Part shown: in pieces, positions 1 through 64,000 of the stretch
Layout of the letters: every line of letters starts with the position of its first letter
How positions within the stretch are numbered: the first letter of the stretch is position 1
NCBI GenBank assembly: GCA_963969395.1
Contig: OZ017799.1
Span: 12,402,501 to 12,466,500 of the forward strand
DNA length: 64,000 bases
Direction: 5' to 3'
Source: Pseudoscleropodium purum
Taxonomy: Eukaryota; Streptophyta; Bryopsida; Hypnales; Brachytheciaceae
Translations under genes and position numbers: made by a program
The notes under the pieces: generated by a model
What the model saw: the letters and a program-made list of their open reading frames with translations, nothing else
The model's database searches: none
What the model was told of the DNA's origin: nothing

Positions 1-371
1 TTGGACTCTTCTACAATGAGTTATGAATTTTTGAAGTTGGAAATATAGGTGTTCCTAAAATGGTGCCCTAAAGTGACACCCTATAATGTCTGCAGTAAAT
101 ACATGACACTATTGCATAGGAAAGCTATTATGTCCCTATCAGTGAAGATTACTAGAGCTCCATTATTGGCACTACTCCATTTTAGAGCATTCTACCATAT
201 ATTCTACACCTAAAGGGGGCCACTACCCATTTCTCATGGTATTTTATATGTACTGGTAAGGTAAATCTTCTATATTATGTTCAATGCTATGTTACTTATA
301 ATGTAGTTTTACAATTTAGAGCTATGTATTTTACATGTATATTTTTTACAAATTTTACATAGAATGAATAT
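1..371. other. AT-rich non-coding stretch
   Basis: No convincing coding segment or repeat is visible. It lies immediately upstream of the hAT-like C-terminal fragment and has no readable hAT dimerisation domain, so that fragment has lost its upstream part or an intron separates it. Confidence 0.5.
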
Positions 372-1171
372 ATGAGACCCTATTTTTTATCGCACGTAGT
401 TCCTACTATTTTCGCCAGTGCCCCCCCCCGAGAGTGGATGGGCCCAAACAATTACATGCTAGAGTGGTCCAACCAAGGCTATCTACGACAACCTTTGGTT
501 GTGATGCGAGATGCATATGATGAATGGACGGATGACAATGATGACAACAATGTTCTTCCACCTATCATATTTGGAGAGAGGCACAAACACATAGAAGAAG
601 GAAAACGTATTGAATTCAAACAATAAATGCAAGAGGCAATACGTAGAAGCCTACAAGATCGTGGGCAACAAGATAGGCATGGCGGGTCATACCAACGTGA
701 ACATGGAACGGGAGGATCAAAACAAGGAAGAGATGGTTCATACTACAGTTACAATCCTCAAGTTGGCTCTCAAAGTGGAGGAAGAAGCTATAGAACCACG
801 CATTGTGGTGGGTCCAGTGTATTTGGTTTATACTATACCACCCCCACCCAAATTGACTCTGAAGGCGATAGAAGAAGCCATGCAACCAACACTATGGTGG
901 GTCCACTTATGGAAACACCCATTACTATTCGGGATCCACTAGAAATGATTCATATGGGCATCTCGGAGACTCTTATTATAGTGGTTCAAATGAAAGAGGA
1001 TCACAATATAGTGCGCCAATTCCTCTTCCAACTTTTGGAGGTTCTAACTATGGGAATTATGGACAAGGTGGACAAAGTGGATATCAAGAATACTATGGAG
1101 GTGGTCCCTACATTAGAATACAAGCGAGAGGCCGAAGTCAAAAAGATGAGTTCGATTCAGATTCCGAGTGA
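372..1171 (+). pseudogene. C-terminal tail of a hAT-like transposase, frameshifted
   Basis: The reading frame from the ATG at 372 gives a Trp/Asp-rich segment (EWTDDNDD, then LPPIIFGE). It reaches a TAA at 624-626 and continues in the same frame into a Gly/Ser/Tyr-rich tail. After about position 870 the Gly/Ser/Tyr pattern continues in another frame (GGSNYGNYGQGGQSGYQEYYGGG at about 1044-1112) and ends in an acidic DSDSE and a TGA at 1169-1171. One stop and one frameshift make it a pseudogene. Low-complexity tails after the dimerisation domain are common in plant hAT transposases, but no catalytic or dimerisation residues are visible here. It could be another low-complexity protein. It is on the plus strand, opposite to the transposase in the element at 9.5-19.2 kb, so it is not the same layout. 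Confidence 0.4.
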
Positions 1172-1256
1172 AAAAAACATGCATCTATGTAGTGTTTATC
1201 TTTTAGCTCAGTCTTCTAATTCTACTCTCTACAACAGGTGTAGAGTATTAGAGTGA

Positions 1257-2590
1257 TAGAAATAGCTCAAAACTTTGGATGAATAGTAGTGCATTGTTTT
1301 GAAATTTTGATAAAAGTATTGTATATTAGTGCATGTCAAGTATATATGTAGGCAGGTAGATTGCTAGATATGTCATTGTGTTATTTTATAATACTGTTGA
1401 TGTATAAGTGACAATGAGAATTAATAAAAATATTATAAGGAAGTATAAGAGCCCTTTTATTGAATTCACCAATCGAATTTCAATTTATGATTGCATGTAG
1501 CAATTTTTTAAATGACTCTTGCATATATATTACATTTCAAAACTTGTAAATGGTCAAGATAAATTTATAACTAATTCTTAACAATTGAGTGTTTTAAAAA
1601 AAGATGCTTGAATAGCCATAACAAAAATATTGTTTACACATTTCTAATTCGTACTTCAAACAAAATGAATGAAATTTTTAGGTGTCCGTACAATCTTTAA
1701 GCCATCCTTCTAACCCCTTAAGGACTTATCCATTGTGAAATGATCAAACTTCTTATATGAACTAATTTTAGCTTTTTCAATAGTATTCAAACAACAATTT
1801 CAAAATTTTACTACTTGAAACTTTGAATATTATATCACTTAAGGTAATTGCAATTTGTTTCATGAAAACTACTAATTATTATAATTTTTCCATAACAAAA
1901 AGAACGAAAAAAATGAGTAAAAATAGCAAAAACAATCAAAATATTTTAAATTGTCTTGGGAGGTAAAAGTAGTAATGGAAATTAGCATGAATAATTTCTA
2001 ATTGATTATTTTATTTTTTACACCAAAAATAGGCACATCAAACACCTTAAAGTCAAATTAGATCATGAAATCAAATTTATACTTTTATTTCATTCATGTC
2101 CAAATTTTTTAGATATTTTTTTGCTAATAGAAAACTAAGTTTTCTATTTATTTTGTATTTTTTCAATAATTTTGGAGGAAAAATAAAATTTTTGTGATTT
2201 CTCGAAGGTAAATGTGGAAATGAAATTATGCCAATTACAATATGTATTAGAATAATCTTTAATTTTTACTGTAAATGAAGAGTCCAATGAGAAATATAAT
2301 TTTATAATTTAAATTTCAAATACATTTTCAAAAAAATATATGAATGAAAAGCATACCATTTTGTGTTATTTGGATTTTAGTTTCAAAATTTTTCAATTGC
2401 AATAAATCTTTTAATTTTGGACATTCTTCAAAAATAAAAAATAAAATACAAACAAGATTTGTCAAGCTTTGTCTTCTTCATTCACATGAAATTCCGAAAA
2501 TAGTTATTTCAAAAGTTGTAATCAAGGAATCAAGGTGAAGTAACATGCATTTACTTTCTGAATGCCTAATCATAAGGGGTAAGGTATAAA
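1257..2590. other. AT-rich intergenic DNA
   Basis: Long A/T runs with scattered short frames. No domain, RNA gene or terminal inverted repeat was recognised. Confidence 0.5.
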
Positions 2591-2639
2591 AAACACCACG
2601 GTTCAAATTCACTTGGCTCAAATACCCTAAACATGTGAA

Positions 2640-2975
2640 CTATATATCGTCCAGCCCATTTTGGCCGTCCAATGGAGTGAATAGCGATCTAGTGGATGGT
2701 GGATTGTTTGCCTTATCATGGCTGTTCGATCCGACAGATGCCGAATCCGTCCGCTTCGGCCCATCCGCCTTGTTTGATTAAGCGGACAGCGTGACCGCCC
2801 CGTTGCACTCGTCAGATGAAGCGGATGGCCAATGTTGTGCCTCAATCTGTTCGCCCTATGTCAGCCATCTGATCGAACGGACGCCATACCCACCCCATCT
2901 TAACTATCAGATTGGGCAGACTAGGTGGAGCCATCAGATGAGGCGGATGGGCCATCTACACTTCACTTTTGCCTT
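2640..2975. repeat. GGACGG/CCGTCC-rich island upstream of kinase copy 1
   Basis: A GC-rich stretch in AT-rich DNA with many degenerate copies of CCGTCC, CCATCCG and GCGGAC in both orientations. It ends about 205 bp before the ATG of the kinase-like pseudogene at 3180. This is the same relative position as the sharper island at 16630-16985 before kinase copy 2. The same hexamers make up the ends of the hAT element. A role as transposase-binding or promoter DNA is inference. Confidence 0.6.
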
Positions 2976-3179
2976 GCCCCTTGTTAACTCAAGTGTAGAG
3001 TAGAGAGCTTGGTGGTTTATCCTCCATTGGCTCCTTTCCTAGGGAAGGCAAGAGTGATATATTGGGGGCCCCTTATTGCCATTCTTTTTGCAAGTTGCAT
3101 ATGAAATTTAAATTAAATTTTATCAACAATTAATAACTAAATTTTACGGATTTCTTTTACATAAAACTGGTACATCACA

Positions 3180-4712
3180 ATGACAAAGGGGAAGAAGGTT
3201 GCAAAGGTGAAGTATGTAGGAGGGCCATTGAGCTTGGAGTTAGTTTAGCAAAGTCCCTCGGAGGCATGCAAGAAATTCATGATCGAGTGCATCATTAAAT
3301 TTTATGAGGCGGAGATAACTTTATTTTAGACAATAAGTACATTAGATATCAAGAGGAGTGCGTGCCAAAATTCAAAGCAGATATGAAGCAAAGGATGTTA
3401 GATGCATTGAACGTTCCGAAGTGGTAGGAAGAAATAGACAAGACAAACTTCAATAAATGCTTGGACAACAAGGTTCATGACATGTGTAGAACTCCAAAGT
3501 CATCTTGACAAAATATGGCAAAAAAAATATTGCCTAAACGACTCCAAGTTTGAAGAAGTGGTTCTGAAAGCGGACTTGTTCAAGGGTCAATGTACTCCAT
3601 TTGCTAAAAAGCACAGTCAAATCGGGTCGATCGCTTGGAGGAAAAACAGTAATGGAGTTGCTGAAGCGGAAAAGAACAAATGCCATCTCATAACATTTCT
3701 TAATACAAAACGGGTGATTCCCATTGATGACAAGATGATAAGAGGTGGGTACACAACGATTCGGAGGGTTCGTATTGAAGGATGTCTTGGGATACTTCCT
3801 TATTGGGAGTTTGCAGCAAAGAAATCCATTTACTACTGCATTTGACTCAAACTTGCGAAATTGGAACATCAGAACGAGTCAATGGCCATTCGAATTCAAC
3901 ATCCGGGCGTGATACGATTTGTTGTGGTATACACTACGATATATGAAGGCTATACATATTAGTGGAACGGTGGAACTTTGCGTCAAATGTTAAACTTGAA
4001 TAACAATTATCTAGATAACATACAAGTTTGATTGATGTATACGCACCCTACAGAAAATGAGGTTATAAAAGCTCACCATCTTCGTCAATTTCGGAAGAAG
4101 CGTATGGAGCTTGCATGGGCCTTTGTGCACATAATGAATGTAATGCATGTTGCTGGACATTTGTACAATGATCTTTTTTTAGACAACATCATGTTGCACT
4201 TTTTGGAGGACAAGTCACATGTCTACATTGAAGTTTGCAATTGGGGCATGGCTACCTTAGCTATTAAACCAATCAAGTCTTTGTACATGTTCACATCAAC
4301 AGATGAGAGGAAAGAGGCTTTGTAGAGGAGATGGTGGGTGGATCCAAATATTGCATATTTGTATATGAAAGATGCAGATGTGGAAATCATTCCAAATTAT
4401 TTACACACATCAAAAGAATATGCGATTGGTTGAATTGCTCAAAAGATCAACCAACAATACATGTTGGAAGCCTACTTCAAACTATAGTGTGAAACACCTC
4501 ATATGACCAAGTTTGCGTTTGACGAATTTGGAAGGGCGTTTCACCATTACTTGGACTAGCTTTGTTTGAAGGGTGAAGGTCAACATGGTGGTTTGGCCCA
4601 TGTGATGCATCGATTTTGTAATGTATACCATTGGCCTATGCTAGATGAATATTTCCGCCATTCATATCAATGGAATAGTAGTAGTAGTTCAATAGGCTAT
4701 ATAGACATTTAA
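3180..4712 (+). pseudogene. Protein-kinase-like gene, copy 1 (decayed)
   Basis: Homologous along its length to the copy at 17174-18667. It starts at an ATG in the same context (MTKGKKVAKVKY) and ends with FRHSYQWNSSSS and a TAA at 4710. Recognisable kinase features are FAAKKS (lysine of the N-lobe), the catalytic-loop remnant YNDLFLDNIMLHF, and CNWGM where the relative has CD-stop-G. The Asp of the metal-binding motif is therefore replaced by Asn here. Small deletions (near 3335 and 3482) shift the frame, and there are several stops, for example at 3843, 3960 and 4030. No protein kinase activity is possible. Its 3' flank runs collinearly with that of copy 2 into a degenerate hAT end at 5.6-5.73 kb, so it is probably the right part of a second, older element. 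Confidence 0.7.
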
Positions 4713-5330
4713 AATTAGTTGAGGAATATAGAGTTGAAAAAGAAATTATGTATGTAATTAGCCAAATGTGCACACTATATTGTATATTTAAAATTTTGAA
4801 TCAACAATGTATGACAATATATATTAAATTGAATACATTTTGAATTGTTGGTTATTTTTGTACTTGTATTGATTGAAATTTTTTTGGATATTGAATATAT
4901 ATGTTTTTTTGTTTTTTTGTATGCTTTAGCCCTTGTTTTTGAACTATACACTTAAAGTAAAAAAATGTGAAGGAGGATGCGGGAATTGAATGTACAATGA
5001 TTTGTTAAGAAATTCGAATGTAGAGAAAGGACAAAATGAAACACAAATGAAATCATGTTTGAAAAAGAAAACAAAAATTAAGGTGAGATAATTAAAGAAA
5101 AAATTGTAACCTATAAATCATATTTTTTCATAGAATTTTTTTATAACAATCAAAGTAGAATGCTTCCGAAAATATGGTGTGGACAATTAGACATAGAATA
5201 AAAATCTTTTTCACTCTACCTTTTTCAACAAGCCAGAAACAAAATTAATACAATACTATAATTTATACATGTTATAGTTTATACAGCCATTCTTTAATTA
5301 TTATTAACCGGAAGTTCAAGGTTTAGGGCG
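4713..5330. other. 3' flank of kinase copy 1
   Basis: The first 100 bp match the 3' flank of kinase copy 2 (the shared block ends near GCCAAATGTGCACA). The remainder is AT-rich and featureless. Confidence 0.5.
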
Positions 5331-5334
5331 GATG

Positions 5335-5575
5335 AGGTGGTTGGTGAGGTTAAGGAATTTTTTCTCATTTTTAATTAAATGCCATAGTGGCAATACAAAA
5401 TGTTACAATGGTACTTCCAATTTTGACATTCATCCACATATTGGATAAAAAATGCCACATTAGCACATATCACATATTCATAATTTTGTTTTCATCCATT
5501 CTTTGGCAATTTCATCCAATAAGTTTTTACAATTTGAAGATTTTTGGCGATTTCATCACAAAATTTACATTTATG
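5335..5575 (-). repeat. Dispersed MITE-like repeat (minus orientation)
   Basis: In reverse complement this resembles the repeats at 35249-35535 and 40318-40599: the block around GACATTCATC and ATTGGATAAAAAATG corresponds to their TATCCAAAATGTAGATGAATG. Its ends are poorly preserved. It makes the 3' flank of kinase copy 1 longer than that of copy 2. Confidence 0.45.
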
Positions 5576-5588
5576 TTCTAACTTCTAA

Positions 5589-5729
5589 GGTTGCGGTCAA
5601 AGCAAACAGGGTAGTCAAAGTGTTTCAATAGGGTAGATGGTAGAGGTGGACAATGCAGATGGTCGATTTTGCAAATGTCAACAGACACTACAGACCTCGC
5701 GTCCGCGTCCGGACATTGTGTCAACTTTG
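5589..5729. mobile_element. Degenerate right end of the kinase-bearing hAT element
   Basis: Aligns by eye to the right end of the 9.7 kb element: GCGGTCAAAGC here versus GCCGTCAAAGC at about 19110, and the last bases GTCCGGACATTGTGTCAACTTTG versus ATCCGAACGTCGTGTCAACCTTG. Many GGACGG motifs have decayed through C-to-T and G-to-A changes. The matching left end was not found in the window, so the target duplication cannot be checked. Confidence 0.6.
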
Positions 5730-6540
5730 AATGGAGGAGTTTTGATTTCACATGTAGAAAGTTAGCAGTGAAGTTATCAAAACAAAAAATAGTTGCACGT
5801 GTAGAGAAGGAGAGTTTGGTGCATGATGTTCTTTGGTCGAACATTTTTGCATAAAATGTGGAGGGAATACTCTTCACCTACACCCATGCCACAATTCGAA
5901 CACTCGATTAGAATCATGACATATGTAAGGTGTCTTCAAAGCATTCCTAGTTATTATCCTTGTCACCAATTTCACGCAAAGAGTCACAACAAGATACACA
6001 CAATCTTTAAAGCAAATCAAAGATCATTTCCATGTGAGAAAAACACTCTCTAGCAAATGGAAACCTATTCTCCAAAGTTTTTTGAAGGGGCTCCATGATG
6101 TTGAGGTGAAGCCATCATAGTGAGTGTTGATCCTGTACGTGTTCTAATCATTATTCCTTCTATAGCAGCAGTGCAGACACTATGCTTTCTAAGGTATTCA
6201 ATAATTGCATGTAAACAAGTGAAGTGGTGATGACTAGTTCATTAGTCTTCCAAGTATGGACAGGAGAGATGACTGTAAGTAGAACTAGGTGTGTTAAGCA
6301 CTATGTATTGCCATCAGTATATTCCCTTATAAGGATGTAGTGGTAGTGTCCCATACTCAAGTCCTTAGCATTCTTTACATGCATTTGTTTATACAGAATT
6401 ATCATTCACTGGAATGTGGTAAAGTGCATGTGATTTGTACAAAGCCACATCATTTTAAAACAATGTGGGAGGTTTCCATACGTGTTGTAAAAAATTAATA
6501 AATAAATTAAAAAAATTTGAGGGAAAGAGGGAGACAGAGA
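5730..6540. other. Intergenic DNA between hAT end and conserved module
   Basis: Several short frames but no recognisable domain. Nothing supportable as a gene. Confidence 0.4.
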
Positions 6541-6850
6541 GCACTCACAACAACTAAGGCGCACTATCCACAATTCCTTGGCAATGACTTTATCAACAAT
6601 TTGAAGATCCATAGTACCATTTTGTTCTTAGATTCGAAGATTTAAGGCCAATGGAGGCAAGGGAAGGGAAGGCAAGTGGTAGATGTACACAATACTCAAT
6701 TGGGCTTTGACTGCTTGGAATCTTTATCGATCGTTGACAATGGCAGCTATCCTTGGATTCCCTTGTTCAAGAGAATCTTTTTTGTTGGAGAAAGAGCATC
6801 CCTCCTTAGTCCTACTCAGGTAGATTGATCCTCCAAATGCATAGGCAACT
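6540..6850 (+). repeat. Conserved tandem-unit module, copy at 6.6 kb
   Basis: Shares with the copies at 20.95, 31.35, 43.4, 45.8, 54.9 and 63.6 kb the string of blocks CCACAATTCC, TTGAAGATC, ACCATTTTGTTCT, then CTGCTTGGAATCTTTA and GACAATGGCAGC. It ends with AGAGCATCCCTCC and TACTCAG followed by GTAGATTG, which has the form of a splice donor. It may be a promoter plus a first exon. The coding frame is not settled, because copies disagree on which frame is open. Confidence 0.55.
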
Positions 6851-7144
6851 TTTAGCTTATATATAATGAAAAAAAACCATGTTTTTTTGTTAAGAAACGT
6901 AGTGTGAACGCTCACCATAATATGGTGAGTGATACATGTCATAGGGATTGGGTGGAATTCCTTTAGACCAATAGGAGAAGACAACTATTCATTGTCTCTT
7001 TCCTTTTTCCCTTTGTATATACTTCAAACTCTCTAATGAAGTTTAGAATTCTTTTAAGTGTATTTTGGTGTTCTTGTGTTTTACAATTTGTTTCATTTTA
7101 TATTCTCAAGATTTTTCAAGATTTTTCAATCATGTCTATGATTT

Positions 7145-7350
7145 TATTGACGATTAATGTTCGGGTGAGATCTACCATTTTGTGACACTAGAGATTGAGG
7201 GTCTAAGGAGCAAGGGAGGGTGAGTGGCAGACGTATAGACTATTCAATTGGCCTTGGAATCTTTATAGATTGTTGCAATGGCAGTTGTCCTTGGATTCCC
7301 TTGTTCAAGGTTAACTTTTCTACTAGGGAAAGATCATCCCCCGCTTGGAC
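7145..7350 (+). repeat. Conserved tandem-unit module, copy at 7.2 kb
   Basis: Second partial copy of the module about 0.6 kb after the first. It has GGTGAGATCTACCATTTTGTGAC and GAGATTGAGGGTC as in the 43.45 kb copy, followed by GGAATCTTTA, CAATGGCAG and the CCTTGGATTCCCTTGTTCAAGG block. The two copies next to each other suggest a local tandem duplication. Confidence 0.5.
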
Positions 7351-7884
7351 TATTGGTATGGGGTGACCGGACCTAATCTCCAACCAACCAGAGGAGATTT
7401 GCATGAGCCAATTTTCAACTTGATTTCCAATGTGGAGCTCTAGTCCCACCTTTCTCTATTGTCCTTGATTGTAGGGTTTGCAAGCCCGCTCTCCATCCCA
7501 TCAACCCAACTTACTATTTATCTAAAAATATTTTTCTATTTCAAGAGTTGTCTCATTTATTTCTAAAGACTTGTCTTTGTGGTTTGCCTCATTTATTGGT
7601 TGTCACTTGTCACATGCCACTTAATTCCAATATTGGGAAAAAAAGTGAATATTTTATTTGGAGGTTTGGTCCACATCCAAAAGCATAATATGAATTGGAC
7701 CATGTACAAGCCCTCTATACTCACAAAGATCAAAGCACCAAGTGAAATTCTAGACAACCTACCAATTCTTGAATCAATAATTATCAACCTTCTAGTACTA
7801 GGTTTCTAGAACTTATGAAAATAAAATCACTATATGCACAAAGACTTGAAGAATGTATATATACATAGCAAGACTTTGATATTG

Positions 7885-8817
7885 TTAACCCCTAAAAGTC
7901 CAAATTGCATTTTTTGGCAACATAGCAATTTTGAGTAGCTCACTACGAATGGAGTTTCACTTCTTTTTTTCTGAAATTTTTACACATGTGCCCAAGGATT
8001 AGCTTTAAGGCCTAACAATTTTCATAACTTTTGACCACATGGTTCAAAAATTATTGCATGATATGTCATTTTCAATGCTTAGCAGGCAGCCATGAAATTT
8101 CTTAAAAAATCACTTTTTTCAAAAATAAAAATTTGAAATTGGTTTTCTACATTTATGTATGTGTGGGAAGCTTTGAATCATTCCATTTTGATTTATGAGA
8201 TGAAAGTTATAAGGTGTTCTAGTTTGCGGGTAGTTATGGATTCCCTACTTAAAAATAAACTTTGGAGTCCTTTATTTAACTCAATTTTTAATATTTTTGA
8301 AAAAAATAAAAAAAAATATGATGTAGATTGTTTATTACTACATTAATAACACTGGTATTGGAATTTTTCAATTTTATAATTAAATTCTTAACAATTTAGT
8401 GTTTTGAATCACTTCGTAGTTCTTTCTACATACTATTTTTTTTCCTATATGTTATGCAATTCCAAATGATCTAAAAAATTCCAAGCATATAACCAACTTG
8501 GCTAGAAGAATGAATCCAAAGAGTAACCACCATTTAGGACATTTTTTCATACAAAAGTGACCTTGTGAAGTGCAGCTGCTCGTATTTTCATAGGGGCAAA
8601 AGAAGAATTTTTGTCACTTCAAACATTAATATCTTGTAATCTACAAGGTGGAAAATTCTGAAATTTTTTCTACATCTTTTCAAAATAGTTTACTACAAGA
8701 TCCTATGGTTACATATGTCCAAAAAATGTTTTTCATCTAAAATTCAATGCTTGTATCAAAAATGACAATTTTGGAGCATTTTTGGTGGAAACATAGTCTC
8801 TGACCTTTAAGGGCTAA
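7885..8817. mobile_element. MITE-like insertion with TTAACCCCTAAAAGTC ends
   Basis: The paralogous 3' flank of gene C (about 40960) runs without a break from the GACTTTGATAT block to GAGAATACAAC. In unit A this is interrupted here. The insert begins TTAACCCCTAAAAGTC and ends GACCTTTAAGGGCTAA, imperfect inverted repeats. Internal blocks (CTACAAGATCCTA and GGTTACATATG) recur in a shorter relative at 15988-16196. The superfamily is not clear. Confidence 0.6.
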
Positions 8818-8908
8818 TATCAAAGAGAATACAACTTCTTCTAGCAAAGATTCATTGCCAAAAGTGTCAAAATATGATAACCTTCAATTCATGTATACTA
8901 CCATTAAA

Positions 8909-9483
8909 ACTATCCTATATAGGGAAGTACTTGGAATAGGGAGTTGGAAGATCGAACATTAAATTCTTCTCCCTTCCAATATTTAAATGTTACAACTAGG
9001 GCCCAAATATATCCTACCACATTTAACAAGACTATTGGAAACAACAAGCACCAAAGTAAAAAGTCAGTAGAGTCAATCTCGAATGCAAATCCAAGTATTC
9101 CTCCTCAAACAAGATTCGCCTCAAAAAATATGATAGGTATTATACAAGTTCTATTCAAAGACTTTAGATTGGCAATGAAGTAAGCTCCCATTACTAGTAG
9201 AACCCCACATGCAATTGATACTCCAAGCTTGAATCTACTTCCATTTTTAGATTTGAAACCTTGTATTTTTTTTACATTCTTCAATGAACTTCACTTCTTC
9301 TATAGGAAGCAAGTAAAGAAGTAGGGGTCTACGACTGAAGCTTGCAAAATTATGAAGGACACCTTTCATAAGAATCACCATATTCAAAACACAAGCAATG
9401 GCTTCTATTGGACTCACTTGAAGCCCTTGCACACAACGAAGTGTCGAACTACAACCCCACAAATGTAGCCTATGGCTTGTACA
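8909..9483 (-). pseudogene. Membrane-protein gene A, 3' part (split by the hAT element)
   Basis: This is the C-terminal third of the gene, homologous to 52133-52697 of intact copy D. It encodes the end of the hydrophobic region, the cytosolic loop with LLYLLPIEEVKFIEECK, and the segment VSPIEAIACVLNMVILMKGVLHNFAS. The frame is broken in several places. The coding sequence stops exactly at the 8-bp target duplication CTTGTACA (9476-9483) and resumes at 19226 after the 9.74 kb insertion. Function is as for copy D. This copy cannot make a full protein. Confidence 0.8.
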
Positions 9484-9626
9484 CAGGGTTGACGAATCTC
9501 TACGTCCGCCCTAAAATAGCATCCGTTTTCCGGACGTCCAGAAGCACGGACGCTAGCGGACGCAGCGTCCCTCCCGCCATCGGAAGGCGGACGCGCAGGG
9601 CCGGGCGGACGGACGGGGCGGCTTAG
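9484..9626 (+). repeat. Left terminal region of the hAT element
   Basis: Starts CAGGGTTGAC and continues with dense GGACG motifs (ACGTCCGCCC, CGGACGTCC, GCGGACGCAGCGTCCC, then GGGCGGACGGACGGGGCGG). It matches the reverse complement of the right end of the small elements ending at 19544 and 35148, which shows those elements share this terminus. Confidence 0.8.
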
Positions 9627-9972
9627 AAAACCCGTTTTGGGTTTTTTGTTTTGATTGTTTTCACCAATGAGAGATTGAGAGTGAAGTCATTTTGATTTTG
9701 ATTTTTCTTATATTGCAATTGCGATTCAATAGAGTTGTATATCACTATTTATGTAAAGGCTAAAATATGAAATATATTTTTAATTTTTTTTGTTGAATTT
9801 CATTTTGATTTAGAAACAAAATCACTTTAAAATCCAGTGAGATGTATATCATCAATAAACAAACAATTTTATAATAAAATGATTGAAGAAACCATTGTCA
9901 TTTGTCAACATGAGCTCCATATATCATGAGCAACTAAACAATCAAACATCTAAATTCACATCTCCACAATTC
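9627..9972. other. 3' flank of the transposase gene
   Basis: AT-rich stretch between the element's left terminal region and the end of the transposase tail. No feature beyond short A/T runs. Confidence 0.4.
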
Positions 9973-12900
9973 CTATGGATGCAAATCCACATCTCCTCTA
10001 ACCTCAGCCCCACTACTCTCTTCTGCAGCTCTCCGTTCAAAATCTTCATTATTGGAGTCATCTTCATTGTCGGAGTCATCTTCATTGTTGGAATCAAGTA
10101 TCGTTGTCTTCTTCAAGTCTTCTCTCGAAGTAGGTTTACTCCCGTCTTTCGAATTTAATTTTTCTTTTTTTACTTTGACAAAACGATTAAAGGCTTTTTG
10201 AATAGGAACCTTTCTTTTCTTTCTATTTGACAAAGTAGCAACATTTTCATCAAAAGGGGTCCTATTCTTCACTGAGAGATAGCAAAAGGTTGCATTTCTC
10301 TTTTTGCTTTCACCTTACTCGATTCTTGAACCATCAATCTTGATGTAGGGTCAACATGTCCATGAACGGTTATCTCCACTTTGGCTTTCTTTTGAAGTAA
10401 TAGAGTGCCGTTTGTTGATTTGATCGGTTCTTGCGCCATTTCTTTTGCTAAAATGCGAGCACGCAAAGATGCCAATGGCATCCGATCACTATCCATATCA
10501 CTTAGGCTTGTAGGTAATGACGCTACTTTCCGTAGATTACCGCCTGTAGAAATTTCTTTGGAAATGTTCATTAGGCGTTTTCCATATCCAAAGCTTTGAG
10601 AATCATTCAATTGTGTGCTAACAGACTTCAACGGTATTGGTGGAAGAGCACTAGATCTCGGTACTTCAAAAATTGACTTCATTGGCTCCTTTCCTTTATC
10701 ACTCTTTACAATTGCCGAAATTGTGACTGCCATCCCAAGTGAATCATTATTTTTTTGTACCGCAATATTTGATTCCCCCTCATCACCACTATTGTTGCCC
10801 ACATTTTTTGAAACGTCCACCTCCATGACTGCATCTTCTCTTTTGTCGTTTCTTTGCACTACATTTAATGCCACAGATGGAGATTGAGAAATTAAAACTT
10901 CTTCATTTCTCCCATCATCACCAATAACATTCTCATTGATTTTCACCTCTTTGGCAATAGCGTTTGCCTTTTCCGATAGAATGTTTTCGCTATTCAAGAA
11001 TCCCATTCTATTGCAATATGCAGTTAAAGAAGGTAGATTCTTCTCTCCCCCTACATTGTCCTCGTCTTCACAAAATGTATATGCATCGTTTGCATTGTCG
11101 GGAACGACATCCTTGCGGTTTAGATGATAATCATGCGTATCATTCACCAAATTGGGTAAGTCTTGCATAACGTCTTCATCTCCCCATGCTGTTGCACGAT
11201 TGAAGTCATCTCCGCCATCTACAGCTAAAAGGGCCCTTTCCAAATCATCGTCATCATCGTCTTCTAACGTCGGCCTATCTGAATCCTCTAATTCCATCGG
11301 ATCTATATTATCATTATACCATTTTTTTTCATATTTTTCCTTCGATGCGTTTAATACTTTGGAATTGGTATACACATACACCAAATCCGCTGCTCTCTCC
11401 GGCTTCAATTTATTTCAAAATTTGTTGTGAACAAAAGAATAGTTGCTCCAATTCCATTCACATGAAGTCATGAAGATGATGACACTGGTTGAGCCAATAT
11501 CCTCTTCGCTAATGGAGCTATAAACTTGCCACATACACCTTCAAAATCCCACCAAGTATGTGCGGGCAACATTTGATCTCCCGGATTCAACATATTGTGG
11601 AATGGAGGTTCCTTGTGTCGAAAAGCCACAAATTCCTTCACCACTGCTGCATATTCATCCGGTTTACATATTCTCTCAAAACTTTCTTACATCCTGACAT
11701 TGCATCTGCATCATCCGCTAGCTCTTTGTCATGAAGAAGGTATGGATTCAAAAGAGCTGCGGCTGATTGGAGATCGTTGTCCACCATTCTTCTTCGGGCA
11801 TAAAAAGACTGTACCAATGGAATTGCAAGTTCTTCTAGCAAACAAAATGGTGGACTTTGTAATCCGTTCACGTGCTTCTCTAACTTCCTCATGATATGCA
11901 ACACCTTCCCCATGCATGGTGATTTTGAATCCAAATCGCGGAGTGCACATATGATTGGTTCAACCATCTCCACATAATTGATGGACAGATTCCAAAAATG
12001 GTCATCAAGAACAATTTTCTTCACCGCTAAGGCCAAGTCTTTTGGTTGGACTTTAGCTCCACGTTTCTTCTTGAGAGTATGTACATACTCAACCCATTGC
12101 GGATCTACTACCGTTTGTTCCAATGCTCCTCTCAATTTTGTCAAACGCTCCATCATGATAAATTTAGAGGCGAACCTTGTATCCCCAGGCATCAAGAGAC
12201 CAAGATTTGGCGAATACTTTCGCAATAGAGCTAGCGGCATATGTCTCTTCCTGATAAATTTAGTTACAAGAACTCCTTTATCCAATTTGGAAGCAATCCA
12301 TTTCTGTGCAGCCCAATCCTTCAACAACAAATTCAATGCATGTACCACGCACCCTTGGTAAAAAATATGAGGATATTTTGCAGATATTACATCCTATGCG
12401 GACAGATTCACGAGAGCATTATCCGTAGTTATTAACATGACGTTCTTGGACCCCACTTGTTCAATGAACTTTTCCAACACAACTGCCAAGTACTCCGCAT
12501 TTTTTTCACAACCACTTGTATCCATAGATTCAAGATATTCTTCACCTGCGAATGATACAAGCATGGCATTGATGAGAGGTCGATTAGTCACCGAGCTCCA
12601 TCCATCAATGGACAATGTTGCTCCAAATTTTCGAATGCTATCTTCGGTCCGTGTATTCAACTGTGTCTGAATTTTGGTCTTCGCCTCATTCAACAATTTG
12701 TACCGAAGGTCGTGGTATGAGGGAGAAATGTATGGCCTACCAAACGCAGCGGTTTTCTTCACTGCTTCTTTAAAAGCTGGATTTCGAGCCACGGAAAATG
12801 GTATGTTCGCCGAATAAAAAAAATTTGTCCATACTGAATGTAATTTGCGTCTATGACCTTCTTCAAACCCATTCACTAAGTTGCCTTGCCTCTGAGGCCT

Positions 12901-13295
12901 AGAACTTGATGCCCTCGAGGTTTCACGTTCACCAGAAGCTTCCGTACTCAAAGTCATTTCAATTGTAAAACATACCATTGATACCAATTCTTTGGACGCT
13001 AGACAAGAGTCTTCCTAGTCAGAATGCGATACAGCTTTTCCGGCCGAAAACTCTTGAACATTTGAAGGGCCAGGGTTGCCATCCACATTGTCAATTACAA
13101 CGCGTTTTGGAAAAACTCTTTCGCAATGCCGAAATAAATCTCGAACTGCCATTGATAATCGTGGACAAAGGCTCACCTCTTTATCACGTACACCTCCAGG
13201 CCCAGAATAGCCTAAGTGGCTAAACATACGGTTGAGCTTCCTTGACATGCTCGCTTTGCAAAGCCTACATTTTACTTTACCACCCTCTTGCACAC
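9973..13295 (-). pseudogene. hAT transposase (BED finger, DUF659, dimerisation region) with long charged tail
   Basis: Reading leftward from 13295: a C2H-type BED-like finger (VKCRLCKASMSRK...HLGYSG, then SLCPRLSMAV). Next a DUF659-like domain (FGATLSIDGWSSVTNRPLIN, then NVMLITTDNA) and the CVVHALNLLLKD segment. Then LLRKYSP and MPGDTRFAS, and a hAT dimerisation region (TWWDFEG, APLAKRILAQPVSSSS, CEWNWSNYSFVHNK, ADLVYVYTNSKV). About 450 codons of acidic and then lysine-rich tail follow (DDDDDD; NRKKRKVP). Breaks: TAG at 13015-13017, TAG at 12394-12396, frameshifts near 11.69 kb and 11.46 kb, a TGA for Arg after SFVHNK, and a frameshift at about 10270. The frame before 13295 is closed and preceded by TTGATTTAG, so an upstream exon is likely. 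Transposases of this class bind the element ends and cut and rejoin DNA in the nucleus. Confidence 0.85.
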
Positions 13296-13639
13296 TAAAT
13301 CAAGGAGAAAAATCCCCCATCGATTTGGCCACCATACTGACAAGTGTATGTTTTACCTCAATTTCAAAAGAAAACAATAAAATGTTTTAAATTTGAAACC
13401 CACAACGTGACAATGTATACAATATCAATGAAATTAGTCACACAAAGCTTTGAAAATCAAAGCCCTTCCGTCCACCAAACTATGCATTACCAAGCAAGAG
13501 ACTCAATAAATTGAAGCTCATAGCCCTTGGAAATCTTAGCGTTCGGTTTTTCAAGAGTGAATACCAAAGCTTCTCTTCTAACATTTATAGTCCCCTCCAA
13601 AAAATTAAAGGTTCATTTTTAGGGTTTCCATTCAAAAAC
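13296..13639. other. Putative 5' region or intron of the transposase gene
   Basis: The transposase frame closes at 13300 next to an acceptor-like TTGATTTAG (read on minus), which suggests an intron or leader here. I could not identify a first exon. Confidence 0.35.
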
Positions 13640-13875
13640 AAACAACGGCCCAGATGGGACTGAAGCGGACGGGCAGACGGACCGGTCGGACAGGGCGAGC
13701 GGACGGGGCAGACAGATGGGGCGGGCGGACAGGCCAAACGGGTCGGACGGACGGGCGGTCGGACAGGACTGTCCGCACTGTCCGCCTTCCGACGCCGTCC
13801 GCGCTTTGGACACGCCGACCACCCCACTTAAACACTGACCGCCGACGGCGTCCGCCCAACTGTCTATTGGTGCAT
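13640..13875. repeat. GGACGG-rich island upstream of the transposase
   Basis: About 235 bp dense in GCGGACGGGC, GGTCGGACAGG, GGGCGGACAGGCC and CGTCCGCC motifs in both orientations, within AT-rich DNA. It lies about 350 bp upstream of the first recognised transposase codons on the minus strand. It is made of the same motifs as the element termini but is internal. Candidate promoter or transposase-binding array; this is inference. Confidence 0.65.
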
Positions 13876-13992
13876 CCTATGAGGCTGATATTACTCAAAA
13901 AGAGCGGTAACATTTCCAAAAAAAAACAGCCTAATAATCACTGCTAAATGAGGATCAATGTAATTGATTTATCATTTTTTATTTTTTTTAAA

Positions 13993-14030
13993 TGTAAACC
14001 CTAAACCCTATACCCTAATTACCCTAAACC
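13993..14030. repeat. Short telomere-like CCCTAAA run
   Basis: Four to five degenerate plant telomere repeats (AAACCCTAAACCCTATACCC and following). Too short for an old telomere. Such tracts also occur as plant promoter telo-boxes. Confidence 0.5.
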
Positions 14031-15760
14031 TTTTCTTTTCTCCCCTAAATTGTTTTACGAATGAGGGGAATGTGATTAAGTTGAATATGTTTGGATTATT
14101 TACTGATATTATCCCTCTAAATAGGTTTTGAAAAGATCTGATGATGGTGGGGATTTTTTTAAAGTTCATTAGGAAATCAAATGTTTTGCAGAAATAGTCA
14201 ATTCTTTTTTCATCGTAAGCACATGAAATTTTTTAAAAAGGCCCCAATACATAATTAGAATAACAATTTAATGGATTTCAACCTCATGATATTTAATGAA
14301 AGGTTGTGATTTCTCATTAAAAGTGCATCACGATCTTCAAATGAACATTGAGTCTTTCATATTTTTTGATGAAATTTCGATTAGATTTGAAAACAAAGAA
14401 AAAGAATCAATGTTTTAACTTTCAAATCATGTATGGCTATATTTTTCCTTAAAAACATAGAAAAATTCATTACTTGAGTTGGTGGAGTAGAATACATTAT
14501 ACACTTATACATGTGCTATATTTATTTTGAAGGGTAATTCCAATATTCTTATTTCAGATGTTTTTAAATATTAATTTTAAAAAAGAGGGTTCATTGCTTA
14601 AAGATCTAAAAAATTGACAAACATAATTTCTATTATAAATAGGAATTGAATTCGGAATTCGAATTTTGAAATGATTCAAATGAACAAGATATTGATTATA
14701 AAATATTTCTTCGTTTGAATTTTCAAAATGAATTCACGAAACAATTGCAAACTTTTGAACTTAGGTATATGATATTGTTTTTGGTTTGTACTTTGTAGAG
14801 TATAATACTTCAATTTTAATCCTAAATAAATGAAAAACTCCACATAAATGAAATGTTTCTATATATTGCACAAAGATTTCTACCAATTACTATGATAATT
14901 AAATACATTGTTACATTTCATAAAATATTCTACATAGAAAAAAAAAATCATTTCAGTTTTTAATCATGATAAACGATGTCTTCTACTCTTTCTGTTATAT
15001 GTTCGTTTTGTATAACGTGTACATTGTACAATCTTTGAGAGCAGGGGAGTTCATTTTTGACTCTCATTGAAATAGAAAATATATTTGTGTTTGGATTTTG
15101 AAATCATTATGTATTCTACGGTCTTGCAAGAATGCATCTTGTTTCTTCCTTTGAATCCTTTTAATATTTTCTTTATTTTCCTTTGTTTTTTGTCTCGTAG
15201 GGCTCTTATTATCTTGTTCTCTTCATTTGATCAGCCTATTTGACTTGGCTCTTAGTTTTTTGTTTTTTTTAATGTAATGGTTTATGCATATGTTATAAAA
15301 TATATATATTATTTATCTAAAATTAATATATTGATGAACAAACACATAAAGGCATTGAATGCTTTCACATTTAAAGTTATAAATCTATTATAAATCACTC
15401 TTGCAAATTTGAATGATTGAATCGAAAATTTGAAAATGTAATTACAAGAGCTTTCAATTCAATCAATTGCATAAATCATAAATGTTGAAATGCAACTCGT
15501 ATGAGTTTAGCATCTATGAAGATTAATTCATGCCATCCACATGCAATTTTTCAATTTAATAAAATGCAATTGAGTACTTCAATTTCTTTCCCTTCAGTTT
15601 TCCAAATAACATTTACTTCATATCTTTCTCAATTTGTTTATCTATTTTTTGGGAACAAATGGAGAAACCATCTTTGTCTATATTTGAACATGCACTTTTA
15701 TTTGATTGATGAAGAATAGATCTATGAAATATATAATCATTGATTTGTTCATGTTGTATG

Positions 15761-15785
15761 TATATATATATATATATATATATAT
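15761..15785. repeat. (TA)n microsatellite
   Basis: Twelve consecutive TA dinucleotides. Confidence 0.9.
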
Positions 15786-15987
15786 CATTAAAGGAGTATG
15801 GAAGACAAGATTGATAGATTGTGTTCGAATGTTGTTGATTTTGAAATGATTTAGTACTATATCATTTATAAGAATATTATAATAGTGTTATGTTATAATA
15901 TTCCTAAAACAATTGCAACAAATATTAAAATACATGCTAAGTTAGGTTTGTTAGCCTATCAATTGTTCATTAATAGACATAATTGAG

Positions 15988-16196
15988 TAGCCCCCTTAAA
16001 TGAAACACTCAATATCTAATATCTTACAATCCAAATGGTGGATTTGTCTAAAATTTGTTCCACATCTTTTCCAACTAATTTACTACAAGATCCTACGGTT
16101 ACATATGCCCAAAAGTATTTTTCTTCCAAGACTTGGTATTTGCACTATTACTGGCAGTTTTGAAGTGTTTTTAGTGAAAAGAACTTTAGGGGTTAA
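15988..16196. mobile_element. Small MITE nested in the hAT element
   Basis: Ends TAGCCCCCTTAAA and TTTAGGGGTTAA are imperfect inverted repeats. The interior (TACTACAAGATCCTACGG, GGTTACATATG) matches the interior of the larger element at 7885-8817. Its presence shows that material has accumulated in the hAT copy after or before its last move. Confidence 0.55.
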
Positions 16197-16629
16197 ACAT
16201 CTATACCATGAGATTTTGAAAAAAGAACAATTTGCTTCATTGGGGATAAATATAAGTCCATGCTCTTTTTCGATAGCCAAAACACACTTGCAAGGACTTG
16301 GACATTTAGTAGTTTACTAAGTGATTAGACGTCAACTAATTCAATTTCATAGTAGAATTTTTATTCAACTACCTTCTTACAATTGCTTTATACACAATGC
16401 AATGTGAATATCTGGGTACATATATTAAACGTCGCAATCCTTTCGTGAATTTTTACACATTTTAGCTCATATCTTTGTACAAAAATATCATTGATCAAGA
16501 ATTCATAAATTTGGTTATAAAGGAAGGCTACCTTTTTTAATTTCAAATTTTACATTGAATGAATGAAAAGTTAGTTGAAATATACAGTGCCATGAAGACC
16601 TCTGTTTATCGTGCAAAATATGGGTTTAG
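16197..16629. other. AT-rich spacer before the kinase promoter island
   Basis: No gene or inverted repeat recognised. Confidence 0.4.
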
Positions 16630-16985
16630 GGTCGCTTTAGGGTCAAACCGCCCCGTCCGCCCCATCCGTCCAGACCCCGTCCGCCCCAATACCTGTCCGC
16701 CCTGTCCGCCCCGATACTCGTCTACCCTGTTACGGTCGATGCGTTCGCCCCCCCCCCCCCGGACCGTCCAATCCGGCGTCCGCCCCGATACCCGTCTGCC
16801 CTGTTACGGCCGATGCGTTCGCCCCCCCTCGGACCATCTGATTGGGCAAACGCCAGATTTGTCCGCCCATGGCCATCCGATCGAGCGGATGGGGCTCTAG
16901 GGTTTGGGGGAGGCGGACAGCCAATCCATCCACCACCCCCAGCCCGTCCGATCGGGCGGACGGTTTAGGGCCGTCCGCATTGTTA
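16630..16985. repeat. GGACGG/CCGTCC island with a 74-bp tandem duplication, upstream of kinase copy 2
   Basis: Runs of CCGTCCGCCCC and CCCGTCCGCC, then a unit beginning CCGATACTCGTCTACCCTGT (16711) that is repeated at 16785, a period of 74 bp. Each unit ends in a poly-C run and TCGGACC or CCGGACCG. The island ends about 190 bp before the kinase ATG at 17174. The equivalent island before kinase copy 1 is at 2640-2975. Confidence 0.75.
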
Positions 16986-17173
16986 CTTTTGCTTTGCCCC
17001 TTGTGAATGCAAGGTGGAGCGGAGAGCTTGGTGGTTCATCCTCCATTGGCTCCTTTCCGAGGCAAGGCAAGAGTGGTTTATTGGAGCCCCCTTGTTGCCA
17101 ATTTTTTGGACACTTGCGCGTGAATTCAATTTCAAATTAAAAAATTTGATCTATATCAATTTCATTTGTCACG

Positions 17174-18667
17174 ATGCCGAACGGGAAGAAGAAGGTTGCG
17201 AAGTTAAAACATGGAGAGGGACCATCAAACTTGGAGGTAGCTCGCCAAAGTCCTTCGAAGGAATGCAAAAAATTCATGATTGAGTGTATCGTTCAATTTT
17301 ATGAATCGGAAACAACATTGTCTGTAGACAATAAGTACATCAGATATCAAGAGGAGTGCGTGTCTAAATTCAAGGTAGACATGACACAGATGTTGTTGGA
17401 TGCATTGAATGTGGCGAAGTGGCATGACGAAATGCATAAAGCGCACTTCACCAAATGTTTGGAGAACAAGGTTCATGACGCTTTGTGAAATTCCAAAGTC
17501 ATTTTGGTTAAATATGGCAAGGAATGTCGACCCAATGATGCCCAATTTGAAGAAGTGATTCTGAAAGCGGACTTATTTAGGGGACAATGTGCTCCATTCG
17601 CCAAAACGCACAATCGAGTTGGTTCAATTGGTTGGTGGAAAAGCAATGTTGGAGTTGCTGAAGCAGAAAGGACCAAACGGCACCTCATAGCACTTCCAAA
17701 TACAGCGTGCGTGATTGCTATTGATGATAGAACGATGAGAGGTAGATATGCAACGATTCGAAAGGTTTGTATTGAAGGATGTCCAGGAATACTTCCTCAT
17801 TGGGAGTTTGCGGCAAAGAAATACATTCACCACCAAACTCGACCTGATCTTGCAAAGTTAAAACATCAAAACGAATTAATGGTTGTTCGAATTCCACACG
17901 CGGGTGTGATACGGTTTGCTGCGGTGTACGGAACGACGTATGAAGGTTATGCGTATTGGTAGAATGGTGGAACTCTTCGACAAATGTTGAATATAGATAA
18001 GGACTTTCCAGACAACATTCAAATACGTTTAATGTATACAAATCCAACCGAAGAGGAGGTTGTAAAAGCTCATCATTTAGGATGATATCGAAAGAAGCGC
18101 ACGGAGTTGACATGGGCGTTTATGCATATAATGTATGCAGTGCATCTTGTTGGACATTTGCACAATGATCTTTCTCCGGACAACATCTTGTTGCATTTTT
18201 CAGAGGATGAGTCACGTGTATACATTGGAGTTTGCGATTGAGGCATGACCACCTTAGCTTCTCAGCCAATGAAGTCTTTGTACACATTCACATCAGCAGA
18301 TGAGATGAAACAAACTTTGCAGAGGAGATGGTGGGTGGATCCACGTATTGCATATTTGCATAAAGCAGGTGCAGATGTGGAAGTCATTCTGATGTATTCA
18401 CGTAAGTCGGAAGAGTATGCCATTCGAAAAATTGCTCGGCGGATGAATGGAAACAACATATTAGAGGCGTATTTCAACGTACTACTTAAAACACCTAGTG
18501 CGACACAATTTGCCTTTCATGACTTTGCAGAAGTGTTTTATGCTTACTTGAAGCGCATTTCTTCGAAGATTGACGATGAAAATACTAGTTTGGCCCATGT
18601 AATTACGCGGTTTTCTAATACATGTCGTTGGTCGATGCCAGATGAACATTTTCGCCATTTATATTAG
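17174..18667 (+). pseudogene. Protein-kinase-like gene carried by the hAT element, copy 2
   Basis: One collinear frame of 497 codons from a true ATG to TAG at 18665, with no frameshift but four internal stops: TGA 17486 (codon 105), TAG 17960 (263), TGA 18083 (304), TGA 18239 (356). Residues 1-190 form an N-terminal region I do not recognise, including KKFMIECIVQFYES and HWHD-like charged helices. The kinase-like part has EFAAKKYIHH (Lys 215/216, ATP site). The hinge region is YAYW-stop-NGGTLRQM. The catalytic loop is HNDLSPDNILLHF (His330, Asp332, Asn337). The DFG-equivalent is CD-stop-G, whose stop replaces the Trp present in copy 1, giving an ancestral DWG. A later RRWWVDPRIAY may be the APE-like region. 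It probably once phosphorylated protein; the substrate is unknown. It lies inside the transposon, convergent with the right end. Confidence 0.75.
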
Positions 18668-19079
18668 ATTAGTAGTGCAGAAGTAGTAGTTGAATAGGTT
18701 ATATAGGCATTAAAAATTAGTTTAGAAATATAGAGTTGGAATGAAAAAAATTATATGTGCAATTAGCCAAATGTGCACAATGTATGGTATTCTATATTAA
18801 ATTCAATATATTTTGCCCATATTGATTATGTTTGTATTTGTGTTGATCTTGATTTTTTAAACAGTATATATATATATATATTTGAAGTCACAAACTTTTT
18901 TAGTTTGCCTTCTGAAAATGAATTGGAATTTTTTCATAGTTTCAAGATTATCATGGACTCATGGTTAAACTTTATAATCTTTCAACTTATAAGAGACATT
19001 GTTTTAATGACAAATCGCGAACCATTGCACTTCATTTAACATTTAATTGTTTAAAGATTAAGGGAGTGACCGCGGGGCA
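18668..19079. other. 3' flank of kinase copy 2
   Basis: Matches the 3' flank of copy 1 for the first 110 bp, then AT-rich with a short TA run near 18865-18882. Leads directly into the right terminal region of the element. Confidence 0.5.
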
Positions 19080-19225
19080 GTTTGGGTAGGGCGGTTGGGA
19101 GAAATAGAGCCGTCAAAGCGGACGGGGCGGACGGGATGACAGGCGGACGCTGCGTCCGCGGGGACCGCGAATGTCAGCGGACGCTGCGGACACAACGTCC
19201 GCATCCGAACGTCGTGTCAACCTTG
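19080..19225 (-). repeat. Right terminal region of the hAT element
   Basis: Dense GCGGACGGGGCGGACGGG, GCGGACGCTGCGTCCGCGG and CAACGTCCGC motifs ending GTGTCAACCTTG. In reverse complement it matches the left 100 bp of the elements at 19320 and 34878 (shared GGACGTTGTGTCCG and CGTCCGCTGACATTCGCG). Confidence 0.8.
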
Positions 19226-20143
19226 CTTGTATACTTGCAATAGCCATACCCACGCTTGAATTCCTTCAAAGAAATTTGAGTTGATCATATGATAGAAGCA
19301 CATTTGATCTCATCAATGCTAGGGTTGACAGGACAATCGGACGTCCGGGACGTCCGGACGGGGACGTTGTGTCCGTAGTGTCCGCTGACATTCGCGGTCC
19401 CAACGGATGCAACGCCCGCCGGGACCGCCCCGCCCGTCCGCCTTCCAACGGCGGGAGGGACGCTGCGTCCGTTGGCGTCTGTAAGGACAGACGTCCAGAT
19501 TACAGACGCTATTTTGGGGCGGACGTACTGATTTGTCAACCCTGATCAATGCTAGTTTCCCATGTAGTGCAAGTTGAACATTGAATTGTTTAGAATTTGC
19601 CACTTTAGGTCCAACAATTAGTGCCTCTAAAAGATCTTCCATTGTTACTTTGGCATCAAAAACATTGAGATTGTGAATCTCGTTGTAAACATCTGGAGAT
19701 AAATTCACAATGACATCACTACCCAAAATGACCTTGATATGGAATTTGCTCCACGGATACAATGGGGCAATTACATCATCTCCAAGTGCTTCATGAAGGT
19801 TGGCTAGCATTGCCATACCACTCATGGTTTTCATAAGCATATCCCATAGAACAACCAAAGGGCTCAAGGCGCTCATGAAAAATGCCCAAAAAACATGTCA
19901 TATTTTGCTTTGATCCATAGCCTTTGTAGCTCCCCAAACATCCATGGTCAAGACAACCGAAGTGACAATGAAACCCCACATAGATGTCCACCAATACCGT
20001 GGACATTGCCTTCCAATACACTCAAAAGGGCATGTCTTACAAGACCCATCTATGTCACTTTGTGCATACACCAAACTTCAAAAGGTCGACCCTAAAACCA
20101 AGGAAAGAAATGAGTGAACTAGATCCACACACCTCTACATCAT
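19226..20143 (-). pseudogene. Membrane-protein gene A, 5' part
   Basis: Continues gene A upstream of the 9.74 kb insertion. The ATG equivalent to that of copy D is at 20143. Recognisable parts are YAQSDIDGSCKTCPFECIGR, WWTSMWGFIVTSVVLTMDVW, MSGMAMLANLHEALGDDVIA and APLYPWSKFHIK, then LALHGKLAL. The frame is broken near the signal region and by a TGA before HVFWAFFMSAL. A further 225-bp element (19320-19544) sits between KLAL and RSNVLLSYDQLKFL. At least three lesions besides the two insertions show that this copy has long been inactive. Confidence 0.8.
19320..19544. mobile_element. 225-bp non-autonomous hAT element (deletion derivative)
   Basis: Ends TAGGGTTGACA and TGTCAACCCTG, flanked by a perfect 8-bp duplication ATCAATGC (19312-19319 and 19545-19552). 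The left about 110 bp corresponds to the right end and the right about 110 bp to the left end of the 9.74 kb element, with the interior missing. It lies in the coding part of gene A, 94 bp from the large insertion. Confidence 0.9.
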
Positions 20144-20939
20144 TCTTTGAAGGTAATTTGAGAAGAACCTAAAAAAATGAAATAGACACACTTAGAACCT
20201 CATGCAATGATCTCTATGAGCCAAGTTGTATAGAATGGCACACAAGCATTCAACAAGAAGGGACACACTTGCAATGCATAGAAATACAGTCCCTCCTTTT
20301 CAACTGAGTCCACCATATTATAGCTGTAACCATATGAGTCCACATCGAGGCTCTTCATTTATTTGACATAAAACATCATGTGAATGGGTTAACTACTCGA
20401 AACTTGAATGCTTCAACTCGACAAAGGCGCTAGCAGTGAAGGCACGGTGATGCATATCATATACAGGAATGTAGATACAAAACAAAGTGCAACTGTGCAA
20501 ATGAAGTACGAGCTCTGAAGAGTGCAGGAGTTGCTAAAGCCAGTATAGGAAGAAGCAAATTGTACCTCTTCCGTCAAGATCGAGCTCGCTTCACTTCACC
20601 GCAAGCTAGGAAGAAGAACAGCTACGGAGCTTCAATATAGGAATGAGCCAGATCGGGCTCCCGCATTTACTGCACTTGTTTGGAACTAGAGGTATGATTC
20701 ACGGCGCTCAATGATTAATGAAGTCACTTGCGGATCAGACTGGAGCTGATGTGGAGCTGCACCCACCTCACACACCGAGTTCAGAAGAAAACACGCACGA
20801 CCAAATAAAAGGATCCCCGCGATGCACTGCAACGAAAACCCACAACAACGGCGAAACGCAAAGCCCTGATTCTGATCGTAAGAGGTACGAAGCTACAGTC
20901 CAGAATTGCAACACAAGAGAGAGAGACTGCAACTGTTCA

Positions 20940-21190
20940 AAACGACTGAGGCGCACTCATTTATGCGTTCTCCACAACTCCCTGGCAATGAATTTACCGA
21001 CAATTTGGAGATCTACGGTACCATTTTGTTCTCAGTTCCGAAGATTTAAGGCCAGTGGGGGGACGTGGGGGCAAGTGGCAGTTGGACAGACTACTAAATT
21101 GGGCTTCAACTGCCTGGAATCTTTACCGATTGTTGACAATGGCAGCTGTCCTTGGATCCCCTTCTTCGAGGTATTTCTGCTGGGGGCACT
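20940..21190 (+). promoter_or_regulatory. Conserved unit module, copy A (possible promoter and first exon)
   Basis: Contains GCGCACTCATTTATGCGTTC, which read on minus gives a CATAAATGAGTGCGC TATA-like box facing gene A. Further right is GACAATTTGGAGATCTACGG and CCATTTTGTTCTCAG, then CTGCCTGGAATCTTTACCG, TTGTTGACAATGGCAGCTGT and a donor-like CTTCGAG/GTATTT. In one frame the last part reads CLESLPIVDNGSCPWIPFFE; LPIV resembles the start of ABP1 (LPIVRNIS), which is suggestive only. Confidence 0.5.
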
Positions 21191-21716
21191 GCCACCGGAG
21201 CCACTTGACATTGGAATGACAATGAATTTTGTTCCATCTGCCAGTTCAAATCAAATGTTGCTTATTCAGAATCAAATTGAATTGGTTGTTGCTTTACCAA
21301 TTAGATCCTTGGTCCTTTAAGAGTTAAACAATTGGTTTAGAATGATACAAATGGGTGATGAAGAATCTTCAACCCTGCAAGGACTACCTGTAGCTGGTCT
21401 CCAAAGAAATCGTCTTTTTTTAATACCGTGAGAATCAATCGCTTAAAAAAATGAAAAAGTATTCATTAGAAGTCAAACTGTTGTAGAAGATGTTTCCTTT
21501 TCACAGCAAAACTCTGAGGAGGATGAATGGTTGCACTTCTGTCCTATTCTCTGTCATCTATCGGCAGCGTTACAAGGTTAAGAGTCGATTGAAATAGCAA
21601 CATTTTATAGAACTTCATTACATACAGACCTCTTTAACGAAATGGGAACCCAAAATTTCATGTGATGATCATTTGAATCCCTAGTTTGTTGAACACTGTA
21701 TGCGTTGTTTTTCAAG

Positions 21717-21927
21717 AGGAAGCATGGGTGGAGACAGTTGGACCTGGGTCTGGTATACCGATCCATCGCCATGACTGCGTTGAAATCTTCATAGTCCTCG
21801 AAAAGAAGGTGGTTCTGTGTACAGTAATTGCTCCTCTATCAGATATAACAAATTCCCCGGAGAAGCTGTTGCTACTCCGTTCTCTGTCAACTCGACGTTC
21901 TCCATTCCAGTGAATGCAGTTCATCAG
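21717..21927 (+). pseudogene. ABP1: Auxin-binding protein 1 exon, copy A (frameshifted)
   Basis: Bounded by an acceptor-like TTTTTCAAG and a donor-like CAG/GTATTG. The first frame reads EEAWVETVGPGSGIPIHRHD then CVEIFIVLE, matching ABP1 box A with the metal ligands His-x-His and Glu. After the VLE codons the frame shifts; the other frame continues GGSVYSNCSSIRYNKFPGEA, then NSTFSIPVNAVHQ, which corresponds to ABP1's FANSTIHIPxNDxHQ with the fourth ligand His. ABP1 is a cupin-fold auxin-binding protein retained in the ER. No KDEL exon was found nearby. A shifted frame and missing exons make it a pseudogene, unless the gene model is unusual. Confidence 0.75.
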
Positions 21928-22270
21928 GTATTGGCAGCACTTTTATAGAATTCTCCTCACACCATTATTCAAGTTGTGTGGAGAGGATGTACTGTTGTTT
22001 TCATGAGGTCAAAAAGGAAAATATAATTTGAATCCAAACTTTGTAACACATGGTTTTAACATAATGCAATGTCAAGCTACTGTGAAATCTTACTGGACTA
22101 TTGCCTTCCTTTTTATGCAAGTGCTTTATTTCTTCCTGAATGAAGTTCACATCAAGTATATATTAACATCGAGGTTATATATTAGCATCATGAGATTTCT
22201 TATGATTTATAATCTTGATTCTGATTTCTCAACAATGTTTTAAACTAGTTCTAAGGAATGTTATTCATTT

Positions 22271-22491
22271 CACTATAAAAGAAAGGGGTGTTTTAAGTGA
22301 GTTTTTTAGCATAGTCCTAAACATAAGATTATAAGTAATGACCTTTAAAGAGATTTTAGCAAAAATTTACTAGAAATACATGTGTTTTAAGTAAAATTTT
22401 ACTAAAAATATCCTTAAAGGTCATTATTTATATTGTTATGTTTAGGACTATATTTAAAAACTCACTTAAAATTCCCATTTCTCTTGCAATG
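22271..22491. mobile_element. CACTA-like foldback MITE, copy A
   Basis: A nearly perfect hairpin of about 221 bp starting CACTATAAAAGAAA and ending in the complementary sequence. The arms share GTTTTAAGTGAGTTTTT and CCTAAACATAA. The D-side copy (56370-56589) has cleaner CACTACAAGAG ends, typical of CACTA elements. Present in both units, so it inserted before the duplication. Confidence 0.75.
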
Positions 22492-24910
22492 TTAGTGCAA
22501 TTAAGTTTGTGCCATTAATTAATCTACTACTTGAATTTGGAAACAATTACAAGCGCTCAACACAAAAGATGAAGATTTCTACTTCTATGTTATCATTTCT
22601 AGTCTTCTGATCAAGCCGCAAGCTTTGAGCCTTAATTACTGATGGTTTTTGCCATATCCATCCATTTGTAGATTATAAACTCTACCACAATTCAAAAGAT
22701 CGTCTTGTTAGATTTTTTTAACTTGAACCTACTTTTTGTATGAAAGTTTTCGTAAAGGATTCCTCAGTTTGACTTGTCTGAATAATTGTAGCGCTCTAAC
22801 AAATATGGACACTAGTATGTGCTACATGCTAATGAACATCAATCCAACTCTTTAGTATCAAAGTAGACCTCCTTGTGTATTGTTTCACATGCATTCCTTT
22901 TGGTAATATATTGAGAGACTGAAAAAGTTATTATCGTGAAGCCAAGAAGGGTACTTTTAATAATTGGATGAGAATGAATAAAAAGTTTTTTTAAATGGTA
23001 AGTGCAATTAGCTAAGCCACGTGGATTTAAAGAAGTCTAATACTATGATGAAGTAATCAATTATAGTAAACTATTTATATTAAGATTTTACAAACTAGTG
23101 AAACACTAAAAGAAAGGAGGTAGTACTGACTCTCTTTTGAAGATAAATTGGGGGTATTTTTCAAGTATCCTAAGCATTAAGTCTCTCTCTTTTTAATTAG
23201 AGATGTTGAATCACTCAAAACAATTCTAGTCAATCTTCTAGAAAAGCAAGAGAAAGATGCATCTAATCAAACTTAAGTTGTTTAAAATATTTTTGAACCT
23301 TTGTGGAATTAGTTGTGAATTTTGAAACTCATCTTCATGTGTCTATTTGTGTTTCTAGAGGGCAGAAAATCCAAATGAATGACCACTTGTCCTTGAATGT
23401 CATACCAATGCTAATTTAGAGAATTGTGACATCTTTAGATAAGGGTAATAATTGCATCAAAAGTTTGTAAATGACTCATACATTGTCTCTCAGATTGAAT
23501 AGTGATCGGGTTGTTTAATTGGAAAGAAAGTTAGAATTGGATAGGGTAAGGTAAATGCATCAAAAATCAATCTTATAAGATCTAAATACCATGGGCATGG
23601 AGGAAAATTCATGAATTTTATGCACTTTGGCATATTCTTTGAAGAAAAATGCAATAGCTTGTGTGAATTTTTGAGGCAAAATGAATTGGTTATAAATTTT
23701 CTAAGTTGCAAATTGCAAGAAGATATAAGAGTTTCCTAGGTGAATCCAAAATCTATTTGCTGCATATTATATATAAAAATTCATAATATTAACACATTGC
23801 CTAAACAATAGGTTAAATTTTTAAAAATTTATCAAATATTGTTTGTTTACAAAACAATTACTTCCATATTATTTGATTACTATAAATGAATCCACTCATT
23901 ATTTAAAATAGTCCTCAACTTTACCATATTGTATATCTACTCACAATTTTGGATTTTATGCTTGTTCATTTTTCTTTCGAGAGTAAAGGTCATCCATACA
24001 TTCTATATAATATAGTTTAATCTAGTTATTTTAGTCGTGCAATATTCAAGAATGCAAGCAATCATCACTTGTTCAAATACCAAATTTGTATTTTGTCTAG
24101 TACAAAGGTTGCAAGCATTTGAAACAAGCAAATACTTTACATCTATTCTATTAAGGGCAAAGTGTCATGATTTCATTCATCACATAGAATTTCACCTTTT
24201 TTTAGTTGCTCTTACTAAACCCTAATGACTTTCTTAAAGCCTTTTTGTGAAACCGTGCAAGGTGATGAAACCTTCTAGTGTCATTGCATTGCAATGGCAT
24301 TTAATCTAGCTTGCAATTAATCATGTTACAAATAATGGTAAATGTAACTTGTAATGTTCAAAACAAGCATCTTCAAAACAAAAGCCTTAATTAAGGTAAA
24401 AGATACTAAACACCTAATCCTTGACTACCCTATATTACCAATGACAATTCACTCTTCTAAAACACTAGGTTGGTTTTTGATAAGCAAGTTGGGTGTAAGC
24501 ATTATAAGCATGATCAACAAAATGCCTATGGGTACTCATCTTTATATGGAAAAGAAGTTAATTTATTATTTTACAATCGTGGTTTAAAATTTCTCATTTT
24601 GAATAATTGCACAAGAAACTTATACATTTAGTGAAAAAATTGAATCTAAAGAGAGTTCAATTCCTATACCCAAAGCTACCTTTTAAGTGATCTTGATGAA
24701 TCATAGTGATTTCTATGTATCATAGTGATCTCCATCCAAAATATTGGCTTAAATGCTTACCTAATTAGCATCTCTTTCCTTTAAATAGCGAGTAAACCTT
24801 GCTAGATGGAGTCCTAGTTTTGCCTACATGGATTCTGCTGAATATCAAAAGATTTTGACATACATTTTATTTGGCCTTTACAGAAACTAGCTTTTCTGGT
24901 TGCAAGAAAC
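22492..24910. other. Duplicated AT-rich flank without genes
   Basis: Alignable with 56590-59150 up to about 24470. No conserved reading frame between the copies, which argues against a gene here. Confidence 0.5.
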
Positions 24911-25065
24911 AAATTCAATTTCATTAAATTGGTGATATTTGAGAAGCTAAAAATTATGGCCTATCTTCACAAAGGTCTAATCTCAAGCCACAAACTAGGA
25001 CAAGTGCAGATTTGGGGTTCAAGTCACATGACAAAATATTGGAATATCACCAATTTAATGAAATC
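24911..25065. mobile_element. Small foldback with AATTTCATTAAATTGGTGATATT arms
   Basis: Inverted repeats CAATTTCATTAAATTGGTGA (24916) and TCACCAATTTAATGAAAT (25047) about 110 bp apart. Ends resemble the elements at 40604-40867 and 57603-57898. Confidence 0.55.
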
Positions 25066-25649
25066 AAGATTATTACTAGTTTCCATTGGACAATGACCAT
25101 TCATGGGTGTTATCACTCAACCTCAGCCATGGAGACCCATCTACAGTAAAACCTTTCCCTATTTCTTTTGTTTTGTTGTTGGTTAATTTTGCATTCCCTA
25201 AACCTTCCTTTCCTTGGAGATTCGAGGTTTCGAATCTCCAATAAGAACTCAAATTTCTGGGTGGTAATTGGTAAACAAGCAATACACTTCGAGAAGCTGC
25301 ATCCTTGTAGGACAAGAGACGTAGAACAACGTGTAGGATACAATCATGGCTCTCATTTTCAATATTTTCTTGTTGGGGAGGATGCATTGCTCAAATATGA
25401 GGCAAAAAAAGAAAGTATGATAATTTGAATCCAAATCCAGTAATCATATGTGGTTTTTGAACTGCAATGTCAGGCGGTACTGTGAAATCTTGTTGGTCTA
25501 GCTATTGCCTTCTCCTGATCTGTCGATCTGGGATTCATGCTTTCGACTTTCGATTAAGATTACCAGTCTCACGCAATGTTCACCCGACTATTTTCCATAT
25601 ACTGGCCAGTAATCGAAGTTAGAATCATAAAAATGCAGAGTAGTTAACA

Positions 25650-25823
25650 GATATTTCGTTAAAATGGCACCATTTTCCCACCATTTTTCCAATAATTTTC
25701 TAAGACTGGTATAGATTTCAGACTCTGAAACCCTGAAATCTAAGACAGGTGTACATTTTAGACTGCACATTCTAAACCTAAAAGTGTCAAGTTTGTGGAA
25801 TGCCGCCATTTTAATGAAATATC
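25650..25823. mobile_element. Foldback MITE with GATATTTCGTTAAAATGG ends
   Basis: Left GATATTTCGTTAAAATGGC and right GCCATTTTAATGAAATATC are inverted repeats. The interior has repeated fragments of the type TCTGAAATCTAAGACAGGTG, shared in style with 57603-57898. Confidence 0.6.
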
Positions 25824-25899
25824 CGCTAGTTCTACTGCATGTCGCAGATTTTTGCTCAGATAACCATCAGGATATAAGCACAGTATATATATATAGTTC

Positions 25900-26680
25900 G
25901 TGTGGTGACAGATCAATTCTGCAATTCTCTTTGGACTTGTGAGGGATTTAGAGACAGTTTTCGGTGAACATTCCACCGATCGTCGGTGAATTTTCAATCA
26001 GGAAAATGATGTATCGAAGCGAATTCTCTAGTCGATCTGAACTCATTCTGATCGAAGTGCCGAATGTGCCGGTCATGTAGTTGTAATGAATTCCTCGTTT
26101 CGGTGGAGAAGCTGTACCTACAGTACGTCAATTTCCGATACCAACACATCATTCAGAAACGAAATTGCTGTACTTTCTTAATCGATAACGTTCTTGAGCA
26201 AGAAAATTTTGTTGCGCTGTTCTTTTTTTGGTTGAAGTTCATTGGTGCTTCCAACGATTTTCATGTCTTTTTATCACGCTGTGACAACGAATTGAAGTCT
26301 GATTATCAGAATTGTTCTGAAGCTGCACCTTCATCAATCAATGAATGTTCTTGTATTGAGACTACACGTAGAACCTCTCTTAGTGTCTTTCCTAGAGGGG
26401 CTACAGGAATACATGTCTCTCCATCTTGACTGCATGCGCAAGACCACCTACTCTTTCCTTACTCTCTTATTGCATATAATTATGCAATACTAGATGTTGC
26501 AGGAAGAGAGGTTCTTCCTGTAATAGCATCCCATGGCCGTATTCCAGTTCATTTCAAAAGAGTTGGAGGAAGCAGTGACAAAAGTAGAGTGCATGATTCA
26601 TTAGAAGAAAAGTTGAACCCTGGAGGAGTTTGTGAGTTTGAAAGTAAACCAAGACACCAAATTAGTTCCCATGTCAATTT
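25900..26680 (+). other. Gene-like complexity, product not recognised
   Basis: Base composition is less AT-biased than in the flanks. One frame at 26064-26429 is open for 121 codons without an obvious domain, and a segment near 26480-26650 reads GREVLPVIASHGRIPVHFKR then GGVCEFESKPRHQ without a stop for about 55 codons. These could be exons of a plant gene or its remnant, but splice junctions and a family match are missing. Confidence 0.25.
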
Positions 26681-27780
26681 GAAATTGATTATTATATTAT
26701 TGAAATAGTTTATTATATTATTAAAATATCATCTATCTATATAAAAATGTCATCAATCTTCCGCATCATCTCTATATTGCAACAATATAAAGTAGTCAAA
26801 TCCAATTTAAGTAATTAACATCACATTTGCAGGTAATGATGAAAATATGATATAAATATAGTCCAAATGTAGACTTTTGAATTAAATAGAATCAAAATCA
26901 TCATTTTGAATCAAATAAAATTAAAAATAGATTTTAAAAAAAATAGACAATTATTGACCACCAACCAATACATTTTTAATGATAGAGAATATTTGTAATT
27001 CATGGATTTGTCCATAATTAGTTAAATCAGGGTTTAGTCCAATGGAGTACTCAAACTTTTTTTTAATGTCTAATGCAGAGAACAATTCAAAGTTTATTAA
27101 AGAATGCATTATTTTATTCACTAAAAAAAAAATTAAGTTGAATATAGAGAGGTTGTTGATTCTTAAATTATTTTCCAATTAATTTTGAATCTCCTGATAT
27201 TTATATATTACTATATAGGTGTAAATTCTAGGTATTTGCTAGAGACACCTACTGATATTGTTGCATTTTGAAGGTGTATTTCTGCCCTAAGATCTAGAAT
27301 TCAAGAGGGAGAAAATAACAACAAAAAATTATGAAATGATTGGCAAAAAATTAGCCTATAAGAGAAATCTTCAAGAATTGTGCTAAGAAATAATCTTCTT
27401 TAATCCCAAGTCCTAATTACAAGGAAGTGCAATGTGAACTTTGAGAACATGGACAAGAGGAGGATTATACCATTTAAAAAATCATTGTGCTAATTTGTAA
27501 ACCTTAAAAGATGAACTCAAAATTTTAATTCTCAAATCCAAATTCTCTTTTTTGAGCTGAAGATTATATTAAATGTCCCCAAAATAACATATTAATTGAC
27601 ATACAAGTGGATTTAATTCTAGAATAGTAAAATAAATTTAAAATATTTGTAAACTTTGTCAAAGGAAAAAATTATATGATTATTGTGGATCTATCATTGC
27701 ACCCTCTAAAAATTTATTGATTAATATTTATTGATTACTATGTTGCCAAAAAATATTATAAGTTTGGTCTTTTGGGAGTT
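26681..27780. other. AT-rich intergenic DNA
   Basis: No supportable feature. Confidence 0.4.
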
Positions 27781-29293
27781 AATATTCCAATTGTTCATGT
27801 TCTATGCTCCCCCTATTGATTTGGGTCCAAGGAATCCAATGAATCAAGGCCGGTTTCCATCTATCAAGTACATAAAACCATGGGAAGTTGAGAGGTAGGG
27901 AGCAACTAGAGAGTATGAAGAAGAAGAAAGAGCTACAATTCTAAGCTTAGTTAGCGAGCTAGGCATAATTGAAGAATGCAATGATCTCAAGACTGGCTAA
28001 ATTTTGCTCAATTTCTACTTAATTTTTATTTGCCTTCAACATAAATTCAAAAAAAATCTTCCAAAAATGAACATTTGGCTAATTACTTATTGTGGGATCA
28101 TTTGGAGAAAGAGTCTATTCATTACATATCCTACATCCCTATAACAAATAGAGAGCATGACAAATGCTATACACAAGAAACTCATGCAAAAGTCATACTA
28201 GGAAGCTCACAAGGTCACACAACTCAAGTCATTGATGAAGAAGAAAGCAATTTATGACAAGTCTAGTCTATTTTGAAGCTCATGACCATTCAACAGTGCT
28301 ACTATGTGAGCATGAAAATATGAGCATGTGAGCTTTGAGCATATATATAAATAGATATACTACAAACATTGAAGGTGCTTATTATATAGACACTTATAAT
28401 ATAGGTACTTATTTTATAATTACACTATAATCATGGAAGGTTTTTATAATATAAACACCTATTACATAGGTTTTTAGTCTTCTAGGCTTCCTAAAGGCTG
28501 CTTCATACTATAATCAAAGGTCGGCAGGTTATGGTTTTCCACCAATCACATTTTAAGAAATCAAGAATTTGGCCTTTCAAATTTTCATACTAGAAGACAC
28601 AACCCAAAGGCCAACACCCTCCAAATTGCCTACATGGTAAGAAAAATGCCCACAAAGTCACAAACTCTTAAAAGAAGTTTGGGTTAGCCAAACTTGAAGA
28701 CCCAAATTATGGTCAAAAGGTCGTCGAATTTGCCTCTGTCACCCAAGTAGAATTTATATTATTAGAAGCTCTGCCAAGGAATCACACAAATCATGGCATT
28801 CATCTAAAGTACTCTGTGATGTATGTTGAAGTTTATTCTATATTGAAACATACAAGAATTGAATATGAAAAAATACTGACAAGGCAAACTAGAAAATTAT
28901 GTTTAATTTATTTTGATTGTGGCAATAGCAAAGGTCATACTAGTTGAACTTGAATATATAAGCAACCTCCAAATAAAATCACATTTGCTTTGCAACATCC
29001 ACTTCAAGATACTTATACTCAAAGAGATCATAATGCCAAGTGAAGATTTCCATGTAACCCACCAATTAATGTAGCCCAATAATAGTTAGCAACCATCTAA
29101 TATCAAATTTTTACAACCTATGAAAACAAATCACCATATGCACAAAGACTTGAAGTGTGTATGTGTACATATTAACAAGACTTTGATATTATTAATATCA
29201 AGGATAATTTAGAACTTCTTCTAGCAAAGACTCATTGTTTAAGGTGTCAAAATAGGAAAACTTCCAACTCACATATGCTACTATTAAAACTAT
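27781..29293. repeat. 3' flank of unit B, paralogous to 48.7-49.4 and 60.36-60.8 kb
   Basis: Blocks such as GAGAGCATGACAAA, CACAAGAAACTCA and AAAGCAATTTATGACAAGTC are shared with 48.75-49.3 kb. The part from AGAAAATTATGTTTAATTTA to the gene is shared with the flank of gene E. No gene seen. Confidence 0.6.
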
Positions 29294-30532
29294 CATATAT
29301 AGGGAAGGACTCGGGATAGGTAGTTGGAGGATCAAACATCAAATCCTTCTTCCTTCCAATGCTTAAATGTTACAACCAAAGCCCAAACATAGCCTACTAA
29401 ATTCAACCACGCTATTGAAAATACCAAATGCATTTCCAAAATGCATCTATATTTCAAATGCCATGTAATTCCATGGATTCTTCCAAAAATAAAACTCACC
29501 TCAAAAAGTATAATAGGTACTACGAATATTCTACTCAAAGACTTTAGAAATTTGAATATGAAGTAAGCACCACCGCTAATAGAATCCCACATGCAATTGA
29601 TATTCCAAGCATGAATCCACCTCTTGTTCTATATTTGAAATCTTATATCTTCCTACATTCTTCACTAAACTTTTCTTCTTCTTCATGAAGCAAGTAAAGA
29701 AGTAGGGATCTATAACCTATGCTTGAAAAATTATGAACACCTTTCATAAAAATCACCATGTTTAAAAGACAAGCAATGGCTTCTATTAGACTCACTCGAA
29801 GTCCTGTATACAACAAATTGCAACCCCATACATGTAGCCTATAGCTTGTGCACTTGCAATAGCCATACCTAAACTTGAGTGACCTTGAAGGAATTTGAGT
29901 TCATCATATGGCAGAAGCACATTTGATCTCAACAATGCAAGTTGCCCATATGGTATAAGTTGGACATTGAATTGTTTAGAATTTACTACTTTAGGCTCAC
30001 TAACAACTGCCTCTAAAAGATCTCCCACTGTTACTTTATCCTCAAAGGCATTGAGATTGTGAATCTCCTTATGAATATCCAAAGTTAAATTCACAACAAG
30101 ATCACAATTTGAGATGATCTTTATGTGGGATTTGTTCCAAGGATAGAGTGGAGCAATTACATCATCTCCAAGTGCTTCATGAAGGTTGGCTAACATTGCC
30201 ATACCATTTACCATGGACCCAAGCACAATCCATGGAATAGACAAAGGGTACAAGGTAGATGCAATAAATGATGAAAGCAGGTTTTCTATTGCAATCCTTC
30301 TATCACTTGCCTTTCCAATTTTCCAAACATCCATAGTCAAGGCAACCAAGGTGATGATAAAACCCCACATAGTTGTCTACAAATATCATGCATATTGTCT
30401 TCTAATGCACTCTACAGGGCATGTATTACAAGGTCCATCTTCGTCACTTTGTGCATACACCACACACCAAAAAGTCACAATTGAAACCAAGAAAAGAATT
30501 GAGTGAACTGGATCCACACGCCTCCATATCAT
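29294..30532 (-). pseudogene. Membrane-protein gene B
   Basis: Homologous to copy D over its full length. From the ATG at 30532: an N-terminal hydrophobic segment ending VVYAQSDEDGPCNTCPVECIRRQYA, then a TGA and a TAG before TTMWGFIITLVALTMDVW. The frame then runs open through MVNGMAMLANLHEALGDDVI, PLYPWNKSHIK and LALLRSNVLLPYDELKFL, breaks at VAICCIQDFE, and resumes to KHWKEEGFDV, where a premature TGA removes the last codons. The TAG at the Trp codon is shared with copy E, while the TGA just before it is private to B. The product, if any, would be truncated after the signal region. Confidence 0.8.
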
Positions 30533-31319
30533 TCCTTGAAGATAATTTAGAAACAATCTAAAAGAATGAAAGAGACACACTTAGAAAATAGAACCTCTAG
30601 CCATTAGCCATAATCTTGTTGAACTAAGTTGTATCAATTGGCATGCAAACATTCAAGAAGAAGGGATGCATTCGTAACACATAACAACACCCCTCCTTTG
30701 AACACCAAATCCACCATGTTATAACTAATTATTACTCTTACTAGTCCTCCTTTACTACTGCTCTATTAGATCACTTAATCATTTCCATGGTGGACACATG
30801 TGTCCACAACGAGGCACCTTATATAATTGACAGAGAACAACATCTGAACGGGCTCACTGCTCAAAGCAGGAATGCTTCGACTCCATGAAGGAGCCGGTGA
30901 AGGCACGACATTGCATATCATGTGCAAGAATCTACACGCAGAACAGGTGTGCAAACAAAATTCTATTAAAAGAGTCTGGGAGTAGGTAGCAACTTTACAT
31001 CTTCCCAAAGATCAGCTAGAGCTCGCAACCCTTCACCGCAAGCAAGAGCAGCATGAGCAGCATCCACGGAGCTCCCAATGTATCCGTCGGAGCTCCCGCA
31101 CTGCACTTGTATGGAGCTGGTGGTAGAAGCAGAATGATTCAAGGCGCTCGATATTGAAGCAATTGGCGGATATTGGAACTGATATGGAGCTGCACCCACC
31201 TCCAAGACGGAGAGTCCAGAATATGATACGGACGACCAAAGGATCCCCGCTACTGCAAGGACATGCAGAGCAGTGGTTCTGAAGGACAGAAGGAGATACG
31301 AAGCCAAAGCCCTGAATTG

Positions 31320-31600
31320 CAACACAAGTGAGAGTCGGCTCAAAAAATGCGCACTCATTTATACGTTCTCCACAACTCCCAGGCACTGATTTTACCGATA
31401 ATTTGGAGATCTACAGTACCATTTTGTTCTCAGATCCGGAGGTTGTAGGGGGTGTGGGAGCAAGTGGGGGCAAGTGAAGACAAGTGGCAGATGTACAGAC
31501 TACTTGGTCTTCGACTGCCTGGAATTTTTTACCAATTATTGACAATGGTAGATATCCTTGGATTCTCTTCTTCTAGGTAACCTTTTTTGCTGGGGTAACT
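31320..31600 (+). promoter_or_regulatory. Conserved unit module, copy B
   Basis: Carries TTTATACGTTCTCC (TATAAAT read on the minus strand, facing gene B), CCGATAATTTGGAGATCTACAG, CCATTTTGTTCTCAGATCC and CTTGGATTCTCTTCTTCTAG followed by GTAACC. It sits about 0.8 kb upstream of gene B on minus and immediately before the plus-strand remnant at 31.6-33.1 kb, the layout of a two-way promoter. No transcription evidence is available. Confidence 0.45.
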
Positions 31601-33090
31601 CCACATATTCTGGCTACTTTTGGATGCACACCCTCAGAAATCCGTTTCACTCTAGATGGTTCCACTGCGGAGGGGGTGCAACCAATCTTCTCAAGCGAGC
31701 CGACTCCAGCACCAGACACCTCAGGATCTCTGAATTTGGCGCACCACAGGATTCTTCATCAGGTCAGGCCTCGACTGGTGTTGATCTGGCTCCAAGTTCC
31801 ACGCAATCGTATGCTTCGTGGACCTCTGCACCTCAATTGCAACAAACGATCAACAGAAGCACGTCTTCGGATTAAACCTCCATTCCAGAGGTGAAGTAGA
31901 CCTTTTCTTTCCAAAGATTCATCGGACTCTTAATTATCCTCCAAGGAGATTACCGGCATCGTGATTGGATATATTTACATTGTGGTCAAATCCGTATCCA
32001 TCGGAAGCTGGGACTGAGCACTCTGCAATTGCCTCTCCGACGTACGTATGGCTCTCGGTTCGGGAATATCATTCTATGCTACAACTTTCAGACGCTTCGG
32101 TAGTGAATGCATAGGGTTTGCTGTAGATGAATCTTTTGGTTCTGATTTAGAATCGTCTTAGATTCGTCAATACTGATTCAAGTGTCATATGCGTACATAT
32201 TCGCTGGGAATTCCAATAGGCTCTGTCAGTAGTACGATGGTGAAGCTTACTTGGCGATTAATGTGGCGGTCTTCATTTTTGCAGGCCAATAATCAAGGAC
32301 TCTCCGGTGATGCTCAAGCATATGGAGTTTTTTGGTGTGGCGATTCCTGGTTCCAGAACGTGGATGCCCATCGAAATTTCATGCAGACATTTGTTGCCAT
32401 GCCACTGATCCAGGTAGAAGATGGATTTGACGTTTGAATTGACCACCAATGTGCAAACTATTGGGGGCATGGGTTGGCTCAACTTAAGCCTACTGATCGG
32501 GTACAACACCTAATTTCCAACCTTTGCCTTGCATTAACTAGTGAGCTAGCCAGTGAGTTCCTGAATGATGATTGTCAATGAATTATTATTTGGACTTGCT
32601 TGATGCTGACATGATTAGTCTTCACCCTGCGAAGGATCAGCAATAACAGTATATTGCACAGCTAGGACTGACGACTCTTCATTCCGCTGATCGCTCAAAT
32701 GTAAATGCAAGCGTCTTGGAACTGGACCTGGGGTTCAACACGTACAATATGACCTCCCCGCCCAGCTGCGTTTCATCTCGACCGAGACGAATCGACATGA
32801 TCGACCACTTCACTGGAGCATCTCAGGCAAGCTCTGAGACAGACGGGGAGACAGAGTTCAGATTTCAAAAAGACTCGATGAACTGTTGCGGAAATCCTCA
32901 AATTCTAATAAAACCGCTGTGTCATAGATTCTTGAAAGGGTAATTTCAACGATGATGCGGCCTCCAATTACTAGTATATCTTTCACCAATCGACAATGAC
33001 TGTTTGGCAGGTGCAACAGTCGGGCGGGGCAGATGCAGCAACCGATAAGGAAACTGCTGATTCACACTGATTGGTCCAACCTAAATAGCA
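31601..33090 (+). pseudogene. Remnant of a multi-exon gene, Ser/Gln-rich, not recognised
   Basis: Higher GC than the surroundings and several exon-like open blocks. They are 31.62-31.87 kb (ISEFGAPQDSSSGQASTGVD...ASWTSAPQLQQTINRST), then 32.285-32.44 kb after TTTTTGCAG (ANNQGLSGDAQAYGVFWC, then MQTFVAMPLIQVEDGF). Next 32.64-32.94 kb (VLELDLGFNTYNMTSPPS, SQASSETDGETEFRFQ), and finally 33.01-33.085 kb after TTTGGCAG (VQQSGGADAATDKETADSH-stop). Low-complexity Ser/Gln/Thr content resembles the activation region of a transcription factor, but no DNA-binding domain is visible. It may be a captured or truncated gene downstream of the module. Confidence 0.35.
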
Positions 33091-34304
33091 ACTCTTTCTT
33101 GCTGAATGCAAGGGCCTATTTGTTCGGAGTATCCCTTGTCAACTTCCTTCAAAATATGCGTCGAATGATTCTGTAGAACATAATTATGCTGAGTTGATCA
33201 TTTCTTATCTCGATTTCTTACCTCTACGGCAATTATGACGATTGGTCTGATATCAAGTGCAGATCAACATAACACTCACTTATCATGGTTGTGCATGAAT
33301 TAAAACCTTGACAAACTACCTCGAGAATGCTTTGGAGTTGAATTTCTTGCTTCACACATGAATGGTGTAATTTGAACCGAGGATCAACTTCCCAATGCTC
33401 AAGCTAAAGTGCTCATGCCCTCAGTCCACTGCATGAAATTGAAAGCGCACAGGGATTTGTGCGCTACACTAGAAATTCTAATTGTCATTTGGTAGTGATC
33501 CAAGTTCTCTTTAAGCACTTGACAAAACTTTGAGATCATGCTTGGACGTCGACTTAAAGACATTGCTTTCCCATGATGGCGTTAATTGGCTCTTGATTTC
33601 CTGTGAAGAAGATACTAATTACTTGTGTGATGTTTGCAAGGATTTGAACGAACAGCTTGTAAGCAATTTGACTATAGCTATGGCACCAGTGCAAGCAACT
33701 TAAAGGCACACGGCCAACCTGTCTTTTAATTAGTGTCCACAGGGAAACAAGCATCTATTTAATTGCCCAATTTCCCAATTTCTTGAAGGACCTGAGTTGA
33801 AGTGAGGCTTTGTCTGACGGGAGCCTATTTTCATTGCAGCACAATGGTAGTGAGCCGAACTTCACATTCTTTGGATTTGAAGTAGTTGACTGCAAGAAGC
33901 ACTTGGCCGTTACGTTTGGTTGCATTTCGAGTTTCTATTGCAGCGTTTGAAGTACTCAACCCCTTTGATCACTTGTTGCACAAAACACTGCAATGAAATC
34001 TGAGCCCTTGAATTATTTACAAACCATACTGCTATTGAGCTGGAATTTGTTTTATTTCACAGTGACCAATTTGTTATAAACTATAACTTTGATTCGTGCT
34101 AACACTTGTGGATTTTATTGGCACATGAATATGTATAACATTATTCAACAATATATAGAGTAGAAAAAAATTAGTTGATAATATGGTGGTTTGTTACGCC
34201 TCAAATCAAGAAATCAACTCCAGTTCTTGTGACCACACCCAAACGAATTGAAAAATAATGCTACATGATATTTCTCTTTCAATGAAAACAACCACAGGGA
34301 GATC
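33091..34304. other. Intergenic DNA after the gene remnant
   Basis: Mixed composition, no frame longer than about 65 codons, no recognisable domain. Could include the 3' untranslated region of the remnant. Confidence 0.35.
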
Positions 34305-34429
34305 GGGGTGGCGTTACCCCCCGTACAAACTTCGGGGTTGCAACTTGATCCCCCCAAACTTTCTGTTTTAAGAAAATTTGGGGGGTCAAGCTGCAACCCC
34401 AAAGCTTTACCGAGGGTAACCATTCCCCA
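34305..34429. mobile_element. GC-rich foldback element
   Basis: A 125-bp imperfect hairpin: left arm GGGGTGGCGTTACCC...GGGGTTGCAACTTGATCCCC, centre TGTTTTAA, right arm complementary (GGGGTCAAGCTGCAACCCC...GGGTAACCATTCCCC). Its GC content contrasts sharply with the surroundings. Confidence 0.7.
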
Positions 34430-34877
34430 TTCTCCTTGTGAACAATCTAACATAAGTTGCTTTGCAAGTCAATAAAGAACCAAATAATTATAGACAAGTA
34501 AAGATATTGGATCATTTGGCTAGTTTGACTAAATTTATTTCTAGACACTACTACCATGTGTGTTCATTTTAGAATTATATTAAAGAATTTATTAAACAAT
34601 AAATTTTGGATATATCAACATTCTCCTTCCAAACAAGGAACATAAGCATTTGTCATTTGAGAAGACAAAGAGCTGAAATGTTGAATACAATAAAGGATTA
34701 GTCTTAGAAAAAGGTCTTCATCACCCTAGGGAAGGTAAGGATTTACTTTTCATAGATAGATTACATCAAAAATATGATACAAAATTTGATATATTTTCCT
34801 ACATCAATTGGGGAGAAAATAAAGAGACTTCTTCTCTAGACAGTAACTAATCCCACTACAAAACAATAGCCCCAAGC

Positions 34878-35148
34878 CAGGGTTGACAGGATGGTTAGAC
34901 ATTCGGGACGTCCGGACGCGGACATTGTGTCTGCAGCGTCCGCTGACATTCGCGATCTCAGCAGATGCAGCATCCGCCAGGACCGCTCCGTCCGCTTGTC
35001 TCCCCGTCCGCCCCACCCCGCCCGTCCGCCTTCCGATGGCGGGAGGGACGTTGTGTCCGCTAGCGTCCGTGAGGACGGATATCTGGACGTCCAAACGTCC
35101 GGGTTACGGACGCTATTTTGGGGCGAACGTACTGATTTGTCAACTCTG
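34878..35148. mobile_element. 271-bp non-autonomous hAT element (deletion derivative)
   Basis: Ends CAGGGTTGACA and TGTCAACTCTG with a perfect 8-bp duplication CCCCAAGC (34870-34877 and 35149-35156). The sequence is closely related to 19320-19544, and its halves correspond to the two ends of the 9.74 kb element. Confidence 0.9.
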
Positions 35149-35248
35149 CCCCAAGCCCTCGACTCTATCAAGCTTAATTTCAAGGAATAATCAACTGAAA
35201 TACCCATGGAAGATTTGTTTGAAACACTATAGTGACCAACACTTCTTT

Positions 35249-35535
35249 TGGCTTTTTTTCGCTTTTTAGTGTGAGATTATACCAGAAAAAAATAATTCGG
35301 CTACAAAATGGTAACAAAATGTAAAAATTTTTTGCTAGGAAACTTCAAATTAAAAAAAAAATCTTGGATGAAATTGCCAAATTTGTAGATGAAAATATAA
35401 TTATAGACACGTGAGATGTGCTAATATGATATTTTCTATCCAAAATATAGATGAATGTTGAAATTTAGAGCACTACTATAATATTTTATATAGTCACTTT
35501 GGCAATTCATAAAAAATGAAAAAAAACTAAGCCTT
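35249..35535 (+). repeat. Dispersed repeat with GGCTTTTTT ends
   Basis: Shares blocks ATCTTGGATGAAATTG, TATCCAAAATATAGATGAATG and TCATAAAAAATGAAAAAAA with 40318-40599 and, inverted, with 5335-5575. Ends in AAGCC, complementary to its start, as expected for a MITE. Confidence 0.6.
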
Positions 35536-35766
35536 AGTGACCAGTCAAAACTACAATTCTTGAACTAGCTTACAAAATACTTGATGATACTCTTCAAGCA
35601 AAGGGGCAAAAATGAAGGCAAAAAATTAAACTTTCTATCTTTTGAAGAATTTTTACAAGAGATTCATCATTATACAAACCAAAGACAAATACACATATTA
35701 TGTAGTCACACAAAACCCAATCCATTGAACATTTTGGAGACTAAAATGACAAACAAAGGAGTTTGT

Positions 35767-36498
35767 GGGTAGTTGCAAGAAAAGGTGATCCTATTTTCCA
35801 TCACACTTTGAATTATGGAGTTTGGTTTGGCTATAAGATTTGGAAAATGAAGCCAATGTACTTGAATATTTTATTGAAGATGACCAACTTGTTCATAAAC
35901 AAAATTCTTATTTTGCAAAAAAAGTCAAAAAAAAATTTATAATTAATTTTCAATTAAGTTAATTTGTCATAATTTGTGATTTAGGGTTCTTTTGAACTGT
36001 GGAATATCTATAATTAATGATGTAGAGCTTCAATTTTAGTGGGATATTTCCACACTTGGAAGACATGTGCCCACCAAAAAAAACTTAGAAAAACATTATT
36101 TTATAGCATCCACATGCATCCGAACAAGGATCCCTTGAGAGCATACTTTTGAACAGTGAAGATGGTTTTGCTTCATTTTTTTGATGAAATCTAATTACTA
36201 TCAAGTCCTCACAAATGGCCAATTTTTTTTAATTTTTTTTATAGTTTTTTATTTATTATTAAATTATACCTCATTATATCTATTTTTTGTAACAATCTAG
36301 GTTTTTTTTCAAACAATAATATTTCAATACTACAAGTACTCATAGTACTCAAAATGGTATTTTTAGTTGTCGATTTTATTGATCAACGATTGAGATTGTT
36401 CTATTTTATAGTACTCATAATACTTGTATTACTAAGCGCAGAAACTAGAGTTTTGTCAAAATACTACAAAAAACAGACACCCTTTCTTGCAACTACCC
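35767..36498. mobile_element. MITE with GGGTAGTTGCAAGAAA ends, first copy
   Basis: Inverted ends GGGTAGTTGCAAGAAA and TTTCTTGCAACTACCC enclose about 732 bp. No clear target duplication. The termini match those of 36871-37607 and 53701-54432, though the interior of this copy looks different. Confidence 0.6.
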
Positions 36499-36870
36499 TT
36501 ATATGCAATAGTAAACAAGGAAAGTTTATGGGGTGACTTAGCTTTTGCACTTCTTTTCACATAGCATGTGCTCGTTTTCCATGGTCATTCAATTGTTGCT
36601 TAAGCTTAAACATTTAGTTTAGCTTAAACATTTAGTTTAATTTAAAAAAACTATTTTTTTAAACATTTGGGTTATTTTCCATAAGTTTGCAAAAGCAATC
36701 AATTAAAAAACTCACAAATTAAATACTAAGTTGAAGGCAATTCAAGGCAATTTGCACACTATTGTTGTTAAATAGCAAGTTGGGCTTAACTTAATTTGAA
36801 AAATAACAAAGATATCTACTAATTCTAAAACCAAACAACTGAATCTACAAACAAATGTAAAGATGGTTTG

Positions 36871-37607
36871 GAGTTATTGAAAAAAACACTTGTCCTTTTT
36901 TGTTTCCTTGCCCTTAGATAGGTGATATTTTATTCATAACTTTTGAATTGTATGTCTATTTTCTATCAATTTTGAAATAAAGACCATATATATAGTAGTT
37001 GTAGACATTGAATAATATTTTTTCAATTTAAAAAAATGAATTTATCATATTTAAATTCCAATCAATTGGATGTCTACTTTGGCCATTTTGGAAGGGTAGT
37101 GTTGTTTTCAACCTAAAAATATGAAATTGAAGGTCTAAATTGAAATACAAAGATTTCTATGAAAGTTATTGAAAACTTGAAAGATATTTTCTAAAAATAG
37201 CAAAGTATTTTCCTTCCACATGTAGACAAAGTGCCCCATCTTTGCACACTTGGAAAAAAAACAATTTTTTTTCTTGAAGATGCAAATTGGTTTAAAGAAG
37301 CATCTTTGAGTTAGGAAAAATGGCTCTATTTTATTTTACTTTATTTATTTGAAATTTTTTACTATTTTCTAAAAATCTAATTCTAAAGTAAATATTCTTT
37401 TGCACTTTCCATCATTCTTTCTTTGCATATAACACTTAGAGATAAATTTTTCTAGGCTTGAATTTTTACACACAGACTATTTTGAATGCTTTACAAATTA
37501 TCTTGATATTCTCTTTTGTTTAAAATTTTTTATTCCAAAAAATCATAGTCTTCCAATACTAAGGCTATTTTGAGCCAAAAATGGCAAGTGTTTCTTGCAA
37601 CTACCCT
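36871..37607. mobile_element. MITE with GGGTAGTTGCAAGAAA ends, second copy
   Basis: Right end CAAGTGTTTCTTGCAACTACC is clear; the left end (AAAAAACACTTGTCC) is decayed. The interior (TATGTCTATTTTCTAT, TAGTAGTTGTAGACATT) matches the 53701-54432 copy. Confidence 0.6.
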
Positions 37608-39968
37608 TTGTCAAAAATCCAAAGAACCCAATAGCAATTCATTAAGTCAAATACCAATTTATCATTTGACCATCTACCATCAAGAAATTATTTTATGGCA
37701 AATTGAAGGAAATATTTCATTGCCATTTATCGAGAATGAATTGAAAGGTCATTTTCATAATGAAATGCATTGCCTATCATAAATTCTCATAGGGTATGGA
37801 ACGATTGAAGATGAGAGCTTGAACACTCATTCTGAAAAACGTAGGAATTTTGTTCAAAGTAGAGTTTTAGACCTCATTTGGGCATAGTAGAATAACTTTT
37901 TTTAGAAAACTTTGAACTAAAAAAAATGGGAAAATCAAGCTAACTTTCATCTACAAAAACCTATTTTGGATTTTGAACCTCCAAAAAAAATTATGTACAA
38001 AATCCATTGACAATGTTTGAAAAATGTCAAAAAAATGTCCCTTCCAATCCTTTTCTAAACTATTGTAAATTGTTGCAACATCCAACATCCAAGTTTAATT
38101 TTATACAAACATTTTGTCTCTCACATCAAAAAATCTCAAACAAAAGGCAAAATAGTAGAACACATCTGAAAAATATATAGAATACATGAAGATTAGATAA
38201 ATTTTGGAAGAGGTGTGACAAAAAACATTCAAGTCCAAACTTGTGAAAATCACTTAATGTGTGAATGAATCACTTCCCTAACAATGTAGCAAGATGGAAA
38301 CAAACTTGCCCACATCCATCAACACCCTTGGAAAAAATCACAACAATTGTTCCATATGAGAAAAAAATGCACCCCTTCCAATGTTATCAATCTACATCAA
38401 TGGGAAAAAAATGTAGCCATTCATGATGCCATCTTTAGCAGTCGTGGCCATCAAGATTAGGATTTATGATATGGAATATCATACATGAAAAATGATATAT
38501 AGAATATTGTATAGTGGTATGGTATGATGTACATATACAAGTATTGATATAGGATACAATGTCAATATTCCATACTGATTACAATTGCAAGAGTTTCCAA
38601 AATAATATAAATATAGGGTGGTACAAAAAAAATATTTCACAAGCATGTTCATTCATTCATTTCAAAAGTAAATTAAATAATTGGCATATCATCTTTTTGA
38701 AACAAGATACTCAAAGAACAATATACATATTGATAATGATATGTACAACACTCATTTATGAACATAAAAATTTCAAGGACACATGAAAATAAGTTGTAAA
38801 ACCTAATGATAAATAGCTTTAAGAAATTTATTTTCAATACTCAATTAAGAATATAAAAATTTCAGAAGAGCAAGTAAAGAAAATACTAATTTCTGAAGTG
38901 TTTGAATGTAACCTAAAAAAGTACAATAACCTCTCTTTGGCATTGAATACGATCAAGAAGTTGATGACCACATAAGAGTAGAGTTGACTACCTATAGGCA
39001 AATTGCAATTGGACTTGATACTTCAAGAAGAAGAATTGATTGTACTAACTTATAAAAATGAAGGTGTTGAAAATGAAAAAAGACATCATTCTAAGCCACA
39101 TATGCATTCCTCACAAATAGAGTCCGTAGTCAAGGAGTATTCTCTTAGAAGTCAATATTCTTCTAAGATTGGTTTGCAGAATCAACAAAGCATAATTTTT
39201 TTTATTACAATCAATGTAAATTCTTTGGTCTTTTGTTGAATAGGACCCCATTTTCTTGTAGTGATTATGATTTATGAAAGGCAATGTCAAAACATTATTT
39301 CAAATACAAATGATAATTAATTCTCTAAGATGATTGGAATTTGGAGCAAGAGTAGAATGAGTGGCAAATAGCAAGAGTCAAGCACTTATATAAATGATGA
39401 CCACACTTGAGCAATGTTGTACAAAATTACACATTTGCGATAGGTTTGTCTTCTGAAGATTTTTTGTAATGTCTAGCTAATATACAAAATTGCACACCTA
39501 GAATTTGGGTGCCAAACCTTAAAGTGGAAGACAAAACAAGAAGTAGTGGACTTGAGAAGACATGTTTCGGGCCAACTCACTTCTAGGTGGCAAATTAGTT
39601 GGACACTAGTTAGTGATGTCACCTTTAACTTTGGAGATCTACACCGAATTGAGGAAGGCAATAGATATTAGCTAAATGGATGCTTAATCCCTTTGAACAA
39701 ATCCAATTCTAACATTAATTTTATTACCCTTTATTTAACCAAAACATGACCTCTTTACTTAATTTTTTGATAGATTTTTTTTGGCCACACAACAAAATAT
39801 TAGTAGAAATGGACAAAGTGTTGTTCTTGGATGCTTACAATATCCAAACCCTTGAAATCCCAGTCAAAAATTTATCTAGTACAATTTAGGGTGAAACAAT
39901 CTTTTCATTCAAAATTTTATTAAGTCTATGCAAATTGGAATAAGGTATCTTTTTGTTTTCAAATTCAG
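37608..39968. other. AT-rich intergenic DNA
   Basis: Includes a low-complexity patch at 38460-38580 rich in GATATGGAATAT-like words. No gene recognised. Confidence 0.4.
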
Positions 39969-40193
39969 TAGAAGATTTTTGAGGCCTCTAGAAGCTTGTG
40001 AGTTATCACAACTTGTGAACAAAAGAAATAGGTTTGGTGCAGTGGAATGATGGGGCCGAAACCTTGCCACGTCATTGCTCCAATTTTTTTTTTGAATTTC
40101 TTTTTCTAACAACAAACTGTTCTTTCCACTGCGGGGAACAATTGTGGGGGAACAAGCCTAAAATAGGGTTCTAGAGCCCCCCAAAATCTTCTA
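39969..40193. mobile_element. MITE with TAGAAGATTTT ends, first copy
   Basis: Starts TAGAAGATTTTTGAGGCC and ends CCCCCCAAAATCTTCTA; blocks GTTTGGTGCAG, GGAATGATG and CTTGCCACGTCATTG are shared with 58364-58609. Confidence 0.65.
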
Positions 40194-40317
40194 ATGAAAA
40201 AACTAAAATCAATGCAATCAAAAAATTTATAAGAATAATAGCACAAATTATTAGTTAGTGTTAACATTTACTTAGTTTTATAAAAATATACTATTTGGAA
40301 AAAGTATTGTACTAGAT

Positions 40318-40599
40318 AGGGCTTTTATTTTGCTTTTTGGTATGAGATTGCACTAGAAAAAGATAATTTGGCTAAAAGATGGCAAATAAAATGTGAAGTT
40401 TTTCACCATACACCTTCAAATAGAAAAAAAATCTTGGATGAAATTGTTAAATTGTGGATGAAATTAGAATCATATACATGTGATATGTATTTATATGGTA
40501 TATTCTATCCAAAATGTAGATGAATGTTGAAATTTAGAATACCATTGTAAGATTTTATTTTACCACTTTAGCACCTCATAAAAAATGAAAAAAAGCCTT
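40318..40599 (+). repeat. Dispersed repeat with GGCTTTT ends, second copy
   Basis: Begins GGGCTTTTATTTTGC and ends AAAAAAAGCCTTA, with internal blocks shared with 35249-35535. Confidence 0.6.
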
Positions 40600-40603
40600 A
40601 ATA

Positions 40604-40867
40604 GGGAATTTCATTAAAATGGCGGGAAACTATTCTGGCGGAAGGCTAAAAAACTCAACAAAAATGGGATTGTTTATGGAAAAAGGGTGGCGGAGTTGTG
40701 AATTCTATTTGTTTTATGAGTAGTTTGGTACACCTACACCTTCCATGTGCATATGTGGCAATGTTTTGTGGCCCCGTGCGGTAGAAAGCACTGTACAAAT
40801 GGCGTTCAGAATTTGCCGCCATCATACAAATGGCATCCGGGATACCGCCATTTTGACCAAATTGCCC
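40604..40867. mobile_element. Foldback MITE with AAAATGGCGG ends
   Basis: Left GGGAATTTCATTAAAATGG and right CCATTTTGACCAAATTGCCC are imperfect inverted repeats. It sits immediately beside the previous repeat. Related ends are at 25650-25823 and 57603-57898. Confidence 0.6.
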
Positions 40868-41049
40868 ATCTTGGTATTAAATCTTTGAAAACAAATCACC
40901 ATATACACAAAAGACTTAAAAAAATACATGTATATATAACAAGACTTTGATATCATAACATTGGAGAGAATACAACTTCTTTGACCAAAGACTCATTGCC
41001 AAAGGTGTCAAAATATGAAAACCTTCAACTCACATATGCTACCACTAAA

Positions 41050-42575
41050 TTTATCCTATATAGGGAAGCACTTGGGATAGGTAATTAGAAGATCGAACTT
41101 TAAACTTTTCTCCCTTCCAATACTTAAATGTTACAACTAGGGCCCACACATATCTAACTAAATTTTAAAAAAACTACAAGACACAACAAACAATAAAATA
41201 GAGGCTCATAAAAGTCACTTTGCAATCAAATTCCAAAGATTCCTCCGAAAACAAGACTAACCTCAAAAAGTAAAATAGATACTATACATATTTTATTTAA
41301 GGACTTTAGAAAGTTGTAAATGAAGTAAGCACCTACAACTAGTAGATTCCCACATGTAATTGACAATGCAAGCTTCAATCTACCTCCACCTCTGAAATCA
41401 AACTCATCAATACTCTTGCATTCTTCTATGAACTTAGTTTCTTCTTCAAGGAACAAATAAAGAAGTAGGAGCCTATGACCTAAGCTTGAAAAGTTATGAA
41501 GGACACCTTTCTTGAGAATCACCACATTCAAAACACAAGCAATGGATTCTATTGGACTCACTCGAAGCCCTTGCACACCACGAACTATAATCCCATAGAT
41601 GTAGCCTAAGGCTTGTGCACTTGCATAGCCATACCCAAGCTTGAGTCATGGTTGTCATAGTGGACGGAAGTCTAGTTCACTCGTCCGTTGGAGGTCCTGC
41701 CCATCCGATACAGTCAACACATAGTTGACTTTTTGATAACCGAAAAATAGGCCACGTAGATGCCATGTGGATTAAGGAACATGCTCGGCGCGGACGAGAT
41801 CGTCACGGCGTGAATAAGGTGACGTGTCATTCCGCAAAATTGCACAAGTTACAAAATTAAAGCCGTCCAGACCGTCTGTCCGTCCCGTCCGATGACCCTA
41901 ACTCACCCATTATGACAACCATGGCTTGAGTTACCTCGAAAAAATTTGAGTTCATCATATCATAGAAGTACATTTGATCTCATCAATGCTAGAATCTCAT
42001 ATATTGTAAGTTCAACATTGAACTGTTTAGAATTTGCCACTTTAAGTCCAATAACTCGTGCCTCTGAAAGATCTTCTACCCTTCCTTTGTCATTAAAGGT
42101 TTCAATATTGTGCATCTCATTATGAACATTTGGAGATAAATTCACAATAACTCTAGAACTGGAGATGATCTTGATGTGGGATTTTCTCCAAGGATACAAT
42201 GGGGCAATTACATCATCTCCAAGTGCTTCATGAAGGTTGGCTAGCATTGCCATGCCACTCATGGTACTCATAAGCATACCCCATAGAATAGCTAAAGGGT
42301 TTAAGGAGCTCATGCACAATGTTAAAAAAACATTTTGTATTGTGCTTTTGTGTGTTGCCTTTCCAACTCCCCAAACATCCATGGTCAAGGCAACCAAGGT
42401 GACAATGAAACCCCACATAGATGTCCACCAATCTTGTGAATATTGTCTTCCAATACACTCAATAGGGCATGTATTACAAGCCCCATCTATGTTGCTTTGA
42501 GCATACACCACACTCCAAAACGTTGCAATGGAAACCAAGAAAAGAAATCAGTGAACTAGATCCACACACCTCCAC
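41050..42575 (-). pseudogene. Membrane-protein gene C, interrupted by a MITE
   Basis: Homologous to copy D. The N-terminal part has a TGA at 42549-42551 (DLVH-stop) before FLVSIATFWSVVYAQSNIDG, then CNTCPIECIGRQYSQDWWTS and MWGFIVTLVALTMDVWG without further stops to LALMRSNVLL (about 41960). A 277-bp element (41647-41923) separates this from the rest. The remaining C-terminal part (LRVSPIESIACVLNVVILKK, then LLLYLFLEEETKFIEECKS) is open to about 41226, after which it degenerates. It is the least mutated copy after D, apart from the insertion. Confidence 0.8.
41647..41923. mobile_element. 277-bp hAT MITE of a second family
   Basis: Ends CATGGTTGTCATA and TATGACAACCATG, with a perfect 8-bp duplication GCTTGAGT (41639-41646 and 41924-41931). 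It contains GTGGACGG, CGCGGACGAG and CCGTCCAGACCGTC motifs like the other hAT elements here, but the termini are different. Inserted in the coding region of gene C. Confidence 0.9.
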
Positions 42576-43379
42576 ATGATTCTTTGAAGATAATTTGGGA
42601 ACAACCTAAAAAAATGAAATAGACACACTTAGAACCTCAAGCAATGATCTTAATAAGCCAAGTCGAATACATTGGCACACAATCATTCAACAACAAGAAG
42701 GGACACACTTGCAATGCATAAAAACAGTCCCTCCTCTGAAACATCAATGAGTCCACCATATGATAGCTGTAACCATTTCGATGGTTACCTCATGCGTCCA
42801 CAACAAGGCTCTTCATGAATTTGGCAGAAACATCATATGAATGTGCTAACTACTCAAAAAATGACTGCTTTGACTCCACAGAAGGCGCTAGTCAATGAAG
42901 CCACGGTGTTGCATATCCTGTCCAAAAATCTCGACATCAAACAAAGTGCAACTGTGCAAATGAAGTACGAGCTCTTGAGAGTCCAGGAGTTGCCAAAGCC
43001 AGTACAGGAAGAAGCAAACTGTACCTCTTCGCAAAGAGCTCGCTTCACTTCACCGCAAGCTAGGAACAAGAACAGCTACGGAGCTTCAATATAGGAATAC
43101 GCCAGATCGAGCTCCCGCATGTACTGCACTTGTGTGGAACTGTTGGTAGAAGCAGAATGATTCAAGGCGCTCGATCTTTAAACAACTTGCGGATACTGGA
43201 TCGGAGCTGATGTGGAGCTGCACTCACGTCGTAGACGGAGTTCAGAAGAAAACACGCACGACCAAGTAAAAGGACTCCCGCGACGTACTGCAACGAAAAC
43301 CCACAACAGCGGCGAAACGCAAAGCAGTGATACTGGAGGAGGTACAAAGCCACAGCCCACAATTGCAACACAACTGACG
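42576..43379. repeat. Unit C upstream region
   Basis: Alignable with 20.2-20.94 kb and 54.43-54.91 kb (blocks AAGTACGAGCTC, AGTGCAACTGTGCAAATG, GGAACTGTTGGTAGAAGCAG). The minus strand here would be the leader of gene C. No separate gene is supported. Confidence 0.6.
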
Positions 43380-43720
43380 AGAGAGAGACTGCTCAAATCA
43401 ATGCTCACTCGTTCATGCGTTTTCCATAACGTAACTCCCAGTCCATGATTTTACCGACGATAAGATGTTTGGGTGAGATCTACCATTTTTGTCACACCGG
43501 AGATTGAGGGTCATGGGGGAAGTGGGGGCAAATGACAGATGTACAGACTTCTGAATCGGGCTTCGACTGCCTGGAATCTTTACCGATTGTTGACAATGGC
43601 AGCTATCCTTGGATTCCCTTGTTCGAGGTTATCTTTTCTGCTCAGGATAAAGAGCATCCCTCCTACTCGATCAGGCAGATTGGCCCTCCAAATGCTTAGT
43701 TAACTTTTGGCTTGTATATA
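43380..43720 (+). promoter_or_regulatory. Conserved unit module, copy C
   Basis: GCTCACTCGTTCATGCGTTT, GGTGAGATCTACC, CTGCCTGGAATCTTTACCG, TTGACAATGGCAGC and GAGCATCCCTCC as in the 6.6 kb copy. The TATA-like word on minus is degraded to CATGAACGAG. Confidence 0.5.
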
Positions 43721-45463
43721 ATGGAAAACAACCTATGCTTTTCAAAACAACAATCATGTAACATTTAACACACATATTTGTATGGAACCCCCAAAGGATT
43801 TTCTTAATACCTTAATAGCATAGGTTCATTATTTGAGCTACTTTGTTTGATTTCTGCTACTTCTAAACATGTGGAAAGTACTAATAGAGAACCTTAAAAA
43901 TGACTTTTCCTTGAATGCAATTGTTTCTAACACTAACTAGAGTTGAAAGAAACAAGTTTAGAAAGGAAAAAAGGAAAAAACATGAGTAATAATTTTCTTT
44001 TAGGCAAACATACCTCTGACTAAAAGGATGAAGCATACTACTTTCTTTTTTTTAAATATTACCTTTTTTGCACCCACCCCTTATTTACTTATGAAAATTT
44101 GGGTGCTTGTATTTAACAAAATGTAGTATTCAATGGTGTGGAAACTCAATACTGAATAGAGGAAAAATCTCATTTTATACGGGATTAAAGTTAATAGCCT
44201 TGTTTGTTGAGGTTGGAAAAAATTCTCTCACTTCAAACGTTATAATCTTGCAATCCACAAGGTTGTATGGGATGAAAATATTTAAAACACTTCACAATAT
44301 ATAGGAGATTAATAGATTTACTCCTTTAGGTGAAGAATTGGAGGTCTTGTACCTTGGATCAAATAAGACCAAATGTGGTCTAGATGAGGCTTATAGTTTG
44401 GAGGCTTGAGAATGATAGTGGGAGAGAGTTGAAAAAATAAGATTAGATTTTGATCATTTCCTAAATTTTGATCATCTTAATTTGTAGCATGCATGATTGT
44501 CTTTGGAAACCAAACCTTGTTTTTTCAACCTTCTCTATTGAATCATCTAGTTATGACAAGCCTTGATTGATTTTACTTTTGAAGGTTAATTTTCCCTCAA
44601 AAAGCACCCATGAGTAATTGGAAGAAACAAAATACCTCATCAGGTGCAAAGCCACACAAAATTGATCCCTCATTGCCTATTCTTTTTACCGAGTTTCTTT
44701 CACCTCAAAAGAACTAGAACCCTACATGGATGCATTCAAGGTGCTTGTCGCTGCACCAAGCTCAAAACCCCCAAAGAACGTCACGCCGGCGTTGATGTGA
44801 TCTTGTTTAATTCCTGCTGATACACCCCATCACTCTCCTCCTCTCCAAAATATGAAGAAAAAAAGCGATAGTTGCTACAAACATAGCGTCCGTTATTTCA
44901 GCAGCCACACGGTCTCTCGCCGCAGGTCTAGACTCCAATTCAATTTTCGACCACAAGTAGAGTCGGCATGCTGCGGCCATGGAGGAGGTACACTGATCTG
45001 TCCTATCACTGAGGGCTCAAAATTACAGAACTTTGCCTTCAGTTGTGGAGATTCGAACAAAACAGTGAATATTCAACCTGCAGTACTGTAATTCGAAATA
45101 GCATAGTGTGCGACTTTTGTAAATTAAAGTCTGTAACTCACCCAAATAGCATAAACCCAATGCAGTTTCCAGACTTATGTACTAGATAACCAATGAGCCG
45201 CAGTAGCGGTGAGTAGGTTATCAGACATAACCGGTTGTTCACTTTTCAATCACAACCTTTGATCTTCATGATCCAAAGGTGTAGGAAGCAAGTTCAAAAG
45301 AAAGAAGGTAATGAGTTGCAATTGGTGAACTGGTGATGGGTTGTCAATGGAACGGTGCCACGTTAGCATTTAAAAAACAAAAACCGGTTATGCTAATCAC
45401 TCCACGATCGCCTCTAATAATGAACTGTCCACACTCCACAGCTCATATGCATGGTGACAATTA
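43721..45463. other. Intergenic DNA
   Basis: AT-rich to about 44.6 kb, then of more even composition (44.65-45.45 kb), but I recognise no domain in the 79-codon frame at 44852. Confidence 0.35.
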
Positions 45464-46030
45464 ATGGCAATTAATATGCCGGCAATTAACAAGCAGAGAA
45501 CCCAGGCAATCAAGGTTTATATTTCACTGTCTCCAACACAAGAAATCAAGGTATCGGCTCTCTGTTGTGGACCTTCAAAATTAAATCCCGAGAGTCCAAA
45601 GTCTCTTCCTTGCCAAGACTGGTCGTCCTTGATCGACTCGTATCATTTTCTGGAAACCAACGGAAGCCAAGCCTTGTCAGTGATTGAAATCGCTGAAGCT
45701 CAAAATCCGCTTAAGCTTGAATCTAGGTTCAATCCACCGAGTTCCAACAGCTTCCCATCGATCATAAATCCGTGGTTTTACCGACAATTCGATGTTCATG
45801 TGAGATCCACGGACGTATCATTTTGTTCTCAGATCCGGAGATTGAGAGCCATCGACGGCAAGCGAGAGCAAACCTAAACCCTAAACCATGTCTTCGAACT
45901 GCCTGGAATCTTTTTCCGATTGCTGAAAATGCCGCAGCTGTCCTTGGATTCCTTTCTTCGAGGTAATCTTTCCTGCTGGGGAAAGAGCATCCCTCCTCAG
46001 TCCTACTCAGGTAGATTGGCTCTCCAACTG
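45464..46030 (+). promoter_or_regulatory. Conserved unit module, best-preserved copy
   Basis: A 137-codon frame of unknown nature (from 45464) overlaps the module blocks TTTTACCGACAATTCGATG and CATTTTGTTCTCAGATCCGG. Then comes CAAACCTAAACCCTAAACC and an ATG (ATGTCTTCGAACTGCCTGG, 45888), the only copy with an ATG directly before the CTGGAATCTTT block. It ends CTTCGAG/GTAATC and later CTACTCAG/GTAGAT, two donor-like sites. There is no membrane-protein gene to its left, so it may be an ancestral or relocated copy. Confidence 0.45.
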
Positions 46031-47296
46031 TGCTTCTTACTCTTCACTTCTGTATAATTAGAATTTGAAACTCGTATTGTTGGAAGCACATCCAAAAGTA
46101 CTTTGAAGAGACATAACGAAATTCAAAATTACACACTAGACAACCGCTTCAAAAGCAAGGGTAAAGTCAAAAATTGAGAGAGGTCTTGGTAAATCAGGGA
46201 TACCAAAGTAGAATTGAGACATTGACAGTTTACATTTGGAAGCCTCGAGTATTTACTAGTTAACAAGAATATTCAAAATTCTATGTATTCTAACAATAAA
46301 ACCTATTTAAAGAGTGATGCAAATAGATTACACATGTGCTTGCGGAACTTGCATTACAAGTTATTGTATTGCATGGTTTTTAATGATATGAACATATAAA
46401 CTTCTAGAGTAAGGTTTGGATGATTGCAAGAAAGCCCATTCTACTAGTTTTGTTGCATTTTCAAGTAGTAGGGAGGGGAGTATTAGTCAAAAGCTTTTTG
46501 GAATATGAATATAATTGAATGATAAAAAAAGATGTAATGCCAAAAATTCAAGCGTACAAAAAGAATCTCAAAAAGTTATGTGTAAAAGTAAACGAAGAGA
46601 TAAACTGAAGAAAATGTGTAAGTACTTAGCCATGCATAATCCCTTCAACACCTTCTATTAAAAGAAGCTATAAAATATTACAATACCATAGGCAAGTAGT
46701 TGGTTTGACATGAATTGATTGAATAATTAATCAAAATAGAAAAATATTATAATTTTTCAATTTAAAAAAATCTTGTTAATATAGAATTTGTAAATTATTT
46801 TGTCCATGTATATTTTACACACCTTTGCAAGCTACTTCAAGCTTGATTTGTAGACTGAAGATGAATGCTTTATAAAAAGAGGAAAGTAGGAAGTACAATA
46901 ATCCTTGTGAAATATGTAATTTAGGATATGAAAAAGCTCAACCACTCATGGTCAAGTCAAATGCATTAATTGCAAATCTTTATAGTAGAACTTCAAACCT
47001 CATTTAACATTTATCATAAGCACTTTGATAGCCAAGATGTAGATGATGTAAAGATTAGAAAAGTCAAAACTAACAAATAAAGGATTATTTTCATTCATCT
47101 AATTTTTTAGTACTTTCTAGGTAAATTTTGTGCATTGTAGAAGACAGATATGTATAGAATTTATATGAATTTAGAATGAATATATATATTGAGAGCACTT
47201 AAAAATTATGACACTCTTGAACATGAAGAGCCTTCTCTCAGTGTCTCTTTTTCTATAGTAGCACTATAATACAAATATATAATAATATGAAGAGTT
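46031..47296. other. AT-rich intergenic DNA
   Basis: No supportable feature. Confidence 0.4.
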
Positions 47297-47510
47297 CACT
47301 AGAAGAAACTCGGATTTTTTTTTGACAACTTTGGATTTTTTGGAATGGATTTTTTTACATCTATGTTGACATTTAGCTATTTTTATGTTTTTCATGATGT
47401 TCATTGGATGTTATTTTTGACATAAAACAACTAGATGTCAACATAGATGTAAAAAAAATCCATTCCAAAAAATCCAAGCTCATCACCTAAAAAGTGGGTT
47501 TCTTATAGTG
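47297..47510. mobile_element. CACTA-like foldback element
   Basis: Starts CACTAGAAGAAAC and ends GTTTCTTATAGTG; the arms include TTTGGATTTTTTGGAATGG and CCATTCCAAAAAATCCAA. Length 214 bp. A 3-bp target duplication cannot be confirmed (GTT versus GCT). Confidence 0.7.
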
Positions 47511-48397
47511 GCTTAGTCTTTTACCATAGTAGGTCACCTATTAGATGCATCATATGGATGATAAGGCAATTTTTTATGTGCCACGTTTGCTTGTACATAA
47601 TATTGAATTAAATAATTTGTAGTTTCTTTCTAGGTCTTTAACTTTACAAAATCTTAGGCACTTTAAGATGGAGAAGAAATGATCACTAACACTAACATCC
47701 TTCATTCATCACCTTCTCATTCAAAATCCAAATTCCCACACTCAAAGGTTCAGTATTATGTAGTTGGACACGTATAAAGATTCAATTCTTCTTCTTCTCC
47801 TTCATCTTGCTTTGATAAATGGCAACTTTCCAAAATTGTTTTTTGACAGAAAAACATGTTTTCAAGAAGTTGGGTTTGATTATAATTTGGGGGATTTAAG
47901 ATTTGAGGATTTTTTTGCCACACAAGAACAAAGTGCACTCCACATTATTGGACGTTCTTGGAGACTTGTGAGCTCTCATTTTACAATAAAAACCCATTTT
48001 CCAAGGGCTGTTCATTTTCAGGCAATCAAAACCTTCCATACTTTTTTCCCTCACCTTTGGACCTGGTGTAAATTGGGCCATAGTGTATACAATTTCATTT
48101 AATTCCATGGAGCCAGGACATGTAGATTAAGTTACAATCCAATCATCATTTTTTAATTTGAGCCCAAGTACGTCAGTGTAAGGGGCTTGAACAAATCCAC
48201 ATGCCAATTCTCCAAACTTAGGATTGACCCATTCTTTACTAACTTCAAACCAACTAGATCTTTTCTGTTATAACTATGGACATTGCAATTCATCAATCGG
48301 GAGGCAAAACACAAAGATTCATATCCTTCTTTTTAGGACAAAGACACCTAGATATCCAAAATATCAAGTTTGTTACATTGGCACCTTTCAACGAGTA
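47511..48397. other. Intergenic DNA
   Basis: A 112-codon frame at 47764 overlaps an equal frame on the other strand. Neither shows a domain, and I do not call a gene. Confidence 0.35.
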
Positions 48398-48553
48398 AGG
48401 TAACTTTGCCTATGACAAGCAAAATGGGAGGGAGCCCTTCACATGCATAATTATACTAATGGTGTACATTCCAATTCTGAAATGTGTACCACTACAATAA
48501 TTTTGCCTTTGATAGGCTCCTTTCCATTTTGCTTGCCATGGGCAGAGTTACCT
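48398..48553. mobile_element. Foldback MITE with AGGTAACT ends and TA duplication
   Basis: Left AGGTAACTTTGCC...GACAAGCAAAATGG and right complementary CCATTTTGCTTGCC...GGCAGAGTTACCT. Flanked on both sides by TA (48396-48397, 48554-48555), the duplication expected of Tc1/mariner-like elements. Confidence 0.65.
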
Positions 48554-48749
48554 TATATCTGGATCAAGAATTGACTGTGATAGTGCCACTTTTGAATTTC
48601 CACAAAATTCATGAAATAATTTGACACTTCTCATAATTCCGCTTCTCTTGCCGTATTGTTGTAGGAACTTCTTAAGTTGTTGAAAAGCAGAAGTCCGAGC
48701 TTCAGAATTCAGACTCTCCCCAATTGTGTATCTTAGGCTTCCCCTCTTG

Positions 48750-49320
48750 ATATATGCAGGTCCCGAGAATCCAATGCTTGCTGAATCAAAGGTTTCCATC
48801 TCAAATACATAACAACACAAGGGAGCAACTCAAGAGCATGAAGAAAAAGAAAAATTGACTGCAACCATCTAGTTGACAAGCCTGGCATAACTGAAGAGTT
48901 TGTTCATTTTGTGTCATGCATCCTAATGAAGAATAGAGAGCATGACAAAATATTGCACACAAGAAACTCACATTAAGATCAATCCCTGCCAGTTAAGGCC
49001 TTTTCGAGGGTCGCTTAGCATGCCAAATCTTTCAAAGGTGCCGATTCTATTATAGAGGGTCGATTCTATCGTGGGAACACGAGGAGAAAGTTGCGGGAAT
49101 TTACTCTTAATGCCAGGGAATCCACCCTTCAAGGCACATTTTGCCCTGCTCATGGGCCAAAGCTCGCCCAGAAGCCCACTTGCAGGCAAAATGCACCTTG
49201 AAGGACGTGTTCTCTAGTACGGAAACGCCAAAGGAAGCTCATAGGTTCACATAGCTCAAGTCACTAACATAGAGGAAAGCAATTTATGACAAGTCTAGTC
49301 CATATTGAAGCACGCTTCAA
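48750..49320. repeat. Unit-flank paralogue of 27.8-28.3 kb with an inserted segment
   Basis: Aligns with the 3' flank of unit B but contains about 240 bp more between AAACTCACAT and GAAGCTCATAGG. The extra DNA holds a 79-bp hairpin (49126-49204; arms CCTTCAAGGCACATTTTGCC and GGCAAAATGCACCTTGAAGG). Confidence 0.5.
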
Positions 49321-49959
49321 TTGGACATGAAAAGAATGTCAATGAGGCCTTCTAATTTACAACTAGAAGGCAAACATTCAACAAAGTGTTGCAATAGTGC
49401 CTCCAGAGTCACCCCCTTCACATTCCAGTTGCTATTCTCATATAGTTTCTAGAGGTTCAATTTTTTTCCCCATCATGACACCATCCAAGGGACTTCCGAG
49501 TGAGATTACAATTGCGGATACAAATCCAAAGCTACATTCTAAATGCACCACATCTTTTACCCAACCATGTTTGCAATTTTTTGTATGAAAATCAGTTCTT
49601 CACAACTAGGTGTCTAGTGTTTCAGTAAGTTAGTGCGCCATGACCAATATGCAAGCATGTAATGCTCACACTACATCAACTTTACATAATTGTGAGATGT
49701 ACAACCTCTACACTACAACCAGGGCAAACGGATGAACAACATCCAATCCAAAATACCATCATCTTCACAACTTCCACTCAAAGCCTTCGCACACTCACAA
49801 GATCCTAGAGCCAAGTGAGGAATTCCATACATTTCATCAATCTAGAGCATTCTACCTTCTTCCACCAAGTTTCATAGCATATCTCATGAAATATCACAAT
49901 TATGCACATAGACTTGTCAATTGCAAATACATGAAAAGTAAAAATTTGACTATATTAGA

Positions 49960-50600
49960 TGAAAGAGAATACAACTATTTACAACTAATTCTCATTCTCC
50001 AAAGAGTTAAAGTATGAGAAAGATTCTATTCTTGTATACTATCAATCAATTTATTCTACCTAGGAAAGCACTTGGGATGAATAGTTTGAATATTGAACAT
50101 CGACTCTTGCATTCCAATGCCTAAAAGTGATAACTTAGCTCCAAAAGAAACTATTAAATATATTAAGTGAATAATGTCATGATCCATTGTTATGATGCAT
50201 ACCATTTGGATGGTCACATCATCATCCTTAAACTCTTTCATTTGTAAATTTGGCAACAACCTTGAGTTTAAAATTTGGTTCCAACAAAATAAAGATAATA
50301 CTTTGTTCCTTAAGCAAGTGGTTGCAACTTGCAAAAGGTGTTACAAGTGATGCAATTGTTGCGCTATTAGTCCTACAAATTTCCAAAGTACTATTGGACC
50401 TTCATGAACCTTGCTTCAGTAAAATATTGAAAACAATATTTTGGATATCTTGATGTGATTCATAAGGCCAATGTTGTAACATTGAAGTGCACAAGCTTCT
50501 AGAAGCTCTTCCCAATCAACTTGAATGTTGTTGAAGTTCTTAAAACTACTAAAACAAATTAAGTGCATCAGAATCTATGCCACTCCTTCTTTTAGATAAT
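49960..50600 (-). pseudogene. Possible sixth, very decayed membrane-gene relic
   Basis: AGAGAATACAACTATTTACA and GGAAAGCACTTGGGATGAATAG followed by TTGAATATTGAACATC match the 3' end of the gene copies in order and orientation. Beyond about 50.15 kb the similarity is lost to my eye. Confidence 0.35.
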
Positions 50601-51328
50601 TATATCCCATTGGACTCATGAATGGTGTGTGCCCTACACTCTTCCAAATGATTCTTGTCCTACAATTTCAATCCTCGCTAAACTTAGGATTTGTATCTAA
50701 AACATTATACAATATAGGGTGCTAAGAAATAGCACACCAATGAACATAAATAAATGTTGGGCAAAATAATTAAATCCACACAAACAATGATATTACTCAA
50801 GCAAAGTCTTTCACCTAATGATCTATCAAGGAATCACATAAATCATGGCACTCATGTAAAGTAATTTGTGACAAGGCTAGTCTTCAATGAAGCACATGAG
50901 AGTTGAACATCAAAAAAATATCAATGAGGCCTTCTATTCTACAAGTACAAGACAAACATTCAACAAAAGTGGCAGTATGAGGAAGTAGCATCTAAAACCA
51001 TTTGAAGAAGGTTTTAAGCATAGATTCTTTTATTGAACAAAAAGTGTTTTTCTTATGTCTTATTAGTAGTCAAAAGGGAATTCTAGAAAGTTCTACAATG
51101 CAATTTGTGGAAATTGAATGAGTGAACTATATATGAATCTTCAAAGTGTTGAAATAATTGCACCTAAATTTGATTCCAAATTCTCTCGAAAAGATATTGA
51201 AAATTTTGGTTAAGAATTTGTAGAGGTCACTTTATGAGATGGTAAGGTGTAGCTATTTAAGCCATAAGTCTTCCCTTCATTCCAAATTCTATTCTCATTG
51301 ATTTCCAAGGAGTCATAAGTCTTATCAT
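50601..51328. other. AT-rich intergenic DNA
   Basis: No gene recognised. Confidence 0.35.
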
Positions 51329-51454
51329 CAGGGCTTTTATTTTTAGCAAAATTTTGCCAAACTATCAAAAATTTGACCTCTCTAGCTTCATCCCTCTAAA
51401 ACCGGCCTCTGGAGTGAAGACAACAAGGGGGACATTGTTCCACAAGAAGCCCTA
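51329..51454. mobile_element. 126-bp hAT-like MITE, CAGGGCTTTTATTTTT family
   Basis: Starts CAGGGCTTTTATTTTT and ends AGAAGCCCTA, with 8-bp flanks CTTATCAT and TTTATCAT (7 of 8). The interior (CTTCATCCCTCTAAAA, AAGGGGGACATTGTTCCA) is shared with 55365-55494. Confidence 0.8.
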
Positions 51455-52132
51455 TTTATCATCATTCCAATTTTTATTTTCACTAGTTTCTAAGATTTCC
51501 AATTTTAGTCACTTGATCACCCGAAAACAAAGTACTTCCATTCAAATTATGATAAGTGTGACTCAAATCCAAATCAACATTGTGAAAAATGTACATCCAT
51601 TTGATGCATAGTTTAGAATGTACTAAACTTCATAACAAGGTCCTAGACTTGGATTTCAAAATATAAATGAGACTCTCATGTTTTAGAATTCATATTGAAA
51701 CTTCTTGTTTTGATCTCCTTATTCATTTTGTAGCACAAAAACAAATCTATTGTGGAAACATTTTCCACCTCTAAACTAAAACTTACTATGACAAACAATG
51801 AAATTGGATGTATAAACAAACCACAAGCACACTCCCTTGCAAAGTCCATTCCAAGACTCCCCCACTCACAATTAATGACCATAATGCCAAGTGAGGAATT
51901 CCATGTAAACCACCAATTAATGTCCACCAATAGTTACCAACCATCTAGCACCAAGTTTTTACATCCTATGAAATCAAATCACATTATATACAAAGACTTA
52001 AAGCATGCATGTGTATATAACAACACTTTGATATTAATAACATTGGAGAGAATACAACTTCTTCCACCAAAGACTTTTTGCTAAAGGAGTCGAAATATGA
52101 AATCTTTCAACTCACATATGCTACCACTAAAA

Positions 52133-53374
52133 TTATCCTATATAGGGAAGCACTTGGGATAGATAGTTGGAAGATTGAACATCAAATTCTTCTCCCTTCC
52201 AATACTTAAATGTTACAACTAGGGCCCACACATATCCTACTAAATTCAATGACACTATTGATAGCGTGAAATAGAAATACATATAGCCACAAGATTCTAT
52301 AAATCCTAAATCATGTATTCCTCCCAAAACAAGACTCACCTCAAAAAGTATAATGGGTACTATACATATTCTACTCAAAGTCTTTAGAAAGTTGTAAAAA
52401 AAGTAAGCACCCACTACTAATAGAATCCCACATGCAATTGATACTCCAAGCCTAGATCTCCCTCTACATTTGAATTTGAAACCTTTTATATTCTTGCATT
52501 CTTCTAAGAACTTTGCTTCTTCATCAGGAAGCAAGTAAAGAAGGAGGGGTCTATGACCTATGCTTGCAAAATTATGAAGGACACCTTTCATGAGAATCAC
52601 TATGTTCAAAACACAAGCAATGGCTTCTATTGGACTCACTCGAAGTCCTTGCACACAACGAACTACAACCCCATAGATGTAGCCTATGGCTTGTGCACTT
52701 GCAATAGTCATACTCAAGCTTGAGTTCCCTCGAAGGAATTTGAGTTCATCATATGGTGGGAGCACATTTGATCTCAACAATGCTAGTTCTCCAAGTCGTC
52801 CAAGTTCAACATTGAATCGTTTGGAATCCGCCACTTTGTTGCCAATAACTAGTGCCTCTGAAAGGTCATCAAAAGACACTTTGGTCTTAAAGAATATGGA
52901 ATTGCGATTCTCCTCATCAATAGCCAAAGATAAATTCACAATAACATTACAACCCGAGATGATCTTGATGTGGGATTTCCTCCAAGGATAGAGTGGGGCA
53001 ATTACATCATTTCCAAGTGCTTCACGAAGGTTGGCTACCATTGCCATGCCACTCATGGTGTTGTGAAGCATACCCCATAGAACAACCAAAGGGTTCAAGG
53101 CGCTCATGAAAAATGTTTCAAAAACATTTACTATTGTACTTCTATCTTTCCCTTTCGTAGCTCCCCAAACATCCATGGTCAAGACAACCAAGGTGACAAT
53201 GAAACCCCACATAGATGTCCACCAATCCCGTCGACATTGTCTTCCAATACACTCAATAGGACATGTCTTACAAGGTTGATCTGTGTCGCTTTGTGCATAC
53301 ACCACACTCACAAAGGTTGCAATAGAAACCAAGGGAAGAAATGAGTGAACTAGATCCATACACCTCCGCATCAT
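52133..53374 (-). CDS. Multi-pass membrane protein, the one intact member (copy D)
   Basis: Open for 413 codons from the first ATG (53374; a second ATG follows directly) to TAA at 52133. The frame is open 8 codons further upstream with no ATG, next to an acceptor-like TTCTTTTAG, so an upstream exon is possible. Residues 9-27 are hydrophobic and end VVYAQS, like a cleavable signal. A short segment with four cysteines follows (C35, C38, C42, C47; spacing CxxCx3Cx4C). Predicted membrane spans are near 54-71, 86-103, 223-239, 246-263, 309-327, 334-352 and 363-390, with a soluble loop at 104-220. Conserved among all copies are WWTSMWGFIVTL, SGMAM.ANL.EALG.DVIAPLYPW and SPIEAIACVLN. I do not recognise the family and propose no reaction. 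Upkeep of one open copy among five suggests it is the functional member. Confidence 0.75.
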   Translation of the reverse strand: MMRRCMDLVHSFLPLVSIATFVSVVYAQSDTDQPCKTCPIECIGRQCRRDWWTSMWGFIVTLVVLTMDVWGATKGKDRSTIVNVFETFFMSALNPLVVLWGMLHNTMSGMAMVANLREALGNDVIAPLYPWRKSHIKIISGCNVIVNLSLAIDEENRNSIFFKTKVSFDDLSEALVIGNKVADSKRFNVELGRLGELALLRSNVLPPYDELKFLRGNSSLSMTIASAQAIGYIYGVVVRCVQGLRVSPIEAIACVLNIVILMKGVLHNFASIGHRPLLLYLLPDEEAKFLEECKNIKGFKFKCRGRSRLGVSIACGILLVVGAYFFYNFLKTLSRICIVPIILFEVSLVLGGIHDLGFIESCGYMYFYFTLSIVSLNLVGYVWALVVTFKYWKGEEFDVQSSNYLSQVLPYIG

Positions 53375-53700
53375 TCTTTGAAGATAATTTGAGAACAACC
53401 TAAAAGAATGAAATACACACTTAGAACCTCAAGCAATGATCTCAATGAACCAAGTTGAATACATTGTTGCACAATCATCCAACAAGAAGGAACACACTTG
53501 CAAAGCAAAAAAAACATGGTCCCTCCTTTTAAACATTGAATGCACCATATTATAACTATAATCATTTCCATAGTCACCTCATGTGTCCATAATGAGGCTC
53601 TTCAATAATATCATATGAATGGACTAACTACTCAAAATATGAATACCTTGACTCCATAGAAGGCGCTAGTTAGTGAAGACACGGTGATGCATGTCATGTA

Positions 53701-54432
53701 AGGTTGTTACAAGAAACACTTGTCCTATTTTTGTCCCCTTGGTCTCGGACTTGAGTTTTTTGACTCATAACTTTCACATCATATGTCTATTTTCTATGAA
53801 ATTCGAATGGAAGGTAAATGTAGTAGTTTTAGACATTCCATACTTTTTTTCAATTTTTAAAAATTTATTAACTATTTTTAAACTACCCCAATAGGATGTC
53901 TACCTTGGCAATTATAGAGGGTTTTAGTACTATTTTCAATCCAAAAATACGAATTTGAAAGTGAAAATTGAGATACTAGGAGTTATACTAAAGTTACACA
54001 AATCTGTCCAAGATTTTATAAAAGTAGAAAATTGTCCACCTTCCAAATGTGTTCAAAGTACACTACCTAGATATACATGTAGGGAATACAATTTTTATTT
54101 TCTAAAGATGAAAAATGGTTAAAAAGGAGCATCTTCAAGTAAGGAAAATGGATTTTATTTTTTCTTTGAAATATCTGAGTTTTTTTACTATTCTCTAAAA
54201 ATCAAATTCAAAAGTATCTATTTTCTTGCATTTATCTAGACCTCTTTTGTTGTGCATAACTTTTAAAGATAAATTTTTCTAGGTCTGAATTTTCACACAT
54301 ACACTTTTTAGAACACTTTATAAATTATTCATATTTTATTTCATTTTTAAAAACTTTATTCCAAAAGTCAAAATACTCCAGTACTAAAACCATTTTGAGC
54401 CAAAAACGGCAGGTGTTTCTTGCAACTACCCT
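53701..54432. mobile_element. MITE with (G)GTTGTTACAAGAAACACTTG ends, third copy
   Basis: Left AGGTTGTTACAAGAAACAC and right GTGTTTCTTGCAACTACCCT are imperfect inverted repeats. In units A and C the flanking sequence is continuous (GCATATC...). The interior matches 36871-37607. Target duplication unclear. Confidence 0.7.
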
Positions 54433-54909
54433 GTCCAAGAATCTCGACACAAAACAAAGTGCAACTGTGCAAATGAAGTACGAGCTCTTAGAGAGTCCAG
54501 GAGTTGCCAAAGCCAGTATAAGAAGAAGCAAACTGTACCTCTTCGCAAAGAGCTCGCTTCACTTCACCGCTAGCTAGGAACAAGAACAGCTACGGAGCTT
54601 CAATATAGGAATACGCGAGATCGAGCTCCCGCATGTACTGCACTTGTTTGGAACTGTTGGTAGAAGCAGAATGATTCAAGGCGCTCGATCTTTAAACAAC
54701 TTGCGGATACTGGATCGGAGCTGATGTGGAGCTGCACTCACGTCGTAGACCGAGTTCAGAAGAAAACATGCACGACCAAGTAAAAGGACTCCCGCGACGT
54801 ACTGCAACGAAAACCCACAACAGCGGCGAAATGCAGAGCAGTGATTCTGATCGAAGGGGGTGCGGAGCCACAGCCCAGAATTGCAACACAACTGACGAGA
54901 GAGAGACTG

Positions 54910-55170
54910 CTCAAAACGACTGAGGCGCACTCATTTATGCGTTCTCCACAACTCCCTGGCAATGAATCTACCGACAATTTGGAGATCTACAATACCATTT
55001 TGTTCTCAGATCCGAAGATTTAGGGTCAGTGGGGGCCAGTGGGGGCAAGTGGCAGATGTACTGTACAGACTACTAAATTGGGCTTCGACTGCCTGGAATC
55101 TTTACCGATTGTTGACAATGGCAGCTGTCCTTGGATCCCCTTCTTGGAGGTATTTCTGCTGGGGGCACTG
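54910..55170 (+). promoter_or_regulatory. Conserved unit module, copy D
   Basis: GCGCACTCATTTATGCGTTC (TATA-like word on minus facing gene D), CCGACAATTTGGAGATCTAC, CTGCCTGGAATCTTTACCG and GACAATGGCAGCTGTCC. Nearly identical to copy A. It lies 1.5 kb upstream of intact gene D because of the MITE at 53701-54432. Confidence 0.5.
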
Positions 55171-55364
55171 CCACCGAAGCCACTTGACATTGGAATGATA
55201 ATGAATTTTGTTCCATCTGCCAGTTCAAATCAAAGGTTGCTTTTTCAGAATCTAATTGAATTGGTCGTCGTTTTACCAATTGGATCCTTGGTCCTTCAAG
55301 AGTTAAAACAACTGGTTTACAATGATACAAATGGGTGATGAAGACTCTTTAACCATGTATAGAC

Positions 55365-55494
55365 CAGGGCTTTTATTTTTGGTGAAATTTCGCTAGATTG
55401 TCATAAAACTAACCTATTTGGCTTCGTCCCTCTAAAAATTGGTCTCTGGAATGAAGCTAGCAAGGGGGACATTGTTCCAAAAAAGAAAGCCCTG
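55365..55494. mobile_element. 130-bp hAT-like MITE, second copy
   Basis: CAGGGCTTTTATTTTT start and AAAGCCCTG end; 8-bp flanks GTATAGAC (55357-55364) and GTATGGAC (55495-55502). The paralogous site in unit A (about 21380) has no insertion. Confidence 0.85.
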
Positions 55495-55820
55495 GTATGG
55501 ACTAGCTGGTCTCTAGAGAAATCATCATTTTTTAATACCGTGGGAATCAATCGCTTGAAAAAATGGAAAAGTATTCATTAGAAGTCAAACTGTTGTAGAA
55601 GATGTTTCCTTTCCAAAATTGTGAAGAGGAATGGTTGCACTTCTGTCCTATTCTCTGTCATCCATCGGCAGCGTTACAGGGTTAAGAGTCAATTGAAGTA
55701 GCAACATTTTATAGAACTTCATTACACACAGACCTCTTTAACGAAATGGAAACCCAAAATTTCATGTGATGATCATTTGAATCCCTAGTTTGTTGAACAC
55801 TGTATGCGTTGTTTTTCAAG

Positions 55821-56029
55821 AGGAAGCGCGGGTGGAGACAGTTGGACCTGGGTCTGGTACATTGATCCATCGCCATGACTGCGTTGAAATCTTCCTAGTC
55901 CTCAAAATAAAGGTGGTTCTGTGTACAGTAATTGCTCCTCCATCAAATATAACAAATTCTCCGGAGAAGCTGTTGCTACCCCGTTCTGTCAACTCACCGT
56001 TCTCCATTCCAGTGAATGTAGTTCACCAG
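55821..56029 (+). pseudogene. ABP1: Auxin-binding protein 1 exon, copy D (frameshifted)
   Basis: Same boundaries as copy A (TTTTTCAAG acceptor, CAG/GTATTG donor). It reads EEARVETVGPGSGTLIHRHD then CVEIFLVLK, then shifts frame at the same place as copy A before GGSVYSNCSSIKYNKFSGEA. A further 2-bp loss in CCGTTCT-GTCAAC shifts it again before IPVNVVHQ. Metal-ligand positions (His-x-His, Glu, final His) are still readable. The shared first shift predates the duplication, so the ABP1 copy was already broken when duplicated, unless the shift reflects an unmodelled junction. Confidence 0.75.
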
Positions 56030-56369
56030 GTATTGGCAGCACTTTTATAGAATTCTCCTCACACCATTATTCAAGTTGTGTGGAGAGGATGTACTGTTTT
56101 CATGAGGTCAAAAAGGAAAATATAATTTGAATCCAAATTTTGTAACACATGGTTCTAACATAATGCAATGTCAAGCTACTGTGAAATCTTGCTGGACTAC
56201 TGCCTTTCTTTTTATGCATGTGCTTTATTTCTTCCTGAATGAAGTTCAAATCAAGTTTATATTAACATCAAGGCTATATATTAGCATCATGAGACTTCTT
56301 ATGATATATAATCTTGATTTTGATTTCTAAACAGTGTTTTAAACTAATTCTAAGGAATGCTATTCATTT

Positions 56370-56589
56370 CACTACAAGAGAAATGGGTGTTTTAAGTGAG
56401 TTTCTAAGCATAATCCTAAACATAAGATTATAAGTAATGACCTTTAAAGAGATTTCAGCAAAAATTTACTAGAAATACATGTGTTTTAAGTAAAATTTTG
56501 CTATAAATATCTTTAAAGGTCATTATTTATAATCTTATGTTTAGGACTATATTTAAAACTCACTTAAAACACCCATTTCTCTTGTAGTG
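56370..56589. mobile_element. CACTA-like foldback MITE, copy D
   Basis: CACTACAAGAGAAATGGGTG at the left and its complement CACCCATTTCTCTTGTAGTG at the right form a perfect 20-bp inverted repeat, continuing into a hairpin across the element. Orthologous to 22271-22491. Confidence 0.85.
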
Positions 56590-57602
56590 TTAGTGCAATT
56601 AAGTTTGTGCCATTAACTGATCTACTACATGAATTTGGAAACAGTTATAAGCACTCAACACAAACGATGAAGATTTCTACTTCCATGTTATCATTTCTAG
56701 TCTTCCGATCAAGCCGCAAGCATTGAGCCTTAATTACTAACGGTTTCTGCCATATCCATCCATTTGTAGATTATAAACACTACCTCAATTCAAAAGATTG
56801 TCTTGGTAAATTTTTTTTAACTTGGACCTACTTTTTGTATGAAAATTTTCATAAAAGATTCCTCAATTTGACTTATTTGGATAATTGCAGCGCTTGAACA
56901 ATCATGGACACTAGCATATGCTACATGCTTGTGAACATCAATTCAACTTTTTAGTAGCAAAGTAGACTTCCTTGTGTATTGTTTCACATGCATTCTTTTT
57001 TATAATACATTGAGAGATTGAAAAACGTATTATTATAAAGCCAAGAAGGGTACTTTCAGTAGTAGGATGAGCATGAATAAAGAGTTTTTCTTTAATGGTA
57101 AGTGCAATTAGCTAAGCCACATGGATTTAGAAAAGTCTAATATTATGATGAAATAACCAATTATAATAAACTATTTATATTAAGATTTTATGAACTAGTG
57201 AAATATTAAAGGAAAGGAGGTGGTATACTCTCTTGGGAAGATAAATTGGGGGTATTTTTTAAGTATCCTAATCATTAAGTCTCTCTCTTTTTAGAGATAT
57301 TGATCACTTGAAGCAATTCTAATCAATCTTCCAAAAAAGAAAGAGAAAGATGTATCTAATCAAAGTTGTTTTAACTTTTTTTGAACCTTTGTGGAATTAG
57401 TTGTGAATTTTAAAACTCATCTTCATGTGTATATTTGTATTCCTAAAGGGCAAAAAAATCCAAATGAATGACTACTTGTCCTCAAATGTCATACCAATGT
57501 TAATTTGGGGAATTGTAACATCTGTAGATAAGGATAACAATTGCATCAAAAGTTTGTAAATGACTCATACATTCTCCTTTGGATTGAATAATGGTGAATT
57601 TT
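56590..57602. other. Duplicated AT-rich flank
   Basis: Matches 22492-23495. No gene. Confidence 0.5.
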
Positions 57603-57898
57603 GTTAAAATGGTGGTATTTCGTTAATTTGGCGGTTTTAGCAATTCAGATTGCATAATCTGAAGTGTTTTTTTTGTACTAGAATCTATACTAGTTCTAGA
57701 TTTTTGAAATCTACATTTCTCCTAAATATCTGAAATCTATACCAATCCTAGATTTTTCAAACTGCTTGGTCTAATATCTATATTTGTTCTAGATTTTGAA
57801 ATCTGAAACTGACCTAGATGTTAGCAATGTATACTTGTCCTAGATGTCAAGATGTAAAAATGGCATTTGGAATACCACCAATTTAACAAAATTCTCTA
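57603..57898. mobile_element. Foldback MITE with GAATTTTGTTAAA ends
   Basis: Left GAATTTTGTTAAAATGGTGG and right CCACCAATTTAACAAAATTC. Absent at the corresponding place in unit A (about 23495). The interior has several TCTAGATTTTTGAAATCT-like short repeats. Confidence 0.75.
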
Positions 57899-58363
57899 TA
57901 ATAGCAATGGTTGTTTAATTGGAAAAAGAGTTAGAATTGGATTGGGTAAGATAAATGCATCAAAAATCAATCTTATGAGAACTAAGCACTATAGGCATGC
58001 AAGAAAATTCATGAATTTTTTGCACTATTGCACATTATTTGAAGAGAAATGCAACAATTTGTGTGAATTTTAGAAGCAAAATGAATTGGTTATAAATTTT
58101 TTTACTTGCAAATTGTAAGAGGATACTTAAGAGCACCCTACTTGAGTCCAAAATCCATTTGTTGCATATTATATATTATATAAATAAATTCATAATATTA
58201 ACGCATGGCCCAAATAACAAGTTAAATTTTTTTTAAACCTACCAAATATAAAAAATATTGTCTCCTTACAAAACCACCACCTCCATATTACTTGATTACT
58301 ATGATTGAATCTACTCATTATCCAAAATAGTCCTCAACTTTACCATATTGGATTTTTACTCAG

Positions 58364-58609
58364 TAGAAGATTCTGGGGCCTTCGGAAGCCTACCGATTAT
58401 CACAGCGTGTGAATGCAGAGAACAAGTTTGGTGCAGCGGAATGATGTGGCCAAAACCCTGCCACGTCATTGCCCCCAAAAAATTTCAACTTTTTTTTGGC
58501 ATTTGAAGAATAAATTTTTTTTGGATAGTGGGTCGTTCCCTCCTCTACGAGGAACAGTTGCAAGGGAATAGGCCCGAAACAGGCTTCCAGAGCACCCTAA
58601 AATCTTCTA
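58364..58609. mobile_element. MITE with TAGAAGATT ends, second copy
   Basis: TAGAAGATTCTGGGGCC at the left, AAAATCTTCTA at the right, interior as in 39969-40193. The unit A sequence (TACTCACAATTTTGG, about 23940) lacks it. Confidence 0.75.
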
Positions 58610-59150
58610 ATGCATTTCAATTTTGGATTTTATGATGCTTCATTTTTTTTCAAGAATAAAGGTCATCCATACATTCTATATGATATAGTTTAATCTAGTT
58701 CTCTTAGTACTACAACATTCAAGAATGCAAACAATCATCACTTATTCAAATCCCAACTTTGTATTTTATGAAGTACCAAGTTAGGTTGCAAACATATGAA
58801 AGAAATAGGTATTTTATATCTATTCTATTAAGGACAAAGTGTCACAATTTCATCTATTACATAGAGTTTCACATTTTTTAGTTGCTCTTACTAAACCCTG
58901 ATGACTTTGTTAAAGCTTCTTAGTAAAACCTTGCAAATTAATGAAACCTTTTAGTGTCATTGCATTACAATGGGATTTGTTCTAGCTTGCAATTAATCAT
59001 GTTGCAAAGAATGGTAAATGTAGCTAGTCACCTTGTAATGTTCAAAGCAAGCATCTTCAAAACCAAAGCCCTAATTAATGTAAAGGATATTAAAGACCTA
59101 ATCCTTGACTACCCCATATTAGCAATGACAACTCACTCTACTAACACACT

Positions 59151-60360
59151 ATATTAGGGTGATTACAAAAAAGACCTATACTTTTTTGCATCATATTCAA
59201 AGTAACGGAGTTGTTTTCTGCTAAAACTTTTGAATGTAGAATCCAATGAACTTGAAATTTTATTGGAGATGGATAACTAGATTGTAATCATATCCTTTAT
59301 ATTTTAGAAATTAAAAAAATCATTTTATATTTCAAAGTCAATTTTTTTGATTTGCCACACTTTGAGGTTTAGGGGATTTTTAGTATTGCAAAGTACCCAA
59401 AATTAATGAGGTAGAGTTGAAATTTTTGTGGAGCTAAAATTGTTTGAATCGTAAGGGTTTCACCATGGTTTCTTTTATTGAATAGAAAGAGTTTTTTTTG
59501 TGTCTTGCAAGCTACTAGAAAAGAATTCTAAAAAATTTTAGGATTAACTTTTTGGACATCCAATAATTTAACTATAAATTCTCAAAAGTGTTTAATTAGT
59601 TGCATCCAAATTTGATTTGAGACTCTTCATAAAAGAAATTGAATATTCTAGTCAAGAATAAGTAGGACTCAGTTATGTGAACTACACATAATGATGAGGT
59701 GTATTTTTTTTAAGCCCTAAGTCTTCTCTTCATTCCAATTTTTTTTTGCACTTATTTTCAATATTTTTTCATTTTCTCACTTGATCATCTATAAACAAAG
59801 TTTTTCTATTCAAATTATGATAGGTTCAATTAAAATTCAAAGCCACATTGTAAAAAAAAAACTTGTTGCTTTTATGGTTTAGAATGTTTTAAACTTCAAA
59901 TTCAAGCTCTGAATTTGGATTAAAAAAACATTTGAGATCATCACATATGAGATTTCATATTGAATTTCACCATTTTCATCTCTTTATTCATTTAATTTTG
60001 AGGTAAAAAACAAATATATTGTAGAAATATTTTCCATCTCTAGACTACAACCATGACAGATTATCTATCAATGCATTAAGGTAAGCTATTTTTTATTATT
60101 TATTTTTGTTGTTGTTGTCTTTTTATTTTTAGTAATTTTTTTGTGTTTTTGTGTATGTTTTTTTTGTTACATTGAGATCTCTTGGACCGTAAGTGCCCTA
60201 GTTGCATTCTTTGTACCGTTGGAAAGCTCTTAGCAAGGATAGGTGCATGGACTTTGTTTTGTGGTATTCCAACCTATGGCATCAAAGGTATTGAATTTTG
60301 AAGCTTTTAAGAATTAAAAAAATGAAAAAATTACTTTTACTTTCATTTCGACTATGGCAA
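59151..60360. other. AT-rich intergenic DNA
   Basis: No gene; long T and A runs around 60.1 kb. Confidence 0.4.
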
Positions 60361-60788
60361 TGGTACAAAGGACACTAGAAAATTATATTTACTTTATTTT
60401 GACTATGGCAATGGCACATGGCACACTAGTTGAAATTGAAAATGTAAGCAACCTCCAAATAAGATCACATTGCTTTGCAACATCTACTTCAAGATGCTTA
60501 TACTCAAAGAGATCATAATGCTAAGTGAAGATTTCCATGTAACCAACCAATTAATGAGGTTCATCAATAGTTAGCAACCATATAACATCAATTTTTCACA
60601 ATCTATTAAAACAAATCACCATATATACAAAGACTTGAAGTGCCATTGTATATATACATATTAACAAGATTTTGATATTTATTTATTAATATCAAAGATA
60701 ATTTAGAAATTCTTCTAGCAAAGATTCAATATTGAAGGTGTCGAAATAGGAAAACCTTCAACTTACATATGCTACCACTAAAATTATA

Positions 60789-62042
60789 CTATATAGGGAA
60801 GCACTTCTGCACTTGGAATAGGTAGTTGGAAGATTGAATATCAAATTTTTCTCCCTTCCAATACTTAAATGTTACAACCAAGGCCCAAATATATCCTACT
60901 AAATTCAACCAAGCTACTGGAAATACCAAACATGTTTCTAAAATGTGTCTATACTTCAAATGCCATGTAATTCCATGGATTCCTCCAAAAATAAAACTCA
61001 CCTCAAAAAGTATAATAAGTACTATGAATGTTCTACTCAAAGACTTTAGAAAGTTGACAATGAAGTAAGCACCCACCGCTAATAGAATCCCACATGCAAT
61101 TGATACTCCAAGCATGAATCTACCTCTTGTTCTGTATTTGAAATCTTGTATCTTCTTGCATCCTTCGGTGAACTTTGCTTCTTCTTCAGGAAGCAAGTAA
61201 AGAAGGAGGGTCTATGACCTACGCTTGCAAAATTATGAAGGACACCTTTCATAAGAATCACCATGTTTAAAAGACAAGCAATGGCTTCTATTGGACTCAC
61301 TCAAAGTCCTTATATACAATGAACTACAACCCCATACATGTAGCCTATAGCTTGTGCACTTGCAATAGCTATACCCAAGCTCAAGTGACCTTGAAGGAAT
61401 TTGAGTTCATCATATGGCGGAAGCACATTTGATCTCAACAATGCAAGTTGTCCATGTCGTGTAAGTTAGACATTGAATTGTTCATAATTTACTACTTTAG
61501 GCCCACTTACTAACAAGTTCCTCTGAAAGATCTCCCACCATTATTTTATCCTCAAAGGCATTGAAATTGTGAATCTCCTTATGAATATCCGGAGTTAAAT
61601 TCACAACAACATCACAACTTGAGATGATCTTGATGTGGGATTTGCTCCAAAGATAGAGTGGAGCAATTACATCATTTCCAAGTGCTTCATGAAGGTTGGC
61701 CTACATTGCGACACCATTCACCATGGACCCAAGCACAATCCATGGAATAGACAAAGGATACAAGGTAGCTGCGATAAATGATGAAAGAAGGTTTTCTATT
61801 GCAGTCCTTCTATCACTTGCCTTTCCAGTTCCCCAAACATCCGTAGTCAAAGCAACCAAGGTGACAATGAAACCCCACATAGTTGTCTACAAATATCGTG
61901 CATATTGTCTTCTAATGCACTCTACAGGGCATGTATTACAAGGTCCATCTTTGTCGCTTTGTGCATACACCACACACCAGAAAGTTGCAATTGAAATTAA
62001 GAGAAGAATTGAGTGAACTAGATCCACACGTCTCCACATCAT
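60789..62042 (-). pseudogene. Membrane-protein gene E
   Basis: Homologous to copy D, closest to B. From the ATG at 62042: YAQSDKDGPCNTCPVECIRR, then QYARYL and a TAG at the Trp codon also stopped in copy B. There are more stops (after VNGVAM; in the NV-stop-LTRHGQ region) and a frameshift near 61195. The last 135 codons are open (LPEEEAKFTEGCKKIQDFKY to the end) and contain three of the membrane spans. There is no full-length product. Confidence 0.8.
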
Positions 62043-62523
62043 TCTTTGAAGATAATTTAGAAACAACCTAAAAGAATGAAAGAGACACACTTAGAAGTTA
62101 GTTAGACACACTTAGAACTTCTAGCCATAATCTTGTTGAACTAAGTTGTATCAATTGGCATGCAAACATTCAAGAAAAAGGGACGCATTTGTAACGCATA
62201 ACAACACCCCTCCTTTGAACACCAAATCCACCATGTTATAACTAATTATTACTCAGTCTAACTAGTCCTCCTTTACTGCTCCTTTACTACTGCTCCTTTA
62301 CTACTACTCTATTAGATCACGTAACCATTTCCATGGTGGACTCATGTGTCCACAACGAGGCACCTTAGCTTATTTAATTGACAAAGAACATCATCTACAC
62401 GGGCTCATCGCTCAAAGCAGGAATGCTTCGACTCCACAAAGGAGCTGGTGAAGGCATGGCATTGCATATCATGCGCAAGAATCTAGACGCAGAACAGGAC
62501 AGTGTGCAAATTAAAGAGTCTGG

Positions 62524-63199
62524 CACTAGTGCAGAAGGGTGGTTGAAATGACATGTTGAAATGACATTTCTCAAAAAAATGTCATTTCAACCATGCTACT
62601 GAAAATTTGGTAGATTTTAGAAGAATTATTGATCCCAATATGTTTGTTTCGATCAAAAATGAAGTTAATGTCATTTTGTGCAACAAATTTGGTAGATTTT
62701 AGAAGAAAATATTATCCCATAACAATTGTCATGGAGAAGACAAGCAATAGAAATAAATAACTCGAGTAGGTTATCTATGAACATGTAAATTACTTTCAAA
62801 AAATATGGAAGTGATGAAAGGTACATATGTCTAAACAACATAGATTATTAGAAAGTAGAATCTACATTTTTAAAGATTTAGCAAAATAAAATCTATAATT
62901 TCGGGGGATTTTGAGAAGTAGAATCTACATCTTTTGAAGATTTTCGGAAGTGAAATCTACATTTTTAAAAGATTTTTGAAAGGAAAATCTACATTTTTTG
63001 AAGATTTAGAAAAATAAAATCTACTTATTTGATAGATTTTGAAGAACTAAAATGTACACTATAAATATGTTGAAATGACATAAAAAAAAATGACATTTTA
63101 AATGACATTTGGATGTCATTTCAACCACCTTTGCAGGTGGCTTAAATGACATCCAAATGTCATTTAAAATGTCATTAAATCCTGTGTTCTGCACTAGTG
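62524..63199. mobile_element. 676-bp CACTA element with internal 40-bp repeats
   Basis: Perfect 13-bp inverted ends CACTAGTGCAGAA and TTCTGCACTAGTG. The flank TGG/TGA is close to a 3-bp duplication, and the homologous site in unit B reads GTCTGGGAGTAG without insertion. Subterminal AAATGACATTT repeats occur at both ends. At 62850-63045 about five copies of a unit like AAGTAGAATCTACATTTTTG plus AAGATTT are arranged in tandem. Non-autonomous. Confidence 0.85.
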
Positions 63200-63539
63200 T
63201 GAGAGTAGCTAGGTAGCAACTTCACTTCTTCTCAAAGATCAGCTCGAGCTCGCAACCCTTCACCGCAAGCAAGAATAGCATCCACATCCACGGAGCTCCC
63301 AATGCATACGTCGGAGCTCCCGCATTGCACTTGTATGGAGCTGGTGGTAGAAGTAGAATGATTCAAGGCGCTCGATATTGAAGCAACTTGCGGATACTGG
63401 AACTGATATGGAGCTGCACCACCTCAACGACAGAGAGTCCAGAATATGATACGGATGACCAAAGGATAGCCGCTACTGCAAGGACATGTAGAACAGTGGT
63501 TCTGAAGGAGATACGAAGCCAAAGCCTAGAATTGCAACA

Positions 63540-64000
63540 CAAGTGAGAGTCGGCTACAAAAAATGCGCACTTATTCATGCGTTCTCCACAACTCTCAAGC
63601 ACTGATTTTACCGACAATTTGGAGATCTACAGTACCATTTTGTGTTAAAGTAATCACACGCATAATAACAGAGATGAAAGTAGGTTTTAATATATTAATA
63701 ATGAATAATAATATTGTGTACATCACAGGAAGAGGAGAGTTTATATATAATCTGAATAGGTACGATTGCCTATTACTCTTAGGGTGCGACTCTACAGTTA
63801 CATTGTTACAGTACATCTATGACCCATGCTAAGCTAACTTAGTAAGACTGATATAATCTAACATTTTGTTCTCAGATCTGGAGGTTGTGGACAAGTGGGG
63901 GCAAGTGAAGACAAGTGGCAGATGTACAGAATACTTGGTCTTAGACTGCCTGGAAACTTTACCGATTGTTGACAATGGTAGATATCCTTGGATTCTCTTC
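63540..64000 (+). promoter_or_regulatory. Conserved unit module, copy E, interrupted by a solo LTR
   Basis: GCGCACTTATTCATGCGTTC, CCGACAATTTGGAGATCTAC and CCATTTTG, then the LTR, then TTTTGTTCTCAGATC, CTGCCTGGAAACTTTACCG and the end of the window within CTTGGATTCTC. Confidence 0.55.
63643..63863 (-). mobile_element. Solo LTR, probably copia type
   Basis: 221 bp from TGTTAAAG to TCTAACA, with TG...CA ends and a perfect 5-bp target duplication TTTTG (63638-63642, 63864-63868). Read on minus it begins TGTTAGATTATATCAG and contains a TATATATAAAC box, as in an LTR promoter. The empty site is seen in unit B (about 31418). Confidence 0.85.

Follow-up and report, generated by a model that had tools for sequence, protein, structure and literature searches.

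Classical hAT elements are one-gene transposons with the terminal inverted repeat consensus 5'-YARNG. The Ac/Ds system of maize combines autonomous and transposase-free members that share their ends, and Ds elements are not known to contain conserved genes themselves. VANDAL21 belongs to the Mutator-like superfamily, and its VANC protein is not a kinase; alpha-kinases and typical protein kinases differ in class. Accessory genes are described in one report on rust fungi, where IS3EU DNA transposons carry an alpha-kinase gene opposite to the transposase, with a TET/JBP gene between them and 6-bp target duplications, and TET+ hAT7 elements are hAT related, with an accessory dioxygenase gene and 7-bp duplications (PMC12730594). 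In the VANDAL21 anti-silencing system of Arabidopsis, the targets of VANC are reported to be arranged frequently as tandem repeats (PMC5735166).

Here we describe a kinase-bearing hAT element (type A) in a window of 64,000 nucleotides from the moss Pseudoscleropodium purum, the window being the whole stretch of DNA analyzed. It resembles plant DUF659-type hAT elements in its 8-bp duplications, short CAGGG inverted repeats, DUF659 domain, dimerization region, and Hermes-like fold, but it differs in having at least two genes, a transposase tail of 300 to 500 residues that is predicted to be disordered, and a resident kinase, and the moss system further includes a transposase-free partner (type B) with RING and glycine-rich genes. 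The pairing of autonomous and transposase-free elements with common ends recalls Ac/Ds, although type B, unlike Ds, carries conserved genes. Like IS3EU, the moss element is a DNA transposon with a kinase gene oriented opposite to its transposase; IS3EU, however, belongs to another superfamily and to fungi and has a TET/JBP gene, and its 6-bp duplications and alpha-kinase are not found in the moss element, which has 8-bp duplications and a kinase matching typical-kinase families and fold (PMC12730594). TET+ hAT7, described there too, is related to hAT and has a gene for an accessory enzyme, but the enzyme is a dioxygenase and the duplications are 7 bp (PMC12730594). VANDAL21 shares an accessory gene in a plant transposon and clustered noncoding repeat motifs (PMC5735166), but VANC has an anti-silencing function, whereas the role of the moss kinase is putative. 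Kinases in DNA transposons thus have a precedent in the fungal IS3EU alpha-kinase; none was found in a hAT or moss transposon among the matches listed in searches of the open literature.

RESULTS

Limits and structure of the type A element

A first-pass annotation of the window had placed the ends of the element on the basis of its termini, a target duplication, and an uninterrupted paralogue near 52690, and these limits proved exact (Table 1). The termini (CAGGGTTGAC... and ...GTCAACCTTG) form an inverted repeat that is perfect except for one mismatch, and the joined flanks align unbroken to the paralogue at 52124-52786 (82%) and to two more at 60775-61447 (79%) and 29283-29941 (78%). The 8-bp target duplication is present as proposed, albeit not perfect (CTTGTACA and CTTGTATA, 7/8); a 7/8 duplication also flanks L023, and six further complete elements (L011, L020, L034, L037, L016, and L021) have 8/8 duplications. 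One of these, L011, located elsewhere, is 93.7% identical to the window element across 9.6 kb. In the eight complete elements the left terminus is CAGGG, apart from TAGGG in L037 and CAGAG in L021, all conforming to YARNG. The right terminus is CAGGG, with CAAGG in the window copy, which departs from the consensus only by the A. The longer end CAGGGTTGACAA has 656 + 651 occurrences in the 313-Mb genome, compared with 11 + 4 for the reversed pattern, an abundance beyond chance. The 8-bp duplications, short inverted repeats, transposase domains, and Hermes-like fold place the element in the hAT superfamily.

Table 1. Coordinates of the features within the window
Feature	Position	Strand	Remarks
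Older type B relic	433..5729	+	Glycine-rich gene tail; kinase relic at ~3179-4690; 70-76% to L016
Left target duplication	9476..9483		CTTGTACA
Type A hAT element	9484..19225		9,742 bp; ends and duplication; L011 match
Left terminal and subterminal region	9484..9625		CGGAC/GTCCG cluster inside
hAT transposase pseudogene	9976..13335	-	BED-like finger, DUF659; hAT dimerization match came from relative L037
CGGAC/GTCCG-rich stretch 5' of transposase gene	13640..13870		Bounds by eye
Middle segment common to type B element L016	13758..16244		93.5%
CGGAC/GTCCG-rich stretch 5' of kinase gene	16630..16985		Bounds by eye
Protein-kinase pseudogene	17174..18667	+	497 codons; in-frame stops at 17486, 17960, 18083, 18239
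Right subterminal and terminal region	19042..19225		
Right target duplication	19226..19233		CTTGTATA; 7/8 identical to left
225-bp gene-less element, same kind of ends	19320..19544		Duplication ATCAATGC
271-bp gene-less element, same kind of ends	34878..35148		Duplication CCCCAAGC

The divergent arrangement of a minus-strand hAT transposase and a plus-strand kinase-like gene, also in that annotation, agrees with the strands of the DUF659 (E 1e-21) and Pkinase matches. The transposase frame contains 4 stops and 5 gapped codons, and its zf-BED match (E 0.0033, 17.8 bits) lies below the cut-off of 20.6; the transposase of L037 matches PF05699 (E 8e-9) and DUF659 (E 2e-26), and L090, a stretch taken without the left end, contains a relative with 1,155 codons and no stop. 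Across an alignment of 23 relatives, D298 and E615 are invariant and D237 is present in at least 90%, which we take to be the catalytic D, D, and E residues. Structures were modeled for two relatives, P0001 and P0056, rather than for the window proteins. At E<=0.001, Foldseek gave 10 matches to the model of P0056, a transposase relative (mean pLDDT 57.6, with a tail lacking order), and every one is a Hermes chain. Transposases of this lineage have a tail of 300 to 500 residues that is predicted to be disordered and is absent from distant relatives. The window copy is dead because both of its frames are broken, the transposase by stops and gapped codons and the kinase by four internal stops; relatives of both genes have open frames.

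The kinase as a resident gene

Genome lists of copies comprise best-scoring copies only, and the 1,536, 1,052, and 965 candidates in the genome searches are not copy counts. Coordinates define 17 transposase-kinase pairs in divergent order among the listed copies, and of 40 further transposase copies chosen at random, 34 are accompanied by a kinase of their own in the expected position. Kinase DNA is missing there in five (L058, L065, L067, L072, and L085), three showing other element parts at that place and two none, and a sixth exception, L051, overlaps the L079 stretch, where the kinase belongs to an inverted twin. Four complete type A elements have different, perfect target duplications. 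The first-pass annotation had proposed testing whether kinase and transposase recur between the same ends at many loci with different target duplications, and had held that a kinase mostly missing or with ends of its own would be a chance capture or nested insertion. The samples show such recurrence, and the kinase gene, transcribed divergently from the transposase gene, belongs regularly to the element.

That the kinase constitutes a nested mobile element in its own right, or a host gene family hit by hAT insertions, is extremely improbable. Type A or B DNA lies upstream of the kinase in 49 of 50 loci examined (L017, the one locus left unclassed, has a RING copy 1 kb away on the same strand), the element right end lies 454 to 623 bp past the last codon in 26/30, and no ends belonging to the kinase itself were seen in the loci examined, although one relative, P0022, is a gene annotated in Ceratodon purpureus.

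On these upstream and downstream counts we reject a nested insertion with its own ends, and on the pairs and sampled transposase copies we reject chance capture in a single copy.

Kinase sequence, predicted fold, and selection

The Pkinase match of the window copy (E 5e-4, 20.0 bits) falls below the Pfam cut-off of 31.7, as do those of L011 (21.1) and P0001 (24.0); because family scores stay below the cut-off while the distant member P0047 reaches 45.4, we regard this as a divergent kinase branch. PF00069 and PF07714 were the only kinase families listed by the Pfam search. The protein-database search suggested by the first-pass annotation recovered 48 relatives, P0022 among them, of which 29 were aligned. 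The Gly loop, Lys, helix Glu, HxD, Asn, and DFG Asp are invariant in 29/29, and the catalytic residues remain so where family identity falls to 27 to 46% in other records. HND...S replaces the usual HRD...K, with S standing at the Lys of HRDLK, and DWG replaces DFG, the third position being G in 27 and A in 2 of those aligned. Matches to the predicted fold were typical kinases, which filled the match list; the catalytic residues and modeled fold are those of a eukaryotic protein kinase, and catalytic activity is predicted from the residues. The protein also carries an N-terminal helical domain and a lysine-rich N terminus (family consensus MPKxKKxxK). No specific kinase class emerged from solved-structure sequences, with weak matches (best E 0.0015), or from NCBIfam, with matches far under the cut-off. 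No viral or bacterial relatives were found; an alignment scan gave 28 pattern matches in viral_contigs and 8 in genome_contigs.

Among the 86 best-scoring kinase copies scored genome-wide, 35 are stop-free and 51 have stops. Private changes look neutral (0.88) and shared changes constrained (0.49, p=0.003), with variants shared by descent being nonindependent; the contrast is weaker when type A copies are taken by themselves (variants present in at least 3 copies, 0.53, p=0.08; in at least 2, 0.58, p=0.03). This pattern of shared constraint and private neutrality points to selection that maintains the kinase between insertions, so that, judged from these variants, the copies are under purifying selection. 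A captured passenger, functionless for the element, that spread by hitchhiking along with its right half is quite improbable given this constraint, the conservation of the family with invariant catalytic residues, and the kinase's own motif cluster 5' of the gene, although the copies with stops, and a right half (kinase and end) that is nearly unchanged between types A and B, would be in keeping with it.

Type B elements

Type B elements are ~11.8 kb long and have the same ends as type A without the transposase, carrying RING-finger and glycine-rich genes together with the same kinase; ends, middle segment, and kinase are common to both types. The first-pass designation of a two-gene transposon type is therefore apt as to the resident kinase but too narrow. 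The RING-type match (E 2e-5, 24.5 bits) is below the cut-off of 27, which relative P0050 exceeds, and the protein of ~1,100 amino acids is conserved at 32 to 71% in five further records. GTCCG clusters sit at the element ends and gene 5' regions in the noncoding parts of both types.

The left 45 bp are nearly identical in the two types, with the same short inverted repeat, though the aligned ends across 150 to 190 bp are 63 to 78% alike between types (67 to 82% within types), and type B insertions have perfect target duplications in a genome that also contains type A transposases free of stops. These observations argue against types A and B not being partners, with B moved by another hAT transposase or descended from a four-gene ancestor that carried everything, as does the finding of one transposase-RING pair within 16 kb, on the same strand, among the listed copies. 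We consider such independence unlikely, even with contigs of equal length that carry transposase and RING relatives in other records (17,649 and 7,321 bp; P0057/P0051 and P0071/P0053), a hint only that the two were perhaps once part of a single element; none of the kinase contigs matched another in length.

DISCUSSION

Our preferred explanation, which we hold to be likely, is a kinase-bearing hAT lineage in which types A and B are partners and the kinase acts in transposition. Because evolution keeps the kinase intact, it probably aids the movement of the element or its evasion of the host; that a hAT lineage keeps a kinase under apparent selection, also in a transposase-free RING partner, would place phosphorylation in the element's life cycle. 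We propose that the type A transposase may move type B in trans and that the kinase, presumably active and, from its lysine-rich start, probably nuclear, would act in trans, promoting transposition or setting its timing. Its direct target may be the transposition complex, notably the transposase tail predicted to be disordered, a reading we favor, if with somewhat less than even confidence.

A close rival, possible though tentative, is that the kinase modifies host silencing or repair factors, such as an anti-silencing or checkpoint factor, perhaps with the type B RING protein as a partner (phosphorylation followed by ubiquitination), in a VANC-like role. The absence of a RING gene from the type A elements read speaks against this, whereas type B retains the kinase without a transposase and has a RING-type match in a conserved protein, and G-to-A and C-to-T make up 173/244 single-copy changes, consistent with cytosine methylation. 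The clustered noncoding motif repeats of both types likewise invite comparison with VANC targets (PMC5735166). More specifically, and in our view rather doubtful, the system could be divided and interdependent, with A giving the transposase, B the RING ligase-like and glycine-rich proteins, both the kinase, and all the genes sharing one cis motif; kinase and RING would then together eliminate a host silencing or repair factor after phosphorylating it, and neither type would be fully competent alone.

The moss elements provide a genetic system for learning whether a transposon signals to the transposase it encodes or counteracts control by the host. They also suggest that genes of this kinase family known from the annotation of a moss genome and from environmental data could be mobile.

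Additional observations

Retention of the kinase in transposase-free type B speaks as strongly for action in trans or on the host as for action on the transposase. With a dN/dS of 0.81, the transposase tail is changing rapidly, a rate only loosely in keeping with a selected substrate. The first-pass annotation was silent on the broken frames, the type B elements, and the second kinase relic at the left edge of the window; the type B relic that contains it has a degenerate right end at ~5720-5729, with two mismatches.

A resident kinase gene in a hAT element

The element is real, and the kinase that it carries is resident and selected. A six-frame search for kinase copies across 52 contigs of the 313-Mb host genome recovered 1,536 candidates, of which the best 86 (window copy counted) were scored and 35 lacked an internal stop. 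At 26 of 30 fetched loci, the element right end (≤1 mismatch) lies 454 to 623 bp past the last kinase codon; it lies 881 bp past it at L022, is present with two mismatches at L010 and L029, and was not seen downstream of the kinase at L017. Upstream DNA was fetched for 8 of the 30 loci and yielded complete elements at 7 (see table below), one of which (L034) is nested inside a further set of these ends that has a separate duplication; at L010, neither end was found at ≤1 mismatch.

The first-pass annotation had proposed testing whether kinase and transposase co-occur at many loci with different target duplications, and in the loci sampled both parts are borne out. The four complete type A elements read elsewhere in the genome (transposase and divergent kinase) each have their own duplication, matching at 8 of 8 positions. 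Among the best 81 of 1,052 transposase candidates, 26 of them stop-free over the query, there were 17 transposase-kinase pairs versus fewer than 1 expected, all divergent with gaps of 3.8 to 6.0 kb. For 40 of the 64 unpaired transposase places, drawn at random, we fetched 1.2 kb at the expected kinase position and found kinase DNA at 35, divergently oriented at 34; the remaining one, L051, shares this stretch with an inverted twin, L079, so the kinase seen there is the twin's. The transposase could be read in all six of the type A loci that either lie in the window or had their upstream DNA fetched (the window copy, L010, L011, L020, L034, and L037), and L090, picked because both genes were listed there, encodes a stop-free pair of 1,155 (transposase) and 505 (kinase) codons.

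Complete elements, repeated-family units, and examples of inverted close pairs
Feature	Position	Length (bp)	Target duplication	Match
L011, type A		9,739	GTTCTAGG	8/8
L020, type A		9,496	CTAAGTAA	8/8
L034, type A		9,545	GTCCCGCC	8/8
L037, type A		9,851	TTTGAGAG	8/8
L016, type B		11,651	GTTTTATA	8/8
L021, type B		11,833	GAAAATAG	8/8
L023, type B		11,879	TAATAAAC/T	7/8
Repeated-family unit 1	window 8900-19800
Repeated-family unit 2	window 29283-30186
Repeated-family unit 3	window 41042-42237
Repeated-family unit 4	window 52124-53398
Repeated-family unit 5	window 60775-61696
Short element inside a repeated-family paralogue	window 41647-41923	277	GCTTGAGT
Inverted pair	C42:21646168 + C42:21662593
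Inverted pair	C45:21388626 + C45:21400241

Selection on the kinase

Variants in 30 kinase copies were tested with correction for the mutation spectrum. Single-copy changes (N, 159; S, 71; stop, 14) were near neutral, with a ratio of 0.88, versus a nonneutral 0.49 for changes in at least three copies (N, 49; S, 46; stop, 4; Fisher P = 0.0026). Cutoffs of 2, 4, and 6 copies gave 0.65 (P = 0.036), 0.43 (P = 0.003), and 0.35 (P = 0.007), and removing near-identical twins gave 0.46 (P = 0.002); restricting the test to type A kinases gave 0.53 (P = 0.08) with the three-copy cutoff and 0.58 (P = 0.03) with the two-copy cutoff. In pairwise comparisons, dN/dS came to 0.36 across 27 full-length, in-register kinase copies and to 0.62 across 7 transposase copies (0.53 in the core and 0.81 in the tail).

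A second element type

Type B elements share the type A ends (first 45 bp nearly identical; 63 to 78% identity between types over 150 to 190 bp), the kinase, and 2.5 kb of middle sequence (93%); none of the three that were read (L016, L021, and L023) showed any transposase DNA. Their minus-strand gene has a RING-type match, and its open frame reaches 1,137 codons among listed copies; their plus-strand glycine-rich gene contains stops in the L016 copy. By eye, the two proteins (L016 joined locus, 3840-7064 and 10558-11850) share an N-terminal stretch, YVKM-HI-KLW ... MVWAE/MVYAE. The best 49 of 965 RING candidates were scored, and 3 were stop-free over the query; listed copies formed 13 kinase-RING pairs within 16 kb, 12 of them divergent, and one transposase-RING pair, on the same strand. 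Upstream DNA classed the 30 kinase loci as 22 A, 7 B, and 1 neither, and 20 random loci from the other 56 copies as 13 A and 7 B. An older type B relic lies at the window's left edge. Relatives of the transposase and RING proteins are found on equal-sized contigs (P0057/P0051, 17,649 bp; P0071/P0053, 7,321 bp), a hint that these genes are neighbors in other species.

In the kinase tree, inner branches are short and tips long, and type B copies fall mostly on a branch of their own. At two places where an A and a B element are neighbors and lie inverted to each other, their kinases are nearly identical; therefore, exchange between the types occurs. Every close pair among listed copies is inverted: within 30 kb, kinase copies form 7 such pairs and transposase copies 4, and within 40 kb, RING copies form 2. 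None is in direct orientation; about 0.7 kinase and 0.6 transposase pairs are expected. Such pairs could come from hAT alternative transposition, a process linked with maize Ac, from gene conversion, or from assembly fold-back artifacts.

A candidate control motif and the encoded proteins

The window element contains 42 copies of the motif CGGAC/GTCCG, versus a mean of 7.8 and a maximum of 20 in shuffles, grouped in four clusters, one at each end and one 5' of either gene; beyond 9484-19544, the window holds 31 in 53,939 bases. L011 shows a similar pattern, and in type B elements L016 and L021, clusters mark the two ends and the 5' sides of the RING, glycine-rich, and kinase genes. The clusters may be common binding sites, perhaps bound by the transposase, that would place all element genes under one control.

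The kinase family comprises 48 proteins, with catalytic residues kept in 29 of 29 aligned, a predicted kinase fold, and an N-terminal helical domain; its lysine-rich start hints at a nuclear location. Only two relatives carry an organism name. P0022 (46%) comes from the moss Ceratodon purpureus, and the host of the window element is probably a moss too; P0002 (69%) is filed under a "Bacilli" metagenome bin and is probably plant DNA contaminating that bin. The predicted transposase model has a Hermes-like fold, with little order past the catalytic-Glu motif; this region spans 296 to 509 residues in 18 of 19 closer relatives (the motif was not found in the other) and 75 to 134 in six distant ones.

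Our literature search, which was not exhaustive, found no typical protein kinase in hAT elements and no A/B-type partition. Accessory enzymes in DNA transposons, even a kinase, are already known (PMC12730594, 2025). For a role directed at the host, VANC (PMC5735166) offers the best functional parallel.

The window copy and its insertion site

The window element ends at 9484 and 19225, as first annotated; its target duplication is also present, matching at 7 of 8 positions rather than being a perfect 8-bp repeat. This copy is dead, since its kinase frame has 4 stops and its transposase frame has 4 stops and 5 gapped codons. The annotation's uninterrupted paralogue was recovered, and two more with it: the joined flanks match 3 unbroken paralogues within the window, and comparison across the window places the interrupted unit in a repeated family. 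The family copy at 52133-53398 (minus strand) is a 421-amino-acid reading frame with hydrophobic stretches and no match in a Pfam search. The 277-bp element sits about 20 to 25 bp from the site homologous to the insertion point of the 9.7-kb element, so that almost the same spot in the repeated family was hit twice, independently.
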